DNA of 64,000 nt from Protula sp. h YS-2021 (Eukaryota; Annelida; Polychaeta; Sabellida; Serpulidae). The notes under the pieces were generated by a model that was not told where the DNA came from, did no database searches, and was given only the letters and a program-made list of their open reading frames with translations. This document shows positions 1-64,000 of the stretch, one piece after another (position 1 is the stretch's first letter; the number at the start of each line of letters is the position of its first letter). Location: assembly GCA_949752745.1 (NCBI GenBank), contig OX457026.1:28334116-28398115 (forward strand), given 5' to 3'. Made by a program: the position numbers and the translations under genes.

Positions 1-810
1 ACCTCCCATCTCCAGAAATAGAACTTCAGATGTATTCGTCGCAGAAGGGCTGGGGGTACACTGCCAAGGTCAAGTTTGGAAAGGCATATGGCCTCCCCCT
101 TAAACAAGTAGCATATCAATTGGCTAGAATTACAAGTAGTTTGAATAGCCCTAAACAAACTGAACCATCTACTCAGTTACAAATAAGTCCTAATTCTGTC
201 AGACAATTCAACAGCAGTGGCCTACCTAAACAGACAGGGAGGACCAGAACCCTTTCTGCATCGAAGCTGGCATTCAAGATTCTTTCTTTCGCCCGCCAAT
301 GCCACATTACACTCAAAGCCCATCATTTAGCAGGGAAACTCAATGTACTGGCAGATCTAACTTCCAGGGTGGGCCAAATAATTCACACCGAACGGTGTCT
401 AGCCCAAACATCCTTCCAATTGGTAATAAATCAGTCACCATGGGTCCCAGCTACCCTGATCTATTTGTCAACTCCATAACGGCACAACTATTTAGATTTA
501 TCTCCCCTTGCCCAGATCCGTCGGCCTGGGCTGTGGACGCCCTCAATTGCCCATGGCCAATCCAGCAGGTACTTTACGCCTTACCAGCACAGGCAATACT
601 ACTTCAGGTCTTACAGAGAATAATCAAACTGAAGCCACGATTCCTCCTATTAGTAGCCCCATGGATACCAGTAGCCCCATGATTTGCTGTCCTGCTGCAG
701 TGCACAATCCCATGCCACAAGGAACTTCTATCCCAGTCACATTGACACAACTTTCAGCCGTCCCCCACCTACTGAATCTGCACCTATGGTGCCTGACTAG
801 TCCTTCTTAA
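1..810 (+). pseudogene. DIRS RT/RNase H remnant (RNase H end)
   Basis: Conceptual translation follows the C-terminal half of the intact element's RT/RNase H frame. It has SPEIELQ at the start, then SKLAFKILS, then HHLAGKLNVLADLTSR and the downstream SPCPDPSAWAVDALNCPW region, ending near LLNLHLWCLTSPS. The reading is spread over at least two frames, so there is one or more frameshifts. The RNase H aspartate motif QTDASHAGWG reads QMYSSQKGWG here, so the first catalytic Asp is lost. The RT part lies outside the window. This is a dead gene. Confidence 0.8.
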
Positions 811-1815
811 AGAAAAAAGGCTTCCCAGAGAGGGTAGTGGATAAAATGATCAATGGCCACAAACAATCCACAGCAAAAGTTTACAGGACTCAATGGAATA
901 AGTTTGCCTCCTGGTGCGCCACATCGAAAACATACCCATTCTAGACTTCTCCGCTGGTAGTAGCGGATTTTCTGGACCACTTATTCACAGATGAACAACT
1001 AAATGTGGGCTCCATCGAAGGCTACAGGGCAGCTATAGGTTCTAAACTTAAAACATCCACAGGTTACGATTCAGGGAAAGATTCAGCTCTATCTCAACTG
1101 ATCAGACACTTTAAAGTAAACCCTCCCCCCTAATGCGCCCACCATAGCGAAATGGGATCTGTCTTTAGTGCTCGTCTTCCTTCAAAGGTCTTATATTGCT
1201 ACCCTGAGATTTACCTTTAGTATTAGGGTCAGGCAAGCGAAGAAGCGAAATACACACTCTAGACAGAACAATAAGCAAGGAAAATGGGACCTGGGAAAGT
1301 CTTCCTTGTCCCAAGGGCAGAATTCATGGGGAAGACCCATATTAGCACTCGTGGAATGATCATCTTTAATCATGTAGGCCTTCCATCCCTACCGGAGATG
1401 CAGACCCCTAAAGGTTGGGTCTCATTGTGCTCCGTGAAAGCACTACGCCAATATCTAGATATTTCAGAAATATATAGGTCATAAGGTCAAAAAGCGTTGA
1501 TCATCTCCTACATGCCCAAATTTGGCCTCGCAAAACAAACGATATCCAGGTACATGAAAGAGGTCATTATCACAGCGTACGAAAAGGCATAATCGGATAC
1601 AAACCTTCAATCAGAACTAAATATTAAAGCCCATCAAATTAACAAGTAGGGCTCTACGTAATGCGTCTTTCTCTGAAATATTCAAAATGGGATGTTGGGC
1701 TTCACCCAATTCGTTTATCAAGTATTATCTTAAAGACTTTTCCCCGGATTTCAGATTTCAGTTATTTATTCCTTGGGGTCTTTTAGAGCAGCAGAAGCCA
1801 CAATTAAAGCCTAAT
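806..1815 (+). pseudogene. DIRS tyrosine recombinase remnant
   Basis: Translation matches the recombinase of the intact element, from FLKKKGFPERVVDKMINGHK through YRTQWNKFASWC and the GYRAAIGSKLK core to the C-terminal SFIKYYLKDF, where the nucleophile tyrosine would lie. It has an in-frame stop just after TSKTYPF, and the box I arginine region (RRGEI in the intact copy) is shifted and lost near 1230-1250. It directly follows the RNase H remnant, as in the intact element. It is non-functional. Confidence 0.8.
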
Positions 1816-2964
1816 CCTTTTATGTCGCAGACCATCCATTCCAAGACCTAAGAAAAAGGGCAAACAAAAGAGTGGACCGTCCAAAGATCGCAACGGCTAT
1901 CAATGCAAGTTTAAGAAATAGCCACTTCACCGACGGATTGGATTGCCTGCTAAAAAGCAGTCAGTTAGGCAGTCATTAGTAGAACTTACATTAAGCCCAT
2001 CAAAATGGGCATAGGCACGGTTTTTTTATATCTTACCCAAGAAAATGCTTGTAAGGTACTGTCACTGCAGTAAGTGCTCCCTTCTCATTGGCTTATTTTC
2101 ACTTCAGCCCCTTTTTTTCTAGTCACAGGAAAAAGAGTGGAGGGGGGATGAGGATAGACGCCTCTCCGTCTTACCCGGTTCGGCAAGGACGTGTCATTGT
2201 CTGATCCCGTGAGAAGGAGAGCCCATCCTACAGTGACCGTATTACAGGTACCCATGGTACCATTTATGGGAACTGTGCCCAAAAGTAATAAAATCGTGAA
2301 TTATCTCACTATTTCTTGATTTTGTGATAATAACTACACTCTATGAGTGTCTACTGACTTGTGATCTTGCGAATTTAGCAGTAATTAGCAGAATTATGAT
2401 TTTAATGAATGAAGCCTTGTCAAATACCTCAGTGCGAGTCCCATGTACTTACTCAGGTTTTTAGACTACTAGTATGCATTTATTGACAAAGTCAGAGCTA
2501 ATTTCTTCTTTGTATATCTTTATTTTTATGTAAATCATTTTTTAGATTTAGTGTTTTCTTTGAGAAACATATTAAAGTCAATAAAGTATGTTACTGAAAT
2601 TTTACACATGACACATAGCATCGAGTATCCTAGGTCGGGCTTCATCCAGTGGGAGGCAGGCGGGGAATGGTTAGGATACTCAGTCAGGCAGTCTGTACGT
2701 CAGTCGCCAGACAGAGCCCATCACTGCCTTCTATGTTTGTTTTAGCTTAATTTACATTGTTTATTGTCAATGGTTCAGGAGTGTTCCACCTGACCAGATC
2801 TTAGAAGAAATTAAAAGAAACGGAACATAGTCTGAGCCTTTTTATCTACCTCTAAACTTTAATCGCGCTAGACAACGCACTGTGACGAGTGTATTAGCGT
2901 AATTCGCGAAATTTGTATGCAATTTGACAGAATGGCAGGCTCCCCTGCTCGGGGCTCTACTCCC
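1816..2964 (+). other. 3' noncoding part of decayed DIRS copy
   Basis: No convincing reading frame. The start (about 1830-1920) is a basic, Lys/Arg-rich remnant that parallels the region just downstream of the recombinase in the intact element. The stretch 2140-2280 is rich in CCGT/ACGG blocks, as are the untranslated parts of the intact element. Short open frames here look accidental. Confidence 0.5.
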
Positions 2965-3053
2965 ATCTAAAAGTAGAGATAAGTGAATTCAAAGTTTTTA
3001 CGAAGTAAAACGCGCTTTTACGAGTAAAAGCGCAATTCCCGTTCTCCACGTTT
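2965..3053. repeat. Internal complementary region of decayed DIRS copy
   Basis: Contains AGATAAGTGAATTCAAAG followed by TTTTACGAGTAAAAGCGCAA and GTTCTCCACG. These are the two terminal extensions of the element joined head to tail. Relative to the intact copy's region at 19901-20010 it is shorter, lacking the middle TATCGTTTTATTTCG block. The downstream inverted copy is at about 3255-3326. Confidence 0.7.
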
Positions 3054-3326
3054 AGCCTATCCTCCCTCCCACCCATCCCACAACAAGCCTGGGTGCGTTG
3101 ACACCACTTAAATTGAGGCTTAAAGGGAATGATTGATGTCTCTAAATGACGTAATACTTAGTATTCCTGCATTCCCATTGGTCAGATGGATGGGGAAATT
3201 GCAAGAAAAATTTTCATTCTTATTGCATGGTAACATACAACTGGAAGGGAACCCATCTAAAAGTGGAGAACGCGAATTGCGCTCGTACTCGTAAAAGCGC
3301 GTTTTACGAAAATAAAACGCTAGTTT

Positions 3327-4689
3327 ACTGTATATTTCATGCAGTGTAAGTTAGTTCAATCATCAGAAAAATCTCTGTCAATGCAGCGAATATATGAGGG
3401 ACGGAAAATAGGCACTGATGATGAATCGAATCACTGGCTTGCCTAATATATAATATATAATATATCGCTCTGGGATCATTATTTTTCAGTCATTTGAATA
3501 ACACGTCGGCGGATGCATCAGTAGAACGACAACACCTCCAGGGAAAGTCAACCCCTCCCCGAAGACAAATACACCCCTCCACCAATACTCCCTTCGAAAA
3601 ATAGTTTTTGAAAATGTTTGGAAAAAAGACAGAAACTAATGTAATGCACTGCTGTATGTTATATTTTTATGCGCTCATGTATGTTATACTTTGGTGTATT
3701 TGGTATTAAAACAAACAGTTTTTTTATTTCTGATCAATTTAGGTGTACTGTCCATGAGTTGTTACTGAATTATGACATTCATTATCACAAAACTGTATAA
3801 AACTGATTCACGATAAAAATACATAAGCGAATTATTGAAGCGAAGTTTATAGTAACTTTTCACAACAGCAAATTGACAATCATCGCATGACACAGTCTCA
3901 CATCGATGCGTGCATCAAAGCCTGAAGTACCTAATGGACACACTGTGATGCAAGGACACAAAAGAATAAGTAAGAATTGCAATTTTACAAAGGTCACATT
4001 AATAACAGCACAGCCCCAAGTACCTCCATTGCGGAACGAGCCCTTACATCTATTACTTTTATGAAATTGCAGTTCTACATTAACACGACTCCAAGCCACT
4101 GCACAATAAAGAAAAATTCGAGGGATCCAACTCTGTCATAATTACAAAAAAAAAAAAAAAAAAACAGCAGTGAATCCTTCAAAGCTTCGAGCCTTTAAGT
4201 CTGTGACTACGTAAAGCCACCGAATTTCTTGAAACATAGCAAAACTATAGGTTTTAATCAAATGGGATTCAATTACAAACATAACACACACAAGTGATTG
4301 CTTTCCGGTAAATACAAATGGGCTGATTGAACCAAAATGCAATTCGTGATTACTATTTAATTGAATAACACTCTTGTAATTTGGCGGGGGAAATGCAATT
4401 AATAGATGCTATTGATAAGATTACTATTCACAAAACTGGGTATTAAAAGGCCTTATTTGTCGTTACTTTTAACTAAAAAATGGAAGTGATAAAGTTTTAT
4501 AAATTGTTTTATTTTCGAATTTAATTGCAATCACCAGTCTTAATGACAATTGCAATTGAGATTTATTACTCTTACATCGAAGATATAAGCATCTGATCTG
4601 ATTCACTAATCTCACACCAGACTTGAGCAATTCGCTATCAAACATGGCAAGACTTCATTCCTACCAGTGCGGGCGAACGGTGGCTTCTG
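3327..4689. other. AT-rich intergenic stretch
   Basis: No supported gene. It holds a TATAATATATAA-type AT run near 3445-3465 and an adenine run at 4144-4162. Short open frames lack coding character. Confidence 0.5.
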
Positions 4690-5260
4690 CCCTGCATTCA
4701 ACATGCAAATTGCAAATCTGGAATTATCCCAGTATCCGAACATTATGGTTCGTTTAGTTTTTTAAATAGGATGTTTAAAATTCTCTGAAGCAAAGCACGA
4801 GAGACCATTATTTCTTGTTTAGCAACCCTACCCCCCCCCCCCCAAAAAAAAAGACCAAAACATCCAACTTCTAAAGGGGAAGAAAGTAACAGAGACAGAT
4901 ACCTGGTATTCAAAACGCAAAGGGGTGGGGCTTCATACCACATAATTTCCCAAGAGGTCCTTGTACAAAATTTAAACGATTATGCTTTCCTTTTTGTATC
5001 CATTTTCAGTCATGATTACTTTTCAGTTATCAGACACATATACATATAACCTATTTGGGGCGTGGCAAGTGAGATCGAACCATTACCTTGTCCGAAAACA
5101 CCTATATTAATGGCTGGAAAATTGTGCCCGGTGTCCGGGACAGGGAGGCATCCCAATTATCCCAGTTAACCAATTCTTGTTACATAGAAACCAATTAAAA
5201 GATGCTGAAATATATGGTGTAAATTAGGGAGTTACACAGGTTTGTATAAATGACTGAATT
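4690..5260. repeat. Dispersed repeat, copy 1
   Basis: Several blocks recur in the same order at about 54300-54730. They include CTGGTATTCAAAAC, then GATCGA(A/G)CCATTACC, then AAATTGTG(C/T)CCGGTGTCC, TTAACCA and GAAATAT. This marks a diverged interspersed repeat of unknown class. No coding frame or terminal repeats were recognised. Confidence 0.55.
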
Positions 5261-6636
5261 GGTGGAAATTTTCCCTAGATCCACAAACTTAAGCCTTCCT
5301 CTTGCTTCTAGGTGCTGAGCTCTGTAAGTAAATAAAAAAAAAAAAACGTTTAGGGTAATAATGCAAAGTCATAGTTTGAAGTCTTCCCTTTGTTGCGAGA
5401 ATCCTTAACAGGAAATGTATTGCAGCAATCCACCCGACTGTTCCTTGTTGCTAACGCAAATCTGACAGTTCTCAGCTTCTGTGAGGATATCGCCGGATGT
5501 GTCAGGTTTGTTTGAGTTGAACTCCACATTCATTAACAACATAAGATGCGGCCCTAAAATTTGGACCTCAATCTGATGTTACCTCCAGATTCTGAACCTT
5601 ATTTAACGGAGCAACTTTGGCATGATGTCTTGTCAAGAACACTCATAAAGTCGCTACGTGCGTCACCTGCAATCAAAGATATTACATTCTGTTTTAGTGT
5701 CATCCAGGCAGCACCCTCCGCCCGTCTAGAAGGATATGAACTCATCAACAGCGGTTCCAGAAATACCTTTAGGGTATTGAACACAGTCAACGGTAATTGA
5801 ATGATGACCTCTGTCAAAAATATGAATGATGCTAATTACAGTAACCTAAAAAAAACGAAAATTTGGTTTATATTATTTGTTGTTATTTATTAATCAGAAA
5901 AAGAGGAATGCAGCTTAAGTAACTTGTCAACTTTTTCTCTATGAAATTTGGCTTTTTTACTTTGAATAAATGGACTGAAATGTCTTCGCATCACGAAATA
6001 AAATATTTTGTTTTCCAGGTATTCAGGGTAAGCAAATAATCGACTCCCCTGCCGTCATCCAAACCTAACAAACTGTAGAAAAAGCTCTGAATTGGTATTT
6101 TCTGCAACCAAGCTCCTTTTTTTATCATACTATGTTATCATTTTTGAAGCTGCATGAAAACAAGCGTTTTCTTTCTTTGTTCCTTTCTTTCTTCCTTTCT
6201 GTCTTTCTATTTATTTTAGATCTTTTTTTGTTGGTATACCCATTCCGTGTCACTTGATATCTCGACTAAAAAAACGTAATACACTATATTATAGTTACTA
6301 AACTCAACAGAATTATGCAATAAACTTTGTTTGCAAGGGGTTTGTTTCCTCGGAGTACCGGAAGTTCTTTTCGCAATCCAAGAGTATGCATTACAACTGC
6401 CAATCAAGGAGTACTGGGTGATCCGTAAATAACTCTTAACATTTTATAAACACGACTCTTTAAAATTTCCCATTACCTTTGTATTATTAACCATGGTACA
6501 GCAATGCGCAGCCTGCCCTAATGATTCTCAGCGTCATATATGTGTGCATGGCAGAACTGTTTCCCACGCCTAATGGATCTGCTGTCGTGATCTTATTTCT
6601 CATCCCAAACTTTGATGAAAAAGACTTATGGAAAAA
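5261..6636. other. Intergenic stretch with CTTT microsatellite
   Basis: No supported gene. A TTTC/CTTT-rich microsatellite lies at about 6165-6210. The open frame at 5561-5800 has no recognisable motif or splice context. Confidence 0.45.
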
Positions 6637-8062
6637 GACTTATGGAATGCCGTTTTAACATTTGATGCTTATTTTTGATATCAAAATATAATTAAAAATC
6701 TCAAGAAATCAATGAAGATCTCAAAAATTTATATTTTGCTATCATTAATTGAATTTAAGGTGGCAAAAATTTATTTTTGAGATCAGAAATCAAACTTACA
6801 AACTTAAAAAATCTCAAGAGAGATACACATTTACATAAAATTTAACGAATCGTCAAGTAAATTTTGGAGATGAAAATTTGAATTATTGAGATCAATAATA
6901 ACAACACAATTTTTGATCTCAAGAATTGCTTCTTTTTTGCACAGTAAAAAATTTAAAGAAAGACTCTATGGAATTTTCACATTTATTAGAGAATTATTGA
7001 TATCAAGAATTAATTTTTGATCTCAAAAGTCGAATTTTTGATATCAAGGATTAATCTTTGATCTCAATAAATCCATATTTTGATATCAAGAATTAATTTT
7101 TGCTATCTGTAATTGTATTATCAATCTTGAGCTCAATAATTGATTTTCTATATATTGATATCAAGAATTTATTTCAGATATCATTATTTCAGACTGATAC
7201 TTTTTAATTTGTATTTTGAAATCTGCAAACGATTTTTGACCTCAAAAACTGATTCTTGATATCAAAATATCAGTCTATTTTTTTAAATAAAAAAATCAGA
7301 AACACGCATCTGTAAATAAATAATGGCTGTCCTTGTATACAGAATCTTTATTTTAATTTTTTACTGTACCAAAAAGAAGCAATTCTTTAGATCAAAAATT
7401 GTGTTGTTATTATTGATCTCAATAATTCAAATTTTCATCTCCGAAATTTAATTGACGATTCGTTATATTTTATGTGAATGTGTGTCTCCCTTAAGATTTT
7501 TTAGGTTTGTAAAATTGATTTTTTGATCTCAAAAATAAATTTTTGCCATCTAAAATTCAATTATTGTTAGCAAAATATAAATTAATGAGATCTATATTGA
7601 TTTATTGATATCTCTAAATATATTTTGATATAAAAAATAAGCATTAAATGTTAAAACGGCATTCCATAAGACTCTGTATACAAGGTCCAGTCATTATTAA
7701 TTTACAGATGTGTACTTCTGAATTTTTTATTTAAAAAATAGACTGATATTTTGATGTCAAAAATAAATGTTTGAGATAAAAAAATCATTTGCAGATTTCA
7801 AAATGCAAATTAAAAAAGTTTCATTCTGAAATAATGATATCTGAAATAAATTCTTGAAATCAATAAAAGGAAAATGAATTATTAAGCTCAAAATTGATAT
7901 TTTGCTCTCAGATATTTATTTTTTGCTACCAAGAATTGAATTTTGGATCTCAAAAATTTTTGATATCATTTAATATTTCTTGATATCTCTAAATATTTAT
8001 TGATATCAAAAGTTATTTTTTGAGATCGAGAATACATTAAGAGATATCAAAAATACAATTAC
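6637..8062. repeat. AT-rich interleaved foldback repeat
   Basis: A roughly 1.4-kb AT-rich block built from variants of TTGATATCAAAAAT and TTGATCTCAAAAAT. Two pairs of inverted repeats are interleaved. Arm A (about 6637-6955) is the reverse complement of about 7370-7668; both carry GGCATTCCATAAG at the outer end and a GAAGCAATTCTT block at the inner end. Arm B (about 6960-7345) is the reverse complement of about 7672-8060; both carry ATTTTGAAATCTGCAAA-type and CTTGTATACAG blocks. The order is therefore A-B-A'-B'. No protein is encoded. Single-strand folding would be pseudoknot-like rather than a simple hairpin. It may be a non-autonomous foldback transposon or two copies in tandem. Confidence 0.75.
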
Positions 8063-10754
8063 AGATAGCGTTCAGTTTTACCTGAGAAAAGGTAGGTGAG
8101 TGAATCATTCCTTGAGCAGATTACTCAGACAGTGACTGGTGACAGGAAGCAGGTGGTTAGGGAGGGCATGAAGGGCGCGTTGGGAGAAACGCTGCACTGT
8201 GTTCAAATTTATTTATCTCTGATGGTTAAATAAACTGTGTTGGCAAAGTTGTTACTTTTTGTTTTTTAATACTTAAAAAAACTCTGTCGCCGTTTTGGTC
8301 GTTGCCGTTCTGGCCGTCGCCGTTTTGGTCTTCTCCGTTATGGCCGTTGCCGTTATGTCCGGATACCGAAATATTTTGTCGGATAGGTACGTTGGCCCTC
8401 TCTTTGATTTTGAGACAAACTTTCGGTAGAAACAAAACTGGACTCGTTTGCTAAATATAGTTGCAAAAGTATGCAAAATAGAATGCTTGTGTGTGTCTTT
8501 TACATGCGGATTGTTATACAGTTGACACATAATAGGTGTGATTATAAATGAATATTGCTTTCTTTGTGTTTGGACATCAAACTTGAATCTGTGGGCAACC
8601 CGCTAAATTTTACCCAAGTAGTACCAAGTCTCCCAAATGGGAACCCTCTGAAATAGTGCACATGTTATCCGGTCCCAAGGGTGGTCCGATTTCAGAGGTT
8701 CCACTGTACTTGACACGACCATAGCAGCATAACTAACAGTAGAAAGCATCGCAGAGGAGTGCAAAAGATATGTAAATCATCAGAGAATATATTGGTACTA
8801 AAATCATGAAACAAAAATAAACCCACATTCGGGTCTGGACTGATCCGAAAACCCTCCCTCCCTCTCCTCCCCCCTCCCTCCCTCAACCTTGCTCACTGCT
8901 CCACTTTCCTTTCCGACTCGCGCTACCAGTGCTACATGCTGCGGGAGGGTTTTTAGGGCTAGTCATCCGATCGTGTGGTTTTGTCATTACCTTGACTCAG
9001 AGGCTGAACCCCCCCCCCCCCCAAGTGCAAAGAGGACATTTGTAGTGAGCCTCCACCTCCTGTATTGAACATGGAATGAGTCTTTTTCTTGGCATGAAAG
9101 CTCTTTCATTACGCATGTGTTTGCTAATCTACTAAAAATAACTCGCATGTAAATCGAGAAGGGTTGAAAGAATCAACGCCTGACACGAAAACAGTTTTTG
9201 AAGCATTGTTAACCCGTTTTCTTTACCTAAAGCAGAAAACACAATATTTAGTTGACTTTCTAAACGAAATCTTCAAAATTCTACTCAAATCAAACAGATA
9301 TTAGCATTGTATAATAGCAAGGTTACGCAAAGAATTGGGGACATGCGCTGTTTAGCCAGTGTCAATCGAGACAATTTCTTTCACCTAACATAGCCAATAT
9401 TTGCACACACATTATATTTTCATTCTCTCATGAAAATAATGCTTTTTTTGCAAATATGCCTATCACTAACAATGTTCATTTAGAGGGTTAAATGATCTAA
9501 ATGGTATCAAACTTCAGCATTTCGAAGAACACTTAACATGATTACTTAACATGAACAAAGTATACAGAAGGTAAACAGGGATTAAAAATTAATTACTGTA
9601 GAAACATCCTACATGTTACTATAATTAATGCGTTTGGATTGCAAGTCAGAAGTGGGCTCTTAAAGGATAAATATTTCAAATACTGTACATCGTTATCAGC
9701 TGCTATAAATTAGTTGGTAACTAGTGCCTCTCTGGCAGGGTCATTCATTATCCGTGCTGAAAAAGGGGGCTTTCATTGAAGCACTGTCTTGTTGATGAAA
9801 TATTTTACAATGTCCTTCAGATTTGGAAATACTAACCCGTAATTAAGAATTACGTGTACATACTCGAAATGCCATCTCATATTGAAGAGATGATTGTTCT
9901 TATTCAGGATTCTGTATGAAAAATTAATGACACTAAAAGTACACATGTAATTACAGATGACGTTGTGAAATTGGCAAAAAGAAATACAAAAAACTGAAAT
10001 GCAAAATGGTTGGTTGCATGCCTTGGATATGAAAGAGCAAACCTACAATTTATAGCTCTCTCCACTACCTGTTTGTCTGCCTGTCTGCTTGTCTCTCTGT
10101 CGGTCTGTCTGTCTGTCTGCCTGTCTGTCTGTCCGTTTGTCATTCTTTCTCTCTCCTTACTGTATGCTAAAAATATTTCGACACACTGCGAATAACACCT
10201 GTAGTTGCTTTCACAGCTGGATTAATATTAAAAAGATATAGTATGATGTCACCAGGTTAATTGTTGTGCCCTCGGCAAAATACTTGTGTTGAATTTATGA
10301 GGTCTTGGAGATACTTCAGCGCTATAAAACAGCGATACATAGAACCACGAAAATAAACTAAACGGTAAATTTGTTTTAAAATTATTTCTACGTCAGTTTT
10401 GTGTGTGAGAAACAATATTTTGGAAAGTCTACTTTCTTCACTTTTCGGAAAAGACGCGATTGTGGTCAGGCCCACACGCAGCTGTAGCCAGAAACGGAGG
10501 TAAGGGTGATAGTTCCGTTCACTAAACACACACACACAGACACACACCCACACACGCGCACCCACATACACACACACACACACACAAAGAAAAAAAGAAA
10601 ACAGATTTCGATGAATGTTCATCTCATCTGTTGTCCTTTATATAGGACTTTGGAACAGTCTTGGAAATATTGTATGACCACAGGTATAGGAATGTTTTTA
10701 TCACAGCGGACTGGAGCACGAATCTTTTGGAGCATCCAGCCTCCACCCCAAGAT
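8063..10754. other. Intergenic stretch with simple repeats
   Basis: No supported gene. It contains a short degenerate minisatellite of GCCGTTTTGGTC-like units at about 8283-8360, a cytosine run near 9009-9022, a CTGT/CTGC microsatellite at about 10074-10137 and a CA/CACACG microsatellite at about 10527-10588. The open frames through these repeats are artefacts of repeat periodicity. Confidence 0.55.
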
Positions 10755-10939
10755 TTATAAATCTTTACTGCAAGCCCTCTCAAGTATTTTCGGTCTAAAT
10801 TCGTGGTGACCCAGTAAACCTAGAGATAACATCTTCACTTCCTTCCAAATGTCGCTCTGCGAAATGTCGCTGGACCAGATGTTGGGATACTTAATATCCA
10901 AACTATCAACCAGGGAAATCGGCGCTTGGAAACTATTTC
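10755..10939 (-). CDS. Candidate 3'-terminal exon, unknown product
   Basis: On the minus strand a pyrimidine-rich tract ending in TTTGTCAAG is followed by an open frame of about 61 codons to a stop. It contains SLVDSLDIKYPNIWSSD and FRPKILERACSKDL. Composition looks protein-like and the upstream AG is a plausible acceptor, so this could be a last exon. No family was recognised and no partner exon was found. It may equally be chance. Confidence 0.22.
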
Positions 10940-13900
10940 CTTGACAAAGGTAAGAAACGTTTCTTCTACCTTTGTTTTGTGACAGATCCAAATGCAGCAA
11001 CAGCAGAATCATCTAGAAAAAGTAATTTGTAAAGAGTACAAAAATATCATCTGTTGGGGGGAGGGGGTGTATGGGGGTGCGTCTATGTGGAAAATATCAT
11101 AATTACTCATGAAGTTTCAACAGGCGATCCACGTGCATGTAATCAAAGTTACCTAAGACAAAATTCAACCAGCACCTAGTTTGGTGGGTGCTTGAGGTGG
11201 GGGGGGGGGGGGTTCGGGCACATGTCACATGCTTTTCACAATTTCTGCTGGGAAAAAGGCTCATTTTTTATGCAACCGTTTCACAGTCGCGTTTGACAAA
11301 CTGATAAAACTGGGGCAGATGCAGCTTTTGTTAAATTAAAAAAACAAAAAAAAAACAAAAAAAAAAAGAGAACAGACATTTTTTACTGATAGATGCATCA
11401 ACATGACGTCACATCATGTGGACCTCGCCTTATCCTCGCACAGACAATAGGACCATCAAACGAAACACCTGTCCATTCACTTGCATTTTCTCCTCTTTTT
11501 TTTTCTTTTAGCTTTCATACATTCGAATGTTTGTGTAGTTGATAGTTATTTTCATAATATTTTCTAGTAGATTTGTTTGTTATATCAGTCGAAATGAGTC
11601 ATATTCCACCCAGAAATCAATAAGAAAGAAAGTAAAAAGGCCCTATATTATTTTTGGCAATTGTAGTTAGTTTATAGTTATTGTGTATTGTTCCTTAATT
11701 TGTAGTCAGTCAAGTTTGAAATACTTTTTAAATGAAAGTATTAACACAAGAATATAATCAGCCAAGGAGTGTTGAAAATGGAATTCCTTCTGGGCTGGCC
11801 CCCTTGTCACACTGTCGGAAGCAAGTCAGTTGAAACAGGGATTTGAAAAAAAAACTATTCTGAGGCCTTTTCTGGGTTTGAGTACATAATGAGTTTTGTA
11901 TCCGAAAATAGCAAAGAGAGGCTGAATTAAGGAATAAGTATTTTCGGGGCAGGGATGCCCAGGGATGCTATATTCTATAGCAAAGAATATAGATAGATAA
12001 ATTCTGTATATTCTTTGAGAGTAATTAGTCGACAACAGATTGATCACTTTTAGATTTTAAAAGGTTTCCATTTTAAAGAGAGCGGTGGACGTTACTCTAA
12101 CAAAATACCAGATAAAATGGCCACAGTATACCATTAACCTCTAAGTGCATAATTAGAGATTAGAAGGGGCCCTAAGGTCACTGATAAAGCCTTTTATGAG
12201 ATTAAGCCCTGGGGGGAATTGAGCGCATTCTACCAGCGGTTTTGTGACATCGCCAGCAACAGTAGCACTTGTCGCAGCGTGTGGAAAACGCCAGGGGCTT
12301 CATTAACCAAACGGTGGATGGAGGGGTGGGGACGGGGCGAGGGTGGGGACACGTAGGTAGGAAGGATAACAAAAATCAAACTGAATGAAACGTGAAAAAT
12401 TATTTTCAATTCATGCTGCATTTTCTTGTGATACTGGACGAAAATCTACAGAAGGGTGTTGCAGAGATTGGATTAAAAAATGACTTCAGATGGACTTTTT
12501 GTTTTTGTTATTTTGGGGCATTCATGCAAAAGAAGTGACATCTTGACAAACCGTTTTGGCCGAGTGTTTTGTTGTAAACGACACGACTCGGTTGCTCTTT
12601 TTTAGTACCATTGTGTTTTTCCCCCGTAACAGTGTTGTAAAAGTGACTGATTTGCTTCAGGCTCTGTCACCAAATAAAACACATCTCGTGATGAACAGAC
12701 CCCTCTGAAGATAAAATAAGGGTCTGTTAACGTTTACTTTAATAGTCACATACTTAGCAGGAATTGTGAAAGTAAATCTGGCCTAGACTTCGACGTATTT
12801 TCCAACTGTGCACTCGGAAGAAAAAAATAAAGTGATGATCACATTGAACTGAATGTCACAAAATGAATCGTCTAGATGCGCCCAGCGCATTCCTCTCAGT
12901 ACTGATGTATGAACGATGTATAATTAAAAAAGAATCAGGTACACCGGACAATAGGTGAATAACGACGGTTTGTTTTGGTGTTGGGCTGTCGAGAGGGTGG
13001 CAGCATTCTGCAGCAGACTGCGCTCTGGCATTCACTGCCAAATAACACTCGTAGACCAAAAGGCAATGCTCCAATGTCACCATTACCATACTCTGGTTAT
13101 TCATAAGGTTCAGATCAAAAGAACGTATCTGCAAGCTCAGATCATTGACTGTTTTAACTCATGGCTGTTAAATCTTGTAGGGGGGGGGGGGTGAGATGAT
13201 TAGTTTTATCCCGATAAATTCAGGAACTCAGAAGAATGTTCAATAGATCAGCAGAGTGCAAAACAAGTTTCGATATTAAAACATCAACACTAGAAATATA
13301 TCAACAAAAATTAGTTCGAAAATAAGATTTATTGGTCGATATGCGGCAGTTCTTGTTTCCCGCTTAAGAAGAAAGTTTGATTTTTATAAAAAAAAAAAGG
13401 TCTCGTACAAACGCCAGACGGGTAGCAACATTGATGGGGTTTTTAATAAATAACTGTCCTGTCTTTGGTGTATGTGGTTTCTTCGCTTGACTTTGTAACA
13501 AAACGCCACCCTATTGACATAGGAAACAGATAATTGGCAATTATGTGTTTAACCAGTTACCTGTCACGCAATGACTTACGAGGCTGAAATTACAGTTAAT
13601 GATAAAACAACGGTGCCACGCACAGCTTTTCGTGGCGGTGTTCTATTTTTAGACACAGCCACATTCATAACTGACAGAAGCTTTTGTAAAAATTACATAT
13701 GTGTACTCCAAAACTGAGTGCAAACACAAACATACAAAACAGTAATACAAAATAATACATATAGAAACTCCATTGACTGCATCGCCACGCACATATGTTT
13801 GGTGGCGCCGTTTAAGTAACCATTAATGACGTATTGAAGTAGGGATGCGTTTGCGGAACCTGACTACACATTTATTGACATTGTTGGGAGACAAAAAACT

Positions 13901-14578
13901 ACGGAAGCATGAAATCTCTCATTGTGAGGGGGGAGTCTAACAAAAATACAATAATCACGCATGCACCACCCCCATAGAGAGTCATCGCGGGGAGGTTCTA
14001 ACGTTAATGATTTTGTCCACTGGTTCATTTCAAAAACACAGTGCTGCAAAAGGAAGGGCGTCTTGTGACAGATATATTGCGGCTACAGAGATTGTGACGA
14101 ATTGTCAGAGGGTGGCATATGAGAGAGCATCGAATGTTACATATTTATTCATACTGGATAGTAAATAGGCTTAAAAAATTGAAGAAAAAAAAATACCAAA
14201 GGCATAATATATTGTATCATTAATATTTGGAAAAAGGGATATATATTATCAAATTAAGGAATACAGATGTGGGTAAGTTGTTTAAATAAAGATATATTAG
14301 AATGCCCAAGCGGACAGTCTCTCACAAAGACAAAGGAATCCTTAAGGATGCTAGAAGAATTAGTGAAATGTGCCCCAGGTTCCCAGATAATTCCTGGAAC
14401 AGCCATAAATCAATTTGGGTGCATTACCTAACATAGACATTGCGGCTGTCTTAACAAAAACCTTCCCCGAATATTTGTTATTATAGCAGTTTGTCTTTAT
14501 ACTTGGATCTGCGGCTTCAATTGGGCAGCTCTGTGCGATCGATTCGTCCTTGAAGAGCTGGGACGTCCTGGCTTATTT
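10940..14578. other. Intergenic stretch, no gene seen
   Basis: Only homopolymer runs (G near 11200-11213 and 13182-13192, A near 11337-11368) and scattered short open frames without motifs. I see no convincing exon, RNA gene or transposon. Confidence 0.45.
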
Positions 14579-15378
14579 CCTACCCAGTAAGCATAACGAC
14601 GTCCACCCGATGTCGATTTGAGGTAGCGACGTCGGCTTGACGAAACCAAAACATGACCTCTGTTTGTGATTTGCTTGTGACCATAGATCAACGTCTTACC
14701 AACGCCTCTGGCTCCGCGTTGAATAGGCATTGAATAAGCAAAGTTGTTTAGACGTTGCTTTTGGTCGCAACCAAAACTTTTTTTCGCAACTTTTTCCGAC
14801 ATCTTATCAACATCTTTGGTCCAACGTTGAGTAGACGTAGGTAAATCGACGTTGCATCGACGTCTGACTCACAACCACAAAGCAATCGCCTCATATTATC
14901 ACTCACCGGAAATGGTAGCCATAAGCAAGCAGGTCACTTCGAACAAAAAAAGACGACGAGGTCGTCAGATATTGTAATTCCAAAGGCGCAAGTTAATTCC
15001 ACCTACTTTTGAAAAGTATTCATGGAAATCCAATTCATAAATATCCTGCGTTACCGGGTGACCCAAGGGTAGGGGGTACTGTGAAGGAGGGGTGACCACA
15101 CTATGATTATCGCTGTCTAGCCGCCGATTCCAGATTAATATTTCTCCAAAGTCTGCACAACATTTCCTTAGACCAATACGACGTCGGGAGAGTTGTTTCG
15201 ACTATAATCTGCAACATTTACGCAACGTTGATTAGACGTCAGATAATCGACGTATATCCAACGTCGAAAGGTAGATACTGTTTTGACTTCCATAAACGAC
15301 CAAAACTCGACATTGATCCGACGTCAGGTGCAACACCTCTCTAACGTTGATCCTACGTAGCAATGTTTACTGGGTGGA
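14579..15378. mobile_element. MITE-like element with CGACGTC-rich inverted ends
   Basis: The left end reads ACCCAGTAAGCATAACGACGT. The right end, in reverse complement, reads ACCCAGTAAACATTGCTACGT. Between them are many ACGTCGA/TCGACGT/AACGTTG blocks in both orientations. No transposase frame is visible. Size (about 0.8 kb) and inverted termini fit a non-autonomous DNA transposon. The class was not identified and no target duplication was confirmed. Confidence 0.6.
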
Positions 15379-15839
15379 AGCAGAATCTTATTCTCTATTT
15401 CATCTATGCGATTCGTCATGACACAAACCGGATGATGAATAGCCATCACATTTCTGTTTGAATAAAGATGAAGCTACTCACAAGGTGATTCAGCAGTGCT
15501 CTTTATTTAGATTTATTAAAGAAACCCGAGATATCTTCCTTTCGCTGCTGTTCGACGGCATTTTTTTCACGTGCCTTTGAATTGTGATTGTCGCAGCTTG
15601 CATGGTACGCCGGGGTCCTGTGTCCCTGAATACCTTGGCCGGGGGAGGGGGCAAAGATATCTTGGCCCCCACTGATAAGTGGTTTACATGCAAAGCGCGG
15701 GAATCTGCCCTGAAACACTTGACAGAACTTTGGAAGACAAATCACAGGATGTGTACATTTCAAATATAAAGAAACGTTACACTTCGCTTTATGAAATATA
15801 GACCGGTAATCTGAACTCTTGTGGTGTTGAGATTTGATT
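15379..15839. other. Intergenic stretch, no gene seen
   Basis: Short overlapping open frames on both strands around 15490-15770 have no motifs or splice context. Confidence 0.4.
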
Positions 15840-16440
15840 TGTTAGTCCCCCGCCGCCGCGTAGCGCGAAGCGGGAACTATTGAATTCGGGTCTGTCCGTC
15901 CGTCGAGCAGTCCGTCTGTCTATCAACATTTCGGATATGACGTCTTTTGTGCGACAGATTTCAGAAACTACTCGAGGGATTCCATTTAAACCTTGCACAG
16001 GGAAAGAATATAGGTTGTAGTTGTGCACCTGCGTATAGGTTTTGCCGGCCGCCAAAAAATGTGTCCTAGGAATTTTTTTGAAAATTCAAATACCTTAAGC
16101 CTTCAACTTCTAGATAAGATGACTTTTGTGTGATAGATCTCAAGGGCTAACTGAGGGATTCCATTTACACAGGGAAAGAATATAGGGTGTAGTTGTGCAC
16201 CTGGGTATAGGTTTTGCGGGCCGCCGAAAAATGTGTTCTAGGGAGTTTGTCGAAAATTCAAATGTCTCATCCGTCAGCATCTGTATAGAATGTCTTTTGT
16301 GCGATAGATCTCAAGGGCTAACTGAGGGATTCCATTTACACAGGGAAAGAATATAGGGTGTAGTTGTGCACCTGGGTATAGGTTTTGCCGGCCGCCGAAA
16401 AATGAAATCCTGGAATTGCACGCCTGTGGGGGACTTATTC
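15840..16440. repeat. Three tandem copies of a ~175-bp repeat
   Basis: After a GC-rich leader with CTGTCCGTCCGTC, three units each run from CTTTTGTG(C/T)GA(C/T)AGAT through GAGGGATTCCATTTA and ACAGGGAAAGAATATAGG to GTATAGGTTTTGC(C/G)GG. The unit starts near 15943, 16123 and 16294, so the period is 180 then 171. Copies 2 and 3 are more alike than copy 1. No coding capacity. The class is unknown. Confidence 0.75.
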
Positions 16441-16639
16441 ATTTTCACTGACATACTTGTTCTTTTTGTATTTTGTAGCATTTACGGTACCATTTTCATT
16501 GTAGTGAGAAATGGAGTAAATAAAATACATTCTTTTTAGTTTTGTATTAACAGAGGGCTAAGATATTCTAGAACATCGGCTTCCACAGGAGGCCAAGTCA
16601 CCCTTGAGGGGAAGGGGCAAGATATTCTAGGATAACATG

Positions 16640-17040
16640 TCCGGGGGGGGGGGGGGGGCTAATGGGTGTCGTGGCCCGCGTTTTCGTGGCCCAGAGGGCA
16701 TTGTCCTGACCCAGTATCGTGACCCGGGTTGTCGTGGTCCGGACATACTGGTCCAAGCTTCGACTCTAGGCATCGTCCAAGAGTCGTGAACCTAGAGGTC
16801 GTGAACAAAGGTCACGGTCCAGGCCCCGTGGTTGGGATGACGTGCCCCGGAACTATGGCCTCGGGTCTCATGGCCCGCGTTGTCATGGCCCTGCCGTCGT
16901 GGATCGGGTTGTAGTGGCGTGGGCATCGTGTCCCATCCACCTTCACCCACACGTTGTTACGCAGGCGCCGTTGCGAAGATGTCATGGCCCGGATACCTCG
17001 ACCTGAGTGACCTGGTGCTTCTTTCCCCTTGTGGTCTTGT
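16640..17040. repeat. Degenerate GTCGTGGCCCGGG-type minisatellite
   Basis: About 400 bp built from loosely repeated units of roughly 18-22 bp such as GTCGTGGCCCGCGTT, GTCGTGGTCCGGAC and GTCATGGCCCTGCC. A guanine run lies just before it. It is GC-rich against an AT-rich background. The open frame across it is not taken as coding. Confidence 0.55.
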
Positions 17041-19612
17041 CACGTGATTGTTTCCGAAACAACGGCCATGCTTGCTGAGACTGTGTATGTGTTCCCTGAC
17101 AACATTACACGCGACCACTACTAATTATATAATCGTCACAAATTTCAAAACAACCATCCCAAAAAATAACACTACCACCGTTCTGTCTGTCGTGAATTCA
17201 TGCCCATTGTTAGGTACCATGGAATTTAGACCACTTTTGATAAGTCAGTCTTACAGACTTCTTATCTTTTATGTTCAGTTTATTATTCCCTTTGGGTTTG
17301 AGTGGCTAACAAAACGAAGCAGACATTTCCCAGAAATGGGTGGGTTGTCTGTTTATTTTATATTTTTCATTTTGAGAAAGTCCCGGTCCATGCATGATAT
17401 GTACATATATGAGTCGCTACAATTTGGTGTATGTGCTTTATGGACGCTCCCTGACCCGGAACTGTGCCAAGCATTGGCGGAGAATTGACTGGACTCCGTT
17501 ATGTCCTCGGGAGAATTGACCAGTGAAAACCGTATCACGTGGTCAAGAAAAGTGAATATTTTAAAACACGGCTTTAAATAGCAACGTTTTCGTGTTACTG
17601 AAGAAAGTAATTAACCATGCGCTGCAGAGTTACCTTTATTATATATTAGTTTAACCACATGTGATCATTTTTCTTATGTCATTGTATATACAAACTAACG
17701 AAATGAAAGAATTTGTTTTATAAAGGAGTAAATCAGGTGTAAGTTCAACTATATTTCTTAAACAGTGGGGAAAAACTGTCAGGTGGTTGTCTAAAATACA
17801 AGTCTGACTTCTTCCTATAAAGCGACAGTGGGACATGTTCAAGTTAATTTATTCTCTGAATAGAGGACAGGGGCGACAGGTAGTCGTAGTTGTAGGGCAC
17901 AGATAGAGAGCGATTGTTTTGGAACTCTGGCACGGAGATTGAAAGCACGTGTTGACAGAGTGTGTGGCTGGAGAGTACAAGGGTAATGGAGCATTGCTCA
18001 GAGAATTGACACAAAGACTAAAAACCAGTCAGCAGTTTCTTGCGCAATGGCTTATGAGAGATTTTATAGGTTTTTGCAGTTGTAGAAATACAAAGAGAAA
18101 TTGGACCTCTGTGGGTTTCCACTCTGTTAGATGCCGAACAGGAATTTGATATTTTAAAAGCGAAACGGGGTCTAATTCGACATCACTACTTCACAAAAAA
18201 TGGATAAAATCATAATTTTAAATTTAAATAATGCAAAAGAAGCCTGCGCTAAAATAACGTTAAATGCCTGTGCATAAAGACAAACCCCGTGATTCTAGTT
18301 GTCTGCCCATGAACATCCCACGCACATAAAAGGTAACAGGTAAGTTAAAACATTTGGATTATCTTTAAGAGGACGTCACTGACGCACGTAAAAGTGCATG
18401 CAACAACTTATCCGCACGCAAAACCATGGTGGAGATCACACTTGGTTGCAAATAACTCCGGTAATTTAACAGTTAGAAACAGTTCGGAGGTATCAGCGTT
18501 CTTGAGTGGTCGTTTGGCTAAATTATGGGGTTTGCTGTAGAATGATAGTGCTTCCCGTGATTTGTGTACTAGTCATTTTGTCGTTGCTACCATGCAAGAC
18601 TAATTGCTTAACAGCTCTCAACGTGATTGTGAGGTGTCAATAGTGAGTGACCATCTGGCCCTCTATTTGGCCCAGATATGCTGTGACTGAGAGCACTATT
18701 GTTTTTGTGTGTTTTCATGAATTCATACTGTGTCCTGTTTAGTCAGAGAAATGCAGGACTTTTCTGTTTTTTGTTTCTTACAAAATTAACATATTTACCA
18801 CAAACTTGATAATTTATGGCTGGCTTTGGCCAATTGTTACTTTTTATACAGTGTTTTCTTTTCATTCGGTCAGTTTGAGAATTTCCGGACAGAATTCTTA
18901 AAAGCATGAACAGAATTCTTAAAGCATGAACAATGCTTCATCATCTGAGTGTATCATCTCGACATAGATCTTTTTTAATCAATCGTCAGGCTAATGCTCT
19001 CTGGTATTTTACACCTTTCGTGTTTTCTCACTAAATTACTCTCTCTTTCCTGATATATTTGGTATTGCTATATGTGGTTCTGCATATCGACTTTAACATT
19101 GTATTCAGCCTATCGCAATGCCGCTATATATGCTATTCAAAAGTCGCGCTGATCGTCCGACTTATCACCCGGTTATGAACTGGCCAGAAGATGAACTGTC
19201 TTGGGGCCTTCCGCTGGGTCCTTTCAGCAGTGGGGTGGGCGGAGGGGGAGGAGCTGTCGAGGGGCCATCTGTCCCGATACCGAAAACTATCTGCAGTCAA
19301 AACACGTGACAGTGCGGAGGCCGTATTATGCCGTGGCTACAATCACGGGGAGAAGAAGCTACCATTCCCCACAGACTTGTGTTTCCGATATCGGCCTGCT
19401 TTTGTCAGGAAGTCCCACGAAAAACCTGTAATTTCATAGTCAGAATAATAGGGGCCAGCAGATGTCTCTTGATCTTCGTCTTTGGGCCATGGTTTGTCAC
19501 CAGGACCTTGCCACAAGAGAGATTAGCGCAGAACAATACCTGTCATTTTGGTGGGGGTCTGTGGCATCACTACTCTCCTTTGAAATTCAGAAGGCATACG
19601 CCCTTTGCCATT
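17041..19612. other. Intergenic stretch, no gene seen
   Basis: Longest open frame is 146 codons at 17048-17488, with no recognisable domain or splice context. A short direct duplication (AGAATTCTTAAA.GCATGAACA) lies near 18893-18931. Four overlapping short frames at 19118-19681 are incompatible with each other and unconvincing. Confidence 0.45.
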
Positions 19613-19668
19613 AAACTATCGTTTTATTTCGTAAAACGAGCTTTTACGAGTAAAAGCGCAATTCGCGT

Positions 19669-19833
19669 TCTCCACTTTTAATGGGTTCCCTTCCAGTAAT
19701 ATTTACCACGCAATATAAAAAAGAACTTTTTGAGGTACTGTTCAAGATACTCTAACCCTTCCATCCATCCTATGGCCAATCAGAATGCCCGAGACGTCGT
19801 CTGCTAGTCTCGTATAAACGACATTCCCTTTTT
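19669..19833. repeat. DIRS inverted terminal repeat (3' end in coding sense)
   Basis: This is the reverse complement of 27383-27547 over about 163 bases without net insertion or deletion. It includes CTTCCAGTAATATTTACC and GAGACGTCGTCTGCTAGTCT. Outside it the outer extension (19613-19668) is unique to this end and is found again, inverted, in the internal complementary region. Confidence 0.88.
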
Positions 19834-19900
19834 AGCCCCAAAAGGCGGTAAAACACGCCCAGGCTAGTTGGGGATGGATGGGACGGGTTAAAATCAAAGT

Positions 19901-20010
19901 TAAAAGTGGAGAACGCGAATTGCGCTTTTACTCGTAAAAGCTCGTTTTACGAAATAAAACGATAGTTTTACTTCGCAAAAGCTTTGAATTCGCTTATCTC
20001 CACTTTTAAT
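19901..20010. repeat. DIRS internal complementary region
   Basis: The first half (GAACGCGAATTGCGC to GATAGTTT) is complementary to the left outer extension. The second half (TTTTACTTCGCAAAAGC to CTCCACTTTTAAT) is complementary to the right outer extension. The two meet at 19966-19969. This head-to-tail junction could hold both ends of a linear intermediate for ligation into a circle. Confidence 0.88.
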
Positions 20011-21185
20011 GGGACTTGAGTCCGGAGCAGGGGAGCCTGCCATTCTTGAACTGCCCAAAAAGGTCGCGAATTACACTATGGCTTGTAAAAGCTCATTGCA
20101 TATAGGCGAGGAGTGCTGTGCACTCGACGCAAAGAAGAAATAAAACTTGTCAGCTAAGTTTCAATTCTTTTAATGATTTCCTAAATAAAGTCCGGAGGCG
20201 TACCATTCCGGTCTTTCAACATAAGGTAAATCGTAACAAAGTAAAAAATATCACAGCAACTGTCAGTTGAGATGAGAAGGCTTCCAACCATGCCATCATC
20301 TTTTTTGAGAACTATCACCATCCCCCTCCAACCGCCCACCGGATGGATCCCTTCCTCAAGTTCTCACTATTCACTTGCTATGTATTGATGAACAATTAGG
20401 TTTATTTAGAAGTACTACAAAACGATCGTAAATCCATAGGAATTACGCAAATAAACTCTTTGACACTTCTAGTAAAGTGACTGAAGTGTCTTACAAGACA
20501 TGCAATTCAAACTTGAAAAAGAAAGCGAGTCCGCTGTCTAACTTTTCTTCTTCTCATTTGATAAATTACCACGTTTATTTGAAATAAACTCACAGCGATT
20601 GACTAGATAGTACTAAAACTACTGTAAATCGTCATAAAATGAAAAACAGAAAAATTTTGCTTATTTATGACTGTTTTCCTATATGGGGCCGTTATGGTCC
20701 CATAAGCCCATAATGACACTATGGTACCTCATACCATGAACCATAAACCGGCTTTCGGCCTTCCGGTTACAACGGGTGTACGGTCACTGGGTACGTCTGG
20801 GACCGACATGGTCCCCCCCCCCCTTTCTTTCTGAAAAACATGAAGAAAGGAGATCAAAACTTAAGCATCCGAGTAGCCGTAAGACCGAAGACTGGGCTGT
20901 ACTCATTACACATGCGATCCTGAACACTTCGGAGTAAATAAATGCTTAATTAAACATAACCGTCCAGCGTTCGTCCGTAACTTAATATAAGCACGAACCG
21001 AAATGGTCCAAAGGACCTGAGCGAAAGGCGAAATGTTCAGAGTAAGAAGGAAAGACCTTCTTGTAGGTTGTTACTTTCGTGGCTTGTTGTTGTTGTTACT
21101 GTTCCCATTACGGCCCTTGGAGAAGTTACTCTTGTGCTTGCCCTTGTTCTTAAACTTGGGAGAAGCATTCCTACAACAGAAACAC
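20011..21185 (-). other. 3' noncoding region of DIRS element
   Basis: Between the recombinase stop and the internal complementary region. Near 21075-21170 the minus strand has a short Lys/Asn-rich reading (KFKNKGKHKSNFSKGRNG) in a frame different from the recombinase. A similar basic remnant follows the recombinase of the decayed copy at 1830-1920, so this may be a frameshifted or spliced basic tail. Near 20690-20815 there are clustered CCGTTATGG/CCGGTT blocks. Confidence 0.5.
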
Positions 21186-24143
21186 TCAGCCTGTAATGGT
21201 CGTTTCTGAAGCCACGAACGGTCCTAATGAATATAAGCCAGACAATTCATCTTGAGAAAAATCTTTCAGATAGTATTTAACAAACGAGTTGGGGGAAACC
21301 CAACAACCTGTTTTTAATATATCCGAAAGGGACACGTTGCGTACCGCCCTGAGGGAATTGGCTACTTGCCTTACCTGATGGGCTTTGATGTTTGATTCCC
21401 CTAACGGGTTAGGGTCGATTTGTGCATCGTCATAGGCTGCCAAAATGATCCTCTTAATATAATTTGAGATCGACTGTTTCGAAAGATCTTTGTTAAATTT
21501 CGGCATAAACGAAATGATGAGAGCCTTCTGATTTTCTGATCGGTAGGCCTCTGACATTTCCAAATACTGTTGCAGCGCTTTGATGGGACACAAAGAGACC
21601 AGACCGTCTGAGTCGGGGTCATCTGGTAGGGATGGGAGAGTAATGTGATCGAACGTTCCCATCCCTTGGGTCATGATGTGGGTTTTTCCCATGAATCCTG
21701 CTCTAGGGACTAGGGTGACCTTCTCCCATGTACCCTTATCTTTATTTACCTTTCTGTCTAGGGCATGGATTTCGCCTCTTCTTTTGCCCGAAGCTAAGGC
21801 CAATAAAAACGTGAATCTTAATGTTGCGTTTTTTGCTGAAATCACGTCCTTACTAAATATATCTGGGCGCTGAAGATACTGTAAGACTAATGATAAATCC
21901 CACTGCGCTATGTTGGATGGGCAGGGTGGGGAGTTTACTTTAAAATGTCTTACTAGCTGTGATAGGGAAGTATCTTCGCCCGGGTCGTAGCCTGTAGACG
22001 CTTTGAGTCTTGACCCTATAGCGGCCCTATAGCCCTCGATGGAACTTACCTTTAATTTCACCTCCGTGAAAAGGTGATCGAGGAAATCCGCTACCACTGC
22101 TGGGCTAGCCTGAAACGGATCTAGCTTAGAAGTGCTACACCAAGCGGCAAATTTATTCCACTGCGACCTGTAAACTTTGGCCGTTGAACCCTTGTGACTG
22201 TTTACTATTTTCTCTCTCACCTGCTTAGAAAAACCCTTGTTTTTCAGAAAGGACTGGTCAGACACCATAGGTGGAGGTTCAGTAAGCGAGGGGAGGGGTG
22301 GAAGTGATGCCAATGGGGTTGTGATAGCAACTCGTTGTGGCATGGGATCGGTATCGACCTTACTACCTTGCAATGGAGTAGGAGGGCGAACCATGGGGCT
22401 TCCGGTGTCCATGGGGCAATGAGTAATAGGAACGGTGGTTTCAACTCGATTACTCTCTGCAGGACTTGCCCTAAGATTGCTTGTGGGGGAAAGGCATACA
22501 GTACCTCGTCCCGTGGCCACTGACAATTGAGAGCGTCTACTGCCCAAGCTGCTGGGTCCGGGCAAGGAGACACGTACCGGGGAAGTTGGGTGGTCATCGC
22601 GTTTGCAAACAGATCCAGAGTCGGGGCACCCCATGGGGATTGGTGTGTCACCCACTGAAAGGACCGAGGGGATAGGCACCACTCGGTGTTGATAACTTGA
22701 CCCTGTCTGGAGGCTAAGTCCGCTAGGACGTTTAATTTCCCGGCCAGGTGACGGGCGGAAACGGTCACCTGTTCCTCCCTGGCCTTTGAAAGAATTTGGA
22801 ATGCAAGTTTGGACAGGGATCGTGATTTGGTGCCCCCCTGCTTGTTGAGGTAAGCTATGGCTGTGGAGTTGTCTAACCGAAAAAGGACTGCCTTGTTTCT
22901 GAGTTGGTTGGTCAGCTTGATTAGGGCAATCCAGACCACCCGAAGCTCCAGCCAGTTTATGTGGTAGGACTGAAGCGAGGGTGGCCATTTGCCCTTCCAT
23001 ACCTGACCATTCCAATAAATTCCCCACCCCGCATGGGACGCATCGGTCTGAATCTCTATCTCCGGGGTGGGGGGCTGAAATGGCATTCCTTCGGACATAA
23101 TTAGAACATCGCACCACCACTGTAGGGCTTGTAGGGTTACCTGTGACACTTGCATCCTCGCTGCGGGTGAACGACCCTGATGCAACGCCCATCTTACCTG
23201 GCTTTGAAATGGCCTGTAATGGAGACGGCCCAGGGGGACTGTCTTCTCTGTTGCCACTAACAGGCCGAGGAGCGATTCCATGGCCTGTAATCTCACCTTC
23301 TTTCCTGGGGAAATACCTTTTATGGCATCTGCAATTCTCTGGCGGCGTTCTGGCGTAGGGAACGCCTTTGCTATTGCCAGATCCCAAAACTCCCCTAGAA
23401 AGGTAATGGACTGTTTGGGGGTTAGTTCGGACTTGGCTAGATTTACTACTAGACCTACCTCTAGTGCCTTGCGAACTAAAGACATTGTATGATTCTCGGT
23501 TACCTGCCTGTCTTGGTTCGCCAGAAACCAGTCGTCCAGATACTGAAAGACTAACATCCCTTCTAGCCGTGCCCATGTTTTCAGTACCTTCATGACCTTG
23601 GAGAAAACGTACGGGGCCGTAGCCAGACCGAAGGGAAGTGCCAGAAACCAAAATCGTCTTTTCCCTACTTGAAAGGCTAGAAATTTTCTTGCCGAGCGAT
23701 GGAGAGGAATATGGAGGTAAGCATCGGAGAGATCTATGGAGGTACCCCACATCCCTTCCCGTAATGACCCTTTTATCACCTGGGCCGTGTCCATCTGAAA
23801 GGTGATCACTCGGAGAAAACCGTTTATGGGGGAAAGGTCGATTACCAGCCTCCACCCTCCGGATTTCTTGGGAACCAGAAAAACTCTGCTGAAAAAACCC
23901 ATTTGATTTTCTGGCATTTCCTCTATCGCCTGTTTTTGAGACAAGCTCAGTAGCATTTCTTGGAGAGCTCGGTCTTTTTCTGACCCCTTGGCGTAAGAGG
24001 TGACTAGTTGTCTTGGCGCATGGGCGGTTAGGGGAATAGGGCACCTGAGCCCGTTCCGGTCTCGTTTGAAAGGTAGGGAGTAACCTCTCTTTAACCAACG
24101 TACTACCCTTCGAGACGCCCCCATTTCTGCCCATTGCTGCCAA
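21186..24143 (-). CDS. DIRS tyrosine recombinase (YR) frame
   Basis: Integrates the circular DNA intermediate by tyrosine-recombinase chemistry in the nucleus. The open frame is 985 codons, but about the first 630 overlap the RT/RNase H frame in another phase and look like shadow sequence. The recombinase proper starts near residue 630 (FLKNKGFSKQVREK). A core-binding domain follows (YRSQWNKFAAWC to GYRAAIGSRLK), then the catalytic domain. Catalytic residues visible are Arg788/789 in GKRRGEI, His922-x-x-Arg925 in AHQVRQ, Trp948 in GCW and the nucleophile Tyr957/958 in VKYYLKDF. The overlap with RT is typical of DIRS elements. The true start, or whether it is made by frameshift or splicing, cannot be read from the sequence. 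All key residues are present, so activity is plausible. Confidence 0.88.
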   Translation of the reverse strand: MAAMGRNGGVSKGSTLVKERLLPTFQTRPERAQVPYSPNRPCAKTTSHLLRQGVRKRPSSPRNATELVSKTGDRGNARKSNGFFQQSFSGSQEIRRVEAGNRPFPHKRFSPSDHLSDGHGPGDKRVITGRDVGYLHRSLRCLPPYSSPSLGKKISSLSSREKTILVSGTSLRSGYGPVRFLQGHEGTENMGTARRDVSLSVSGRLVSGEPRQAGNRESYNVFSSQGTRGRSSSKSSQVRTNPQTVHYLSRGVLGSGNSKGVPYARTPPENCRCHKRYFPRKEGEITGHGIAPRPVSGNREDSPPGPSPLQAISKPGKMGVASGSFTRSEDASVTGNPTSPTVVVRCSNYVRRNAISAPHPGDRDSDRCVPCGVGNLLEWSGMEGQMATLASVLPHKLAGASGGLDCPNQADQPTQKQGSPFSVRQLHSHSLPQQAGGHQITIPVQTCIPNSFKGQGGTGDRFRPSPGREIKRPSGLSLQTGSSYQHRVVPIPSVLSVGDTPIPMGCPDSGSVCKRDDHPTSPVRVSLPGPSSLGSRRSQLSVATGRGTVCLSPTSNLRASPAESNRVETTVPITHCPMDTGSPMVRPPTPLQGSKVDTDPMPQRVAITTPLASLPPLPSLTEPPPMVSDQSFLKNKGFSKQVREKIVNSHKGSTAKVYRSQWNKFAAWCSTSKLDPFQASPAVVADFLDHLFTEVKLKVSSIEGYRAAIGSRLKASTGYDPGEDTSLSQLVRHFKVNSPPCPSNIAQWDLSLVLQYLQRPDIFSKDVISAKNATLRFTFLLALASGKRRGEIHALDRKVNKDKGTWEKVTLVPRAGFMGKTHIMTQGMGTFDHITLPSLPDDPDSDGLVSLCPIKALQQYLEMSEAYRSENQKALIISFMPKFNKDLSKQSISNYIKRIILAAYDDAQIDPNPLGESNIKAHQVRQVANSLRAVRNVSLSDILKTGCWVSPNSFVKYYLKDFSQDELSGLYSLGPFVASETTITG

Positions 24144-24358
24144 AACTTTCCTAGTCTTCCTCCTACGGGCAAGGAGGCGTTTAAGGAAAGTAAATTTTCC
24201 AAGTCTCTTAAGTTTGCTAAAGTATCGCCAGGAGATAAGGGAATCTCGTGACGGTACTTTGGTTGGCTGCTACCTGAACGACTGTGGAGCCGGACCCTCT
24301 GTCTTGCTGCCGGGGCTGGGTTTCGGTTTCTTGACAGGGGGCTGTTGTGGCTGCGCAC
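22244..24358 (-). CDS. DIRS reverse transcriptase / RNase H
   Basis: A 704-codon frame that overlaps the gag-like frame by about 90 bases and the recombinase frame over most of its length. It copies element RNA into DNA and removes the RNA strand. RT motifs: GWRLVIDLSPIN (about 168-179), SIDLSDAYLHIPL (about 207-219, catalytic Asp), LPFGLATAPYVF (about 241-252) and FQYLDDW (about 271-277, the catalytic YLDD). RNase H motifs: EIQTDASHAGWGIYW (about 430), WLELRVVW (conserved Glu), RLDNSTAIAYLNKQGG (conserved Asp) and HLAGKLNVLADLASR (conserved His/Asp). The start Met lies just before the overlap end and may not be the true start, because DIRS polymerase frames are often translated by unconventional means. 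No stops interrupt it. Confidence 0.92.
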   Translation of the reverse strand: MRSHNSPLSRNRNPAPAARQRVRLHSRSGSSQPKYRHEIPLSPGDTLANLRDLENLLSLNASLPVGGRLGKFWQQWAEMGASRRVVRWLKRGYSLPFKRDRNGLRCPIPLTAHAPRQLVTSYAKGSEKDRALQEMLLSLSQKQAIEEMPENQMGFFSRVFLVPKKSGGWRLVIDLSPINGFLRVITFQMDTAQVIKGSLREGMWGTSIDLSDAYLHIPLHRSARKFLAFQVGKRRFWFLALPFGLATAPYVFSKVMKVLKTWARLEGMLVFQYLDDWFLANQDRQVTENHTMSLVRKALEVGLVVNLAKSELTPKQSITFLGEFWDLAIAKAFPTPERRQRIADAIKGISPGKKVRLQAMESLLGLLVATEKTVPLGRLHYRPFQSQVRWALHQGRSPAARMQVSQVTLQALQWWCDVLIMSEGMPFQPPTPEIEIQTDASHAGWGIYWNGQVWKGKWPPSLQSYHINWLELRVVWIALIKLTNQLRNKAVLFRLDNSTAIAYLNKQGGTKSRSLSKLAFQILSKAREEQVTVSARHLAGKLNVLADLASRQGQVINTEWCLSPRSFQWVTHQSPWGAPTLDLFANAMTTQLPRYVSPCPDPAAWAVDALNCQWPRDEVLYAFPPQAILGQVLQRVIELKPPFLLLIAPWTPEAPWFALLLHCKVVRSIPIPCHNELLSQPHWHHFHPSPRLLNLHLWCLTSPF

Positions 24359-26567
24359 TCGGCTTAGACGGTGCTGGAGAGGACTGTTGTGGTCTCTTCC
24401 TCTTCAGTGGACGTTTGAAGGAGGAGCGAGACATCCTGGACATCAGGGCATAATCTTGCGAAAGCGAACGACTTTCCTGGTTCACCCTCTCTATCTCGGC
24501 GGGAGGAAATAGTTCTCGTTCCTCCAGGATAGGGGCATGACGCAGGTCCCGCAAACCTTTGACACTAGACCAGCAGTGCTGGAGAAAGGCATCTCGACGT
24601 AAGTAGACCATTGAAGTCATCAAAAAAGTGGAAAGTTTGACCACGTCTCGGGTAGCTAAGGCCAGGCATTCCATCAATTTAGCAGACACGGGATCACTAA
24701 GGCGAAGTTCTTCCCAACGCGACTTTAGTGCTTTAAGTGCATGATCTTGAAAAGACATAATGTTCAGGATGTGGCGAGAAGACGCCTCGATGGTCTTTGC
24801 GTCTTTCTCCACTAATGGAATGTCTGAGTCACTACGCACTGTGGGCATCCAGACTGTACGCTTCACGGGCTGCTCCAGTGCCTCTAGGGGAATTTTTTCA
24901 TCCGCTGACCGATATGGTCCTGGTCGTACTGAGCAATGTTTAGATAAATGGAAACGCGACAACGTGCGACCCTCACCGGCGTCCATCTTCTTGAACTCTT
25001 TCGCGCGGACCGTGACAGCATGAGCAATGCCCTCACTGGTGGCTAGTGCGATAAACGAGTCCTGTTGTGGTGGAGCTGCCTGAGATGTCATCCGAATGGG
25101 CGGATCCTCCTTATCTAAATTTGGGGAGCCACAGGAGACCTCTGCTAAGCGGGCTATCTCTTGAATGGCATCCCTGAACGGCACGTCTTCTGGTGCAATC
25201 GTAGAAGCAGAACTCGAGGGGGCCGCGTCCTCGACCGATGGGGCAAGATCTGGTGGAGAGGGAGTACGGATGGGCCGTCTGCCCGCTGCCGCTGGATCTC
25301 TCCAAAGTCGATGCCCTTGGCCGGGAGAACGCACCTGCTCCACTGCCCGTAACGGTAAATGACAACGGGAATGTACTGACGTACCCTCGGATTCTTCTTC
25401 CCCGTCTTCCACCTCCGACTCCTGTTCATCAGATGCTGCTTCTGGGAGTTGGGATTGTGAAAAATGTGACATGTGGGGTTCCCCTACTGGGGTGTAAATT
25501 TCTTTCTCCCTGTTGCTTGGGACTGCTGCTAGGGGAGAATTTTCCATCGGCCCGATTTCCTCATCATCTTCCAGCAATGCGGAGACTTGGCCCGAAAGGG
25601 GCACGCCCACGGAATCCTCCTCGCTGATGGTGACCGTTTCGGGAATATCCACGTTAGAGTCCAGCGGGAGGTGAGGTACAGGCGAGCCCGATATCGCTGC
25701 CACTGACTGAATTTCCGGAGGAGGACGAGAAACCGTAGCTGATGGTTTAGGCTTTTGCCTTTGACTAAGCAGACTCTCCTGCTTCTGAACTTGACTCTGT
25801 AAATCCAAAAGTTGTTTTTGCAGTTGCGATTGCATAGACAAAAACGCGGAAAATTCACTCGGGAGACGCTGCAGCTGAGGAGGGGGGGATAAGTCCTCTC
25901 GCGGGGGAATGCCTAACTGGCCTGTAACCGCCGAAAGTACTGTTCCCGTATCCTTATGCGTTAAAGTCACTTGTTCCTCAGACGGGGACTTAAACGCCCC
26001 TCCTGGACTGCCACTGGGTTTCACTCTAGGAGGTGAGGCCCATGCCTCGCGGAGACGATCCCGTTCTTGCCCTTCCGGGATGTCCAATTCTGCTACAGTC
26101 TCAGAAAATGCACGTCCTTTACTCTTGGACTTTTTATGTCTCTTAACTGGCGTAGCGGATTCCGATTCTGCACCAGTGTCTACGTGTACGGGGGTGGAGA
26201 CCTGGCCCAGAATAACGGAGCTAGCCTTCTTCATGGTATCACGAATAAATTCACGAGTAACAAACGAAGCTGACGAAAGGAATTTGCGCTTATCCCTCCT
26301 GCGCTCGTTCTTGGTCCTATTCCGTAATAGGACTTTCCAATCCTCTGGAGAAAGATGTAGACACTCGCCACACTGGCTGTCTGGCTCACACAGAGGTATT
26401 CCACTATTCCGTCTACAGCGGTCGCAGATGGAGTGGGGGTTACACGCGGTTGGAGGATGGATACACTGAGGCAGTAACGGTGGAGAATGTAGACTGGCCT
26501 CTGTCATATCTGAAATGCAAGCAGAGAAAAACAACGGTGAGAATATGTAGTATAAAACAACGCACAA
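24270..26567 (-). CDS. DIRS gag-like protein
   Basis: First large frame of the element, 765 codons, presumed to be the nucleocapsid or structural protein by position. No retroviral zinc knuckle is seen. A cysteine cluster (CDRCRR, then CEP, then CGECLHLSPEDW) lies near residues 50-75 and is of a kind often found in DIRS first frames. The middle is long, acidic and Pro/Ser-rich, with a Gln-rich stretch (SQLQKQLLDLQSQVQKQ) that may form a coiled coil. The C-terminus is Lys/Arg/Pro-rich (RPLKRKRPQQSS), suitable for nucleic-acid binding or nuclear entry. Met1 is followed by a hydrophobic run; Met20 (MTEASLHS, at 26510) is a more likely start, being adjacent to the conserved part. Confidence 0.75.
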   Translation of the reverse strand: MCVVLYYIFSPLFFSACISDMTEASLHSPPLLPQCIHPPTACNPHSICDRCRRNSGIPLCEPDSQCGECLHLSPEDWKVLLRNRTKNERRRDKRKFLSSASFVTREFIRDTMKKASSVILGQVSTPVHVDTGAESESATPVKRHKKSKSKGRAFSETVAELDIPEGQERDRLREAWASPPRVKPSGSPGGAFKSPSEEQVTLTHKDTGTVLSAVTGQLGIPPREDLSPPPQLQRLPSEFSAFLSMQSQLQKQLLDLQSQVQKQESLLSQRQKPKPSATVSRPPPEIQSVAAISGSPVPHLPLDSNVDIPETVTISEEDSVGVPLSGQVSALLEDDEEIGPMENSPLAAVPSNREKEIYTPVGEPHMSHFSQSQLPEAASDEQESEVEDGEEESEGTSVHSRCHLPLRAVEQVRSPGQGHRLWRDPAAAGRRPIRTPSPPDLAPSVEDAAPSSSASTIAPEDVPFRDAIQEIARLAEVSCGSPNLDKEDPPIRMTSQAAPPQQDSFIALATSEGIAHAVTVRAKEFKKMDAGEGRTLSRFHLSKHCSVRPGPYRSADEKIPLEALEQPVKRTVWMPTVRSDSDIPLVEKDAKTIEASSRHILNIMSFQDHALKALKSRWEELRLSDPVSAKLMECLALATRDVVKLSTFLMTSMVYLRRDAFLQHCWSSVKGLRDLRHAPILEERELFPPAEIERVNQESRSLSQDYALMSRMSRSSFKRPLKRKRPQQSSPAPSKPSAQPQQPPVKKPKPSPGSKTEGPAPQSFR

Positions 26568-27382
26568 AACTACATTTCTCCGTGCTTTGCTTCAACTGCA
26601 AGCTTTAACCTTCCAAGCTGTGTTTACAATTGCTTAAACACCGCAATAACTCGCTGGGTCTAAGGAAAGACGAAAAGAGATGCTTCCCGGAACGATAACG
26701 TTCCCGGGCCGTAACGGGCTGGACCGTAATGGCACCACCCGTGTCGGATATGGATCTCTCTTGCCTCAGATGCACCTGGGACCATCGGACCGTAACGGGT
26801 TTTGTGAATCCCGTTGGACCAGAATGGTCTTCTCGCACCCGTGACCGTAAGACCACAAAGGGAAAACGGTCCTGGCAAAGAAAATGACCCTCAGACGTCA
26901 CAGAAAACGTCTCTTTTCGTCGGAGAACGCTGTCAGACTTGCAGAACCTGCTCTACAAAGACTGAGAAGCGACCCATGGAGTAAAGCTTAAGCAAAAACT
27001 GGCCATTTCCGCGATGACACAGCTGGCTGGTAAAGCTTGGAGTCTGATCAGGTCCAGCAGCCTGAAAAGATCCTACTCCTAGACGAACTGAGGTGGAACT
27101 GGTAAGTTCCTCGATCTGAATGAAAGTGGAGAAAGAGGCGCACTTCTCGGGACTAGGAAAGTGTCTCCGTGATCGTGCAAACTCAACCTAATCAGACCGA
27201 AGAGTAAGATGGCGAATAAACACACTTCGGCTCCATAAATTTATCCCAACGCACAATAATAGATAAAACAATCCATTAGGCAGTGAATTAAGTAAAAAAT
27301 GAAGCAATTCGCACCTTAAACCAGTTCCCTTGCTGCAAAAAACCGGCAGCACACAGAATGGCGTGTTGTAACGACGCCACGC
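26568..27382 (-). other. 5' leader of DIRS element
   Basis: About 0.8 kb between the 5' inverted repeat and the gag-like frame. It is rich in short ACCGTAACGG/CCCGTTGGACC blocks in both orientations at 26680-26880, suggesting RNA structure. No convincing protein. Two short frames here are overlapping and unsupported. Confidence 0.5.
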
Positions 27383-27547
27383 AAAAAGGGAATGTCGTTT
27401 ATACGAGACTAGCAGACGACGTCTCGGGCATTCTGATTGGCCATAGGATGGATGGAAGGGTTAGAGTATCTTGAACAGTACCTCAAAAAGTTCTTTTTTA
27501 TATTGCGTGGTAAATATTACTGGAAGGGAACCCATTAAAAGTGGAGA
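27383..27547. repeat. DIRS inverted terminal repeat (5' end in coding sense)
   Basis: Inverted partner of 19669-19833. Immediately outside it, GATAAGCGAATTCAAAGC (27546 on) begins the right outer extension, which reappears inverted in the internal complementary region. Confidence 0.88.
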
Positions 27548-27578
27548 TAAGCGAATTCAAAGCTTTTGCGAAGTAAAA

Positions 27579-28916
27579 ACGAAATTTAAACCAACTTTGG
27601 AATTTTTCAAGAGATAAAATTGAAATCAGCATTGAAATTCTGTTCCACAAGACTGGCATAATAAGAGAAAATTCTTCTCGCGATTTTACCTTGGCTATTG
27701 AACAAGATTTTTTCTGTTTTAAAAGAATGCATTTCATTCGTGTTTTGGAAATGGAAACAGTTCTTTGCCATAACATGGTTGAAAAATACACTTAGGTGAA
27801 CTACAATAAAACCTACAGACAAAGATGGAGAGAGTTAGTTCTGTTGAACAGAGCATTAGTCTGCTATAATCCCAAGATCCAGGCTCCGAGACCGGCCCTT
27901 GGTGGTAAGCAGGGGGGGGGGGGGGTTGCATTCGTTCCAGTTGTCTTGGCTACCCAGACATGGAGGATTTGGTGCATGAATTCAAAATTAACACCAATGG
28001 AGTATTCTTGATCAACCCTTTTAAAAATAAGAGTCTGTTTTCTAACAGAGGTCATGGTTAATTTTCACCGGTTACCGTTTTGGTCAGAACTGACTTGTGA
28101 TGCAGTGGAACATTTTTATTAATGTTTTACCATTTTTGCTGCGTTACCATGCGCAATACCAAGAGACGGAGATATTCATGTACATTTTGTAATCGATCAG
28201 ATTCATTCACGGATGACACGTTCACAATGGTGGCCATCAATAATAGCTGAAAAAAAAACTACACGAATGAGAGACAAAAAACATGCCATAACTCGTGTGA
28301 AGTTGCTTTATTCTTTCTGCATATATCACAATGCTTTGGACAATCTATCAGAGCTTGCACACATGGTTACTATTGTTAGGTCACAAACCTTTTAGTTTTT
28401 GCACATCTAATAAGCCTTCGTGATTCAATAATTTGCTGACATCTACAGATTTAGTTCTTTTCTTAAAAGACTAATTTGAGTTTATAATAGTCGGTTTTGA
28501 AAAAGGACAATGTTTTGCTTGTCTTATCAAAAATCGCTGCCTCTTATCAGTGTAATCACATAATTTAACCGAAGATTGGGCAGCGAAAATGGGGAGTGAA
28601 TGAAATAGAGCAGCTCTTTTTTGTGGGCATTTGTACTGGAACGGAGTGTGTACAGGTGTATCAGTGCACAGTTTATGTCAATCACTTCCCCCCCTCTTTT
28701 CTGTTGTTCAGTTGATTGTATTGCTTTTTCGCCTGCGTGATCTGAAAGTACTTAATAAAGACGTTAAGTGGATAACCGGAAGTGTAGAGGTGATTCATGT
28801 AGAAAGAGGCTAAACTTTCTCCCAAAGACTCGATAAAAACCTAGAATCAAACCATGGACTTTTAGAGCTTTAGGGTTCACGGCATTTAGCAGAAAGATTT
28901 TCTTGCATCTGGATAC
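27579..28916. other. Intergenic stretch, no gene seen
   Basis: Short open frames only, and a guanine run at 27913-27925. No motif or repeat family recognised. Confidence 0.4.
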
Positions 28917-29130
28917 ATGCCAGATAAGTCAGGCACGAACGTTGGGTATGCCAGATAAGTCAGAAACGAACGTTGGGTATGCCAGATAAGTCAGGCACGA
29001 ACGTTGGGTATGCCAGATAAGTCAGGCACGAACGTTGGGTATGCCAGATAAGTCAAGCTCAAATGTTGGGTATGCCAGGTAAGTGAGGCACGCACGCTGG
29101 TATGCCAGATAAGTCAGGCACGAAACCTGC
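28917..29130. repeat. 31-bp minisatellite, about seven units
   Basis: Units run ATGCCAGATAAGTCAGGCAC followed by GAACGTTGGGT, with period about 31. The first four are nearly identical and the later ones are diverged. Units are contiguous, with no unique spacers, and are not coding. Confidence 0.85.
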
Positions 29131-31424
29131 AGGCTGCGAAGTCGCGTAATTTAATCACGTCTGAATTGTGAAAAGAACACGAGCATTGCGGTCGACATAG
29201 CCAGAAATCAATAATTATTTATTTAGTGTCTTCTTAAATCACTTTCAGGTATCGCTAATTTCTTTAACTTAATTTAAGATGTGTCAAAACAATTTTAAAT
29301 GTCTGAAATCTATTTCAGTCGGAGATATATATATATATATATCATAATATCAGTTAGAGGCACATAAGTTTTCTGTAGATGTTTTGAAATTATTTGTTGA
29401 TATTTGCAATAAATTGCTTTTATTGATATGAAATGCTTGCTTTTATTGATATACAAATGAAATTTAGACATATATATCCTATTCAGTTTGTTTTTAATAG
29501 AAATTGTTTCTGACATGCCAATGATCAATTTATATAAATATCTAGTTCATTTTAGGTACATGTATTTTATTCATTCTTCAAGATCTAACTGAAGCTAGAT
29601 ATATTGAAATGAATTCAAGATAAATATAGATGTATATCGTCAAGTCAGTTTTATATATCTGAAAGTAATAAGAAAATATTTTTGATGTTGTTCTTAAATA
29701 TTGATACTAACCATATCACCATTTTTGGTGCCTTATTGCAGAAGAAAAAAAAGTGCCTGGGCAATTTATCAAACTGGTTTTGCATAAAAGTGCAGGAAAA
29801 CAGATACCGTATCTCGGGCGCTCTGCGCTGTTTTCAATCAACAGACAAAGGAAAAAAAAAACAATGCTAAAAAGGGCTTTTTTTGCACTGGGTAGCTGTT
29901 ATTAAATTACAAGCTGTTATTTTTGTAATTGTATTGTCCCTGAGTGTCACCAGCATTGGCACCAGAGAGAGAGAGTCATGTGCAGAAATGAGTTTTTAGA
30001 AATGAAAAAACTGAATATCAAGTTCTAATCTAATAAACTGGATTGGACTGATGTCTGGAATCGACAATATGACTCTTTTTCGATAAAACCAAAGAGCGTA
30101 AATATGTATTAGAGCTTTAATATAAGACAGGATTCAGGATGTTGACTCACTGGGTGCTTGGTTTCTTTTCTTTCTTTGCGTTTTAGAGAGCAAAAAGTGC
30201 ATCCATGGATGTCGTACTATGTTTAGAAAATCAGCAATTTACACACCACAATCTGATTACATGAAACAATTACATTTTCGTAGAGAAGATGTTACCAAGG
30301 ATGCATCTGAGATATTTGTTTAATTTTTTGCACTTGCCATGCTTGTCTGACAACCTGCGTTGATAGACATGTAGGAAGATTAGCATTCGTTTGCCATTTA
30401 CACATACTTAATCACATCGGAATGTCAGTCTTGGGAGGGGGTCTTGAAATCGAAGGATCCGGGAGGAGTGTTGAGGCGTCACTCATCGCAGCTGCTACTT
30501 TGACTAACAGCTGTGGAGAACGCCAGGTTCACGCATGGACCCACCCTGACAAAAGGTTTGAAAGAGCCATATGTTTTTCAATTTTTTCCCTGCCAAAAGT
30601 GGAAATGTCTTAAAATACAAAAACACAAACGTATAAAAAACAAGAGCGTTTACAGTTAACAGATCAAGAAATTTAGCTTAAACGTAATCATATTATGGGT
30701 GTTGCGTTTGATGATTAAGGATATTAGTCTTCTTGTCACGTGACAAAGTTCGTTACCGAGAATACTGTGTTTTGTAGATATGACTCCCAGAAGAAAGTCT
30801 CACGAAAGAGAAAAAGAGTGATGCGGGTATAGTACAGCTGCGTGTGTTTGCAATTTGAGATGTCTGTAGCCGATAATCACCACGGGTATTAACAGTGTGT
30901 ATTTCGGTCTGGCCGACTCAGTGAGGAGTGTATGCGGGGAAGGAACATCTACGTATTTAACTTGTGTTTGTTATTTGTATTTTTTTGCAATGCTTTCTTT
31001 CTTTAATTTTATAACACACCATGTCTTAACTGTCGCCTAAACGTTATGAAACCTGCACAGTGATACGAATGCGAGCGATAAACGGTCCATCTGACTATTA
31101 CCCAGTTACATACAGCACAACATTTTTTTAGTAAAGCTGTTTTGCAGAATTTTCAGTGACTTATTTATCTAGTTTAGGCTTAGTACTGTTCATTATGAAA
31201 TATATTGCCTCTTACGGGTCTGGGTAATGGGGGAGGGGACCGGCTGGCATGGTAACAATAAGTAAAAGATAAGAATTTTGCTCACAAAATGTTTGGGAAA
31301 TGCCCAGAGGGAAATGCTTGGTTTAACCAGCAGTACATACAGCCTGTTTTAGACCGTGGATACAAACAGCTCTCGGACTGAAAAAAATGGACGCCTACAG
31401 CGAGGGGCGGAGCCTGACACTCAC
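29131..31424. other. Intergenic stretch, no gene seen
   Basis: AT-rich, with a TA microsatellite at about 29325-29342. Short frames without motifs. Confidence 0.4.
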
Positions 31425-31586
31425 CAGCCTAACTGGATGGTAAATGGAAAACATGAGTTGTAGCTGTTCATGCGGATAGAGCCTAACAGCTTTTGTGATG
31501 AACCAGTACACGAAGATAAACATAGTCGCAAAAACAAAAAGTGTTATTTTAAAAAGTGCAATTTCTAACAGGGATTTTGTGGCCAT
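31425..31586 (-). CDS. Candidate first exon of a membrane protein
   Basis: On the minus strand an ATG opens a 54-codon frame. It runs MATKSLLEIA, then a strongly hydrophobic stretch (about residues 11-30, with FVFATMFIFVYWFI) and a short basic/aromatic part. It ends exactly at CGGCTG followed by GTGAGT, a good 5' splice site in phase 0. A short cytoplasmic N-terminus plus one membrane segment is the usual first exon of type II membrane enzymes such as Golgi transferases. The downstream exon was not found, so the product is unknown. Confidence 0.32.
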
Positions 31587-34500
31587 GCTTTCAGGGAAAT
31601 CTGTTTTTTAAAATCGAGATATCTTTTTTTGGATGTGGGAGGCCTTTATTCTGCATTCATACAGCGAAATTGGCTGTCTGCAAAAGAGAGCCGTATTCAG
31701 ATAGGTAATGTTTAGGGTATATTGATGTTAAAATAAGACAGCATTGCAAAGGTTTTTATAAACAAAATAGATTAATTTTGAACTAATGTCAAAAACGGTA
31801 ATAAAAGTGGTTGTGCTTTGTGTAGAAATGGAGATTCCGGGATGGCGTTGTTTTCACGTCATTTCCGTGTATCACCACAATTAATAACACCAGATCGGGT
31901 GTCCTTTGAATGGAAAGAAACTGTGGTATCATGCTACCGGCAATTACGTGGCAGTTGACTGTCATTCATAAATACACACAACGCGTTAAGGCGTGAAACG
32001 TGAACGGAATTTGTGAAATAATTTGCGGGATAATAAAAAAAGAGAAGAAAAATACGTCAGACTGCGGTAAAAATGGGGGCTGATAAAAAAAGGCATTTCT
32101 GTCATCGGAAAGAGTCATTTTTATGTGGAGAGTAGCTGTAAAAACGGGGCATTATTCACACTCGGAAAAGTTACACAAATATCCTTTATAGATGAGGGCC
32201 TTTGTTTTAAAGTAAAAAAAGATATAAAGGTTATTCAGTAAGTACGGGATAGAAAATTCAGAACAGTGGAATACAGTTTGACGTCTTGTTTTTCTGGTGA
32301 GGCACAAATTATATTGAAAAAGCTGTTGGATATTGAACGAGGAATAGAGTATTTCATTCGAAGCGCAGTGAGTGATAGAAATAGAGAAAGCAATCGACGC
32401 GGCTCCGTTGCCGCCGAGATGGGTTTGGGTGTTTTTTTTTTTTTTGTAATTTTTCAATTACAACAAACATTTGTTGCAGCAAATGCGAAGAACTGTCAGC
32501 ACTATATCTTTTGTTTGTCTGGACACTCCATTATTCTAACGGCGTTGTTTACAAACCCATCAGTTTAAACACTTATTTCCGTCCTTAGTTCTCGCTGTGA
32601 ATACTCGACGAGGCTGCCCAAAGTGTAGCAGGTGTAAATGATTCTTTCCCGCATAAACCCGATACAGTCCAGGAACAACTGGACGGGGTCAACGCTATTA
32701 ACCTGGATCAGTTGTGATACACATGTGTTCTCCCGTGCAGGCAAAACTTCACGGCTGTTTGGAAACACTTCAGTAGAAAGGTTTTCACAATGTTACTGAA
32801 AATTCCAGTGAAAAGAATTGAATACATCTGGGCAATATGTTAAACAAATGTACAAAACATTTTGTTGAAATATGAGTACGATTCGGTGCATTGATTCTGA
32901 GAATAATTTAAATCATATGTGAGGCCCTCAGTGGGGCGGGGGGGGGGGGGGAGGGTGAAACTGAAATTTTTAGAAGGTGGGTGGAGGTGTGCGGCTCGCA
33001 GTGACATTATGTTGTTTACCAAACGTCTTTTTAACGTTAGTATCAACAATGTTGGTAAGTCATTGATCTGTGGTAGATACCAATCACAGCCAAAATACAA
33101 CCAGAGTTAAAGTTTTGGTTTGGTCGGATCGACGTCGCAACCTCAAAGCGACGTAAGATCGACCATAGAATGTTTAAGGGGATAGATCGTGTTGCACATT
33201 AGTTACCATTCTTCTGGTAAATGTTGGAGAACAGTGGTGATTGCGTACGTAAATATCCCAGAGCGGGCCTAATCCATTACACGATTACGTAAATCAAATC
33301 AAGTATGGAAATGCTTGTAGCGTTGGAGGAGAGAGCGACACCCGAACACACCGTCGTAATGGATCCATTCCATCTGATTAACGGATGAACGGATCATTGA
33401 CTTTCGCCATGTTGGGTTGAAATCGATGTCACAGCGGAGGTGGGGGGGGGGGGTGGGGGGCTCATTTAGCAATAGAAAGCTTCCGGCTGGGGGGGGGGGG
33501 GGTAGGCGAGGGTTGAGGCACGCAGTCTCCTATGCACCACTTCAGGACAGCTTCCCGACCAACCACATTTCATCTTATTCGATCCCCATCTCCAGGCAAT
33601 ACGGAGTTACCCGTGAAGTCAGTTGGGGAAATTTTCGTATTTTAGAAATTATTTTTATTATTTAGAAATCGTTTCACAGGTCTTAGCGATTTGCTGGAAC
33701 ATATCCACCTTCTATACGGTATTTACAAATTCCGTAATGGAAGCAAGGCAGCGTAAGCAAGGCAGCGTAAATGATAAAACATATACATTCTAAACTGATT
33801 TGTATCTTCCGACGGGTAAGAATTAGCTAGCTTGGTCCCTCTGGGTGAAATCTCGGTGGACGCGCTGTCCCAAACATGCCAGATGTAGCCGTAAATTGCG
33901 CTATATTGTGACATTCTCTGATTTTATGAATGGCATTCAATTAACAATGGAGCTGCTGGTCTCATACATGTAAAAAACACGAGGAAAAAAAAAACTCTGG
34001 AGTTATTTATTATCAGACTAAGTTATCCCGAAAACGAGAGGAATATTGTCATAAAACAGTCGGGTCTGAAAAAAGGCTTTCAGAAACTGCATGTTAGGCT
34101 AATGACCAGATTAGACCGTATCTCTTTTCAAAGACAGGACTGTCAAATCTTCCTCGTTGTTCTAATGTTTTATTTCATCATATTGACGTGATGAATTTCT
34201 GAAACAGTCCATTTATCAACAGGTTTTTATAATAAGAATTCTCACCACAATCGGACGAAAGTATATCCTTTCCTACATCGAATGAACGCCAAAATGAAAA
34301 ACAGCAACCGATCTACATCCGCTATTTAAGGCGTGTTACTGAAAACTTAATATTTTCTCAACTTATCTGGCATAAGCAGAAATATTTCTCCATTTCCTAA
34401 ACCATTCTAAAGTTTTTTTTTGGCTAATACGTAAAGTGAAAGAAAATGTTTTGGCCATGGTGAAAAAACTAGTGAATGGAATTTAACTCTACTGCCTGTA

Positions 34501-35395
34501 AACAACGTTCTCAAATATCCTGACTGATTATCACGATTAGTAATTCAATTCTGGGATATACGTACGATTGAGTCAGATGGCGAGATCACCCAAGAATATT
34601 TAGTCAGGGCAACCCTTGGGTATAAGTGTGCTTGTAAGTGAGATGCCCAGAGCAGAAGAATTAAAACAACTGCTTGTGTCTTTTTAGCTGGGCTGCTCTA
34701 GTTTCAGGGCAAAGGTAAAACACGATACACTCTCCATAACACCAAAGAATAGTCATGATATTTATATTCTTTGATAAAACAAAAGGTCACTGATCGTCCT
34801 GTTTATGATATTGCATTAAGATATGACAAGACAATAGTTTCTCTTTAGTCTGGTCTCTACTCCTTTGAGTAGTTTGATCCGATATCGATAGTTTGTGAAT
34901 ACTTGGCCTTCGTTGTTGAGGAGCAGAAAGGCGTATTTGCTAACATCTTGTGAATCATAACCCACACACATAAAATAATTGCTTGTTTTTTTTTAAATAT
35001 TTTTGCAGACAGAGAGATAGATGAATAGAAACTAAGAAGACAGGATTGCCTTTGTTTGGGAACTGTTAGAAAACGGATAACATAGCCAGGGGTACGCATC
35101 AGGCAAGTGAACGTCATAGGAGTACATATCACAAGAGTGGACATCACAGGAGTACATACCACAGGAGTGGACATCAGAGCAGTGAATATCTAAGGAGTTA
35201 ACATCACGAGAGTGCTCGTCATTTTTGGTCCGAAGTCAGTCTTTTCTGAAACGTCAAAAAAGAAATCGGTTAGTATTTAATTTATCGAATGTATCTTCGA
35301 TGCTGCACTGTTAATGTGTAATAAGTAGGGATATGTCAACAATGGTTTAGATATTAAATCTAAATTTACATGATACACCATAAGTTCCATATTAA
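31587..35395. other. Intergenic stretch with G-runs and a short repeat
   Basis: Guanine runs lie near 32938-32951, 33440-33460 and 33489-33502. Around 35095-35215 a loose 15-bp repeat alternates AGGAGTACATA and AGAGTGGACATCAC. No supported gene. Confidence 0.45.
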
Positions 35396-37320
35396 AAAAT
35401 GCGATAACTTATATAAGACCTCGGGCCTAATTTTCTTGCAAATAAATCGCCAGTCAGAGACTGGCATTTTAACAAAGAAAACAAAATCAAAGACATGCAT
35501 TTGTTCAGATCAAGCTTTTCATAAGTCCCAAGTTTCATGGTCGTAGGGCCCATAGTGTCAGAGAAGAAGCAGACACAAAAAATAGGAAAAACTGTCAAGA
35601 AGAAAAAAAGGACAAATATTGCTCGCACAAATTCATATAACCCTTGCAAGTCAAGTGTTAATAAATCGCCAGTCAGAGACTTAAATCGATGTCTCAACGA
35701 CGCACACAGTCAAACTAAAAAGTGCGACATCCAAACTGAAAAGTTAGGAGTTTCTCAACAAGGAACTAGAAGCTCATTCCGCTAGCGAAATGTTAAACAC
35801 TTGACAAAAATAAAAACGCAAAAATACTTCCTTCAATGGGTTATTTCTTGAATAATATATTGCAAGCAACACAGCTTGAATACGTCTTATAAGCCGAGTA
35901 GTGTTTGGTTGTTGTTGACTTCAATTTGACCGACCGCAATTTGACCAACAGAAATTTGACCAACTGCAATTTGACCAACCGCTTAATGGAAAAACTGACA
36001 TTTAAGCAACTTTCAGTTTTAGATATACATAACCATATAAATTTAGGAGTTAGAGGTTTCGTAAGAAAAAGTAATTTCAAAGAAGTGCTCATTCGCATAA
36101 AAGAGATGTTGTGCTAATCCCCTCTCTGTCAATGAGTGTCATAAGGTTGAGTTCCACGTGCCCCGTTAATCTCCGTAATCCGACGTTATACAAGGCGTTA
36201 TACAAACAAACCCAGACCTGGTGGAAGCTTTAGTGTCATCTCAGGTACGTGTTTTTTTTTACATGGTTTTAGTATAAATACCGGGATTTCTCAACCAGAA
36301 ATTAAACCAAATTTGTCTGCTATTTCTTTCCTGTTGTCTGCTTTTACTTGCAGTGTTATAACTGTTTAAATGTTGCTTTTGTCGGAACATATGTGATTGT
36401 TAATGTTTTACTGATAAGTGGTACGAAAATCAATAAATTATTAAGTTGGTCAAATGTCCGTTTTTTCATTAAGAGGTTGGTCAAATTGCGGTTGGTCAAA
36501 TTGCGGTTGGTCAAATTTCGGTTGGTAAAATATCCTACACCCGGTCAGGCATACGCCTTGTTATCTATTTACGCAGTGAGAGCTCGCACAAAGCTCACTG
36601 AGCAAATGTGTATTCTGTGCTGACGTTAAATGCTACGCATTTACTTGCAAAAAATACACTCTTTTCACATGGCGTTTTAACAAAGAAAACGAAAGTAAAG
36701 ACGAAAATAAAAAGTGACATGCACATGTTCAGATCAAGCTCTTCATAAGTCCCGAGTTTCATGGTCGTAGGGCCCATAGTGTCAGAGAAGAAGACACAAA
36801 AAAATCGGAAAAACCGTCAAGAAGAAAGAAAAGGACGAATTTTGCTCGCACAAATTTATATAACCCTTGCAAGCCAAAGGCTTGTCAAGTGTTAAATATT
36901 GCAAACACCACAGCTTGAGCCGAGTAGTGTTTGGTTTTTGTTAGCTTAAGGTTTTATTGACTGAGCAGGCACACGCCGTATCTATTTACGCAGTGAGAGC
37001 TCGCACAAAGCTCAGCAACTGTGTTCTGCGATGCACGTTAAATGCACTGCATTTATTTGCAAAAATACACTCTTTTCACATGGCGTTTTAACAAAGAAAA
37101 CGAAATCGAAGACGAAAATAAAAAGTGACATGCACAGGTTCAGATCAAGCTCTTCATAAGTCCCAAGTTTCATGGTCCTAGGGCCCATAGTGTCAGAGAA
37201 GAAGAAGACACAAAAAAAAATCGGAAAAAAATGTCAAGAAGAAAAAAAAAAAGGACGAACGGCTGCTCGCACAAATTCATATAACTCTTGCAAGAGAAAG
37301 GCTTGTCAAGTATTAATGAA
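35396..37320. repeat. Three tandem ~420-bp repeat units split by a foldback insert
   Basis: Three units share TTTTAACAAAGAAAAC, then CAGATCAAGC and CATAAGTCCC(A/G)AGTTTCATGG, then GGGCCCATAGTGTCAGAGAA and a CTCGCACAAATT(C/T)ATATAAC block. They lie at about 35400-35922, 36540-36900 and 36965-37320. Units 2 and 3 also share GAGAGCTCGCACAAAGCTCA. The sequence joining units 2 and 3 (CACAGCTTGAGCCGAGTAGTG) also follows unit 1 up to about 35922, where an unrelated foldback insert begins. Class unknown. Confidence 0.72.
35923..36536. mobile_element. Foldback element with TTGACCAACCGCAA ends
   Basis: The left end has about four units of CAATTTGACCAACYGCAA and then CTTAATGGAAAAACTGACATT. The right end is the reverse complement, with units of GGTTGGTCAAATTGC after AATGTCCGTTTTTTCATTAA. 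The inverted ends are about 90 bp and the interior is AT-rich without a gene. It interrupts a tandem repeat at a point that can be reconstructed from the neighbouring units, so it is a real insertion. Confidence 0.7.
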
Positions 37321-40190
37321 GTAAAATACTAAACGTCGGAACAACCTCGTTTCCAAGTTTTTTTCGACATTGTTTCCGTGTTCGAACGCGCAAAACCGGC
37401 CTTGTTTTTACGACGTTAAAAAATAAAATAAAAAAGCGAAAACTTTCGGCGAATTATTGCTCACTGGATGTAGAAACCATTTTGCAGTTTGTTGTTTAAA
37501 AAATAAAGAATGATAGAAGCGTTTATCGAGCTTTTGGGATTTAACGGTTTGTTATGTTTTCCTAATTTTAAGGTCATATCATGTATGGAAAGTACCCTCG
37601 TATGTATCCGAAACATTAATATCTAACGTTGAAATAACGCCTAAAACACGCCCAAACCCGCCATTGGATTTTCTTACGAATGCAAACAAAAATCGACCGT
37701 TTACTTGGATGACAGTTCGGAGGTGGGTTGTTTAACCCATAATATGAAAAAGGCTAATTAAAAGACAGACGTGACTCAGACAAAAAACAAAGACAGATCG
37801 GGGAATCCGTTTATCACCCGAATGAACTCGCAAATTCAATCTCAAAACTGCTGCATAAAAAGAACCAGACTGTAACTGTAGGTGAGAGAGACTGTGAAAT
37901 GCAAAACGTGACATTATGAAAGACGTTTTACGCAATGAGCTGTCAGCGACCTGCTCCATCACATGGTTAAGACATCAGGAAAACAAAGGCGTTATCACAA
38001 ATAGAAGCACTGCCCTTGTTCTGTGGAAACTAATGGTTTTATTTTCCAGGACTTACATATTCAGAGGACATTTTTTCACCAGGACGTTGATTCGTTATTG
38101 TTACTGTCACCAACCAGAAATTGCTGCCCTCCCCCCACCCCCTCCCCCACCCCCCTCCCACTATCTCACCAGCAGTTAACTAAAGTAGTGTGGGTGGATG
38201 GAGATACGGGTAATGTTTTTTTTCCGCGGCGTTGATCGATTTCATCAGCCAAACACACTCATGAAATACGAAAATAATACCGTGGTTGGGAAATATCCAG
38301 TTAGCAAATAGTTGGAAAACGTCCGATTCGAAAATGTCGAGTAGGAAAGTGTGAGGATACCTGAAGAACTGTTAATGTTGCAGTTTTCGCAAACCATTCC
38401 AAAGCAAATACTCAGGGTGTCAATACCAAAACTCTCTCACTCTCGAATTGTTTTTGAAATCATTCAAAGTCTGAGCCTAAAATGTGGATGCTCCCATCTA
38501 GTCTTGTGATTTGAAAACTATTTTACGTCATATTTTATGTATCAAACGTATATATATAAAACAATTTTAAAAATAATCTAGCGTTCTCGAAAACTTATTG
38601 AATATTATTTGTTCTCTCTCAAATAGGCTTTATGTGAAATGAACGGAAAATATATGCTTTATTTAATGAGAAAGATCTAAAATACCAATTTAGCTTTAAA
38701 AAAATACACAGTCAACAATTGTACCTAGTATAGCGAATAAAGTAGTCATAAATATGGCTTGTGTTCAATAAAAAAACTGCCCAGGAACAGAATAACATTT
38801 TGTTCCTACAAAAGTTACGTAAAAACTGGACAGATTTTGAATAACTTGCTATTGCTAAAGATCATTATCAATATTAACCACCGTTCGATCGTCTGTCTGT
38901 TTTCTGTTAAATATCCTTCCGTGTTATCAAAATTACTCACGAATGACGTTTATGGCTTGTCATTCACCAACTCGTACACATGGCACATTCTACTGGTGTA
39001 GAATTGCCGATCTCGTAACAGGTTTCTAGATAATGTGTTTTCCACTGGGCTGTTTCTAATTTTTCTTTCTGCTGTTTTAGTTCAAGTCTGCCAAATAATA
39101 AAAAGTTAAACTTCAATATTCTATTTTTTTCACAACTTGAAATACTATTAGAGTTCGCATCGTCTCTTCTTAAAGATAAAAAAAGAACACACACATACAG
39201 ATGTGCAGTCAGTGGGACTTGATCGCATTCATAAAACACTAAGACGGCAAAACGCTGAGACAGTTTTTGCATTGACTTAGGGCTTCTTGACTGACATAAA
39301 AGGCTATAACATTAATTTATGACTCTTATTAAGCATCTGATACTGCATTCATGGCTTAACATTGGCAGATTCTATTCCTTTTTATTTTCTTTCTCTTATT
39401 TCTTTTTTTTATTACTTTTGTCCAACGAAATTATTGGAATATTTTGTTGCAATATCCTTCAATAACAGAGAGGCTGTTTTTTTTAAATTTTATAATGAAA
39501 AGTATGAAGTTCAGTTTAAGGATGAAGATACAAAACTTATCTCCATATTATAACATCTATTTCCTTTTATGTGGCCCAGACATCTGTAATTGAGGAAAAG
39601 GCATGTGTCCATTAAAAAGGAAACTGTCTTCAATCTTGTCTGTTAAGAAATAAAAAAATAACGGTATATATAATGTGAAGTTTGGAAATATGATCATATG
39701 TAATTTAGCTCTTTTCTTACAAATCATTTTGAATGTGTCGTCAAAATAACGTCAGCTTGTAGTGATTTATAAGTGTGAGGCCTTTGGCATTTAAGTGCCA
39801 AAGATGGCAGTTTGTAATCTTGGCTGTATAATGAAAAATGCAAAGGCTATCTATAACACCCTCAAGATATACTGTTATTTATACGCTATCAAGATGACAA
39901 TGATAACGTTCATATATACAGCTGTGACAACTATATATAAAGGCAGAGGAAACTCTGTCCCAACCCCACTCCCACTCCACCTCCCCCCCCCCCCGTGTAG
40001 CTCAAACTTGTAAGTTCTTCAAAAGCTCAGTCGAAACTAACATCGTAATTGTTAAAGAAACAGCACTGATATGTTAAGCAAAGAGTTCGCAATTATCAGG
40101 ACACTGATAACAAAAGGATTATGAATACTTCATTTCCCGTATCAGCATCGCAGTCACACTGGACCAGCCCTTGAACCAGCTGGTCCTTGT
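37321..40190. other. Intergenic stretch, no gene seen
   Basis: CT-rich run at 38128-38160 and C-run at 39981-39993. No supported gene. The 60 bases before 40190 contain GGACCAGC and CCAGCTGGTCC blocks. Similar GGACCAGCTGG occurs just right of the palindrome, so the target site itself was locally repetitive. Confidence 0.45.
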
Positions 40191-40196
40191 ACCAGC
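40191..40196. repeat. Target site duplication, left (ACCAGC)
   Basis: ACCAGC abuts the AGTAGT end of the palindromic element and is repeated in direct orientation at 47438-47443. Beyond these six bases the flanks differ. Confidence 0.8.
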
Positions 40197-40740
40197 AGTA
40201 GTATGAAAACAAGAGTTCTACCACACTTTTGTGGTGGTTCTCTTAAGAGTTCTACCACACTTGATGACGTCATACTGTCTGGAAGTGACGTCATACTGTC
40301 TGGAAGTGACGTCATCATGTCTGGAAGTGACGTCATAGCGTCTGGACCGGAAGTGGTGTCTAGACCGGAAGTGGTGTCTAGACCGGAAGTGCTGTCTAGA
40401 CCGGAAGTGTTGTCTGGACCGGAAGTGACGTCATGATGTCTGGACCGGAAGTCATGATAAGCGTTAGGATAGGCGCGACCATGTGTGACGTCATCATGAC
40501 GTCATACTGAGATGATGCTGTCTGGAGCGAAAGTGGTTTGGCCGAGTCAATCAACATGAAGCCAATGAACTCCTGCTGTCAATCATCATGACGTCACTAG
40601 TCACGTGACCTGTCAATCATCGGTCATGTGACCCTAACCCTAGCGAGACTTCCAGACCACTTTTTGACGTCATACTGACGTCCCTTCTACCATCTGTCTA
40701 TCATACCTTCATAATACACATTCATAATACACTCTATGGT
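40197..40740. promoter_or_regulatory. Terminal ETS/CRE site array, left arm
   Basis: Tandem units of GTCT(G/A)GACCGGAAGTG and GTCTGGAAGTGACGTCA between about 40266 and 40450. ACCGGAAGT is the ETS-family consensus and TGACGTCA the CREB/ATF consensus, often fused as CCGGAAGTGACGTCA. Beyond lie the E-box GTCACGTGAC (near 40600) and CCCTAACCCTAG (40632-40643), which resembles two telomere repeats. The whole block recurs inverted at 46894-47437, and a close relative occurs at 60838-61240. Confidence 0.75.
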
Positions 40741-41043
40741 TTAGGGGTAGGCTGCCCATACCCGGGGCTCGAACCACCAACCTTCTGAGCATGGGTCCGA
40801 CCAGGAGTCCCACGCTCTAACAACTGAGCTATTCCGGACTGAACAAGAATGTATTGTGAAAACATGCCATGTAAGGCTATAATGCACGATAAATTTCAGA
40901 CTGCACTCGTTCAGAGCGTGGGGGAAACCGATCGATAAAATTTCAGAGTGCACTCGTTCAGAGCGTGGGGAAAAAACCGATCGATAAAAATTTTTTAGAG
41001 TACACTCGTTCAGAGCGTGGGGAAAACGATGGTTCTGCCACAC
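40741..41043 (-). repeat. tRNA-like (SINE-head-like) segment plus triple 57-bp repeat, left arm
   Basis: On the minus strand TAGCTCAGTTG (40821-40831) matches a pol III A box and GGTTCGAGCCC (40765-40775) a B box, about 45 bases apart. The T-stem and acceptor stem do not pair, so it is not a functional tRNA; a tRNA-derived SINE head is more likely. Next to it (about 40890-41030) are three copies of a roughly 57-bp unit with CACTCGTTCAGAGCGTGGGG and ATCGATCGG. Confidence 0.6.
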
Positions 41044-41089
41044 TTGATGACGTCATACTGTCAATCATTGTGACATGAGGTGTCATAAT

Positions 41090-41896
41090 GACGTCATAGT
41101 TACACCTTAGTAACGCCTTGGTTACGCCTTGGTTACAGTGGTTACACCTTAGTTACACCTTAGTTACGCCTTGGTTACAGTGGTTACACCTTAGTTACGC
41201 CTTAGTTACCTTAGTTACGCCTTGGTTACGCCTTAGTTACCTTAGTTACGCCTTAGTTACGCCTTAGTTACGCCTTAATTACCTTAGTTACGCCTTAGTT
41301 ACCTTAGTTACTCCTTAGTTACGCCTTAGTTACGCCTTAGTTACCTTAGTTACGCCTTAGTTACGCCTTAATTACCTTAGTTACGCCTTAGTTACCTTAG
41401 TTACTCCTTAGTTACGCCTTAGTTACGCCTTTATTTCCTTAGTTACGCCTTAGTTACGCCTTGATTTCCTTAGTTACGCCTTAGTTACGCCTTGGTTACA
41501 GTAGTTACACCTTAGTTACGCCTTAGTTACCTAAGTTACTCCTTAGTTACGCCTTAGTTACGCCTTAGTTACCTTAGTTACGCCTTAGTTACCTTAGTTA
41601 CGCCTTAGTTACGCCTTGGTTACACCTTAGTTACGCCTTAGTTACCTTAGTTACTCCTTAGTTACGCCTTAGTTACCTTAGTTACGCCTTGGTTACGCCT
41701 TGGTTACAGTAGTTACACCTTAGTTACGCCTTGATTTCCTTAGTTACGCCTTAGTTACGCCTTAGTTACGCCTTAATTACCTTAGTTACGCCTTAGTTAC
41801 GCCTTAGTTACGCCTTAGTTACCTTAGTTACGCCTTAGTTACGCCTTAGTTGCGCCTTAGTTACATCTTGTTTGCGCCTTAGTTACCTTAGCTACG
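41090..41896. repeat. GCCTTAGTTAC satellite, left arm
   Basis: About 800 bp of 11-bp GCCTTAGTTAC units with interspersed CTTAGTTAC and CTTGGTTACAGTGGTTAC variants. Its mirror is 45738-46544. Non-coding. Confidence 0.9.
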
Positions 41897-42160
41897 CAAA
41901 AACGAGATAACTTTTGTTGTAGTTGAGCGATTTGCATGAAAATTTTACCGTTTGATTCAGTTTTATATCTAGTTTTAACATTAAGTGATCACAGGCTATT
42001 TACGCCGGTGGTTGTATGCATCATGGATTCACCTTAAAAGTTTTTAAACTTAAAAGTAAGATAACTTTCGTTATGGTTGACCGATTTGAATGAAAATTTC
42101 ACCGTTGGATTCAGTTTGATGTCTTAGTTTTAAAGTAGTTTATGCATAGGTAGGTTGTTG
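41897..42160. repeat. Two ~150-bp direct copies, left arm
   Basis: AGATAACTTTTGTTGTAGTT and AGATAACTTTCGTTATGGTT each begin a unit containing GATTTG(C/A)ATGAAAATTT, ACCGTT(T/G)GATTCAGTTT and TAGTTTTAA. The mirror is 45474-45737. Confidence 0.7.
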
Positions 42161-42219
42161 GAATGGCGCGCGCCCACCATTTAAACATGTGTTTGAATAA
42201 GTTTTACGTCAAACTATTG

Positions 42220-42490
42220 TTCAACAAGTTGTTTAGCAATTGTACAACAATTGTTCAACAAGCTGTTGTTGAACATGTTCAACATGTTGTTGAACATGTT
42301 CAACATGTTCAACATGTTCAACAACATGTTCAACATGTTCAACATGTTCAACATGTTCAACATGTTCAACAACATGTTCAACAAGTTGAACATGTTCAAC
42401 ATGTTCAACATGTTGTTGCACAAGTTGAACATGTTCAACATGTTCAACTTGTTCAACAACATGCTGTTTAACAAATTGTTCAACAAGTTG
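42220..42490. repeat. GTTCAACAT satellite, left arm
   Basis: A 9-bp repeat in both orientations (GTTCAACAT and ATGTTGAAC), creating many GAACATGTTC palindromes. Mirror 45144-45414. A 9-bp period keeps frames open on both strands, so the long repetitive open frames here are not genes. GAACATGTTC fits the p53-family half-site rule RRRCWWGYYY, which may be coincidence. Confidence 0.85.
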
Positions 42491-42539
42491 TAGTTCAAGC
42501 AAAGAAAAAACAAGACATATGTTGAATAGGTTTATTAAT

Positions 42540-42640
42540 ACATTTAAATACACTTAAATACACTTAAATACATTTAACTACACTTAAATACACTTAAATA
42601 CACTTAAATACACTTAAATACATACAGCTTAAATCTTTAA
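42540..42640. repeat. ACACTTAAATAC minisatellite, left arm
   Basis: About eight units of ACACTTAAAT/ACATTTAA-type between the satellite and the 3' end of the zinc-finger gene. Mirror 44994-45094. Confidence 0.75.
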
Positions 42641-42672
42641 CAATATTACAATATTTGTTGATCTACAAAGTC

Positions 42673-42678
42673 TTTATT
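42673..42678 (-). terminator. Poly(A) signal of left zinc-finger gene
   Basis: AATAAA on the minus strand, 22 bases beyond the stop codon. Mirror of 44956-44961. Confidence 0.7.
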
Positions 42679-42699
42679 ATAAAGTTTAGTCAAATAAGT

Positions 42700-43437
42700 C
42701 TATTTTTCTTCATCTGCTTCACTCTGTTCACTGGCATCCATATCACTTTTTTCGTCGCTGCTTTCATCTTCCTCCTCCTCATCTAGAAGCTCTTCAAAGA
42801 ATGCATCGTTTCTTCTTATAGCCGCCTTTAGTGCCTTTGAATACTCGTAATGTTTTTCATCAACAAAGTAATTGAAGTCTTCTAAAATGGTTTCATAATG
42901 TTCGTTTTGTTGTAGACGTTGGGCATATTTGAATAGTCTCATAAACAGTTGTTTAAGTCGACGCTTATAAATGGGTCGAAAGTCATCACTTGCTATGTCA
43001 CGCGCATCTTCAAGCCCTTGGTCTTCATATTCTGAAACCTTTTCTTGAAATTTGGTATCATATTCATCGTAGACTTCTTGAACCATATCATACCAAACAG
43101 AGTCTGTTTCTGACTCACTTTCAGAGTCTGTTTCTGACTCACTTTCAGAGCTGCCGTCATTATCACCCTCAACACAATGTTCCATATGTTTGAACAAAGC
43201 TTCTTGACTGTTGTATAACGCACCACATTCTGTACAAGCATGTGCATTCTTTTCAGTCATGTTGACGCTTTGACTTTCCATAGAAGACTCATCTAAAATT
43301 TCAGTGATAGGTGGTTTTACAGGGTTTTCCACATCTATCTCCAATTCTTCTTCTTCTGAAGTGTGAGCATTCTTTAAGTGCCTTTTAAGACTTTGTGGCC
43401 AATTGTAAGATTTCAAACAAATGTTGCATTTATACAT
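42700..43437 (-). CDS. Intronless zinc-finger protein, left-arm copy
   Basis: A 245-residue protein, identical to the right-arm copy. Residues 2-25 form a classical C2H2 finger (Cys4, Cys7, His20, His25). Residues 66-88 form a second finger (Cys68, Cys71, His84, then His87 or Cys88). A Ser/Glu/Asp tract follows (about 97-114), then a charged helical region (about 115-210) with WYDMVQEVYDEYDTKFQEK and RRLKQLFMRLFKYAQRL. The C-terminal tail is very acidic. Fingers plus acidic regions suggest a DNA-binding regulator in the nucleus (inference; no family assigned). It is transcribed outward from the palindrome centre, with its own TATA box and AATAAA signal, no introns and a very short 5' leader. 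The start codon is followed directly by the first finger. Confidence 0.8.
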   Translation of the reverse strand: MYKCNICLKSYNWPQSLKRHLKNAHTSEEEELEIDVENPVKPPITEILDESSMESQSVNMTEKNAHACTECGALYNSQEALFKHMEHCVEGDNDGSSESESETDSESESETDSVWYDMVQEVYDEYDTKFQEKVSEYEDQGLEDARDIASDDFRPIYKRRLKQLFMRLFKYAQRLQQNEHYETILEDFNYFVDEKHYEYSKALKAAIRRNDAFFEELLDEEEEDESSDEKSDMDASEQSEADEEK

Positions 43438-43490
43438 CCTTTCGGTTCAACATGCACTTTTCAAATGATGAAAAAGCCTTTAAACATAGC

Positions 43491-43498
43491 CTTATATA
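43491..43498 (-). promoter_or_regulatory. TATA box of left zinc-finger gene
   Basis: TATATAAG on the minus strand, about 54-61 bases upstream of the ATG. Mirror of 44136-44143. Directly upstream are TTGAACATG repeats and a CRE cluster. Confidence 0.7.
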
Positions 43499-43500
43499 CA

Positions 43501-43575
43501 ACTTGTTGAACAACATGTTGAACATGTTCAACATGTTGTTGAACATGTTGTTGAACATGTTGTTGAACATGTTGT
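43501..43575. repeat. Promoter-proximal TTGAACATG repeats, left
   Basis: Several GTTGAACAT and GTTCAACAT units directly upstream of the left TATA box. Mirror 44059-44133. Confidence 0.75.
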
Positions 43576-43592
43576 CTATGCCTAGGGGAGTT

Positions 43593-43670
43593 TAACGTCA
43601 TGACGTCATTATGACGTCATCATTATGACGTCATTATTACGTCATCATTATGACGTCATAATGACGTCAT
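43593..43670. promoter_or_regulatory. CRE cluster upstream of left zinc-finger gene
   Basis: Five exact TGACGTCA sites (43601, 43612, 43626, 43651, 43662) plus one near-match in about 70 bases, at roughly 10-bp multiples. Mirror 43964-44041. TGACGTCA is the full CREB/ATF palindrome. Confidence 0.75.
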
Positions 43671-43697
43671 TGGAACAGGCGCATGCTTTGTCAAAAA

Positions 43698-43804
43698 CTG
43701 ACTCAGCAGAATTTATTGCTGTTTGATATGGATGAAATGCATGTCTCACTCTTCCTTTTATGCTACTTAGATGTAATCAAAATATGGTGTGTAACTCGTC
43801 AAAA
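43698..43804 (-). promoter_or_regulatory. Promoter module, left copy
   Basis: Inverted copy of the module at 43830-43936. On the minus strand it reads GTTACACACCATATTTTG, then AAGTAGCATAAAAGGAAG (TATA-like CATAAAAG at 43755-43762), then TGCTGAGTCAG (43698-43708). Confidence 0.6.
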
Positions 43805-43829
43805 TCAGCAATTTTTACAAGTTTGGCAT
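43805..43829. other. Non-palindromic 25-nt spacer at the palindrome centre
   Basis: The only part of the element that is not mirrored. It begins TCAGCAATTTTTACAAG. Read with the right arm, it continues collinearly into the promoter module exactly as TCAGCAATTTTAACAA continues in the relative at 62050-62100. It therefore looks like leftover unique parental sequence rather than a designed loop. Confidence 0.85.
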
Positions 43830-43936
43830 TTTTGACGAGTTACACACCATATTTTGATTACATCTAAGTAGCATAAAAGGAAGAGTGAGACATGCATTTC
43901 ATCCATATCAAACAGCAATAAATTCTGCTGAGTCAG
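43830..43936 (+). promoter_or_regulatory. Promoter module, right copy
   Basis: GTTACACACCATATTTTG, ATTACATCTAAGTAG, then CATAAAAG (43872-43879), AAGAGTGAGACATG and TGCTGAGTCAG (43926-43936). The same blocks in the same order occur at 62085-62163 ahead of a gene in the element at 60838. CATAAAAG is a plausible TATA variant. TGCTGAGTCA matches Maf/CNC and AP-1 sites. What it drives here is unclear: only a nine-codon frame follows before the zinc-finger gene's own TATA box. Confidence 0.65.
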
Positions 43937-43963
43937 TTTTTGACAAAGCATGCGCCTGTTCCA

Positions 43964-44041
43964 ATGACGTCATTATGACGTCATAATGATGACGTAATAA
44001 TGACGTCATAATGATGACGTCATAATGACGTCATGACGTTA
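43964..44041. promoter_or_regulatory. CRE cluster upstream of right zinc-finger gene
   Basis: Mirror of 43593-43670, with five exact TGACGTCA sites between the central promoter module and the TATA box of the right-arm gene. Confidence 0.75.
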
Positions 44042-44058
44042 AACTCCCCTAGGCATAG

Positions 44059-44133
44059 ACAACATGTTCAACAACATGTTCAACAACATGTTCAACAACA
44101 TGTTGAACATGTTCAACATGTTGTTCAACAAGT
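44059..44133. repeat. Promoter-proximal TTCAACATG repeats, right
   Basis: Mirror of 43501-43575, directly upstream of the right TATA box. Confidence 0.75.
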
Positions 44134-44135
44134 TG

Positions 44136-44143
44136 TATATAAG
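44136..44143 (+). promoter_or_regulatory. TATA box of right zinc-finger gene
   Basis: TATATAAG, 54-61 bases before the ATG at 44197. Transcription would start near 44166, giving a leader of about 30 bases. Confidence 0.7.
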
Positions 44144-44196
44144 GCTATGTTTAAAGGCTTTTTCATCATTTGAAAAGTGCATGTTGAACCGAAAGG

Positions 44197-44934
44197 ATGT
44201 ATAAATGCAACATTTGTTTGAAATCTTACAATTGGCCACAAAGTCTTAAAAGGCACTTAAAGAATGCTCACACTTCAGAAGAAGAAGAATTGGAGATAGA
44301 TGTGGAAAACCCTGTAAAACCACCTATCACTGAAATTTTAGATGAGTCTTCTATGGAAAGTCAAAGCGTCAACATGACTGAAAAGAATGCACATGCTTGT
44401 ACAGAATGTGGTGCGTTATACAACAGTCAAGAAGCTTTGTTCAAACATATGGAACATTGTGTTGAGGGTGATAATGACGGCAGCTCTGAAAGTGAGTCAG
44501 AAACAGACTCTGAAAGTGAGTCAGAAACAGACTCTGTTTGGTATGATATGGTTCAAGAAGTCTACGATGAATATGATACCAAATTTCAAGAAAAGGTTTC
44601 AGAATATGAAGACCAAGGGCTTGAAGATGCGCGTGACATAGCAAGTGATGACTTTCGACCCATTTATAAGCGTCGACTTAAACAACTGTTTATGAGACTA
44701 TTCAAATATGCCCAACGTCTACAACAAAACGAACATTATGAAACCATTTTAGAAGACTTCAATTACTTTGTTGATGAAAAACATTACGAGTATTCAAAGG
44801 CACTAAAGGCGGCTATAAGAAGAAACGATGCATTCTTTGAAGAGCTTCTAGATGAGGAGGAGGAAGATGAAAGCAGCGACGAAAAAAGTGATATGGATGC
44901 CAGTGAACAGAGTGAAGCAGATGAAGAAAAATAG
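44197..44934 (+). CDS. Intronless zinc-finger protein, right-arm copy
   Basis: A 245-residue protein identical to the copy at 42700-43437: C2H2 finger at residues 2-25, second finger at 66-88, Ser/Glu/Asp tract near 97-114, charged helical middle and acidic tail. The acidic tract is encoded by a duplicated 24-bp unit containing TGAGTCA, so the coding sequence itself carries two AP-1-like sites. The start is chosen because the first finger begins at residue 2 and the TATA box lies about 55 bases upstream. It points towards the right terminus. Identity of the two copies means either very recent formation or arm-to-arm gene conversion. Confidence 0.8.
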   Translation: MYKCNICLKSYNWPQSLKRHLKNAHTSEEEELEIDVENPVKPPITEILDESSMESQSVNMTEKNAHACTECGALYNSQEALFKHMEHCVEGDNDGSSESESETDSESESETDSVWYDMVQEVYDEYDTKFQEKVSEYEDQGLEDARDIASDDFRPIYKRRLKQLFMRLFKYAQRLQQNEHYETILEDFNYFVDEKHYEYSKALKAAIRRNDAFFEELLDEEEEDESSDEKSDMDASEQSEADEEK

Positions 44935-44955
44935 ACTTATTTGACTAAACTTTAT

Positions 44956-44961
44956 AATAAA
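44956..44961 (+). terminator. Poly(A) signal of right zinc-finger gene
   Basis: AATAAA, 22 bases after the stop codon. A second AATAAA lies near 45099-45104. Confidence 0.7.
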
Positions 44962-44993
44962 GACTTTGTAGATCAACAAATATTGTAATATTG

Positions 44994-45414
44994 TTAAAGA
45001 TTTAAGCTGTATGTATTTAAGTGTATTTAAGTGTATTTAAGTGTATTTAAGTGTAGTTAAATGTATTTAAGTGTATTTAAGTGTATTTAAATGTATTAAT
45101 AAACCTATTCAACATATGTCTTGTTTTTTCTTTGCTTGAACTACAACTTGTTGAACAATTTGTTAAACAGCATGTTGTTGAACAAGTTGAACATGTTGAA
45201 CATGTTCAACTTGTGCAACAACATGTTGAACATGTTGAACATGTTCAACTTGTTGAACATGTTGTTGAACATGTTGAACATGTTGAACATGTTGAACATG
45301 TTGAACATGTTGTTGAACATGTTGAACATGTTGAACATGTTCAACAACATGTTGAACATGTTCAACAACAGCTTGTTGAACAATTGTTGTACAATTGCTA
45401 AACAACTTGTTGAA
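44994..45414. repeat. GTATTTAAGT minisatellite and GTTGAACAT satellite, right arm
   Basis: Mirror of 42220-42640: about eight GTATTTAAGT units (44994-45094), then the 9-bp GTTGAACAT satellite (45144-45414). Confidence 0.85.
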
Positions 45415-45473
45415 CAATAGTTTGACGTAAAACTTATTCAAACACATGTTTAAATGGTGGGCGCGCGCCATTC

Positions 45474-45737
45474 CAACAACCTACCTATGCATAAACTACT
45501 TTAAAACTAAGACATCAAACTGAATCCAACGGTGAAATTTTCATTCAAATCGGTCAACCATAACGAAAGTTATCTTACTTTTAAGTTTAAAAACTTTTAA
45601 GGTGAATCCATGATGCATACAACCACCGGCGTAAATAGCCTGTGATCACTTAATGTTAAAACTAGATATAAAACTGAATCAAACGGTAAAATTTTCATGC
45701 AAATCGCTCAACTACAACAAAAGTTATCTCGTTTTTG
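45474..45737. repeat. Two ~150-bp direct copies, right arm
   Basis: Mirror of 41897-42160. Confidence 0.7.
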
Positions 45738-46544
45738 CGTAGCTAAGGTAACTAAGGCGCAAACAAGATGTAACTAAGGCGCAACTAAGGCGTAACTAAG
45801 GCGTAACTAAGGTAACTAAGGCGTAACTAAGGCGTAACTAAGGCGTAACTAAGGTAATTAAGGCGTAACTAAGGCGTAACTAAGGCGTAACTAAGGAAAT
45901 CAAGGCGTAACTAAGGTGTAACTACTGTAACCAAGGCGTAACCAAGGCGTAACTAAGGTAACTAAGGCGTAACTAAGGAGTAACTAAGGTAACTAAGGCG
46001 TAACTAAGGTGTAACCAAGGCGTAACTAAGGCGTAACTAAGGTAACTAAGGCGTAACTAAGGTAACTAAGGCGTAACTAAGGCGTAACTAAGGAGTAACT
46101 TAGGTAACTAAGGCGTAACTAAGGTGTAACTACTGTAACCAAGGCGTAACTAAGGCGTAACTAAGGAAATCAAGGCGTAACTAAGGCGTAACTAAGGAAA
46201 TAAAGGCGTAACTAAGGCGTAACTAAGGAGTAACTAAGGTAACTAAGGCGTAACTAAGGTAATTAAGGCGTAACTAAGGCGTAACTAAGGTAACTAAGGC
46301 GTAACTAAGGCGTAACTAAGGAGTAACTAAGGTAACTAAGGCGTAACTAAGGTAATTAAGGCGTAACTAAGGCGTAACTAAGGCGTAACTAAGGTAACTA
46401 AGGCGTAACCAAGGCGTAACTAAGGTAACTAAGGCGTAACTAAGGTGTAACCACTGTAACCAAGGCGTAACTAAGGTGTAACTAAGGTGTAACCACTGTA
46501 ACCAAGGCGTAACCAAGGCGTTACTAAGGTGTAACTATGACGTC
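45738..46544. repeat. GTAACTAAGGC satellite, right arm
   Basis: Mirror of the left-arm 11-bp satellite at 41090-41896. Confidence 0.9.
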
Positions 46545-46590
46545 ATTATGACACCTCATGTCACAATGATTGACAGTATGACGTCATCAA

Positions 46591-46893
46591 GTGTGGCAGA
46601 ACCATCGTTTTCCCCACGCTCTGAACGAGTGTACTCTAAAAAATTTTTATCGATCGGTTTTTTCCCCACGCTCTGAACGAGTGCACTCTGAAATTTTATC
46701 GATCGGTTTCCCCCACGCTCTGAACGAGTGCAGTCTGAAATTTATCGTGCATTATAGCCTTACATGGCATGTTTTCACAATACATTCTTGTTCAGTCCGG
46801 AATAGCTCAGTTGTTAGAGCGTGGGACTCCTGGTCGGACCCATGCTCAGAAGGTTGGTGGTTCGAGCCCCGGGTATGGGCAGCCTACCCCTAA
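46591..46893 (+). repeat. tRNA-like segment plus triple 57-bp repeat, right arm
   Basis: Mirror of 40741-41043. A box TAGCTCAGTTG at 46803-46813 and B box GGTTCGAGCCC at 46859-46869. The tRNA stems do not pair. Confidence 0.6.
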
Positions 46894-47437
46894 ACCATAG
46901 AGTGTATTATGAATGTGTATTATGAAGGTATGATAGACAGATGGTAGAAGGGACGTCAGTATGACGTCAAAAAGTGGTCTGGAAGTCTCGCTAGGGTTAG
47001 GGTCACATGACCGATGATTGACAGGTCACGTGACTAGTGACGTCATGATGATTGACAGCAGGAGTTCATTGGCTTCATGTTGATTGACTCGGCCAAACCA
47101 CTTTCGCTCCAGACAGCATCATCTCAGTATGACGTCATGATGACGTCACACATGGTCGCGCCTATCCTAACGCTTATCATGACTTCCGGTCCAGACATCA
47201 TGACGTCACTTCCGGTCCAGACAACACTTCCGGTCTAGACAGCACTTCCGGTCTAGACACCACTTCCGGTCTAGACACCACTTCCGGTCCAGACGCTATG
47301 ACGTCACTTCCAGACATGATGACGTCACTTCCAGACAGTATGACGTCACTTCCAGACAGTATGACGTCATCAAGTGTGGTAGAACTCTTAAGAGAACCAC
47401 CACAAAAGTGTGGTAGAACTCTTGTTTTCATACTACT
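46894..47437. promoter_or_regulatory. Terminal ETS/CRE site array, right arm
   Basis: Mirror of 40197-40740, ending GTTTTCATACTACT at 47437. Confidence 0.75.
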
Positions 47438-47443
47438 ACCAGC
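47438..47443. repeat. Target site duplication, right (ACCAGC)
   Basis: Direct copy of 40191-40196 immediately outside the right terminus. Confidence 0.8.
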
Positions 47444-48158
47444 CGTTGGACCAGCTGGCAGCCAGGATGACAACTGACCAATGTGACTCAGCAAACATTT
47501 GACATTATGAGAGGCTGTCTTTTTTAAAATGTATCTTTTATTGTAAACGTTGAAAAAAAACTCCATCTGTAAACATTAAAAAAGTGTTTCCTTTGGCACT
47601 TTATGTTTTACGATGTTTCAGTTTGCTATTTTGGGTTAGTGGACGACCTCCAGGCAGCTTCTGCGTGACAAAGGTCAAATCCTCATGTTCAAGGCCTAAC
47701 GCTTAATATACGTAGCGTAGATGTTGCAAAAGCCTATCAGCTTATCTCGGTCGCTGTTTAGCTGACGCTACGATCTGAAATTTCAGTTTATTCAATGTCA
47801 GAATGCTTGCCAGGAGGTTAGTGCGCAAACAGGTGTTTATTTCTCTCTGTCTCGAGCACTGTGCTGTTGATTAATTTAGTTCTTTGTATTGTTTCAGGCA
47901 AACAGAATGCAAATTTACCAGCTACAAAAACTGCAATAAAAGATTCAGTGTGCCAAATACGTGACGAAATATATTGGTGTCTGAGGAATACACATCGCGT
48001 CTTGTTGAAACTTGAACATAGACCAGGCTGAAGGCTAAAAAATTATCGGATATCGGAAAAAAATAGGATTTTGGTCTTTGAAGTTATATGGAGCCTTAAT
48101 AGGATGACATGATTGCATCGGGATAACATTCTATGAGATAGCTCCTTGGGGATATATC
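47444..48158. other. Intergenic stretch upstream of the ShKT gene
   Basis: No gene seen. No clear TATA box precedes the ATG at 48159; a CRE-like GTGACGTCAG lies at the very start of the coding region. Confidence 0.4.
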
Positions 48159-50243
48159 ATGGCTTGTGACGTCAGCAGTCGATTGATGTGTGGCCTTGTT
48201 TATGTCGCTTTCATGTCGTGTGTAATGTCCGCTCGATTCTCTGACGCCAGTTGTAAATTTCCCGATTTTTACAAGTCCTCGGATAACAGCACCGATCGCG
48301 ATTGGAAAGGACGAATAAAAAATCAGAATACTGAAGTCACTTTTCAAATCAGTATAAGTGAGAACATCATACGTGCGACTTCGACGGACGACAGTGCTAC
48401 GTCATACACGCGTGTATGTGTGCGCGCCTACGGGGATAAGTACGTCGTCGCGCATGAGCAGCAGGGGCAGGAGGGCGCGCGCTTCACGTGCATACAGTTT
48501 GTCAAGCGTGGCGATCACGTGTTCCAGTTCCGCGAAGCACCCGTAGGCACAAGTATGAATAAAAACATCTGTAATAACAAAAATCTGGAGTTAAATCCAT
48601 GGCTTATTATTGACATGAATCATGTGGCTGATGACGTGAGAGCATTTCCGTTTAATGGCGGATTTAGCGTACACATTTACGACAGAAAACATGGACGAGG
48701 TATTTGCGATTCTTATCAAGGAATGACGCGCATTGAAAGTGAATGCGTCGAAGGAGAAGGTCTTTATTTCCGTTACCGCTATTACAGATGTATCCCGGAC
48801 CACATTTACATGTACGTAGAACAGAGAACATTGTGTCTCTCGCACTGGCAGGAAGGACCATACACCTTTGTATTATTACGTCACGACGATAGGAAACAAT
48901 ACATGTGGCTTCTTCGCTACCCGACCGGCTTAGGTGACAGCCTGACGATGATACTGTTCAATGACCTTGTAGCTGATATGAACTCCCATGCCGGGCAGAC
49001 ACTTAATTACCTACGACTTGACGCGATACGCGACACGCCGCGCCCGGCCACCGCTCTATGCCTGGATGATTACGAGGAATGCAGCTACAAGCGCGACCCG
49101 TGTGATGACGCAATTATGACGATGTACTGCCCGCGCACTTGCGGCGTCTGTCACGCTACTCGTCCTCGCAGCTGTACGTTTGAAAGTCAGTACCAAGGTC
49201 AGTGGTATGACGCTGTAGAGCCTGGAAGTCTCGCGTTAACAGTAAACAGCACTTCTCTGACAACTTATGATAAAAACATACGGGAGCAGTTACACTGTAT
49301 TGAGTGGGACCCGGAATCAGAGCAAAATGCTAAACCGTTTGCAAAAACGCGTATGTTAGTCCGCGAATTTAACAATGGCTGTAGACCCAGATTCAGTTGT
49401 GTTCAATTTATGCAGCACGGTAGGTCAGCGTTATTTTTCAAACTCAGCCAGGGACTTGCTTGGCCATTTACATCCAGTCGAAGAGAGCCTTTAGACTGTA
49501 GTAAATTTGCATATGAGGAGGTACAGGGTCTCAATCCAAATAAATTTAGAAGTAGAAATTTAAATCTAGTCTATATTCGTGCCTCAAATACTGCCTCCTG
49601 CGATCTTCCGAGGACTGAAGGTGAATATGTGGCGACTTTCAGGGATGGAAATCAATGTGCATCTTCCATTCTGCAAAACCAAAGTGCTAATTCTTTTACA
49701 TTAGACCTAATGAATTGCTCAGGGTCAGAACTCGGGGGCACGTATGTATGTGCTGACAGTAGTAGGATGTTCCCACGCAGGGATCAGATCCTGATAACCC
49801 GATCTGGATCCAATCCGGATTTAATCTACTGCTGGATGCTGCCCCGTAGACAACATGATGTATTCTACTTAATCAAAGCCGCCAACTGCAACGAGGCGTT
49901 GAGAAAAAAATTAAGCCGCGGCAGACTGAAACCGCTGATAACATTCACTCGCAATGGGATCATCCCAGAACTGGATTACGAAGATCGCGAACCGAATGAA
50001 CTGCCTACAATTGTTGTTGACCCTACGCTAAACCAGCCAAATCCTACTCATTCATCAGATCAAAAATATTCTACACCATTCTATAGAGTTGAGGGTGCGG
50101 ATTCGAACTGGAACTCGTCCCACCCCCGCGGGAATACTACAGATACTGACAGTGATATGGAGATCACTGTGAAGTCAGTGGCCGTGGTCTCAGTTGTCCT
50201 AGTCATGGCTGTTCTACAGACCCTCTGTGTGTGTAATTGCTAA
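48159..50243 (+). CDS. Single-exon secreted/membrane ShKT-domain protein
   Basis: A 694-residue protein encoded without introns. The N-terminus is hydrophobic (LMCGLVYVAFMSCVMSA), a probable signal peptide cleaved near residue 25-30. A series of cysteine-containing extracellular modules follows, each with a CxFP or Cys-Trp beginning and a conserved CIQF or CVQF block (FTCIQFVKRGDHVFQF; FSCVQFMQHGRSALFF). Near residues 300-334 is a six-cysteine ShKT domain (CLDDYEEC, CDD, YCPRTCGVC). Potential N-glycosylation sites include NQS, NCS and NSS. The C-terminus is a hydrophobic helix (VAVVSVVLVMAVLQTL) ending in CVCNC, so it is probably membrane-anchored. The overall layout resembles uncharacterised invertebrate secreted proteins with repeated DUF704x-type modules (from memory, not searched). 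Function unknown. Codon composition is less AT-rich than the surroundings. Confidence 0.8.
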   Translation: MACDVSSRLMCGLVYVAFMSCVMSARFSDASCKFPDFYKSSDNSTDRDWKGRIKNQNTEVTFQISISENIIRATSTDDSATSYTRVCVRAYGDKYVVAHEQQGQEGARFTCIQFVKRGDHVFQFREAPVGTSMNKNICNNKNLELNPWLIIDMNHVADDVRAFPFNGGFSVHIYDRKHGRGICDSYQGMTRIESECVEGEGLYFRYRYYRCIPDHIYMYVEQRTLCLSHWQEGPYTFVLLRHDDRKQYMWLLRYPTGLGDSLTMILFNDLVADMNSHAGQTLNYLRLDAIRDTPRPATALCLDDYEECSYKRDPCDDAIMTMYCPRTCGVCHATRPRSCTFESQYQGQWYDAVEPGSLALTVNSTSLTTYDKNIREQLHCIEWDPESEQNAKPFAKTRMLVREFNNGCRPRFSCVQFMQHGRSALFFKLSQGLAWPFTSSRREPLDCSKFAYEEVQGLNPNKFRSRNLNLVYIRASNTASCDLPRTEGEYVATFRDGNQCASSILQNQSANSFTLDLMNCSGSELGGTYVCADSSRMFPRRDQILITRSGSNPDLIYCWMLPRRQHDVFYLIKAANCNEALRKKLSRGRLKPLITFTRNGIIPELDYEDREPNELPTIVVDPTLNQPNPTHSSDQKYSTPFYRVEGADSNWNSSHPRGNTTDTDSDMEITVKSVAVVSVVLVMAVLQTLCVCNC

Positions 50244-50689
50244 AAGATGTCAGTAACATTGGTCCGTTTTCATAAAATACCACTACAAAAACACTACTGG
50301 CTCCAGTAGTATTTCATGAACATGGGCTCGAGATGCCTGCCATTTGATTTTCGAGCTCATTTAAAAACTATTCAAAGTGACAAAGGATACTATTAAGTAA
50401 ATTAAATACAAAATTTTAAAGAAAACTGAAGTCGGAAATCAAATTAGGCAGGTTGCGTATATGTTGTAATGTTGTATTAAGTGTATTGTATAAACCTCGC
50501 GTGCTTGCCAAAGTGATTGGTATGAAAGCTATAAAATGGAAAGCATAAGAAAGCAGATATCGAACAAGCATCAGTGTTCATTTAGCAGTTTTCAAATTGA
50601 AAGTTTTACCAAAGCGCTTTGAATTTAAAATTAAACTGTCTTCTGTCTGTTTTATATCTGCACAGTTTTACTACTGATTTTTGTCTTGT

Positions 50690-50985
50690 ATTTTCCCCTC
50701 AATGCTATGCCTTTTTGTTATGTTGTCCTCTCAGTGCTATGCTGTTTATCTTATGTTTTCCCCTCAAAGCTATGCTGTTTATCTTATGTTTTCCCCTCAA
50801 AGCTATGCTGTTTATCTTATGTTTTCCCCTCAAAGCTATGCTTTTTATCTTATGTTTCCCCCTCAAAGCTATGCTGTTTATCGTATGTTTTCCCTTCGAA
50901 GCTATATGTTTTCCCCTCAAAGCTATGCTGTTTATCTTATGTTTTCCCCTCAAAGCTATGCTTTTTATCTTGTATTTTTCCCTTA
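50690..50985. repeat. ~38-bp minisatellite, about seven to eight units
   Basis: Units of TGTTTATCTTATGTTTTCCC and CTCAAAGCTATGC. The period varies slightly and one unit is shortened near 50900. It lies in the 3' flank of the ShKT gene. Frames across it are open because of the repeat, not because it codes. Confidence 0.85.
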
Positions 50986-52439
50986 GTGTAACCTTGTTGT
51001 TCAGATTTTGATTTCTGTAACAATTGAATGATAACTAAAGAAGCTGAGCCTGAGTATGCACAACACTGGGCACAAAAAATGTTCATGTGAAAGGGTCCAA
51101 GTGAGACCAGAAAATGAGGGTAAATATGATTTGGTTATTTTATCTCCTTCACACCCCACAAGGACGATCTCATGCCAAAGATCAGTTGTATCAAGTGACA
51201 GTCTATGTAATTGTTATTTATAAACAACAGCGAGTTACCCGTTATATAAAAAAGTACCGCAAATCGATTTTTTAAATCTTGCCTTAGAAATTATGCTCGT
51301 AAGCTGCAATGGTTCTTCTTTATTTCTTTTTGGTAATTTTTTTAGAAAAGATACCACATGTGTGTGTTATGCCTCTTTCTTGAGGCCGTTGTTTGTGGCT
51401 GTGGATTGTAAGTGTACCTTATGACTGTTATCACAAAACATCACTGCCATTCACGGTTCATGAATTAAATTACCTTATTTTGTCAGAAAAGGGTGCTGAG
51501 AACCGCCTTTTTGTGGACACAATGGTGGGATTGCCCTGCCCACCTCTCCCTCCCCTCCTATCCATCCGACCCGGTCATCGCTGATACATGACCTGTAAAC
51601 CGGTCACATATTGACTGAAAGTGAAGACGAATCTTGACGATTTCAAATCTCAGCACGATTATGCATGGCGGCTTTTCTTATTCTTTGAAATACTCAATAC
51701 GTAATGCATTTATTTCACATTATTGAACACTTTTAAATGCTAAAATTTAGTTTGGAACGGGCGGCAAAAATTAAAGCAAAATAACAATATTAACAAAAAA
51801 ATGTGAAAAAAAAACTCGTTGTGAAAATTTTTAAAAAATGTTGTAAACTAGAGACAAGATTGAACTAAAAATGCATTGATTCAATTTAGTGTTAGATTCA
51901 GTGGTAAATTGCTATAAGTTTTTGTCTGTCGGTATTCTAGAATTTAGGTATAGATTTTTTGCTGGATGTTTTCTTCATACCATTTTTGTTCAAATAGACA
52001 TGCTCCTATGTATGTAAAATGTATGTAAAATATACGTGAAATGTATGTAACAGGTATGTAAAAGCCGTGAATGGTGCTGTATAATGACGTGAATATAATC
52101 ACAATTAACTTAAAAATCAATTAAAAGAGAATAATGATTATACGAGATGTGTTTACTCTATCAGTATTATCGGCTTTTGAAGTGGCCAAACGGAGATTCC
52201 TTGTATAATCATCGAAATATACTATGCACAAAAGGTAATTTGTACGGGTTGATGGATTCACACTGCTCCGTCATAACATTATCCAAATTAAATAAAATTA
52301 CTGAGTCGTATTTCTAACCATCTTTTCTCTAATATAGTAACATTTCAAAGTTGTAAACAAATTTTTAAACTGTGAAGTTTGACGCTTAAAGCCAGAGGAT
52401 CGGCAGGCTAAAAATAAAACTGTTCATAACAGTGTGTAT
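50986..52439. other. Intergenic stretch, no gene seen
   Basis: AT-rich. A short repeat of ATGTATGTAAAAT occurs near 52010-52065. No motif-bearing frame. Confidence 0.4.
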
Positions 52440-52730
52440 ATCCGCCCTAACCCTCAATACATTCCATGTAGCGCATACGTATGCTATTGAGTAAGTTATC
52501 AGTAGTGAACCGAAGTATGCGTATCCCGTCTTCCATTAAAGCGTCGCGAAGCTGTTGCAGCGTCTGCTCTGGAGTCTTTTTCTCCCGTCACTGTCTTGCC
52601 AATTTCACCCCACGGATGTTCTATGCGATTTTGATCCGGAGACACCGAGGGCCACTCCACAATACGGTTCAATATCGTCGTCAATATTATTATTTCTAGC
52701 ATGGTTAACTGTATTCGCGAAATCGCCAAT
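52440..52730 (-). pseudogene. Tc1/mariner transposase fragment (C-terminal)
   Basis: On the minus strand the translation gives IVEWPSVSPDQNRIEHPWGE, a decayed version of the Tc1-family signature WPxxSPDLNPIEHLW that carries the last catalytic acidic residue. After a frame change it continues as PEQTLQQLRDALMEDGIRIL, the usual C-terminal helix. The rest of the transposase is missing. It is a dead relic. Confidence 0.72.
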
Positions 52731-54299
52731 AAAAGAATTCAAATAAACCCGCTTTCACATCCTAAAAATCGAGAGAAATGTATGGGGCCTCACCAATACA
52801 AGTAACTTTTCGTGCATAGTATAGCTAAAGCGCTTGGTGACATTTACGGAGTCATTTTCATCATTAGTCATTATTCAAAACTATCTGTAAATAACTTATG
52901 GGTTTTTTACAAGTTCAAATGTTTATCAGATTCATGTAGTAAATTTACAAATAAATCAAATTTCTCAATAAACAACAGATGTTTTAATTTCTTTAACATT
53001 GGAGACTTTTTTGCCAGTTCGAAACCGTTCTAGAAAAAAAAACACATAACTTTACTAATTACTCCATAAAACGGCATCCCTTCCCCCCGGCCCTCACCAA
53101 GGATAGTGCCTACCTGAAACTGATAATTTACGTGAACATTAGTGTATCTCCACGCATCGTTCTTATAAAACCAAGACATGCAATTCTCGATGCCCTGCGT
53201 CTTTGCCTTATGCTAATAAGGCATACATCATTTAAGTAGTGCATGCTATGGCTGTTGACAGATTCCAGGGACTTGCGCAATTGTTGCTGCAGTCCTCACG
53301 CGCCACATTTCATGATAAAATATCACTGTTTTATGCTTTACGTTTTTATTATGAAATTAAAAACAAATATGAAAACAAAAGCGAAGGGCACAACTTCATA
53401 TCAAGTACTACAAGTACTACAAGTACTACATAAGTGCAAAATTTGGGGACCTTAGGGCTAGTATGGTCAGAGTAGTGAAAACAAAACGACAGACTAGTGG
53501 AGAGAAAAGGATCCAAAGCATTGGCTATGTACAACTTCAATAAAGCCTTCGCAAGTCTTTGACTTGCCAAGTTTTAATAAAAGTAGGAACGTTTTGGATA
53601 AATTGTTTTTCCCGCTGCTCCTTTTTTCGATTGAACAATACAGGATACAAATGGCACAACGCAGAGGCACTTAAAGTGCCAAAGCTATACAAAACACGGA
53701 CAAAGAGTAACTTATACATAATAAGTACTATATGAGGATGGATGTTGGGGCTGGGGTACAAAGCCAAGAGAAAACACGACATACATCTACCTACTACGCA
53801 ATTTCTGCGACAAAGGATGGGGTGAGTGTACGACATGAGCTGGCAAGGGTGTAACTTACATATTTAATATGATAAGGGGGATGGGTCGAGGATAAAACAT
53901 AAACATAATAACATTGTAACTGGTATATTAATGCAACACAGGAGGAAGTTAGGGAAGGGGCCGGACAGCTCTGGGACTGGCAAAAGGTGCCCGGATTATT
54001 CAAGTTATGCAATAACGGCTTGATTTATTTGCTGAACAAACCATTGTTGGTAATGTGGGTCACCTGCACACCCCCTCAACCCTAAATGTGTCCGTTGGTG
54101 TTCTGTTCCTCAGTTTTGCACGGATGGTTAACAGCTCCGACCCTTCAGTTGCTCAATAATCTCTGTTGTTGTCAGTTGAGTCTGAGTTAATAGAGCTGAG
54201 TGAGAACTAGTTAACATGAATTGCAAACAAGGTCATATGATTTAAATGTTTAGTAGTCCGTCTATCAAAGCAAGAAGAAGCTTTGTTTCTCGGTTATTA
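52731..54299. other. Intergenic stretch, no gene seen
   Basis: A short TACAAGTAC triplet repeat lies near 53404-53430. No convincing exon or element. Confidence 0.4.
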
Positions 54300-54730
54300 G
54301 TCCTCACCCCGAAAAAATACTAACCCAAACACCCAAGGCCAAAATGTGAAGGAACTAAGGGAGGGCAGATTACTGGTATTCAAAACAGAGAGGGGGCTAT
54401 ATATCACATAAATTTGAGTAATTATTACGTCAGTACATTTGCACATGTTAAGTTCAAAGTTGACAAGCGTAACGGGAGCAAACAGTTCACAAACAGAAGC
54501 AGTCAAATTTGGTGTGGCGCATTCTTGTTGATATTATCTAGGAAGCAAACACAAACGGTGCTTAAAGATCGAGCCATTACCTGGCTCATAAGTAAAACCT
54601 ACAACTGGGTCCGAAAAATTGTGTCCGGTGTCCAGAATATGAAGCTGTTTAAATTAACCAGCTTCTCGTTATAAAGAAATCAATGGGAAATTTAAAGGGA
54701 TTGAAATATTTTGTCTAAATAAAGGACTTT
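54300..54730. repeat. Dispersed repeat, copy 2
   Basis: Shares ordered blocks with 4690-5260, among them CTGGTATTCAAAAC, GATCGAGCCATTACC and AAATTGTGTCCGGTGTCC. Unknown class. Confidence 0.55.
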
Positions 54731-55969
54731 GTCTAAATAAAGGACCACATGGTCGGAGACAGTTTTTATTGTAGCCCGCTTTAAGTTATCCAAAAAATTC
54801 TTGTTAGGTCCTTTGAGTTAGTGTTTCTATCACACTACCCCGGAATTTTTTAAGCTTTCGATCCAAAGCGGGATGGGTTGATGGGAGTTAATTCCGAAAA
54901 TAGACGTTCAGCCTGTTAAAGTGCCATGTTGAACGATGTTGAGCTTCCCCATATGATGCGTATTTCCCCATCTTTAAATTAATAGCATTAAGTATTGGGT
55001 CATTGTCCGTAAAAATTTAAAAGCTGGAATTCTACTATCTTGCGCACTCGTTGAAAGCATTTAATTCTTGCCTTAAATGTGCTTATCAAAAGAACTCCAA
55101 CGTATTTATTAAGAATTTATAACAAGACATTCGATTAAATTTATTACCAGCAACTCAAGAATGTCAAATAAAAAGTTTAATGTTAATGCTGTCTTTTATT
55201 GCAACTTGTTTCTATCAAAGCCAAAAAAATAGCGAATTTTATATAGACTATATAGACTTTCTCGCAGTAAATACCCGCATGCAGTACAAGCCGGTGGGCA
55301 AAAGTCTTCGCACAAACGGTTGTAGAGTGCAAATATTTGGGAGAAATTGTGTAGTATAAACGCTAGAGAGCTGGCTCCAGCTGTAACGTTCACATACCGA
55401 TATACTCGCCTGGTGGAGATCAACAGTGCAGAACATGTTAGAAAAGAACTTAAATCAAAAGGCTTTGGAAACATAGAAAACAGAAAATACATTATCACCT
55501 GTCCACGAAAAATATCTAGACTGGTATATAGCTGGTAGGCGCCCTATAATATCTGTAAGATTTTAGAGGGAGTCCCATATTGAGAAAGAAGACTCTCTGA
55601 TAAGTATGCTTAGACTACGCATATTAGAGAAGTTGAAATGGCAGACCACAGACTTTATTCAGAAGTGCCTTATTATCCAATCAGCTAGAATCAGCTTCCC
55701 TCAATCTCAGTATTCCAGAAAAAATTACATCCAATTTGTGTTGCAATTTGTATTGTGTACCGCTTCCAAGGATACCCAGGTTTTTCAAAGACAAGATAGG
55801 TTGCAGTGGGGTTAGAGCTCATTTATTGTAAAATGGTAAAATCATGTTATTTTAAAGAAAACTTCATATGTTTGTAAGAAGAAAAGGTGTTTATATTAGC
55901 GAATTACCCGCCGTAGAGCTATACGAAAGGGAGAAAAGCAGGAAAGCTGGATCAACCTGAGATGAAATG
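54731..55969. other. Intergenic stretch, no gene seen
   Basis: AT-rich, with overlapping short frames on both strands at 55196-55538 that exclude each other and lack motifs. Confidence 0.4.
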
Positions 55970-56770
55970 AGGCCCGACCAACCGCGTAACCACTCATTCA
56001 GAATCCCCGAATGCGACTTACGGGACCGGTTCCGAACTTCCACTTAAACTAGTGTGATCATTCATGGTGGACACAATCCAAGAATTATCACCAGAACGGC
56101 TTTACGATGTCTTTTGGAGTACAGTCCCACCAACCATACGTCGAGCATGCTTTAAATAATCGCTGAATCTAAGACATCGGTAGGCATTGAGCCACTCACA
56201 AAGACGCTACAAGGAAACTGGAATAGGGTAATGTTTAGTGATGAATGCCGCTCATTTGTTTACAGAAATGGTCGAAGCAGTGTTCCGCCACAGAAATGAC
56301 CATGCTTGTATACAGCAAGTGGATAGGTTTGGAGGTGGCAGCACAATAGCTTTAGGAGCGATAAAGTTTGGTTGCAAGTTTCGTCTGCTCATTATAGACG
56401 GTAATTTAACCACACATAGTTGTATCGGCAAAGTGTCATAAGGCGAGATAGTACCGTTTTTTTATGCTTGTCCACACGTGAACGTTATGCACGTTACCGT
56501 GCGACCACATGCTGCACATCAGTGCCAGAATCTCTTGCTAAGACGCAGCGTCAATGTCCTGAACTGGCCACCGTGCTCTACAGACATGGGATATCATCGA
56601 CAGGAAAGTTAGGGTACTCCTTCGCCTCAGACGCATGAGAATGGGAATGGCTAAGTTTACAATGGAACTGGATCCAACAGCGAAGGCTCAATTGACTCAT
56701 TACATCCATGCAAAGACGAATACAGGCTTTATATCGTGCCCGAGAAGGCCACACTCGACATTGATAAAGT
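55970..56770 (+). pseudogene. Tc1/mariner transposase relic
   Basis: Plus-strand translation in shifting frames shows WNRVMFSDECRSFVYRNG, matching the Tc1 signature WxxVxFSDESxF with its second catalytic Asp. It then shows a decayed DNARPH-like segment (VTVRPHAAHQ) and LNWPPCSTDMGYH, matching WPxxSPDLNPIEH. Multiple stops and frameshifts are present. No terminal repeats were located. Confidence 0.68.
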
Positions 56771-58489
56771 GAGTGCATAATTTGTGTGGTAAAAAAAGTT
56801 GACGTTGCTGTGACATTACGTGACTGTTCGAGATACTGAAGCTTTACATGTTTATGAAACCTGTCGAGATTGAAAGACCTTATCAGAAAGATAAGTTTGT
56901 TCAAACTTGAAAAATCTGCAAACTACTTTTGAGTTATGACATTTTTTATTTTCGGTGTTGGGCTTTTACTGTCCTTAAATGGCTTGCTAAAGTCAGTTTG
57001 AAAAAAGTATACCAAATACTGACAGAAACCATCCTAAACAGCAAATACATGCCCACTACTTGTTTTTACGAAACATACACATAAAGAATAAGGTTTTAAA
57101 ATTTCAGTGCAGACAAGAATGGTAAGTGTGCAGAAAGCAATGACGAATCAAGTTTCTTTTGGAAGTGAGGATGACGCAACGGGATTTACATGGAAAGACG
57201 GTGCTGATATTTTATTACCCGTTTTGTATTAACCTGATACAGAATATGACAAAGTCAATGCACACGATAAAATCCTGCAAATGTTTTACTAAACAGATCT
57301 AAAACAGATTAGTGGGTCTGTGTTTTTTTCTTCCATTTTGTGCATCTTTATACCACTGGCTTACCAGGCTTACTGAAACACTCACACTCCAATGTGAAAA
57401 TTACAAGTTACAATGGATCAACTAAGCATCAACTACACACCAACTACCCCCTTTTTGAAGCACCCCGTAATATGTAAGGCATTTTATGAACTGAATTTGT
57501 CCTCCCTGTCCCTTGTGATTACGCCTATATCTTTTTTTATCTTCATACAAAACTTAATCCAACATGGCCACCTTTTGTTCAACAGCCAACCTCTGCGGCG
57601 ATTCGGTCTGTTGTGTATAAATACTTTTCACGCCGTAGAACCAATGTGCATTCCGCGAAACTAGTACTGATGAAAGAGAGGAACTTGTTTTTAAAACAAG
57701 TAACTAACCTCTAGGGCGGTTCGGTCTGTTGTGCATAATACTTTTTTTACTCCGTACACCCACTGGGGATTCCGAAAAAATAATACTAATAAAAGACCGA
57801 AACTAAAATATCTATCCGCTCTGTATTTATGCATAACAGATAGATCTCATCACATGTCAGCTGTTTTATAATAACAAACATCACCGTAAATGCCCACGTT
57901 TTTTATCCTACGGTTTATATGCTTTGGAAATCTCGATAAAGATAAAAACAGAAATAAAACCGAGAAAAGCACAATAATTTACTGTTTTAACGAGATACAT
58001 TTTTGAATAACAAAGAAAGGTTAAATTGTACAGTGAAATTAAAAGTGGATGTGTCTATCATATCATACATTATTGATACTATACAAGTTTAACGTAAATC
58101 TAATAAAGCTAATCCAAGTTTTATATATTTTGTTTGCAGTTTTGCAAAAGAAATTTATAACTAAGCTGAAACGAGGAAGCATTTTGTGGCATTTGTGAAA
58201 GGAACTTATAAAAAGCATCGAATTATAGTTTTATTAACGAAAACAAGTTAATCAACAAACACATAATGATATCATCAACGTAACTAAGAGCTAAATAACA
58301 GAAACAAACTAAAAATATCCAACACAAGCAAGATTACCCTCGAGTAAACGTACAACATCTGACTGTTAAACTATACATAAAAGTTCAAAGCTTTTATTAT
58401 TGCCACATTCCATTTCTAGAGAGATCGAACGTCTGCTTAATATATACTGATAGTGTAGTTCACAAAATTAAAGTAATTATCAATCCCTG
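56771..58489. other. Intergenic stretch with a ~120-bp duplication
   Basis: GGCGRTTCGGTCTGTTGTG followed by ATAATACTTTT and CCGTA occurs twice, at about 57592-57680 and 57712-57800. No supported gene. Confidence 0.5.
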
Positions 58490-59705
58490 CCAATGACGTC
58501 GGTAAGTGGTAAACTGTTAGGAACAGAACGAACCGGGTCAAAACTTGAGACAGGGCGTGCCCAAGTCAAAATGTACTCAAGGCAGTACTACCCAGGACGA
58601 AACATACCCGAGACAGCACATATACACGACAGAACGTACCCAGGACAAAACGTACCCGAGACGGAACGTACTCAAAACAGAACGTACCCAAGACAGACCG
58701 AACTCAGAACAAAACGTACCGAGACAGAACATACATAAGTCAAACCGTATCGAAGCCGGAACGCCCCCAGGTCAAAACGTATCCAAGACCTCAAGTAAAA
58801 TGACTAAGTGAGGGATTGTTGCAGAATGGAAGCAGCTTGTTCGTTTATCATTTTATTCAAAATTACAACAAACACTTGAGGTGTTGTCAACGGACCGTTT
58901 AAAAACAGAAACAAATTATGCCTTGTGGATTTCCAATTCAAATGTCATGAGGCTAAGCGCAAATAACTCTACATATTTTATTAAACAAACAAGAAGGATA
59001 TTTAAGCACAAATTTTGTTTAATGAATAGACGACAGCTGATCTAATGACAACTGATCTGGCGACAATTGTAGATATCAAGCGACAACTGATCAAAATGGC
59101 CAGGATACGATAACTGATATAAATTATCAAACGCTATTTTTGTGTAAGGATTACTGTCCCAGTAACTGTAGCAGTTAAGACAACTCTGGACATTAAACAA
59201 AATTAACGGGCTTTACATATGTGCCGAGCAATAAAGTTTGTGAAGGGATTATCACACCTGTAAATCAGACAGGTTAGGCAGCCTTTGGCATTTGGCATTA
59301 TTTAGGAGATTATCTTTGTGCAGAGCAATAAATTCTGTGAACTAGTTATTGTAGATTGGTATGGAATGAACTGCGGAGTAGCTGACCCTTAAACTTCCTC
59401 GAAGGGTATTCTGAAATCTCAATTGTGCTGCTTTCAAAATCTTAAAAACAGAGCTCTAAAATATTACAGTGGGGTTGATCTGGTTTAAAAAAAAAGTAAA
59501 TTCGAGATTTACGTCATTTTTTATGAAGTCGAGAAATAGTCATAAAAAGGAACTCCCTCAAAAGTGTAAAAGTTTAAATACGTTTAAATAGGTACGTTCC
59601 AACCGAGGTACATTATGTCCGGGTACGTTTTGACCTCTGTACGTTCTGTCCCGACTATGGGTTCGTTTTCGCGTGGATATGTTCTGAACCGGGTAGCCCT
59701 GGATT
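58490..59705. repeat. Foldback repeat with ACGTACCC minisatellite arms
   Basis: The left arm (about 58515-58800) is a degenerate ~20-bp minisatellite with units such as GACAGAACGTACCCAG and ACAAAACGTACCCGAG. The right arm (about 59590-59700) is the same in reverse complement (GGTACGTTCC, GTCCGGGTACGTTTTGACC, GTACGTTCTGTCCC). The interior is AT-rich without a gene. It is probably a non-autonomous foldback element just downstream of the viperin gene. Confidence 0.6.
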
Positions 59706-59848
59706 ACAGTAACTTTCAAATGTCAAACTGTATCTATACTTCTGTGGCGAATAGCCAGCTGTGGTAATCTACCTGGAATAACTAGAAGGTTTCTGCAGTC
59801 ACTAACACATCGTGTCACTGTCATGAGTATTGTCTATCTTCAGCGGGA

Positions 59849-60819
59849 TCACCATTCGAGGCGCATATCGGCTTTGCTCCACACGTATTTGCCTCCACGT
59901 TTTAAGAACGCTTTCTCGTCGAAGTTAGCGCCATCTATTGCGTTGGCAACTCCTACATCCAGTATTGATCTAGACGGACGCTTCGTGCCACCATCTAGAA
60001 ATCGCATCTAAAATAAACGTGAAACGTCAGTCACCTATTTATTTCTTTATTATTTAAAACCTAAAATTAACATTACGCATGAAATATCTTCATAGGGTTT
60101 GGGTTGCCTCAGAAACAGAGAACAGATAAATCCGCTTAGAAAATATTGTGCTTTTGCTGACGATTATCTGGATGAGGTCTACAAGCTAACTTTTCAAATA
60201 AAACAAAGAACATATAACAAATAGGAAAGTACATCTACTTACATATTCGTCAACTATGTAATAGGAAAAACGCATTAGTTCATTTGATTCAGGAACTAAG
60301 CATTTTAGCCCTTTATGTCGTTTGAGAAATACTTGAAATTCGTCATCACTGATAACGAAAGTGCTGGCGTTCCTGAGAGCTTCTTCTCCGGCATTTTCCC
60401 CCTCAATCAACAAACACTGGAAGACCTGGAAGAACATACTATTAAAATCCATACAGAAGTATATGGTGACCCCTTGTTCTGGGTATGCGAAATTGCTAGA
60501 AAAAAAAAGAGTTCGTCCCTGAACGATCACTTCTGGCCCTTCGGGAAAATTGAAAATAAATCAATAATAAAACAAGACTGTTTTTTCGTGCCTTAAAATA
60601 ATAATATTATATGTTTGTTAAGCCTTTGACGCAATCCCTTTACTTCGCAAAAGCTTTTAGATGAGTTTCCGTTCCCACTATCCACCATTTTTTTTTATCT
60701 TATCTCAAAGTTGACCCGTTGTTTACCTTCCAGCGTACGGGGTTGAGTTCTCTCACTTGTTCCGTCATGTCTTCGTGTATGTTGTGAGTATTGACAACTG
60801 TATTCAGTTTAAATGCCAC
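59849..60819 (-). CDS. RSAD2: Viperin homologue, last three coding exons
   Basis: Viperin is a radical-SAM enzyme that converts CTP to the chain terminator ddhCTP as an antiviral defence. In vertebrates it sits on the ER and lipid droplets. Three minus-strand exons, all phase 0, join in frame. Exon at 60727-60819 has 31 codons ([10 protein letters not shown] to LNPVRWK; acceptor TGTAG, donor GTAAAC). Exon at 60243-60425 has 61 codons ([15 protein letters not shown] to YYIVDEY; acceptor TTCCAG, donor GTAAGT). Terminal exon at 59849-60007 has 52 codons plus a stop ([36 protein letters not shown], ending RLEW). The vertebrate landmarks [37 protein letters not shown] and FLKRGGKY are recognisable. 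This is about the last 144 of some 360 residues. The CxxxCxxC iron-sulfur domain must lie further 5', beyond the mobile element that starts 18 bases past the first exon seen here. No stops or frameshifts occur in the exons, so the gene looks under constraint. Confidence 0.93.
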
Positions 60820-60831
60820 CTACAGTTAACC

Positions 60832-60837
60832 AGAGAC
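60832..60837. repeat. Predicted left target duplication (AGAGAC)
   Basis: The six bases before the AGTAGT terminus. By analogy with the palindrome, AGAGAC should recur directly after an ACTACT end beyond 64000. The partner is not in the window. Confidence 0.35.
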
Positions 60838-61240
60838 AGTAGTGTAGAAAGAGGGGTTTCACCGCACTTTGTGACGTCATACTGTCTGGACCGGAAGTGA
60901 CGTCATAACGTCTGGACCGGAAGTGTTGTCTGGACCGGAAGTGTTGTCTGGACCGGAAGTGTTGTCTGGACCGGAAGTGTTGTCTGGACCGGAAGTGCTG
61001 TCTGGACCGGAAGTGTTGTCTGGACCGGAAGTGCTGTCTGGACCGGAAGTGCTGTCTGGACCGGAAGTGCTGTCTGGACCGGAAGTGACGTCATGATAAG
61101 CGTTATGATAGGCGCGGCCATCCATGACGTCATGATGACGTCATGATGACGTCATACTGTCTGGAGCGAAAGTTGCTTGATAGTTTTGGCCGAGTCAATC
61201 ATCATGAAGCCAATGAACTCCACCTGTCAATCAGTGTAAC
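60838..61240. promoter_or_regulatory. Terminal ETS/CRE array of the second element
   Basis: Eleven copies of GGACCGGAAGTG in an approximately 18-bp tandem unit (GTCTGGACCGGAAGTGTT) between about 60880 and 61095. The first and last run straight into TGACGTCA. Four further TGACGTCA sites occur to about 61155. ETS plus CRE composites are strong housekeeping-type promoter elements in animals. Long frames through this block are repeat artefacts. Confidence 0.8.
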
Positions 61241-61266
61241 CATGGCAACAGACTCTAAAAAGCCAT

Positions 61267-61425
61267 GACCCCCCCCCCTAGGTGGCAGTCGGGACTGACC
61301 CCCCCCCAGGATATACTATGTACCGACCCCCCCCAGGACATACTATGTACCGACCCCCCCCTAGGATATATCTACCGACCCCCCCCCCTAGGTGGCGGTC
61401 GGGACTGACCCCCCCCCCCCCAAGA
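61267..61425. repeat. C-run repeat with ATATACTATGTACC units
   Basis: Alternating GACCCCCCCC, TAGGTGGCRGTCGGGACTG and AGGA(T/C)ATACTATGTACC blocks, about five units, with palindromic CCTAGG cores. Strong strand asymmetry in G/C could favour unusual secondary structure. Confidence 0.7.
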
Positions 61426-61465
61426 GAGCAACAAAAACTTTTGCCGAATCAGCATGATAAAATCC

Positions 61466-61473
61466 TATATAAG
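61466..61473 (+). promoter_or_regulatory. TATA box of first element gene
   Basis: TATATAAG, 40-47 bases before the ATG at 61513. It is the same octamer as before the zinc-finger genes. Confidence 0.65.
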
Positions 61474-61512
61474 TGTGGTGTCTCAAGGCTTAGAGACATT
61501 GTCAGACACATC

Positions 61513-61788
61513 ATGGATAACACACCAGCTATCATCATTGATGACTTAACAGCGTTTCAAGCGAATGAATCTGTTTGCATCTGGGTAAATATGCGTGATG
61601 AAGCTGAAGCAGCTGATATTACATATGCTTTTGAGGAGGTGCTACAATTTCCAACTCAGATCACTGCAGTGAAGCCTGACGTAGTAATTACATTTATGTG
61701 GAACAACCGCATAGTAACACTGACTCAACGATACTGCAAGTGTCAAGTGTGGTTGGAATATGAGGGACAACCCCATAACTGCTGCTGA
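61513..61788 (+). CDS. Element protein 1, unknown (91 aa)
   Basis: Start chosen at MDNTPAIIIDD because a TATATAAG box sits about 45 bases upstream. An in-frame upstream extension would run back into the C-run repeat and is unlikely. The protein is small and acidic in its first half (NMRDEAEAADITYAFEEV). A C-terminal part is rich in hydrophobic and Cys residues (YCKCQVW, ending HNCC). No family recognised. Four Cys and one His near the end could bind a metal. As the terminus-proximal gene of a virus-like element it may be an accessory or early protein (inference). Confidence 0.6.
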   Translation: MDNTPAIIIDDLTAFQANESVCIWVNMRDEAEAADITYAFEEVLQFPTQITAVKPDVVITFMWNNRIVTLTQRYCKCQVWLEYEGQPHNCC

Positions 61789-62042
61789 TATATACTAAAA
61801 TCTTTCAGGCCCTTTTAAAGGCCATACTATATTAAGAAATGAAGCAAAACATGTCTGTCTGTGTGTGTGTGAGAGAGAGAGAATATATTTTATTACATTT
61901 CAGGTCTAGTTGGCGGATGAATACCATTTGGCGGATGAATACCATTTGGCAGACCATTTGACTTCACCGCTAGATGTCTCTGCTGTGCAGTAGTGCAGCT
62001 GTACAACTGTAAGTGAGACATTCATATACACAAGTAAAATTC

Positions 62043-62165
62043 TGCTGAGTCAGCAATTTTAACAATTTTGAGCAAGTTTGAAAAGTTACACACCATATTT
62101 TGATTACATGGAAGTAGCATAAAAGCATGAGTGAAACATATATGTGATACATTCTGCTGAGTCAA
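62043..62165 (+). promoter_or_regulatory. Promoter module shared with the palindrome centre
   Basis: TGCTGAGTCAGCA (62043-62055) is a perfect 13-bp Maf recognition palindrome. It is followed by GTTACACACCATATTTTG, ATTACATGGAAGTAG, CATAAAAG (62118-62125), GAGTGAAACAT and a second TGCTGAGTCA (62154-62163). Order and spacing match 43805-43936 in the palindrome. A second GTTACACACCATA block precedes the next TATA box, so the module is partly duplicated. Confidence 0.7.
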
Positions 62166-62226
62166 CAATTTTGAACGAGTATTGAATAAGTTTGAACAAG
62201 TTACACACCATATACCATCAAAGTTT

Positions 62227-62234
62227 TATAAAAG
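62227..62234 (+). promoter_or_regulatory. TATA box of second element gene
   Basis: TATAAAAG followed by GAAGAGTGA, only 34 bases before the ATG. The leader should be nearly absent. Confidence 0.7.
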
Positions 62235-62260
62235 GAAGAGTGACGAGAAAATACTTCACA

Positions 62261-62695
62261 ATGTCGGCATTACTTCTTGACAGATGTATGACTATGGATG
62301 ACGTCTTCAAAGTGAACTATATTGACTATGTGTTTTCAAAGCTTCCTGCTTTTGAATCGGATTGGATGCTGCAAGTGAAGAATTTGCATCTGCATTGGGA
62401 AGCTGTTGGAAAGGCTATTCCAAGAGATCGTTTCATCCACTCGTTTCTACGTGAATGTGAAGATCTACATTTACTATCAACTTACAACATTGATTCAGCA
62501 TTTATCAACGCGAATACAATTTGGGCAACTGACCTCATGTTAGCTGTAGCTACTAGAATTATTCTACATTATGATGATGATGTTCCAAATAATGTATCAG
62601 ACCTTGTTCGGTTCAACCATGGACGAGTTGAAGTGAATTCAAAACTTTGCAAGTTCTTTGAAAAGAAAGATGACTCAGCATATAGTTGGGTATAA
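62261..62695 (+). CDS. Element protein 2, unknown helical (144 aa)
   Basis: Start at MSALLLDRCM, placed by the TATAAAAG box at 62227. An in-frame Met further upstream at 62192 lies before the TATA box and is rejected. The protein is predicted largely helical, with LHLHWEAVGKAI, FIHSFLRECEDLHLL, and IDSAFINANTIWATDLML. The pattern hW..V, then hSxFLxEC, then IDxAL, then a hydrophobic helix recurs in element protein 4, so the two look like distant paralogues. No known family recognised. Its stop codon lies inside the TATA box of the next gene. Confidence 0.62.
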   Translation: MSALLLDRCMTMDDVFKVNYIDYVFSKLPAFESDWMLQVKNLHLHWEAVGKAIPRDRFIHSFLRECEDLHLLSTYNIDSAFINANTIWATDLMLAVATRIILHYDDDVPNNVSDLVRFNHGRVEVNSKLCKFFEKKDDSAYSWV

Positions 62696-62698
62696 AAG
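62691..62698 (+). promoter_or_regulatory. TATA box overlapping the previous stop codon
   Basis: TATAAAAG. The TAA at 62693-62695 is the stop of the 62261 gene. The ATG of the next gene follows at 62740. Confidence 0.68.
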
Positions 62699-62739
62699 GG
62701 AGTGGACTCAGCAGAGTGAAGTCATTTCTCAGCAGACAG

Positions 62740-63429
62740 ATGGAGGGAGTGGATCATCAATACATTGTGGTAGTCATGGAGAACAAGACAAGCAACGCAG
62801 CAGCGCAGCGCAGCAGCAGCAGCAGCTTTAAAATTAGTGCTAACTTAACCATTACTGTGGAGCATGGAGAATATGGGCCATTTCTACGCATCACACGTGG
62901 AGAGAGATGGTGTGCTTATTCACCATCTTTGTGGAAGATTGTGTGCCAGAGCTTGAAAAATTTACGTGACATTGGCTTCAAACTATACTTAACGCAAACG
63001 AAGTGGCTTGAAGTCATTTCATACTTGGATATGCGCTATGTGAGTTTTGTGCGCACGTCACGGTTTGAAGAGAAAGAATACACACATCACATCAACATGA
63101 ATGATGGTGAATGGGAGACACTGCTTCAGGAGATGGACAACATCAACTCAGCCCTATCGCCATGTGAGGAATGTCATGTCATAACTCCTATCAAGCTGCA
63201 AAAGGATGGTCGGATGAAGGTGTCAAAACTATCCAAGAAAAGGCTGGCTGAAGTTCAGTTGGAGAACATGAACGTACAAAATCAACTTGGACTTACCTGC
63301 GACTATTGTGGTGCTTGTGGATATGTGGAGGATTATCATTGCCACTGTCACAAGTATAATTGCAAGATGTGTGAACCAAACAACTTCTGCGGCAAGTGTG
63401 GAGTACTTAAAGTCTGTGAAGCAAAGTAA
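62740..63429 (+). CDS. Element protein 3: PC4-like repeats plus Cys/His cluster (229 aa)
   Basis: Start at MEGVDHQYIVVV, about 45 bases after the TATA box; the in-frame Met at 62686 lies upstream of that box. After a Ser/Ala linker encoded by CAG/AGC repeats come two similar beta-rich, helix-ended units: FKISANLTITVEHGEYGPFL to LWKIVCQSLKNL, and MRYVSFVRTSRFEEKEY to EWETLLQEMDNI. The pattern resembles the ssDNA-binding PC4/p15 coactivator fold, in tandem (inference by eye). The C-terminus has CEECHVITP, then CDYCGACG, CHCHKYNCKMC and CGKCGVLKVC, a dense Cys/His cluster likely to bind two or more zinc ions. A nucleic-acid-binding role in element replication or transcription would fit. Confidence 0.62.
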   Translation: MEGVDHQYIVVVMENKTSNAAAQRSSSSSFKISANLTITVEHGEYGPFLRITRGERWCAYSPSLWKIVCQSLKNLRDIGFKLYLTQTKWLEVISYLDMRYVSFVRTSRFEEKEYTHHINMNDGEWETLLQEMDNINSALSPCEECHVITPIKLQKDGRMKVSKLSKKRLAEVQLENMNVQNQLGLTCDYCGACGYVEDYHCHCHKYNCKMCEPNNFCGKCGVLKVCEAK

Positions 63430-63453
63430 AAGCCCACAAGACAGTGAAACAAG

Positions 63454-63948
63454 ATGGACGCATGTTTTAAAAAAGCTTATGTTGACTTGATGATTGCTAA
63501 ACTTGCTAGCTGTGGCACTCCAGTCTATCAACTTTATCATTTGGATGCTTTTTGGGATGTTGTACATCATAGTCTTGATGTGATTGAACTGCATTCAAGA
63601 TTTCTTGGAGAATGTCATAAAATTGGAATAGAAGAAGATCCTGACTTTGACTTTGATTCTGCACTTTATTCTGCTCGCACTGATGTTGAAGTATATTTCA
63701 CCGTGGTTGACTATTTGAGAGATTGTTGTAAAGAAGAAGAGGAAACCGAGCAGCTTTATCAGGTAAGTTATATAAAACCTTTTTTTTAATCATCTTTGTA
63801 ACAACATAGTGAATTGTTTCTCAAAGACATAATAATGTTTTTCTTACTAGCAAATTTAGTTTTATGTGAGTGGTTTCAACTTAAACAAAGAAAGAACATG
63901 ATAGAAGAGGCAGCAAATATATTAAAAGATATTTTATTACAGGAATAA
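63454..63948 (+). CDS. Element protein 4, unknown helical, one intron (104 aa)
   Basis: The ATG (MDACFKKAYVDL) lies 24 bases after the previous stop, with no TATA box of its own in view, so it may be expressed from a shared or alternatively spliced transcript. Exon 1 is 63454-63762 and ends CTTTATCAG before a consensus donor GTAAGT. The intron is 63763-63942, ending ATTTTATTACAG. Exon 2 adds only GAA and the stop TAA. Unspliced, the frame would add eight codons. AATAAA occurs at the stop itself (63944) and at 63962. It shares a pattern with element protein 2 (FWDVV, LHSRFLGEC, FDSALYSA). The acidic tail is CCKEEEETEQ. No known family. Confidence 0.58.
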
Positions 63949-63981
63949 ACCGACATGTCAGAATAAAGAAGCAAAGTCAAC

Positions 63982-64000
63982 ATGGAGAATCTTGTACTAT
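63982..64000 (+). CDS. Possible start of a further element gene
   Basis: ATGGAGAATCTTGTACT opens a frame that is still open at the window edge, 14 bases after an AATAAA signal. Too short to judge. Confidence 0.25.

Follow-up and report, generated by a model that had tools for sequence, protein, structure and literature searches.

The palindrome analysed here belongs to a young, multicopy family of non-autonomous elements, in which the junction between the two arms is inherited. It lies in a window, the whole stretch of DNA that was analysed, of 64,000 nt from Protula sp. h YS-2021 (GCA_949752745.1, OX457026.1, 28,334,116-28,398,115, forward strand), and spans 7,241 bp, of which 7,216 bp are inverted repeat. 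Taken as a whole, the data are probably best explained by a non-autonomous palindromic family with Maverick-type ends, which originated by fold-back, is inserted by an integrase acting in trans and has its arms copied through a hairpin.

Anatomy and ends of the window element

The two arms are 100% identical in inverted orientation (0 differences in 3,608 positions, 0 indels), and AGTAGT/ACTACT marks the limit of the mirror symmetry; beyond it, 4 of the next 6 mirrored bases already differ. The original prediction of arms that mirror each other without indels and stop at these hexamers is thus borne out; its term "perfect palindrome" applies to the arms, but not to the centre, where an asymmetric 25-nt spacer is located. 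Reading across the element, an end and the zinc-finger gene precede the short spacer, after which gene and end recur as mirror images:

40191-40196, no strand: target-site duplication, left copy (ACCAGC)
40197-43804, plus strand: left arm of the palindrome, beginning AGTAGTATG, a 100% match to the reverse-complemented right arm
40254-40585, plus strand: segment in common with the end of a 16.8-kb relative (~75% identity; score controls were run), mirrored at 47049-47380
41097-41897, plus strand: tandem array of the TTAGTTACGCC type, mirror copy at 45737-46537
42700-43437, minus strand: 245-aa ORF with two C2H2 zinc fingers and an acidic helical part, left copy
43728-43803, minus strand: promoter-like unit adjoining the centre, 84% identical to that of the relative, mirrored at 43831-43906
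43805-43829, plus strand: asymmetric 25-nt spacer (fold-back junction)
43830-47437, minus strand: right arm of the palindrome, ending CATACTACT, identical to the left arm in inverted orientation
44197-44934, plus strand: C2H2 ORF, 245 aa, right copy
47438-47443, no strand: target-site duplication, right copy (ACCAGC)

Each arm contains tandem arrays and an ORF, open over 245 codons, that is accompanied by TATA-like and poly(A)-like words and whose product has zinc-finger matches only; the only other ORF listed in the element encodes 122 aa and extends out of the subterminal repeats into flanking DNA. The ORF listing and a check of the arms gave no ORF for an rve integrase and none for capsid, ATPase or protease genes; likewise, none of the listed PF03175 matches falls inside the palindrome, nor is an ORF for a protein-primed PolB listed. 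This agrees with the predicted non-autonomous palindrome carrying only a zinc-finger gene. With no hallmark gene found inside, the assignment of the palindrome to the Maverick/Polinton type is a sequence-based one, by its ends and duplication only.

The 6-mer ACCAGC abuts both ends of the element, as had been stated for a flanking direct repeat. The insertion target is itself rich in ACCAGC, the motif spacings in the joined flanks being 12, 16 and 12; these spacings fit a single ancestral copy that was doubled by the insertion. Such a target leaves doubt on the duplication, which is settled by the 6-bp duplications at other copies, a search for which had been proposed beforehand. The termini were located by a script that accepted hexamers with at most one mismatch to AGTAGT/ACTACT, each element offering between 1 and 20 candidate pairs. 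By choosing the pair with the fewest mismatches, summed over hexamers and flanks, a procedure that leans somewhat towards a match, a perfect 6-bp duplication was obtained for every one of the 20 elements whose two ends were available. The 20 6-mers are all different, and when flank pairs were mixed across elements as a control, 0 of 380 had equal 6-mers. The 40 ends read AGTAGT (25) or AGTAGG (15), in keeping with the Polinton/Maverick-type ends that had been proposed.

Copies in the genome and likeness of their arms

The original prediction had treated the palindrome as one odd element. It belongs instead to a multicopy family: the 1,010-bp arm end has 394 matches in the genome, and a 39-mer of the fold-back junction occurs at 97 places (76 exact; 0 for a reversed-pattern control), indicating that the palindrome is inherited. 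All 20 loci retrieved around further copies have the palindromic form. Among 150 scored matches to the zinc-finger gene, 132 form 66 divergent pairs, the only arrangement seen at spacings below 3 kb. For 17 of the 18 unpaired matches the 2 kb upstream were inspected: 12 have an inverted partner gene there (4 of them partial), 4 an inverted arm from which the gene is missing, and one (L047) has no inverted arm in this interval; the eighteenth sits in L027, itself a palindrome. The 25-nt spacer is the same, with at most one substitution, in 17 of the 21 palindromes examined; L020 and L027 have an 18-nt spacer, and L025 and L026 different centres. Palindromes may thus have re-formed a few times, but not each of them independently. 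The element in L009 differs from the window element at 1 of 7,241 bases and has its own duplication, GGTATC, which argues that it transposed as a palindrome.

Long palindromes are a known type of assembly or read artefact. Here, however, the flanks differ on the two sides, the duplications are 20 different ones, copy lengths vary (6,546 to 8,902 bp) and the arms are imperfect in many copies. The same architecture at many unlinked loci with different flanks makes a local artefact very unlikely and upholds the earlier view of a real insertion. A one-off snap-back Maverick genome, akin to a defective-interfering genome and integrated by chance without a lineage, would fit the anatomy, as the palindrome is self-complementary from one end with a short loop, and AAV snap-back genomes have been described (PMC8235507). 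It is scarcely credible given the palindromes at all retrieved loci, and as a complete account it is refuted by the recurrence of the junction 39-mer.

The arms are homogenised within each element, as if one half had been copied from the other. In the outer 900 bp, the mean arm distance is 0.30% within an element versus 3.40% between elements (17 spacer-phased elements; the between-element value is 3.40% for same-phase and for cross-phase arms); a separate comparison of this interval gave medians of 0.06% within and 3.23% between elements. Over the whole length, the best self-matches of the arms are 95.1 to 99.7%, the indels being mostly in repeat arrays. A 12-bp deletion is found in both arms of L011, L012, L013 and L019 and in a single arm of L017; in L016 the first difference from the window ORF is at offset 316 on either arm, and the frame is lost on both. 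Viewed from the left arm, the partner is not the nearest arm in 3 of 20 elements. In L009, 2 of the 38 other arms are nearer, both belonging to the window element, which is nearly identical to it; in L014 1 arm is nearer, and in L028 4 are. Every arm substitution of the outer 900 bp in L014, L015 and L021 falls in the last 60 bp, a cluster that the arm-copying model leaves unexplained.

As arms are alike only within an element although the palindrome is inherited, we infer a hairpin-like intermediate in which arm templates arm. Alternatively, copying and insertion of the palindrome could both proceed through ordinary double-stranded DNA, with its arms equalised later by chromosomal gene conversion or cruciform-based repair. 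Such conversion accounts for arms alike within and different between elements and for a deletion in one arm of L017 as opposed to two arms elsewhere, but it would have to extend over ~3.6 kb, as far as the termini, and do so at many young loci, such as the near-identical L009 and window copies; we consider it rather unlikely.

An integrase-bearing relative and the proposed mechanism

A Maverick-like, integrase-bearing relative of 16,799 bp lies 13.4 kb from the palindrome; it starts at 60838 and ends beyond the window, at L030:3752:

60832-60837, no strand: target-site duplication AGAGAC of the relative, second copy at L030:3753-3758
60838-64000, plus strand: left part of the relative, continuing to L030:3752

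Its ends are AGTAGT...ACTACT, flanked by the 6-bp duplication AGAGAC. The integrase, ATPase and protease-like ORFs are located beyond the window: the integrase has an rve match (E 2.6e-11), the ATPase ORF is packaging-ATPase-like, and the adenain-like match is weak. No PolB was recognised in the relative, either in its scanned coding-strand ORFs or by any of the 84 PF03175 matches listed (89 candidates scored), and its pieces beyond the window (L029, L030) gave no zinc-finger match; the one PolB-bearing element examined has ends not in common with the palindrome. Arm positions 58-389 have 75% identity to one end of the relative and 79% to the other, and the near-terminal stretch common to both elements is about 330-390 bp. 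The two ends of the relative itself, which is not palindromic, are only 87.5% alike, compatible with both chromosomal conversion and hairpin copying.

Foldback elements (FB and similar) are inverted repeat over almost their entire length; by definition, their arms consist of non-coding tandem repeats and are mobilised by a transposase class of their own. The near-whole-length inverted repeats found here recall these elements, and a foldback-type transposon of another superfamily with 6-bp duplications might have exchanged terminal sequence with the Maverick-like relative. This is quite improbable in view of the near-terminal stretch shared with an rve-integrase element and of the AGTAG[T/G] sequence at all 40 ends, (AGT)2//(ACT)2 being the commonest end motif of vertebrate Mavericks (PMC8097293).

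According to the preferred explanation, a short, naturally occurring inverted repeat would have let the copied end of a Maverick-like element fold back. A candidate site is suggested by the centre of L026, TTGCTGA-G-TCAGCAA, together with CTGCTGAGTCAGCAA, which the relative carries at the corresponding place. No non-palindromic parent with the zinc-finger gene was found among the copies examined, so we infer this founding step; the unpaired gene in L047 is followed by 10 kb in which neither the relative nor the arm has a match. An integrase from related elements would then act in trans on the palindrome ends, and, judging from the common subterminal sequence, the AGTAGT...ACTACT ends, the 6-bp duplication and the rve match, the 16.8-kb relative could be such a helper. 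In each cycle, one strand may snap into a hairpin, so that one arm templates or corrects its partner and the spacer is handed down. Two equal ends would provide two good ends for integrase and replication, either being restorable from the other. More speculatively, we may be dealing with a palindromic satellite lineage living on Mavericks, its genome being restored from a single arm each cycle, with ends and mutations repaired; the zinc-finger protein might bind the element's own repeat arrays (AACATGTT, TTAGTTACGCC), favouring its own copying over that of the helper, and long read-through hairpin RNAs might silence the helper.

Comparison with known systems

In the titles and abstract starts of the literature searched, no palindromic Polinton/Maverick is described, and the listings on snap-back, adenovirus-defective and protein-primed systems contain no such element at that level. 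Long palindromes have been described as giving rise to genome instability (PMC4057610, PMC7999016). In the present family, a successful mobile element is inherited in palindromic form, with a single junction at 97 places. Annotation pipelines can miss such elements: a survey of Polinton-like viruses, as described, kept only TIR pairs with a 6-80 kb insert (PMC12220804), a rule under which elements with a spacer of 25 nt would be lost. With this family, Mavericks gain a satellite in the structure of which a copying intermediate seems to be recorded, and hairpin-mediated, protein-primed replication of animal Mavericks, particles of which have not been observed according to PMC8097293, becomes testable in a living host.

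Three Maverick/Polinton characters are found in the palindromes: the end motif 5'-(AGT)2//(ACT)2-3' or a related one, the 6-bp target-site duplication, and terminal repeats in common with an integrase-bearing member, the 16.8-kb relative. The first two are shared with vertebrate Mavericks, whose mean TIR of 402 bp is also near the extent of the segment common to palindrome and relative (to about arm position 390); in contrast, intact vertebrate copies measure 12.7-24.6 kb (PMC8097293), and the palindromes, of 6.5-8.9 kb, are nearly all inverted repeat, while in the window element no gene for PolB, integrase, ATPase, protease or capsid was found. The relative resembles the palindrome in ends, duplication, subterminal sequence, promoter-like unit and the short inverted repeat GCTGAGTCAGC, but is not palindromic and carries integrase and ATPase-like genes. 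AAV snap-back subgenomes are likewise self-complementary and derived from one viral end, some with a loop, but are molecules in a parvovirus population (PMC8235507), whereas the palindromes are chromosomal, multicopy and inherited. Foldback elements share inverted repeats over about the whole element; the palindrome differs in the open 245-codon ORF of its arms and in its Maverick-type ends. In yeast, fold-back of a chromosome arm at a short natural inverted repeat similarly yields an inverted linear molecule, but one without mobile-element ends and without repeated transposition.

Structure of the palindrome and its gene

The original prediction had placed a perfect palindrome at 40197-47437, and its coordinates proved correct in a script comparison: arm 40197-43804 and the reverse complement of arm 43830-47437 show 0 differences, a 25-nt spacer separates them, and symmetry is lost immediately outside the AGTAGT/ACTACT termini. 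The direct repeat ACCAGC, likewise predicted, is present at both sides. The insertion surroundings are ACCAGC-rich (spacings of 12, 16 and 12 in the joined flanks once one copy is taken out), so that this single duplication is weak evidence taken alone.

Features of the window
40197-43804 and, inverted, 43830-47437: arms; from terminus to centre, TGACGTCA- and CCGGAAGT-type repeats, a TTAGTTACGCC-type array (801 bp in each arm), AACATGTT arrays, 245-aa ORF
46796-46884, mirrored at 40750-40838: tRNA-like stretch, one per arm
48159-50243: 694-aa ORF with DUF7043 and DUF7044 domains, adjoining the palindrome
21186-26567 and 2-1742: retrotransposon, reverse transcriptase RVT_1 (E 1.1e-19)

Each arm holds 16 instances of TGACGTCA, as opposed to two in ~53 kb of surrounding window and six in the in-window part of a Maverick-like relative described below. 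The stretch at 46796-46884 is presumably tRNA-like, given its A-box- and B-box-like words; ARAGORN and an Rfam gathering search returned nothing for it. The 694-aa ORF is probably a host gene, and the retrotransposon, of which there is a partial copy (65% identical), also has a weak phage-integrase-like match under the cut-off.

The 245-aa ORF encodes two C2H2 fingers and reads outwards, starting near the palindrome centre, with TATATAAG ahead of its ATG and AATAAA words 3' of the stop codon. The predicted protein combines the fingers with a helical part (residues 111-210; block-mean pLDDT 55-95), adjoined by acidic stretches modelled at low confidence. Comparison with databases gave four proteins with E 8.4e-5 or better, of which three share 33-51% identity with it; the contigs given for the four are 871-2,023 bases long.

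Palindromes elsewhere in the genome

Throughout the genome (863 Mb, 218 contigs), the terminal 1,010 bp of the arm has 394 matches, the long ones lying mostly in inverted pairs with 6.7-9 kb between them. Twenty loci were fetched; both ends had been listed for 17 and a single end for three, while a further locus with a single listed end (contig C32) was left out; on self-comparison all 20 are palindromic, with best inverted matches of 95.1-99.7%. Both ends are in hand for 20 elements including that of the window, locus L026 being cut. These elements measure 6,546-8,902 bp, and their ends read AGTAGT in 25 cases and AGTAGG in 15. The 6-bp duplications anticipated for other copies were found: flanks are equal in 20/20 elements, all 20 differing from one another, and mispaired flanks are equal in 0/380.

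A protein search with the gene, in which the best 150 of 6,357 candidates were scored, gave matches that are all full length and 98-100% identical, 149 of them stop-free; because scoring was limited to the best candidates, these counts are lower bounds. Divergent pairs (66) account for 132 of the 150, among which no other arrangement under 3 kb was seen. For 17 of the 18 unpaired matches, the 2 kb upstream was examined: 12 have an inverted partner gene, eight over residues 1-245 (in two pieces in L039) and four partially (L031, L033, L040, L042); four show an inverted arm that lacks the gene (L032, L035, L036, L043); and in one (L047) an inverted arm is absent from these 2 kb. The 18th sits within palindrome L027. 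The gene copies of this one genome are too similar for selection on the gene to show.

Inheritance, probable arm copying and a proposed fold-back

The same 25-nt spacer is found in 17 of 21 palindromes examined (either orientation, one substitution allowed). L020 and L027 have in common an 18-nt spacer, a second fold-back junction ~100 nt closer to the gene, and the centres of L025 and L026 are of other kinds. A 39-mer spanning the common junction occurs at 97 places with at most two mismatches (76 exact; reversed-pattern control, 0). Two of these, outside the 150 scored gene matches, were read: each is palindromic and has one open ORF of 245 codons per arm, differing by 5.5-7.7% from the window element over that stretch. 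The L009 element shows one difference from the window element in 7,241 bases and occupies another target, where it is flanked by a duplication of its own. Given the common junction at many places and this near-identical copy in another target, the element is inherited in palindromic form.

Within an element, the arms appear to be copied from each other. Over the outer 900 bp, the median difference is 0.06% within elements versus 3.23% between them, and with the left arm as reference, no other arm is closer than the partner in 17 of 20 elements; of 38 other arms, two are nearer in L009 (both from the near-identical window element), one in L014 and four in L028. As the spacer is asymmetric, arms can be phased, and separate inheritance of the two arms should leave same-phase arms closer; in the 17 phased elements, between-element distance is 3.40% for same-phase and 3.40% for cross-phase arms, and within-element distance 0.30%. 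Single events agree with this: a 12-bp deletion is present in both arms of L011, L012, L013 and L019 and in just one arm of L017, and in L016 the two arms share their first departure from the ORF of the window element, at offset 316, neither keeping the frame. Exceptions speak against a perfect rule: in-arm arrays differ by indels between arms in many elements, and L027 and L028 show larger arm differences. Copying of arm onto arm with retention of the spacer is what would be expected of a hairpin intermediate subject to end-filling or mismatch repair, the mechanism proposed here; the main alternative has the arms homogenised by chromosomal gene conversion.

A further exception concerns L014, L015 and L021: within the outer 900 bp, all their arm substitutions (5, 3 and 9) are confined to the last 60 bp, as if the extreme ends had been exchanged apart from the remaining arm.

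The centre of L026 reads TTGCTGA-G-TCAGCAA, and the matching promoter-like unit of the Maverick-like relative carries CTGCTGAGTCAGCAA. Judging from the letters, folding back at this short inverted repeat may have produced a centre like that of L026, from which the common 25-nt spacer would follow if some sequence were then lost on one side.

A candidate helper and known systems

Maverick-like elements
60838-64000 of the window, continuing through L029 and L030:1-3752 beyond it: complete relative, 16,799 bp
G000:C3:38381127-38382638: PolB-bearing element, 1,351-aa open frame

On sequence grounds, the 16.8-kb relative is likely the helper of the palindrome. It has AGTAGT...ACTACT ends, 87.5% alike across ~630 bp and both flanked by AGAGAC. 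Its subterminal region is 75-79% identical to the palindrome arm, a match of 277 bits, where 30 shuffled controls reach no more than 28.3 and the host stretches tried no more than 31.0. Pieces of it match the rve integrase (E 2.6e-11); Pox_A32 and Adeno_IVa2 packaging ATPases match at E about 1e-6, and the adenovirus protease at E 5e-4, under the curated cut-off. An ORF with a NADAR domain is also present. Protein matches to its 230-aa ORF (best 150 of 7,636 candidates scored) are nearly all full length, some containing stops. Across the genome, at least 84 PolB (PF03175) matches are listed (best 89 of 4,183 candidates scored), none of them in the relative. By tblastx, the PolB-bearing element contains sequences related to the integrase and ATPase regions of the candidate helper, and the palindrome's ends are absent from its fetched surroundings.

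Foldback elements have a form comparable to that of the palindrome, and the likeness is limited to form. For vertebrate Mavericks, PMC8097293 gives (AGT)2//(ACT)2 as the commonest ends; intact elements carry 6-bp duplications, are 12.7-24.6 kb long and have TIRs that range from 46 to 1,447 bp and average 402 bp (PMC8097293). The palindrome agrees with Mavericks in ends and duplication but differs in gene content; it is therefore classed not as a Maverick but, in keeping with the non-autonomous Polinton-like member originally proposed, as a non-autonomous derivative.
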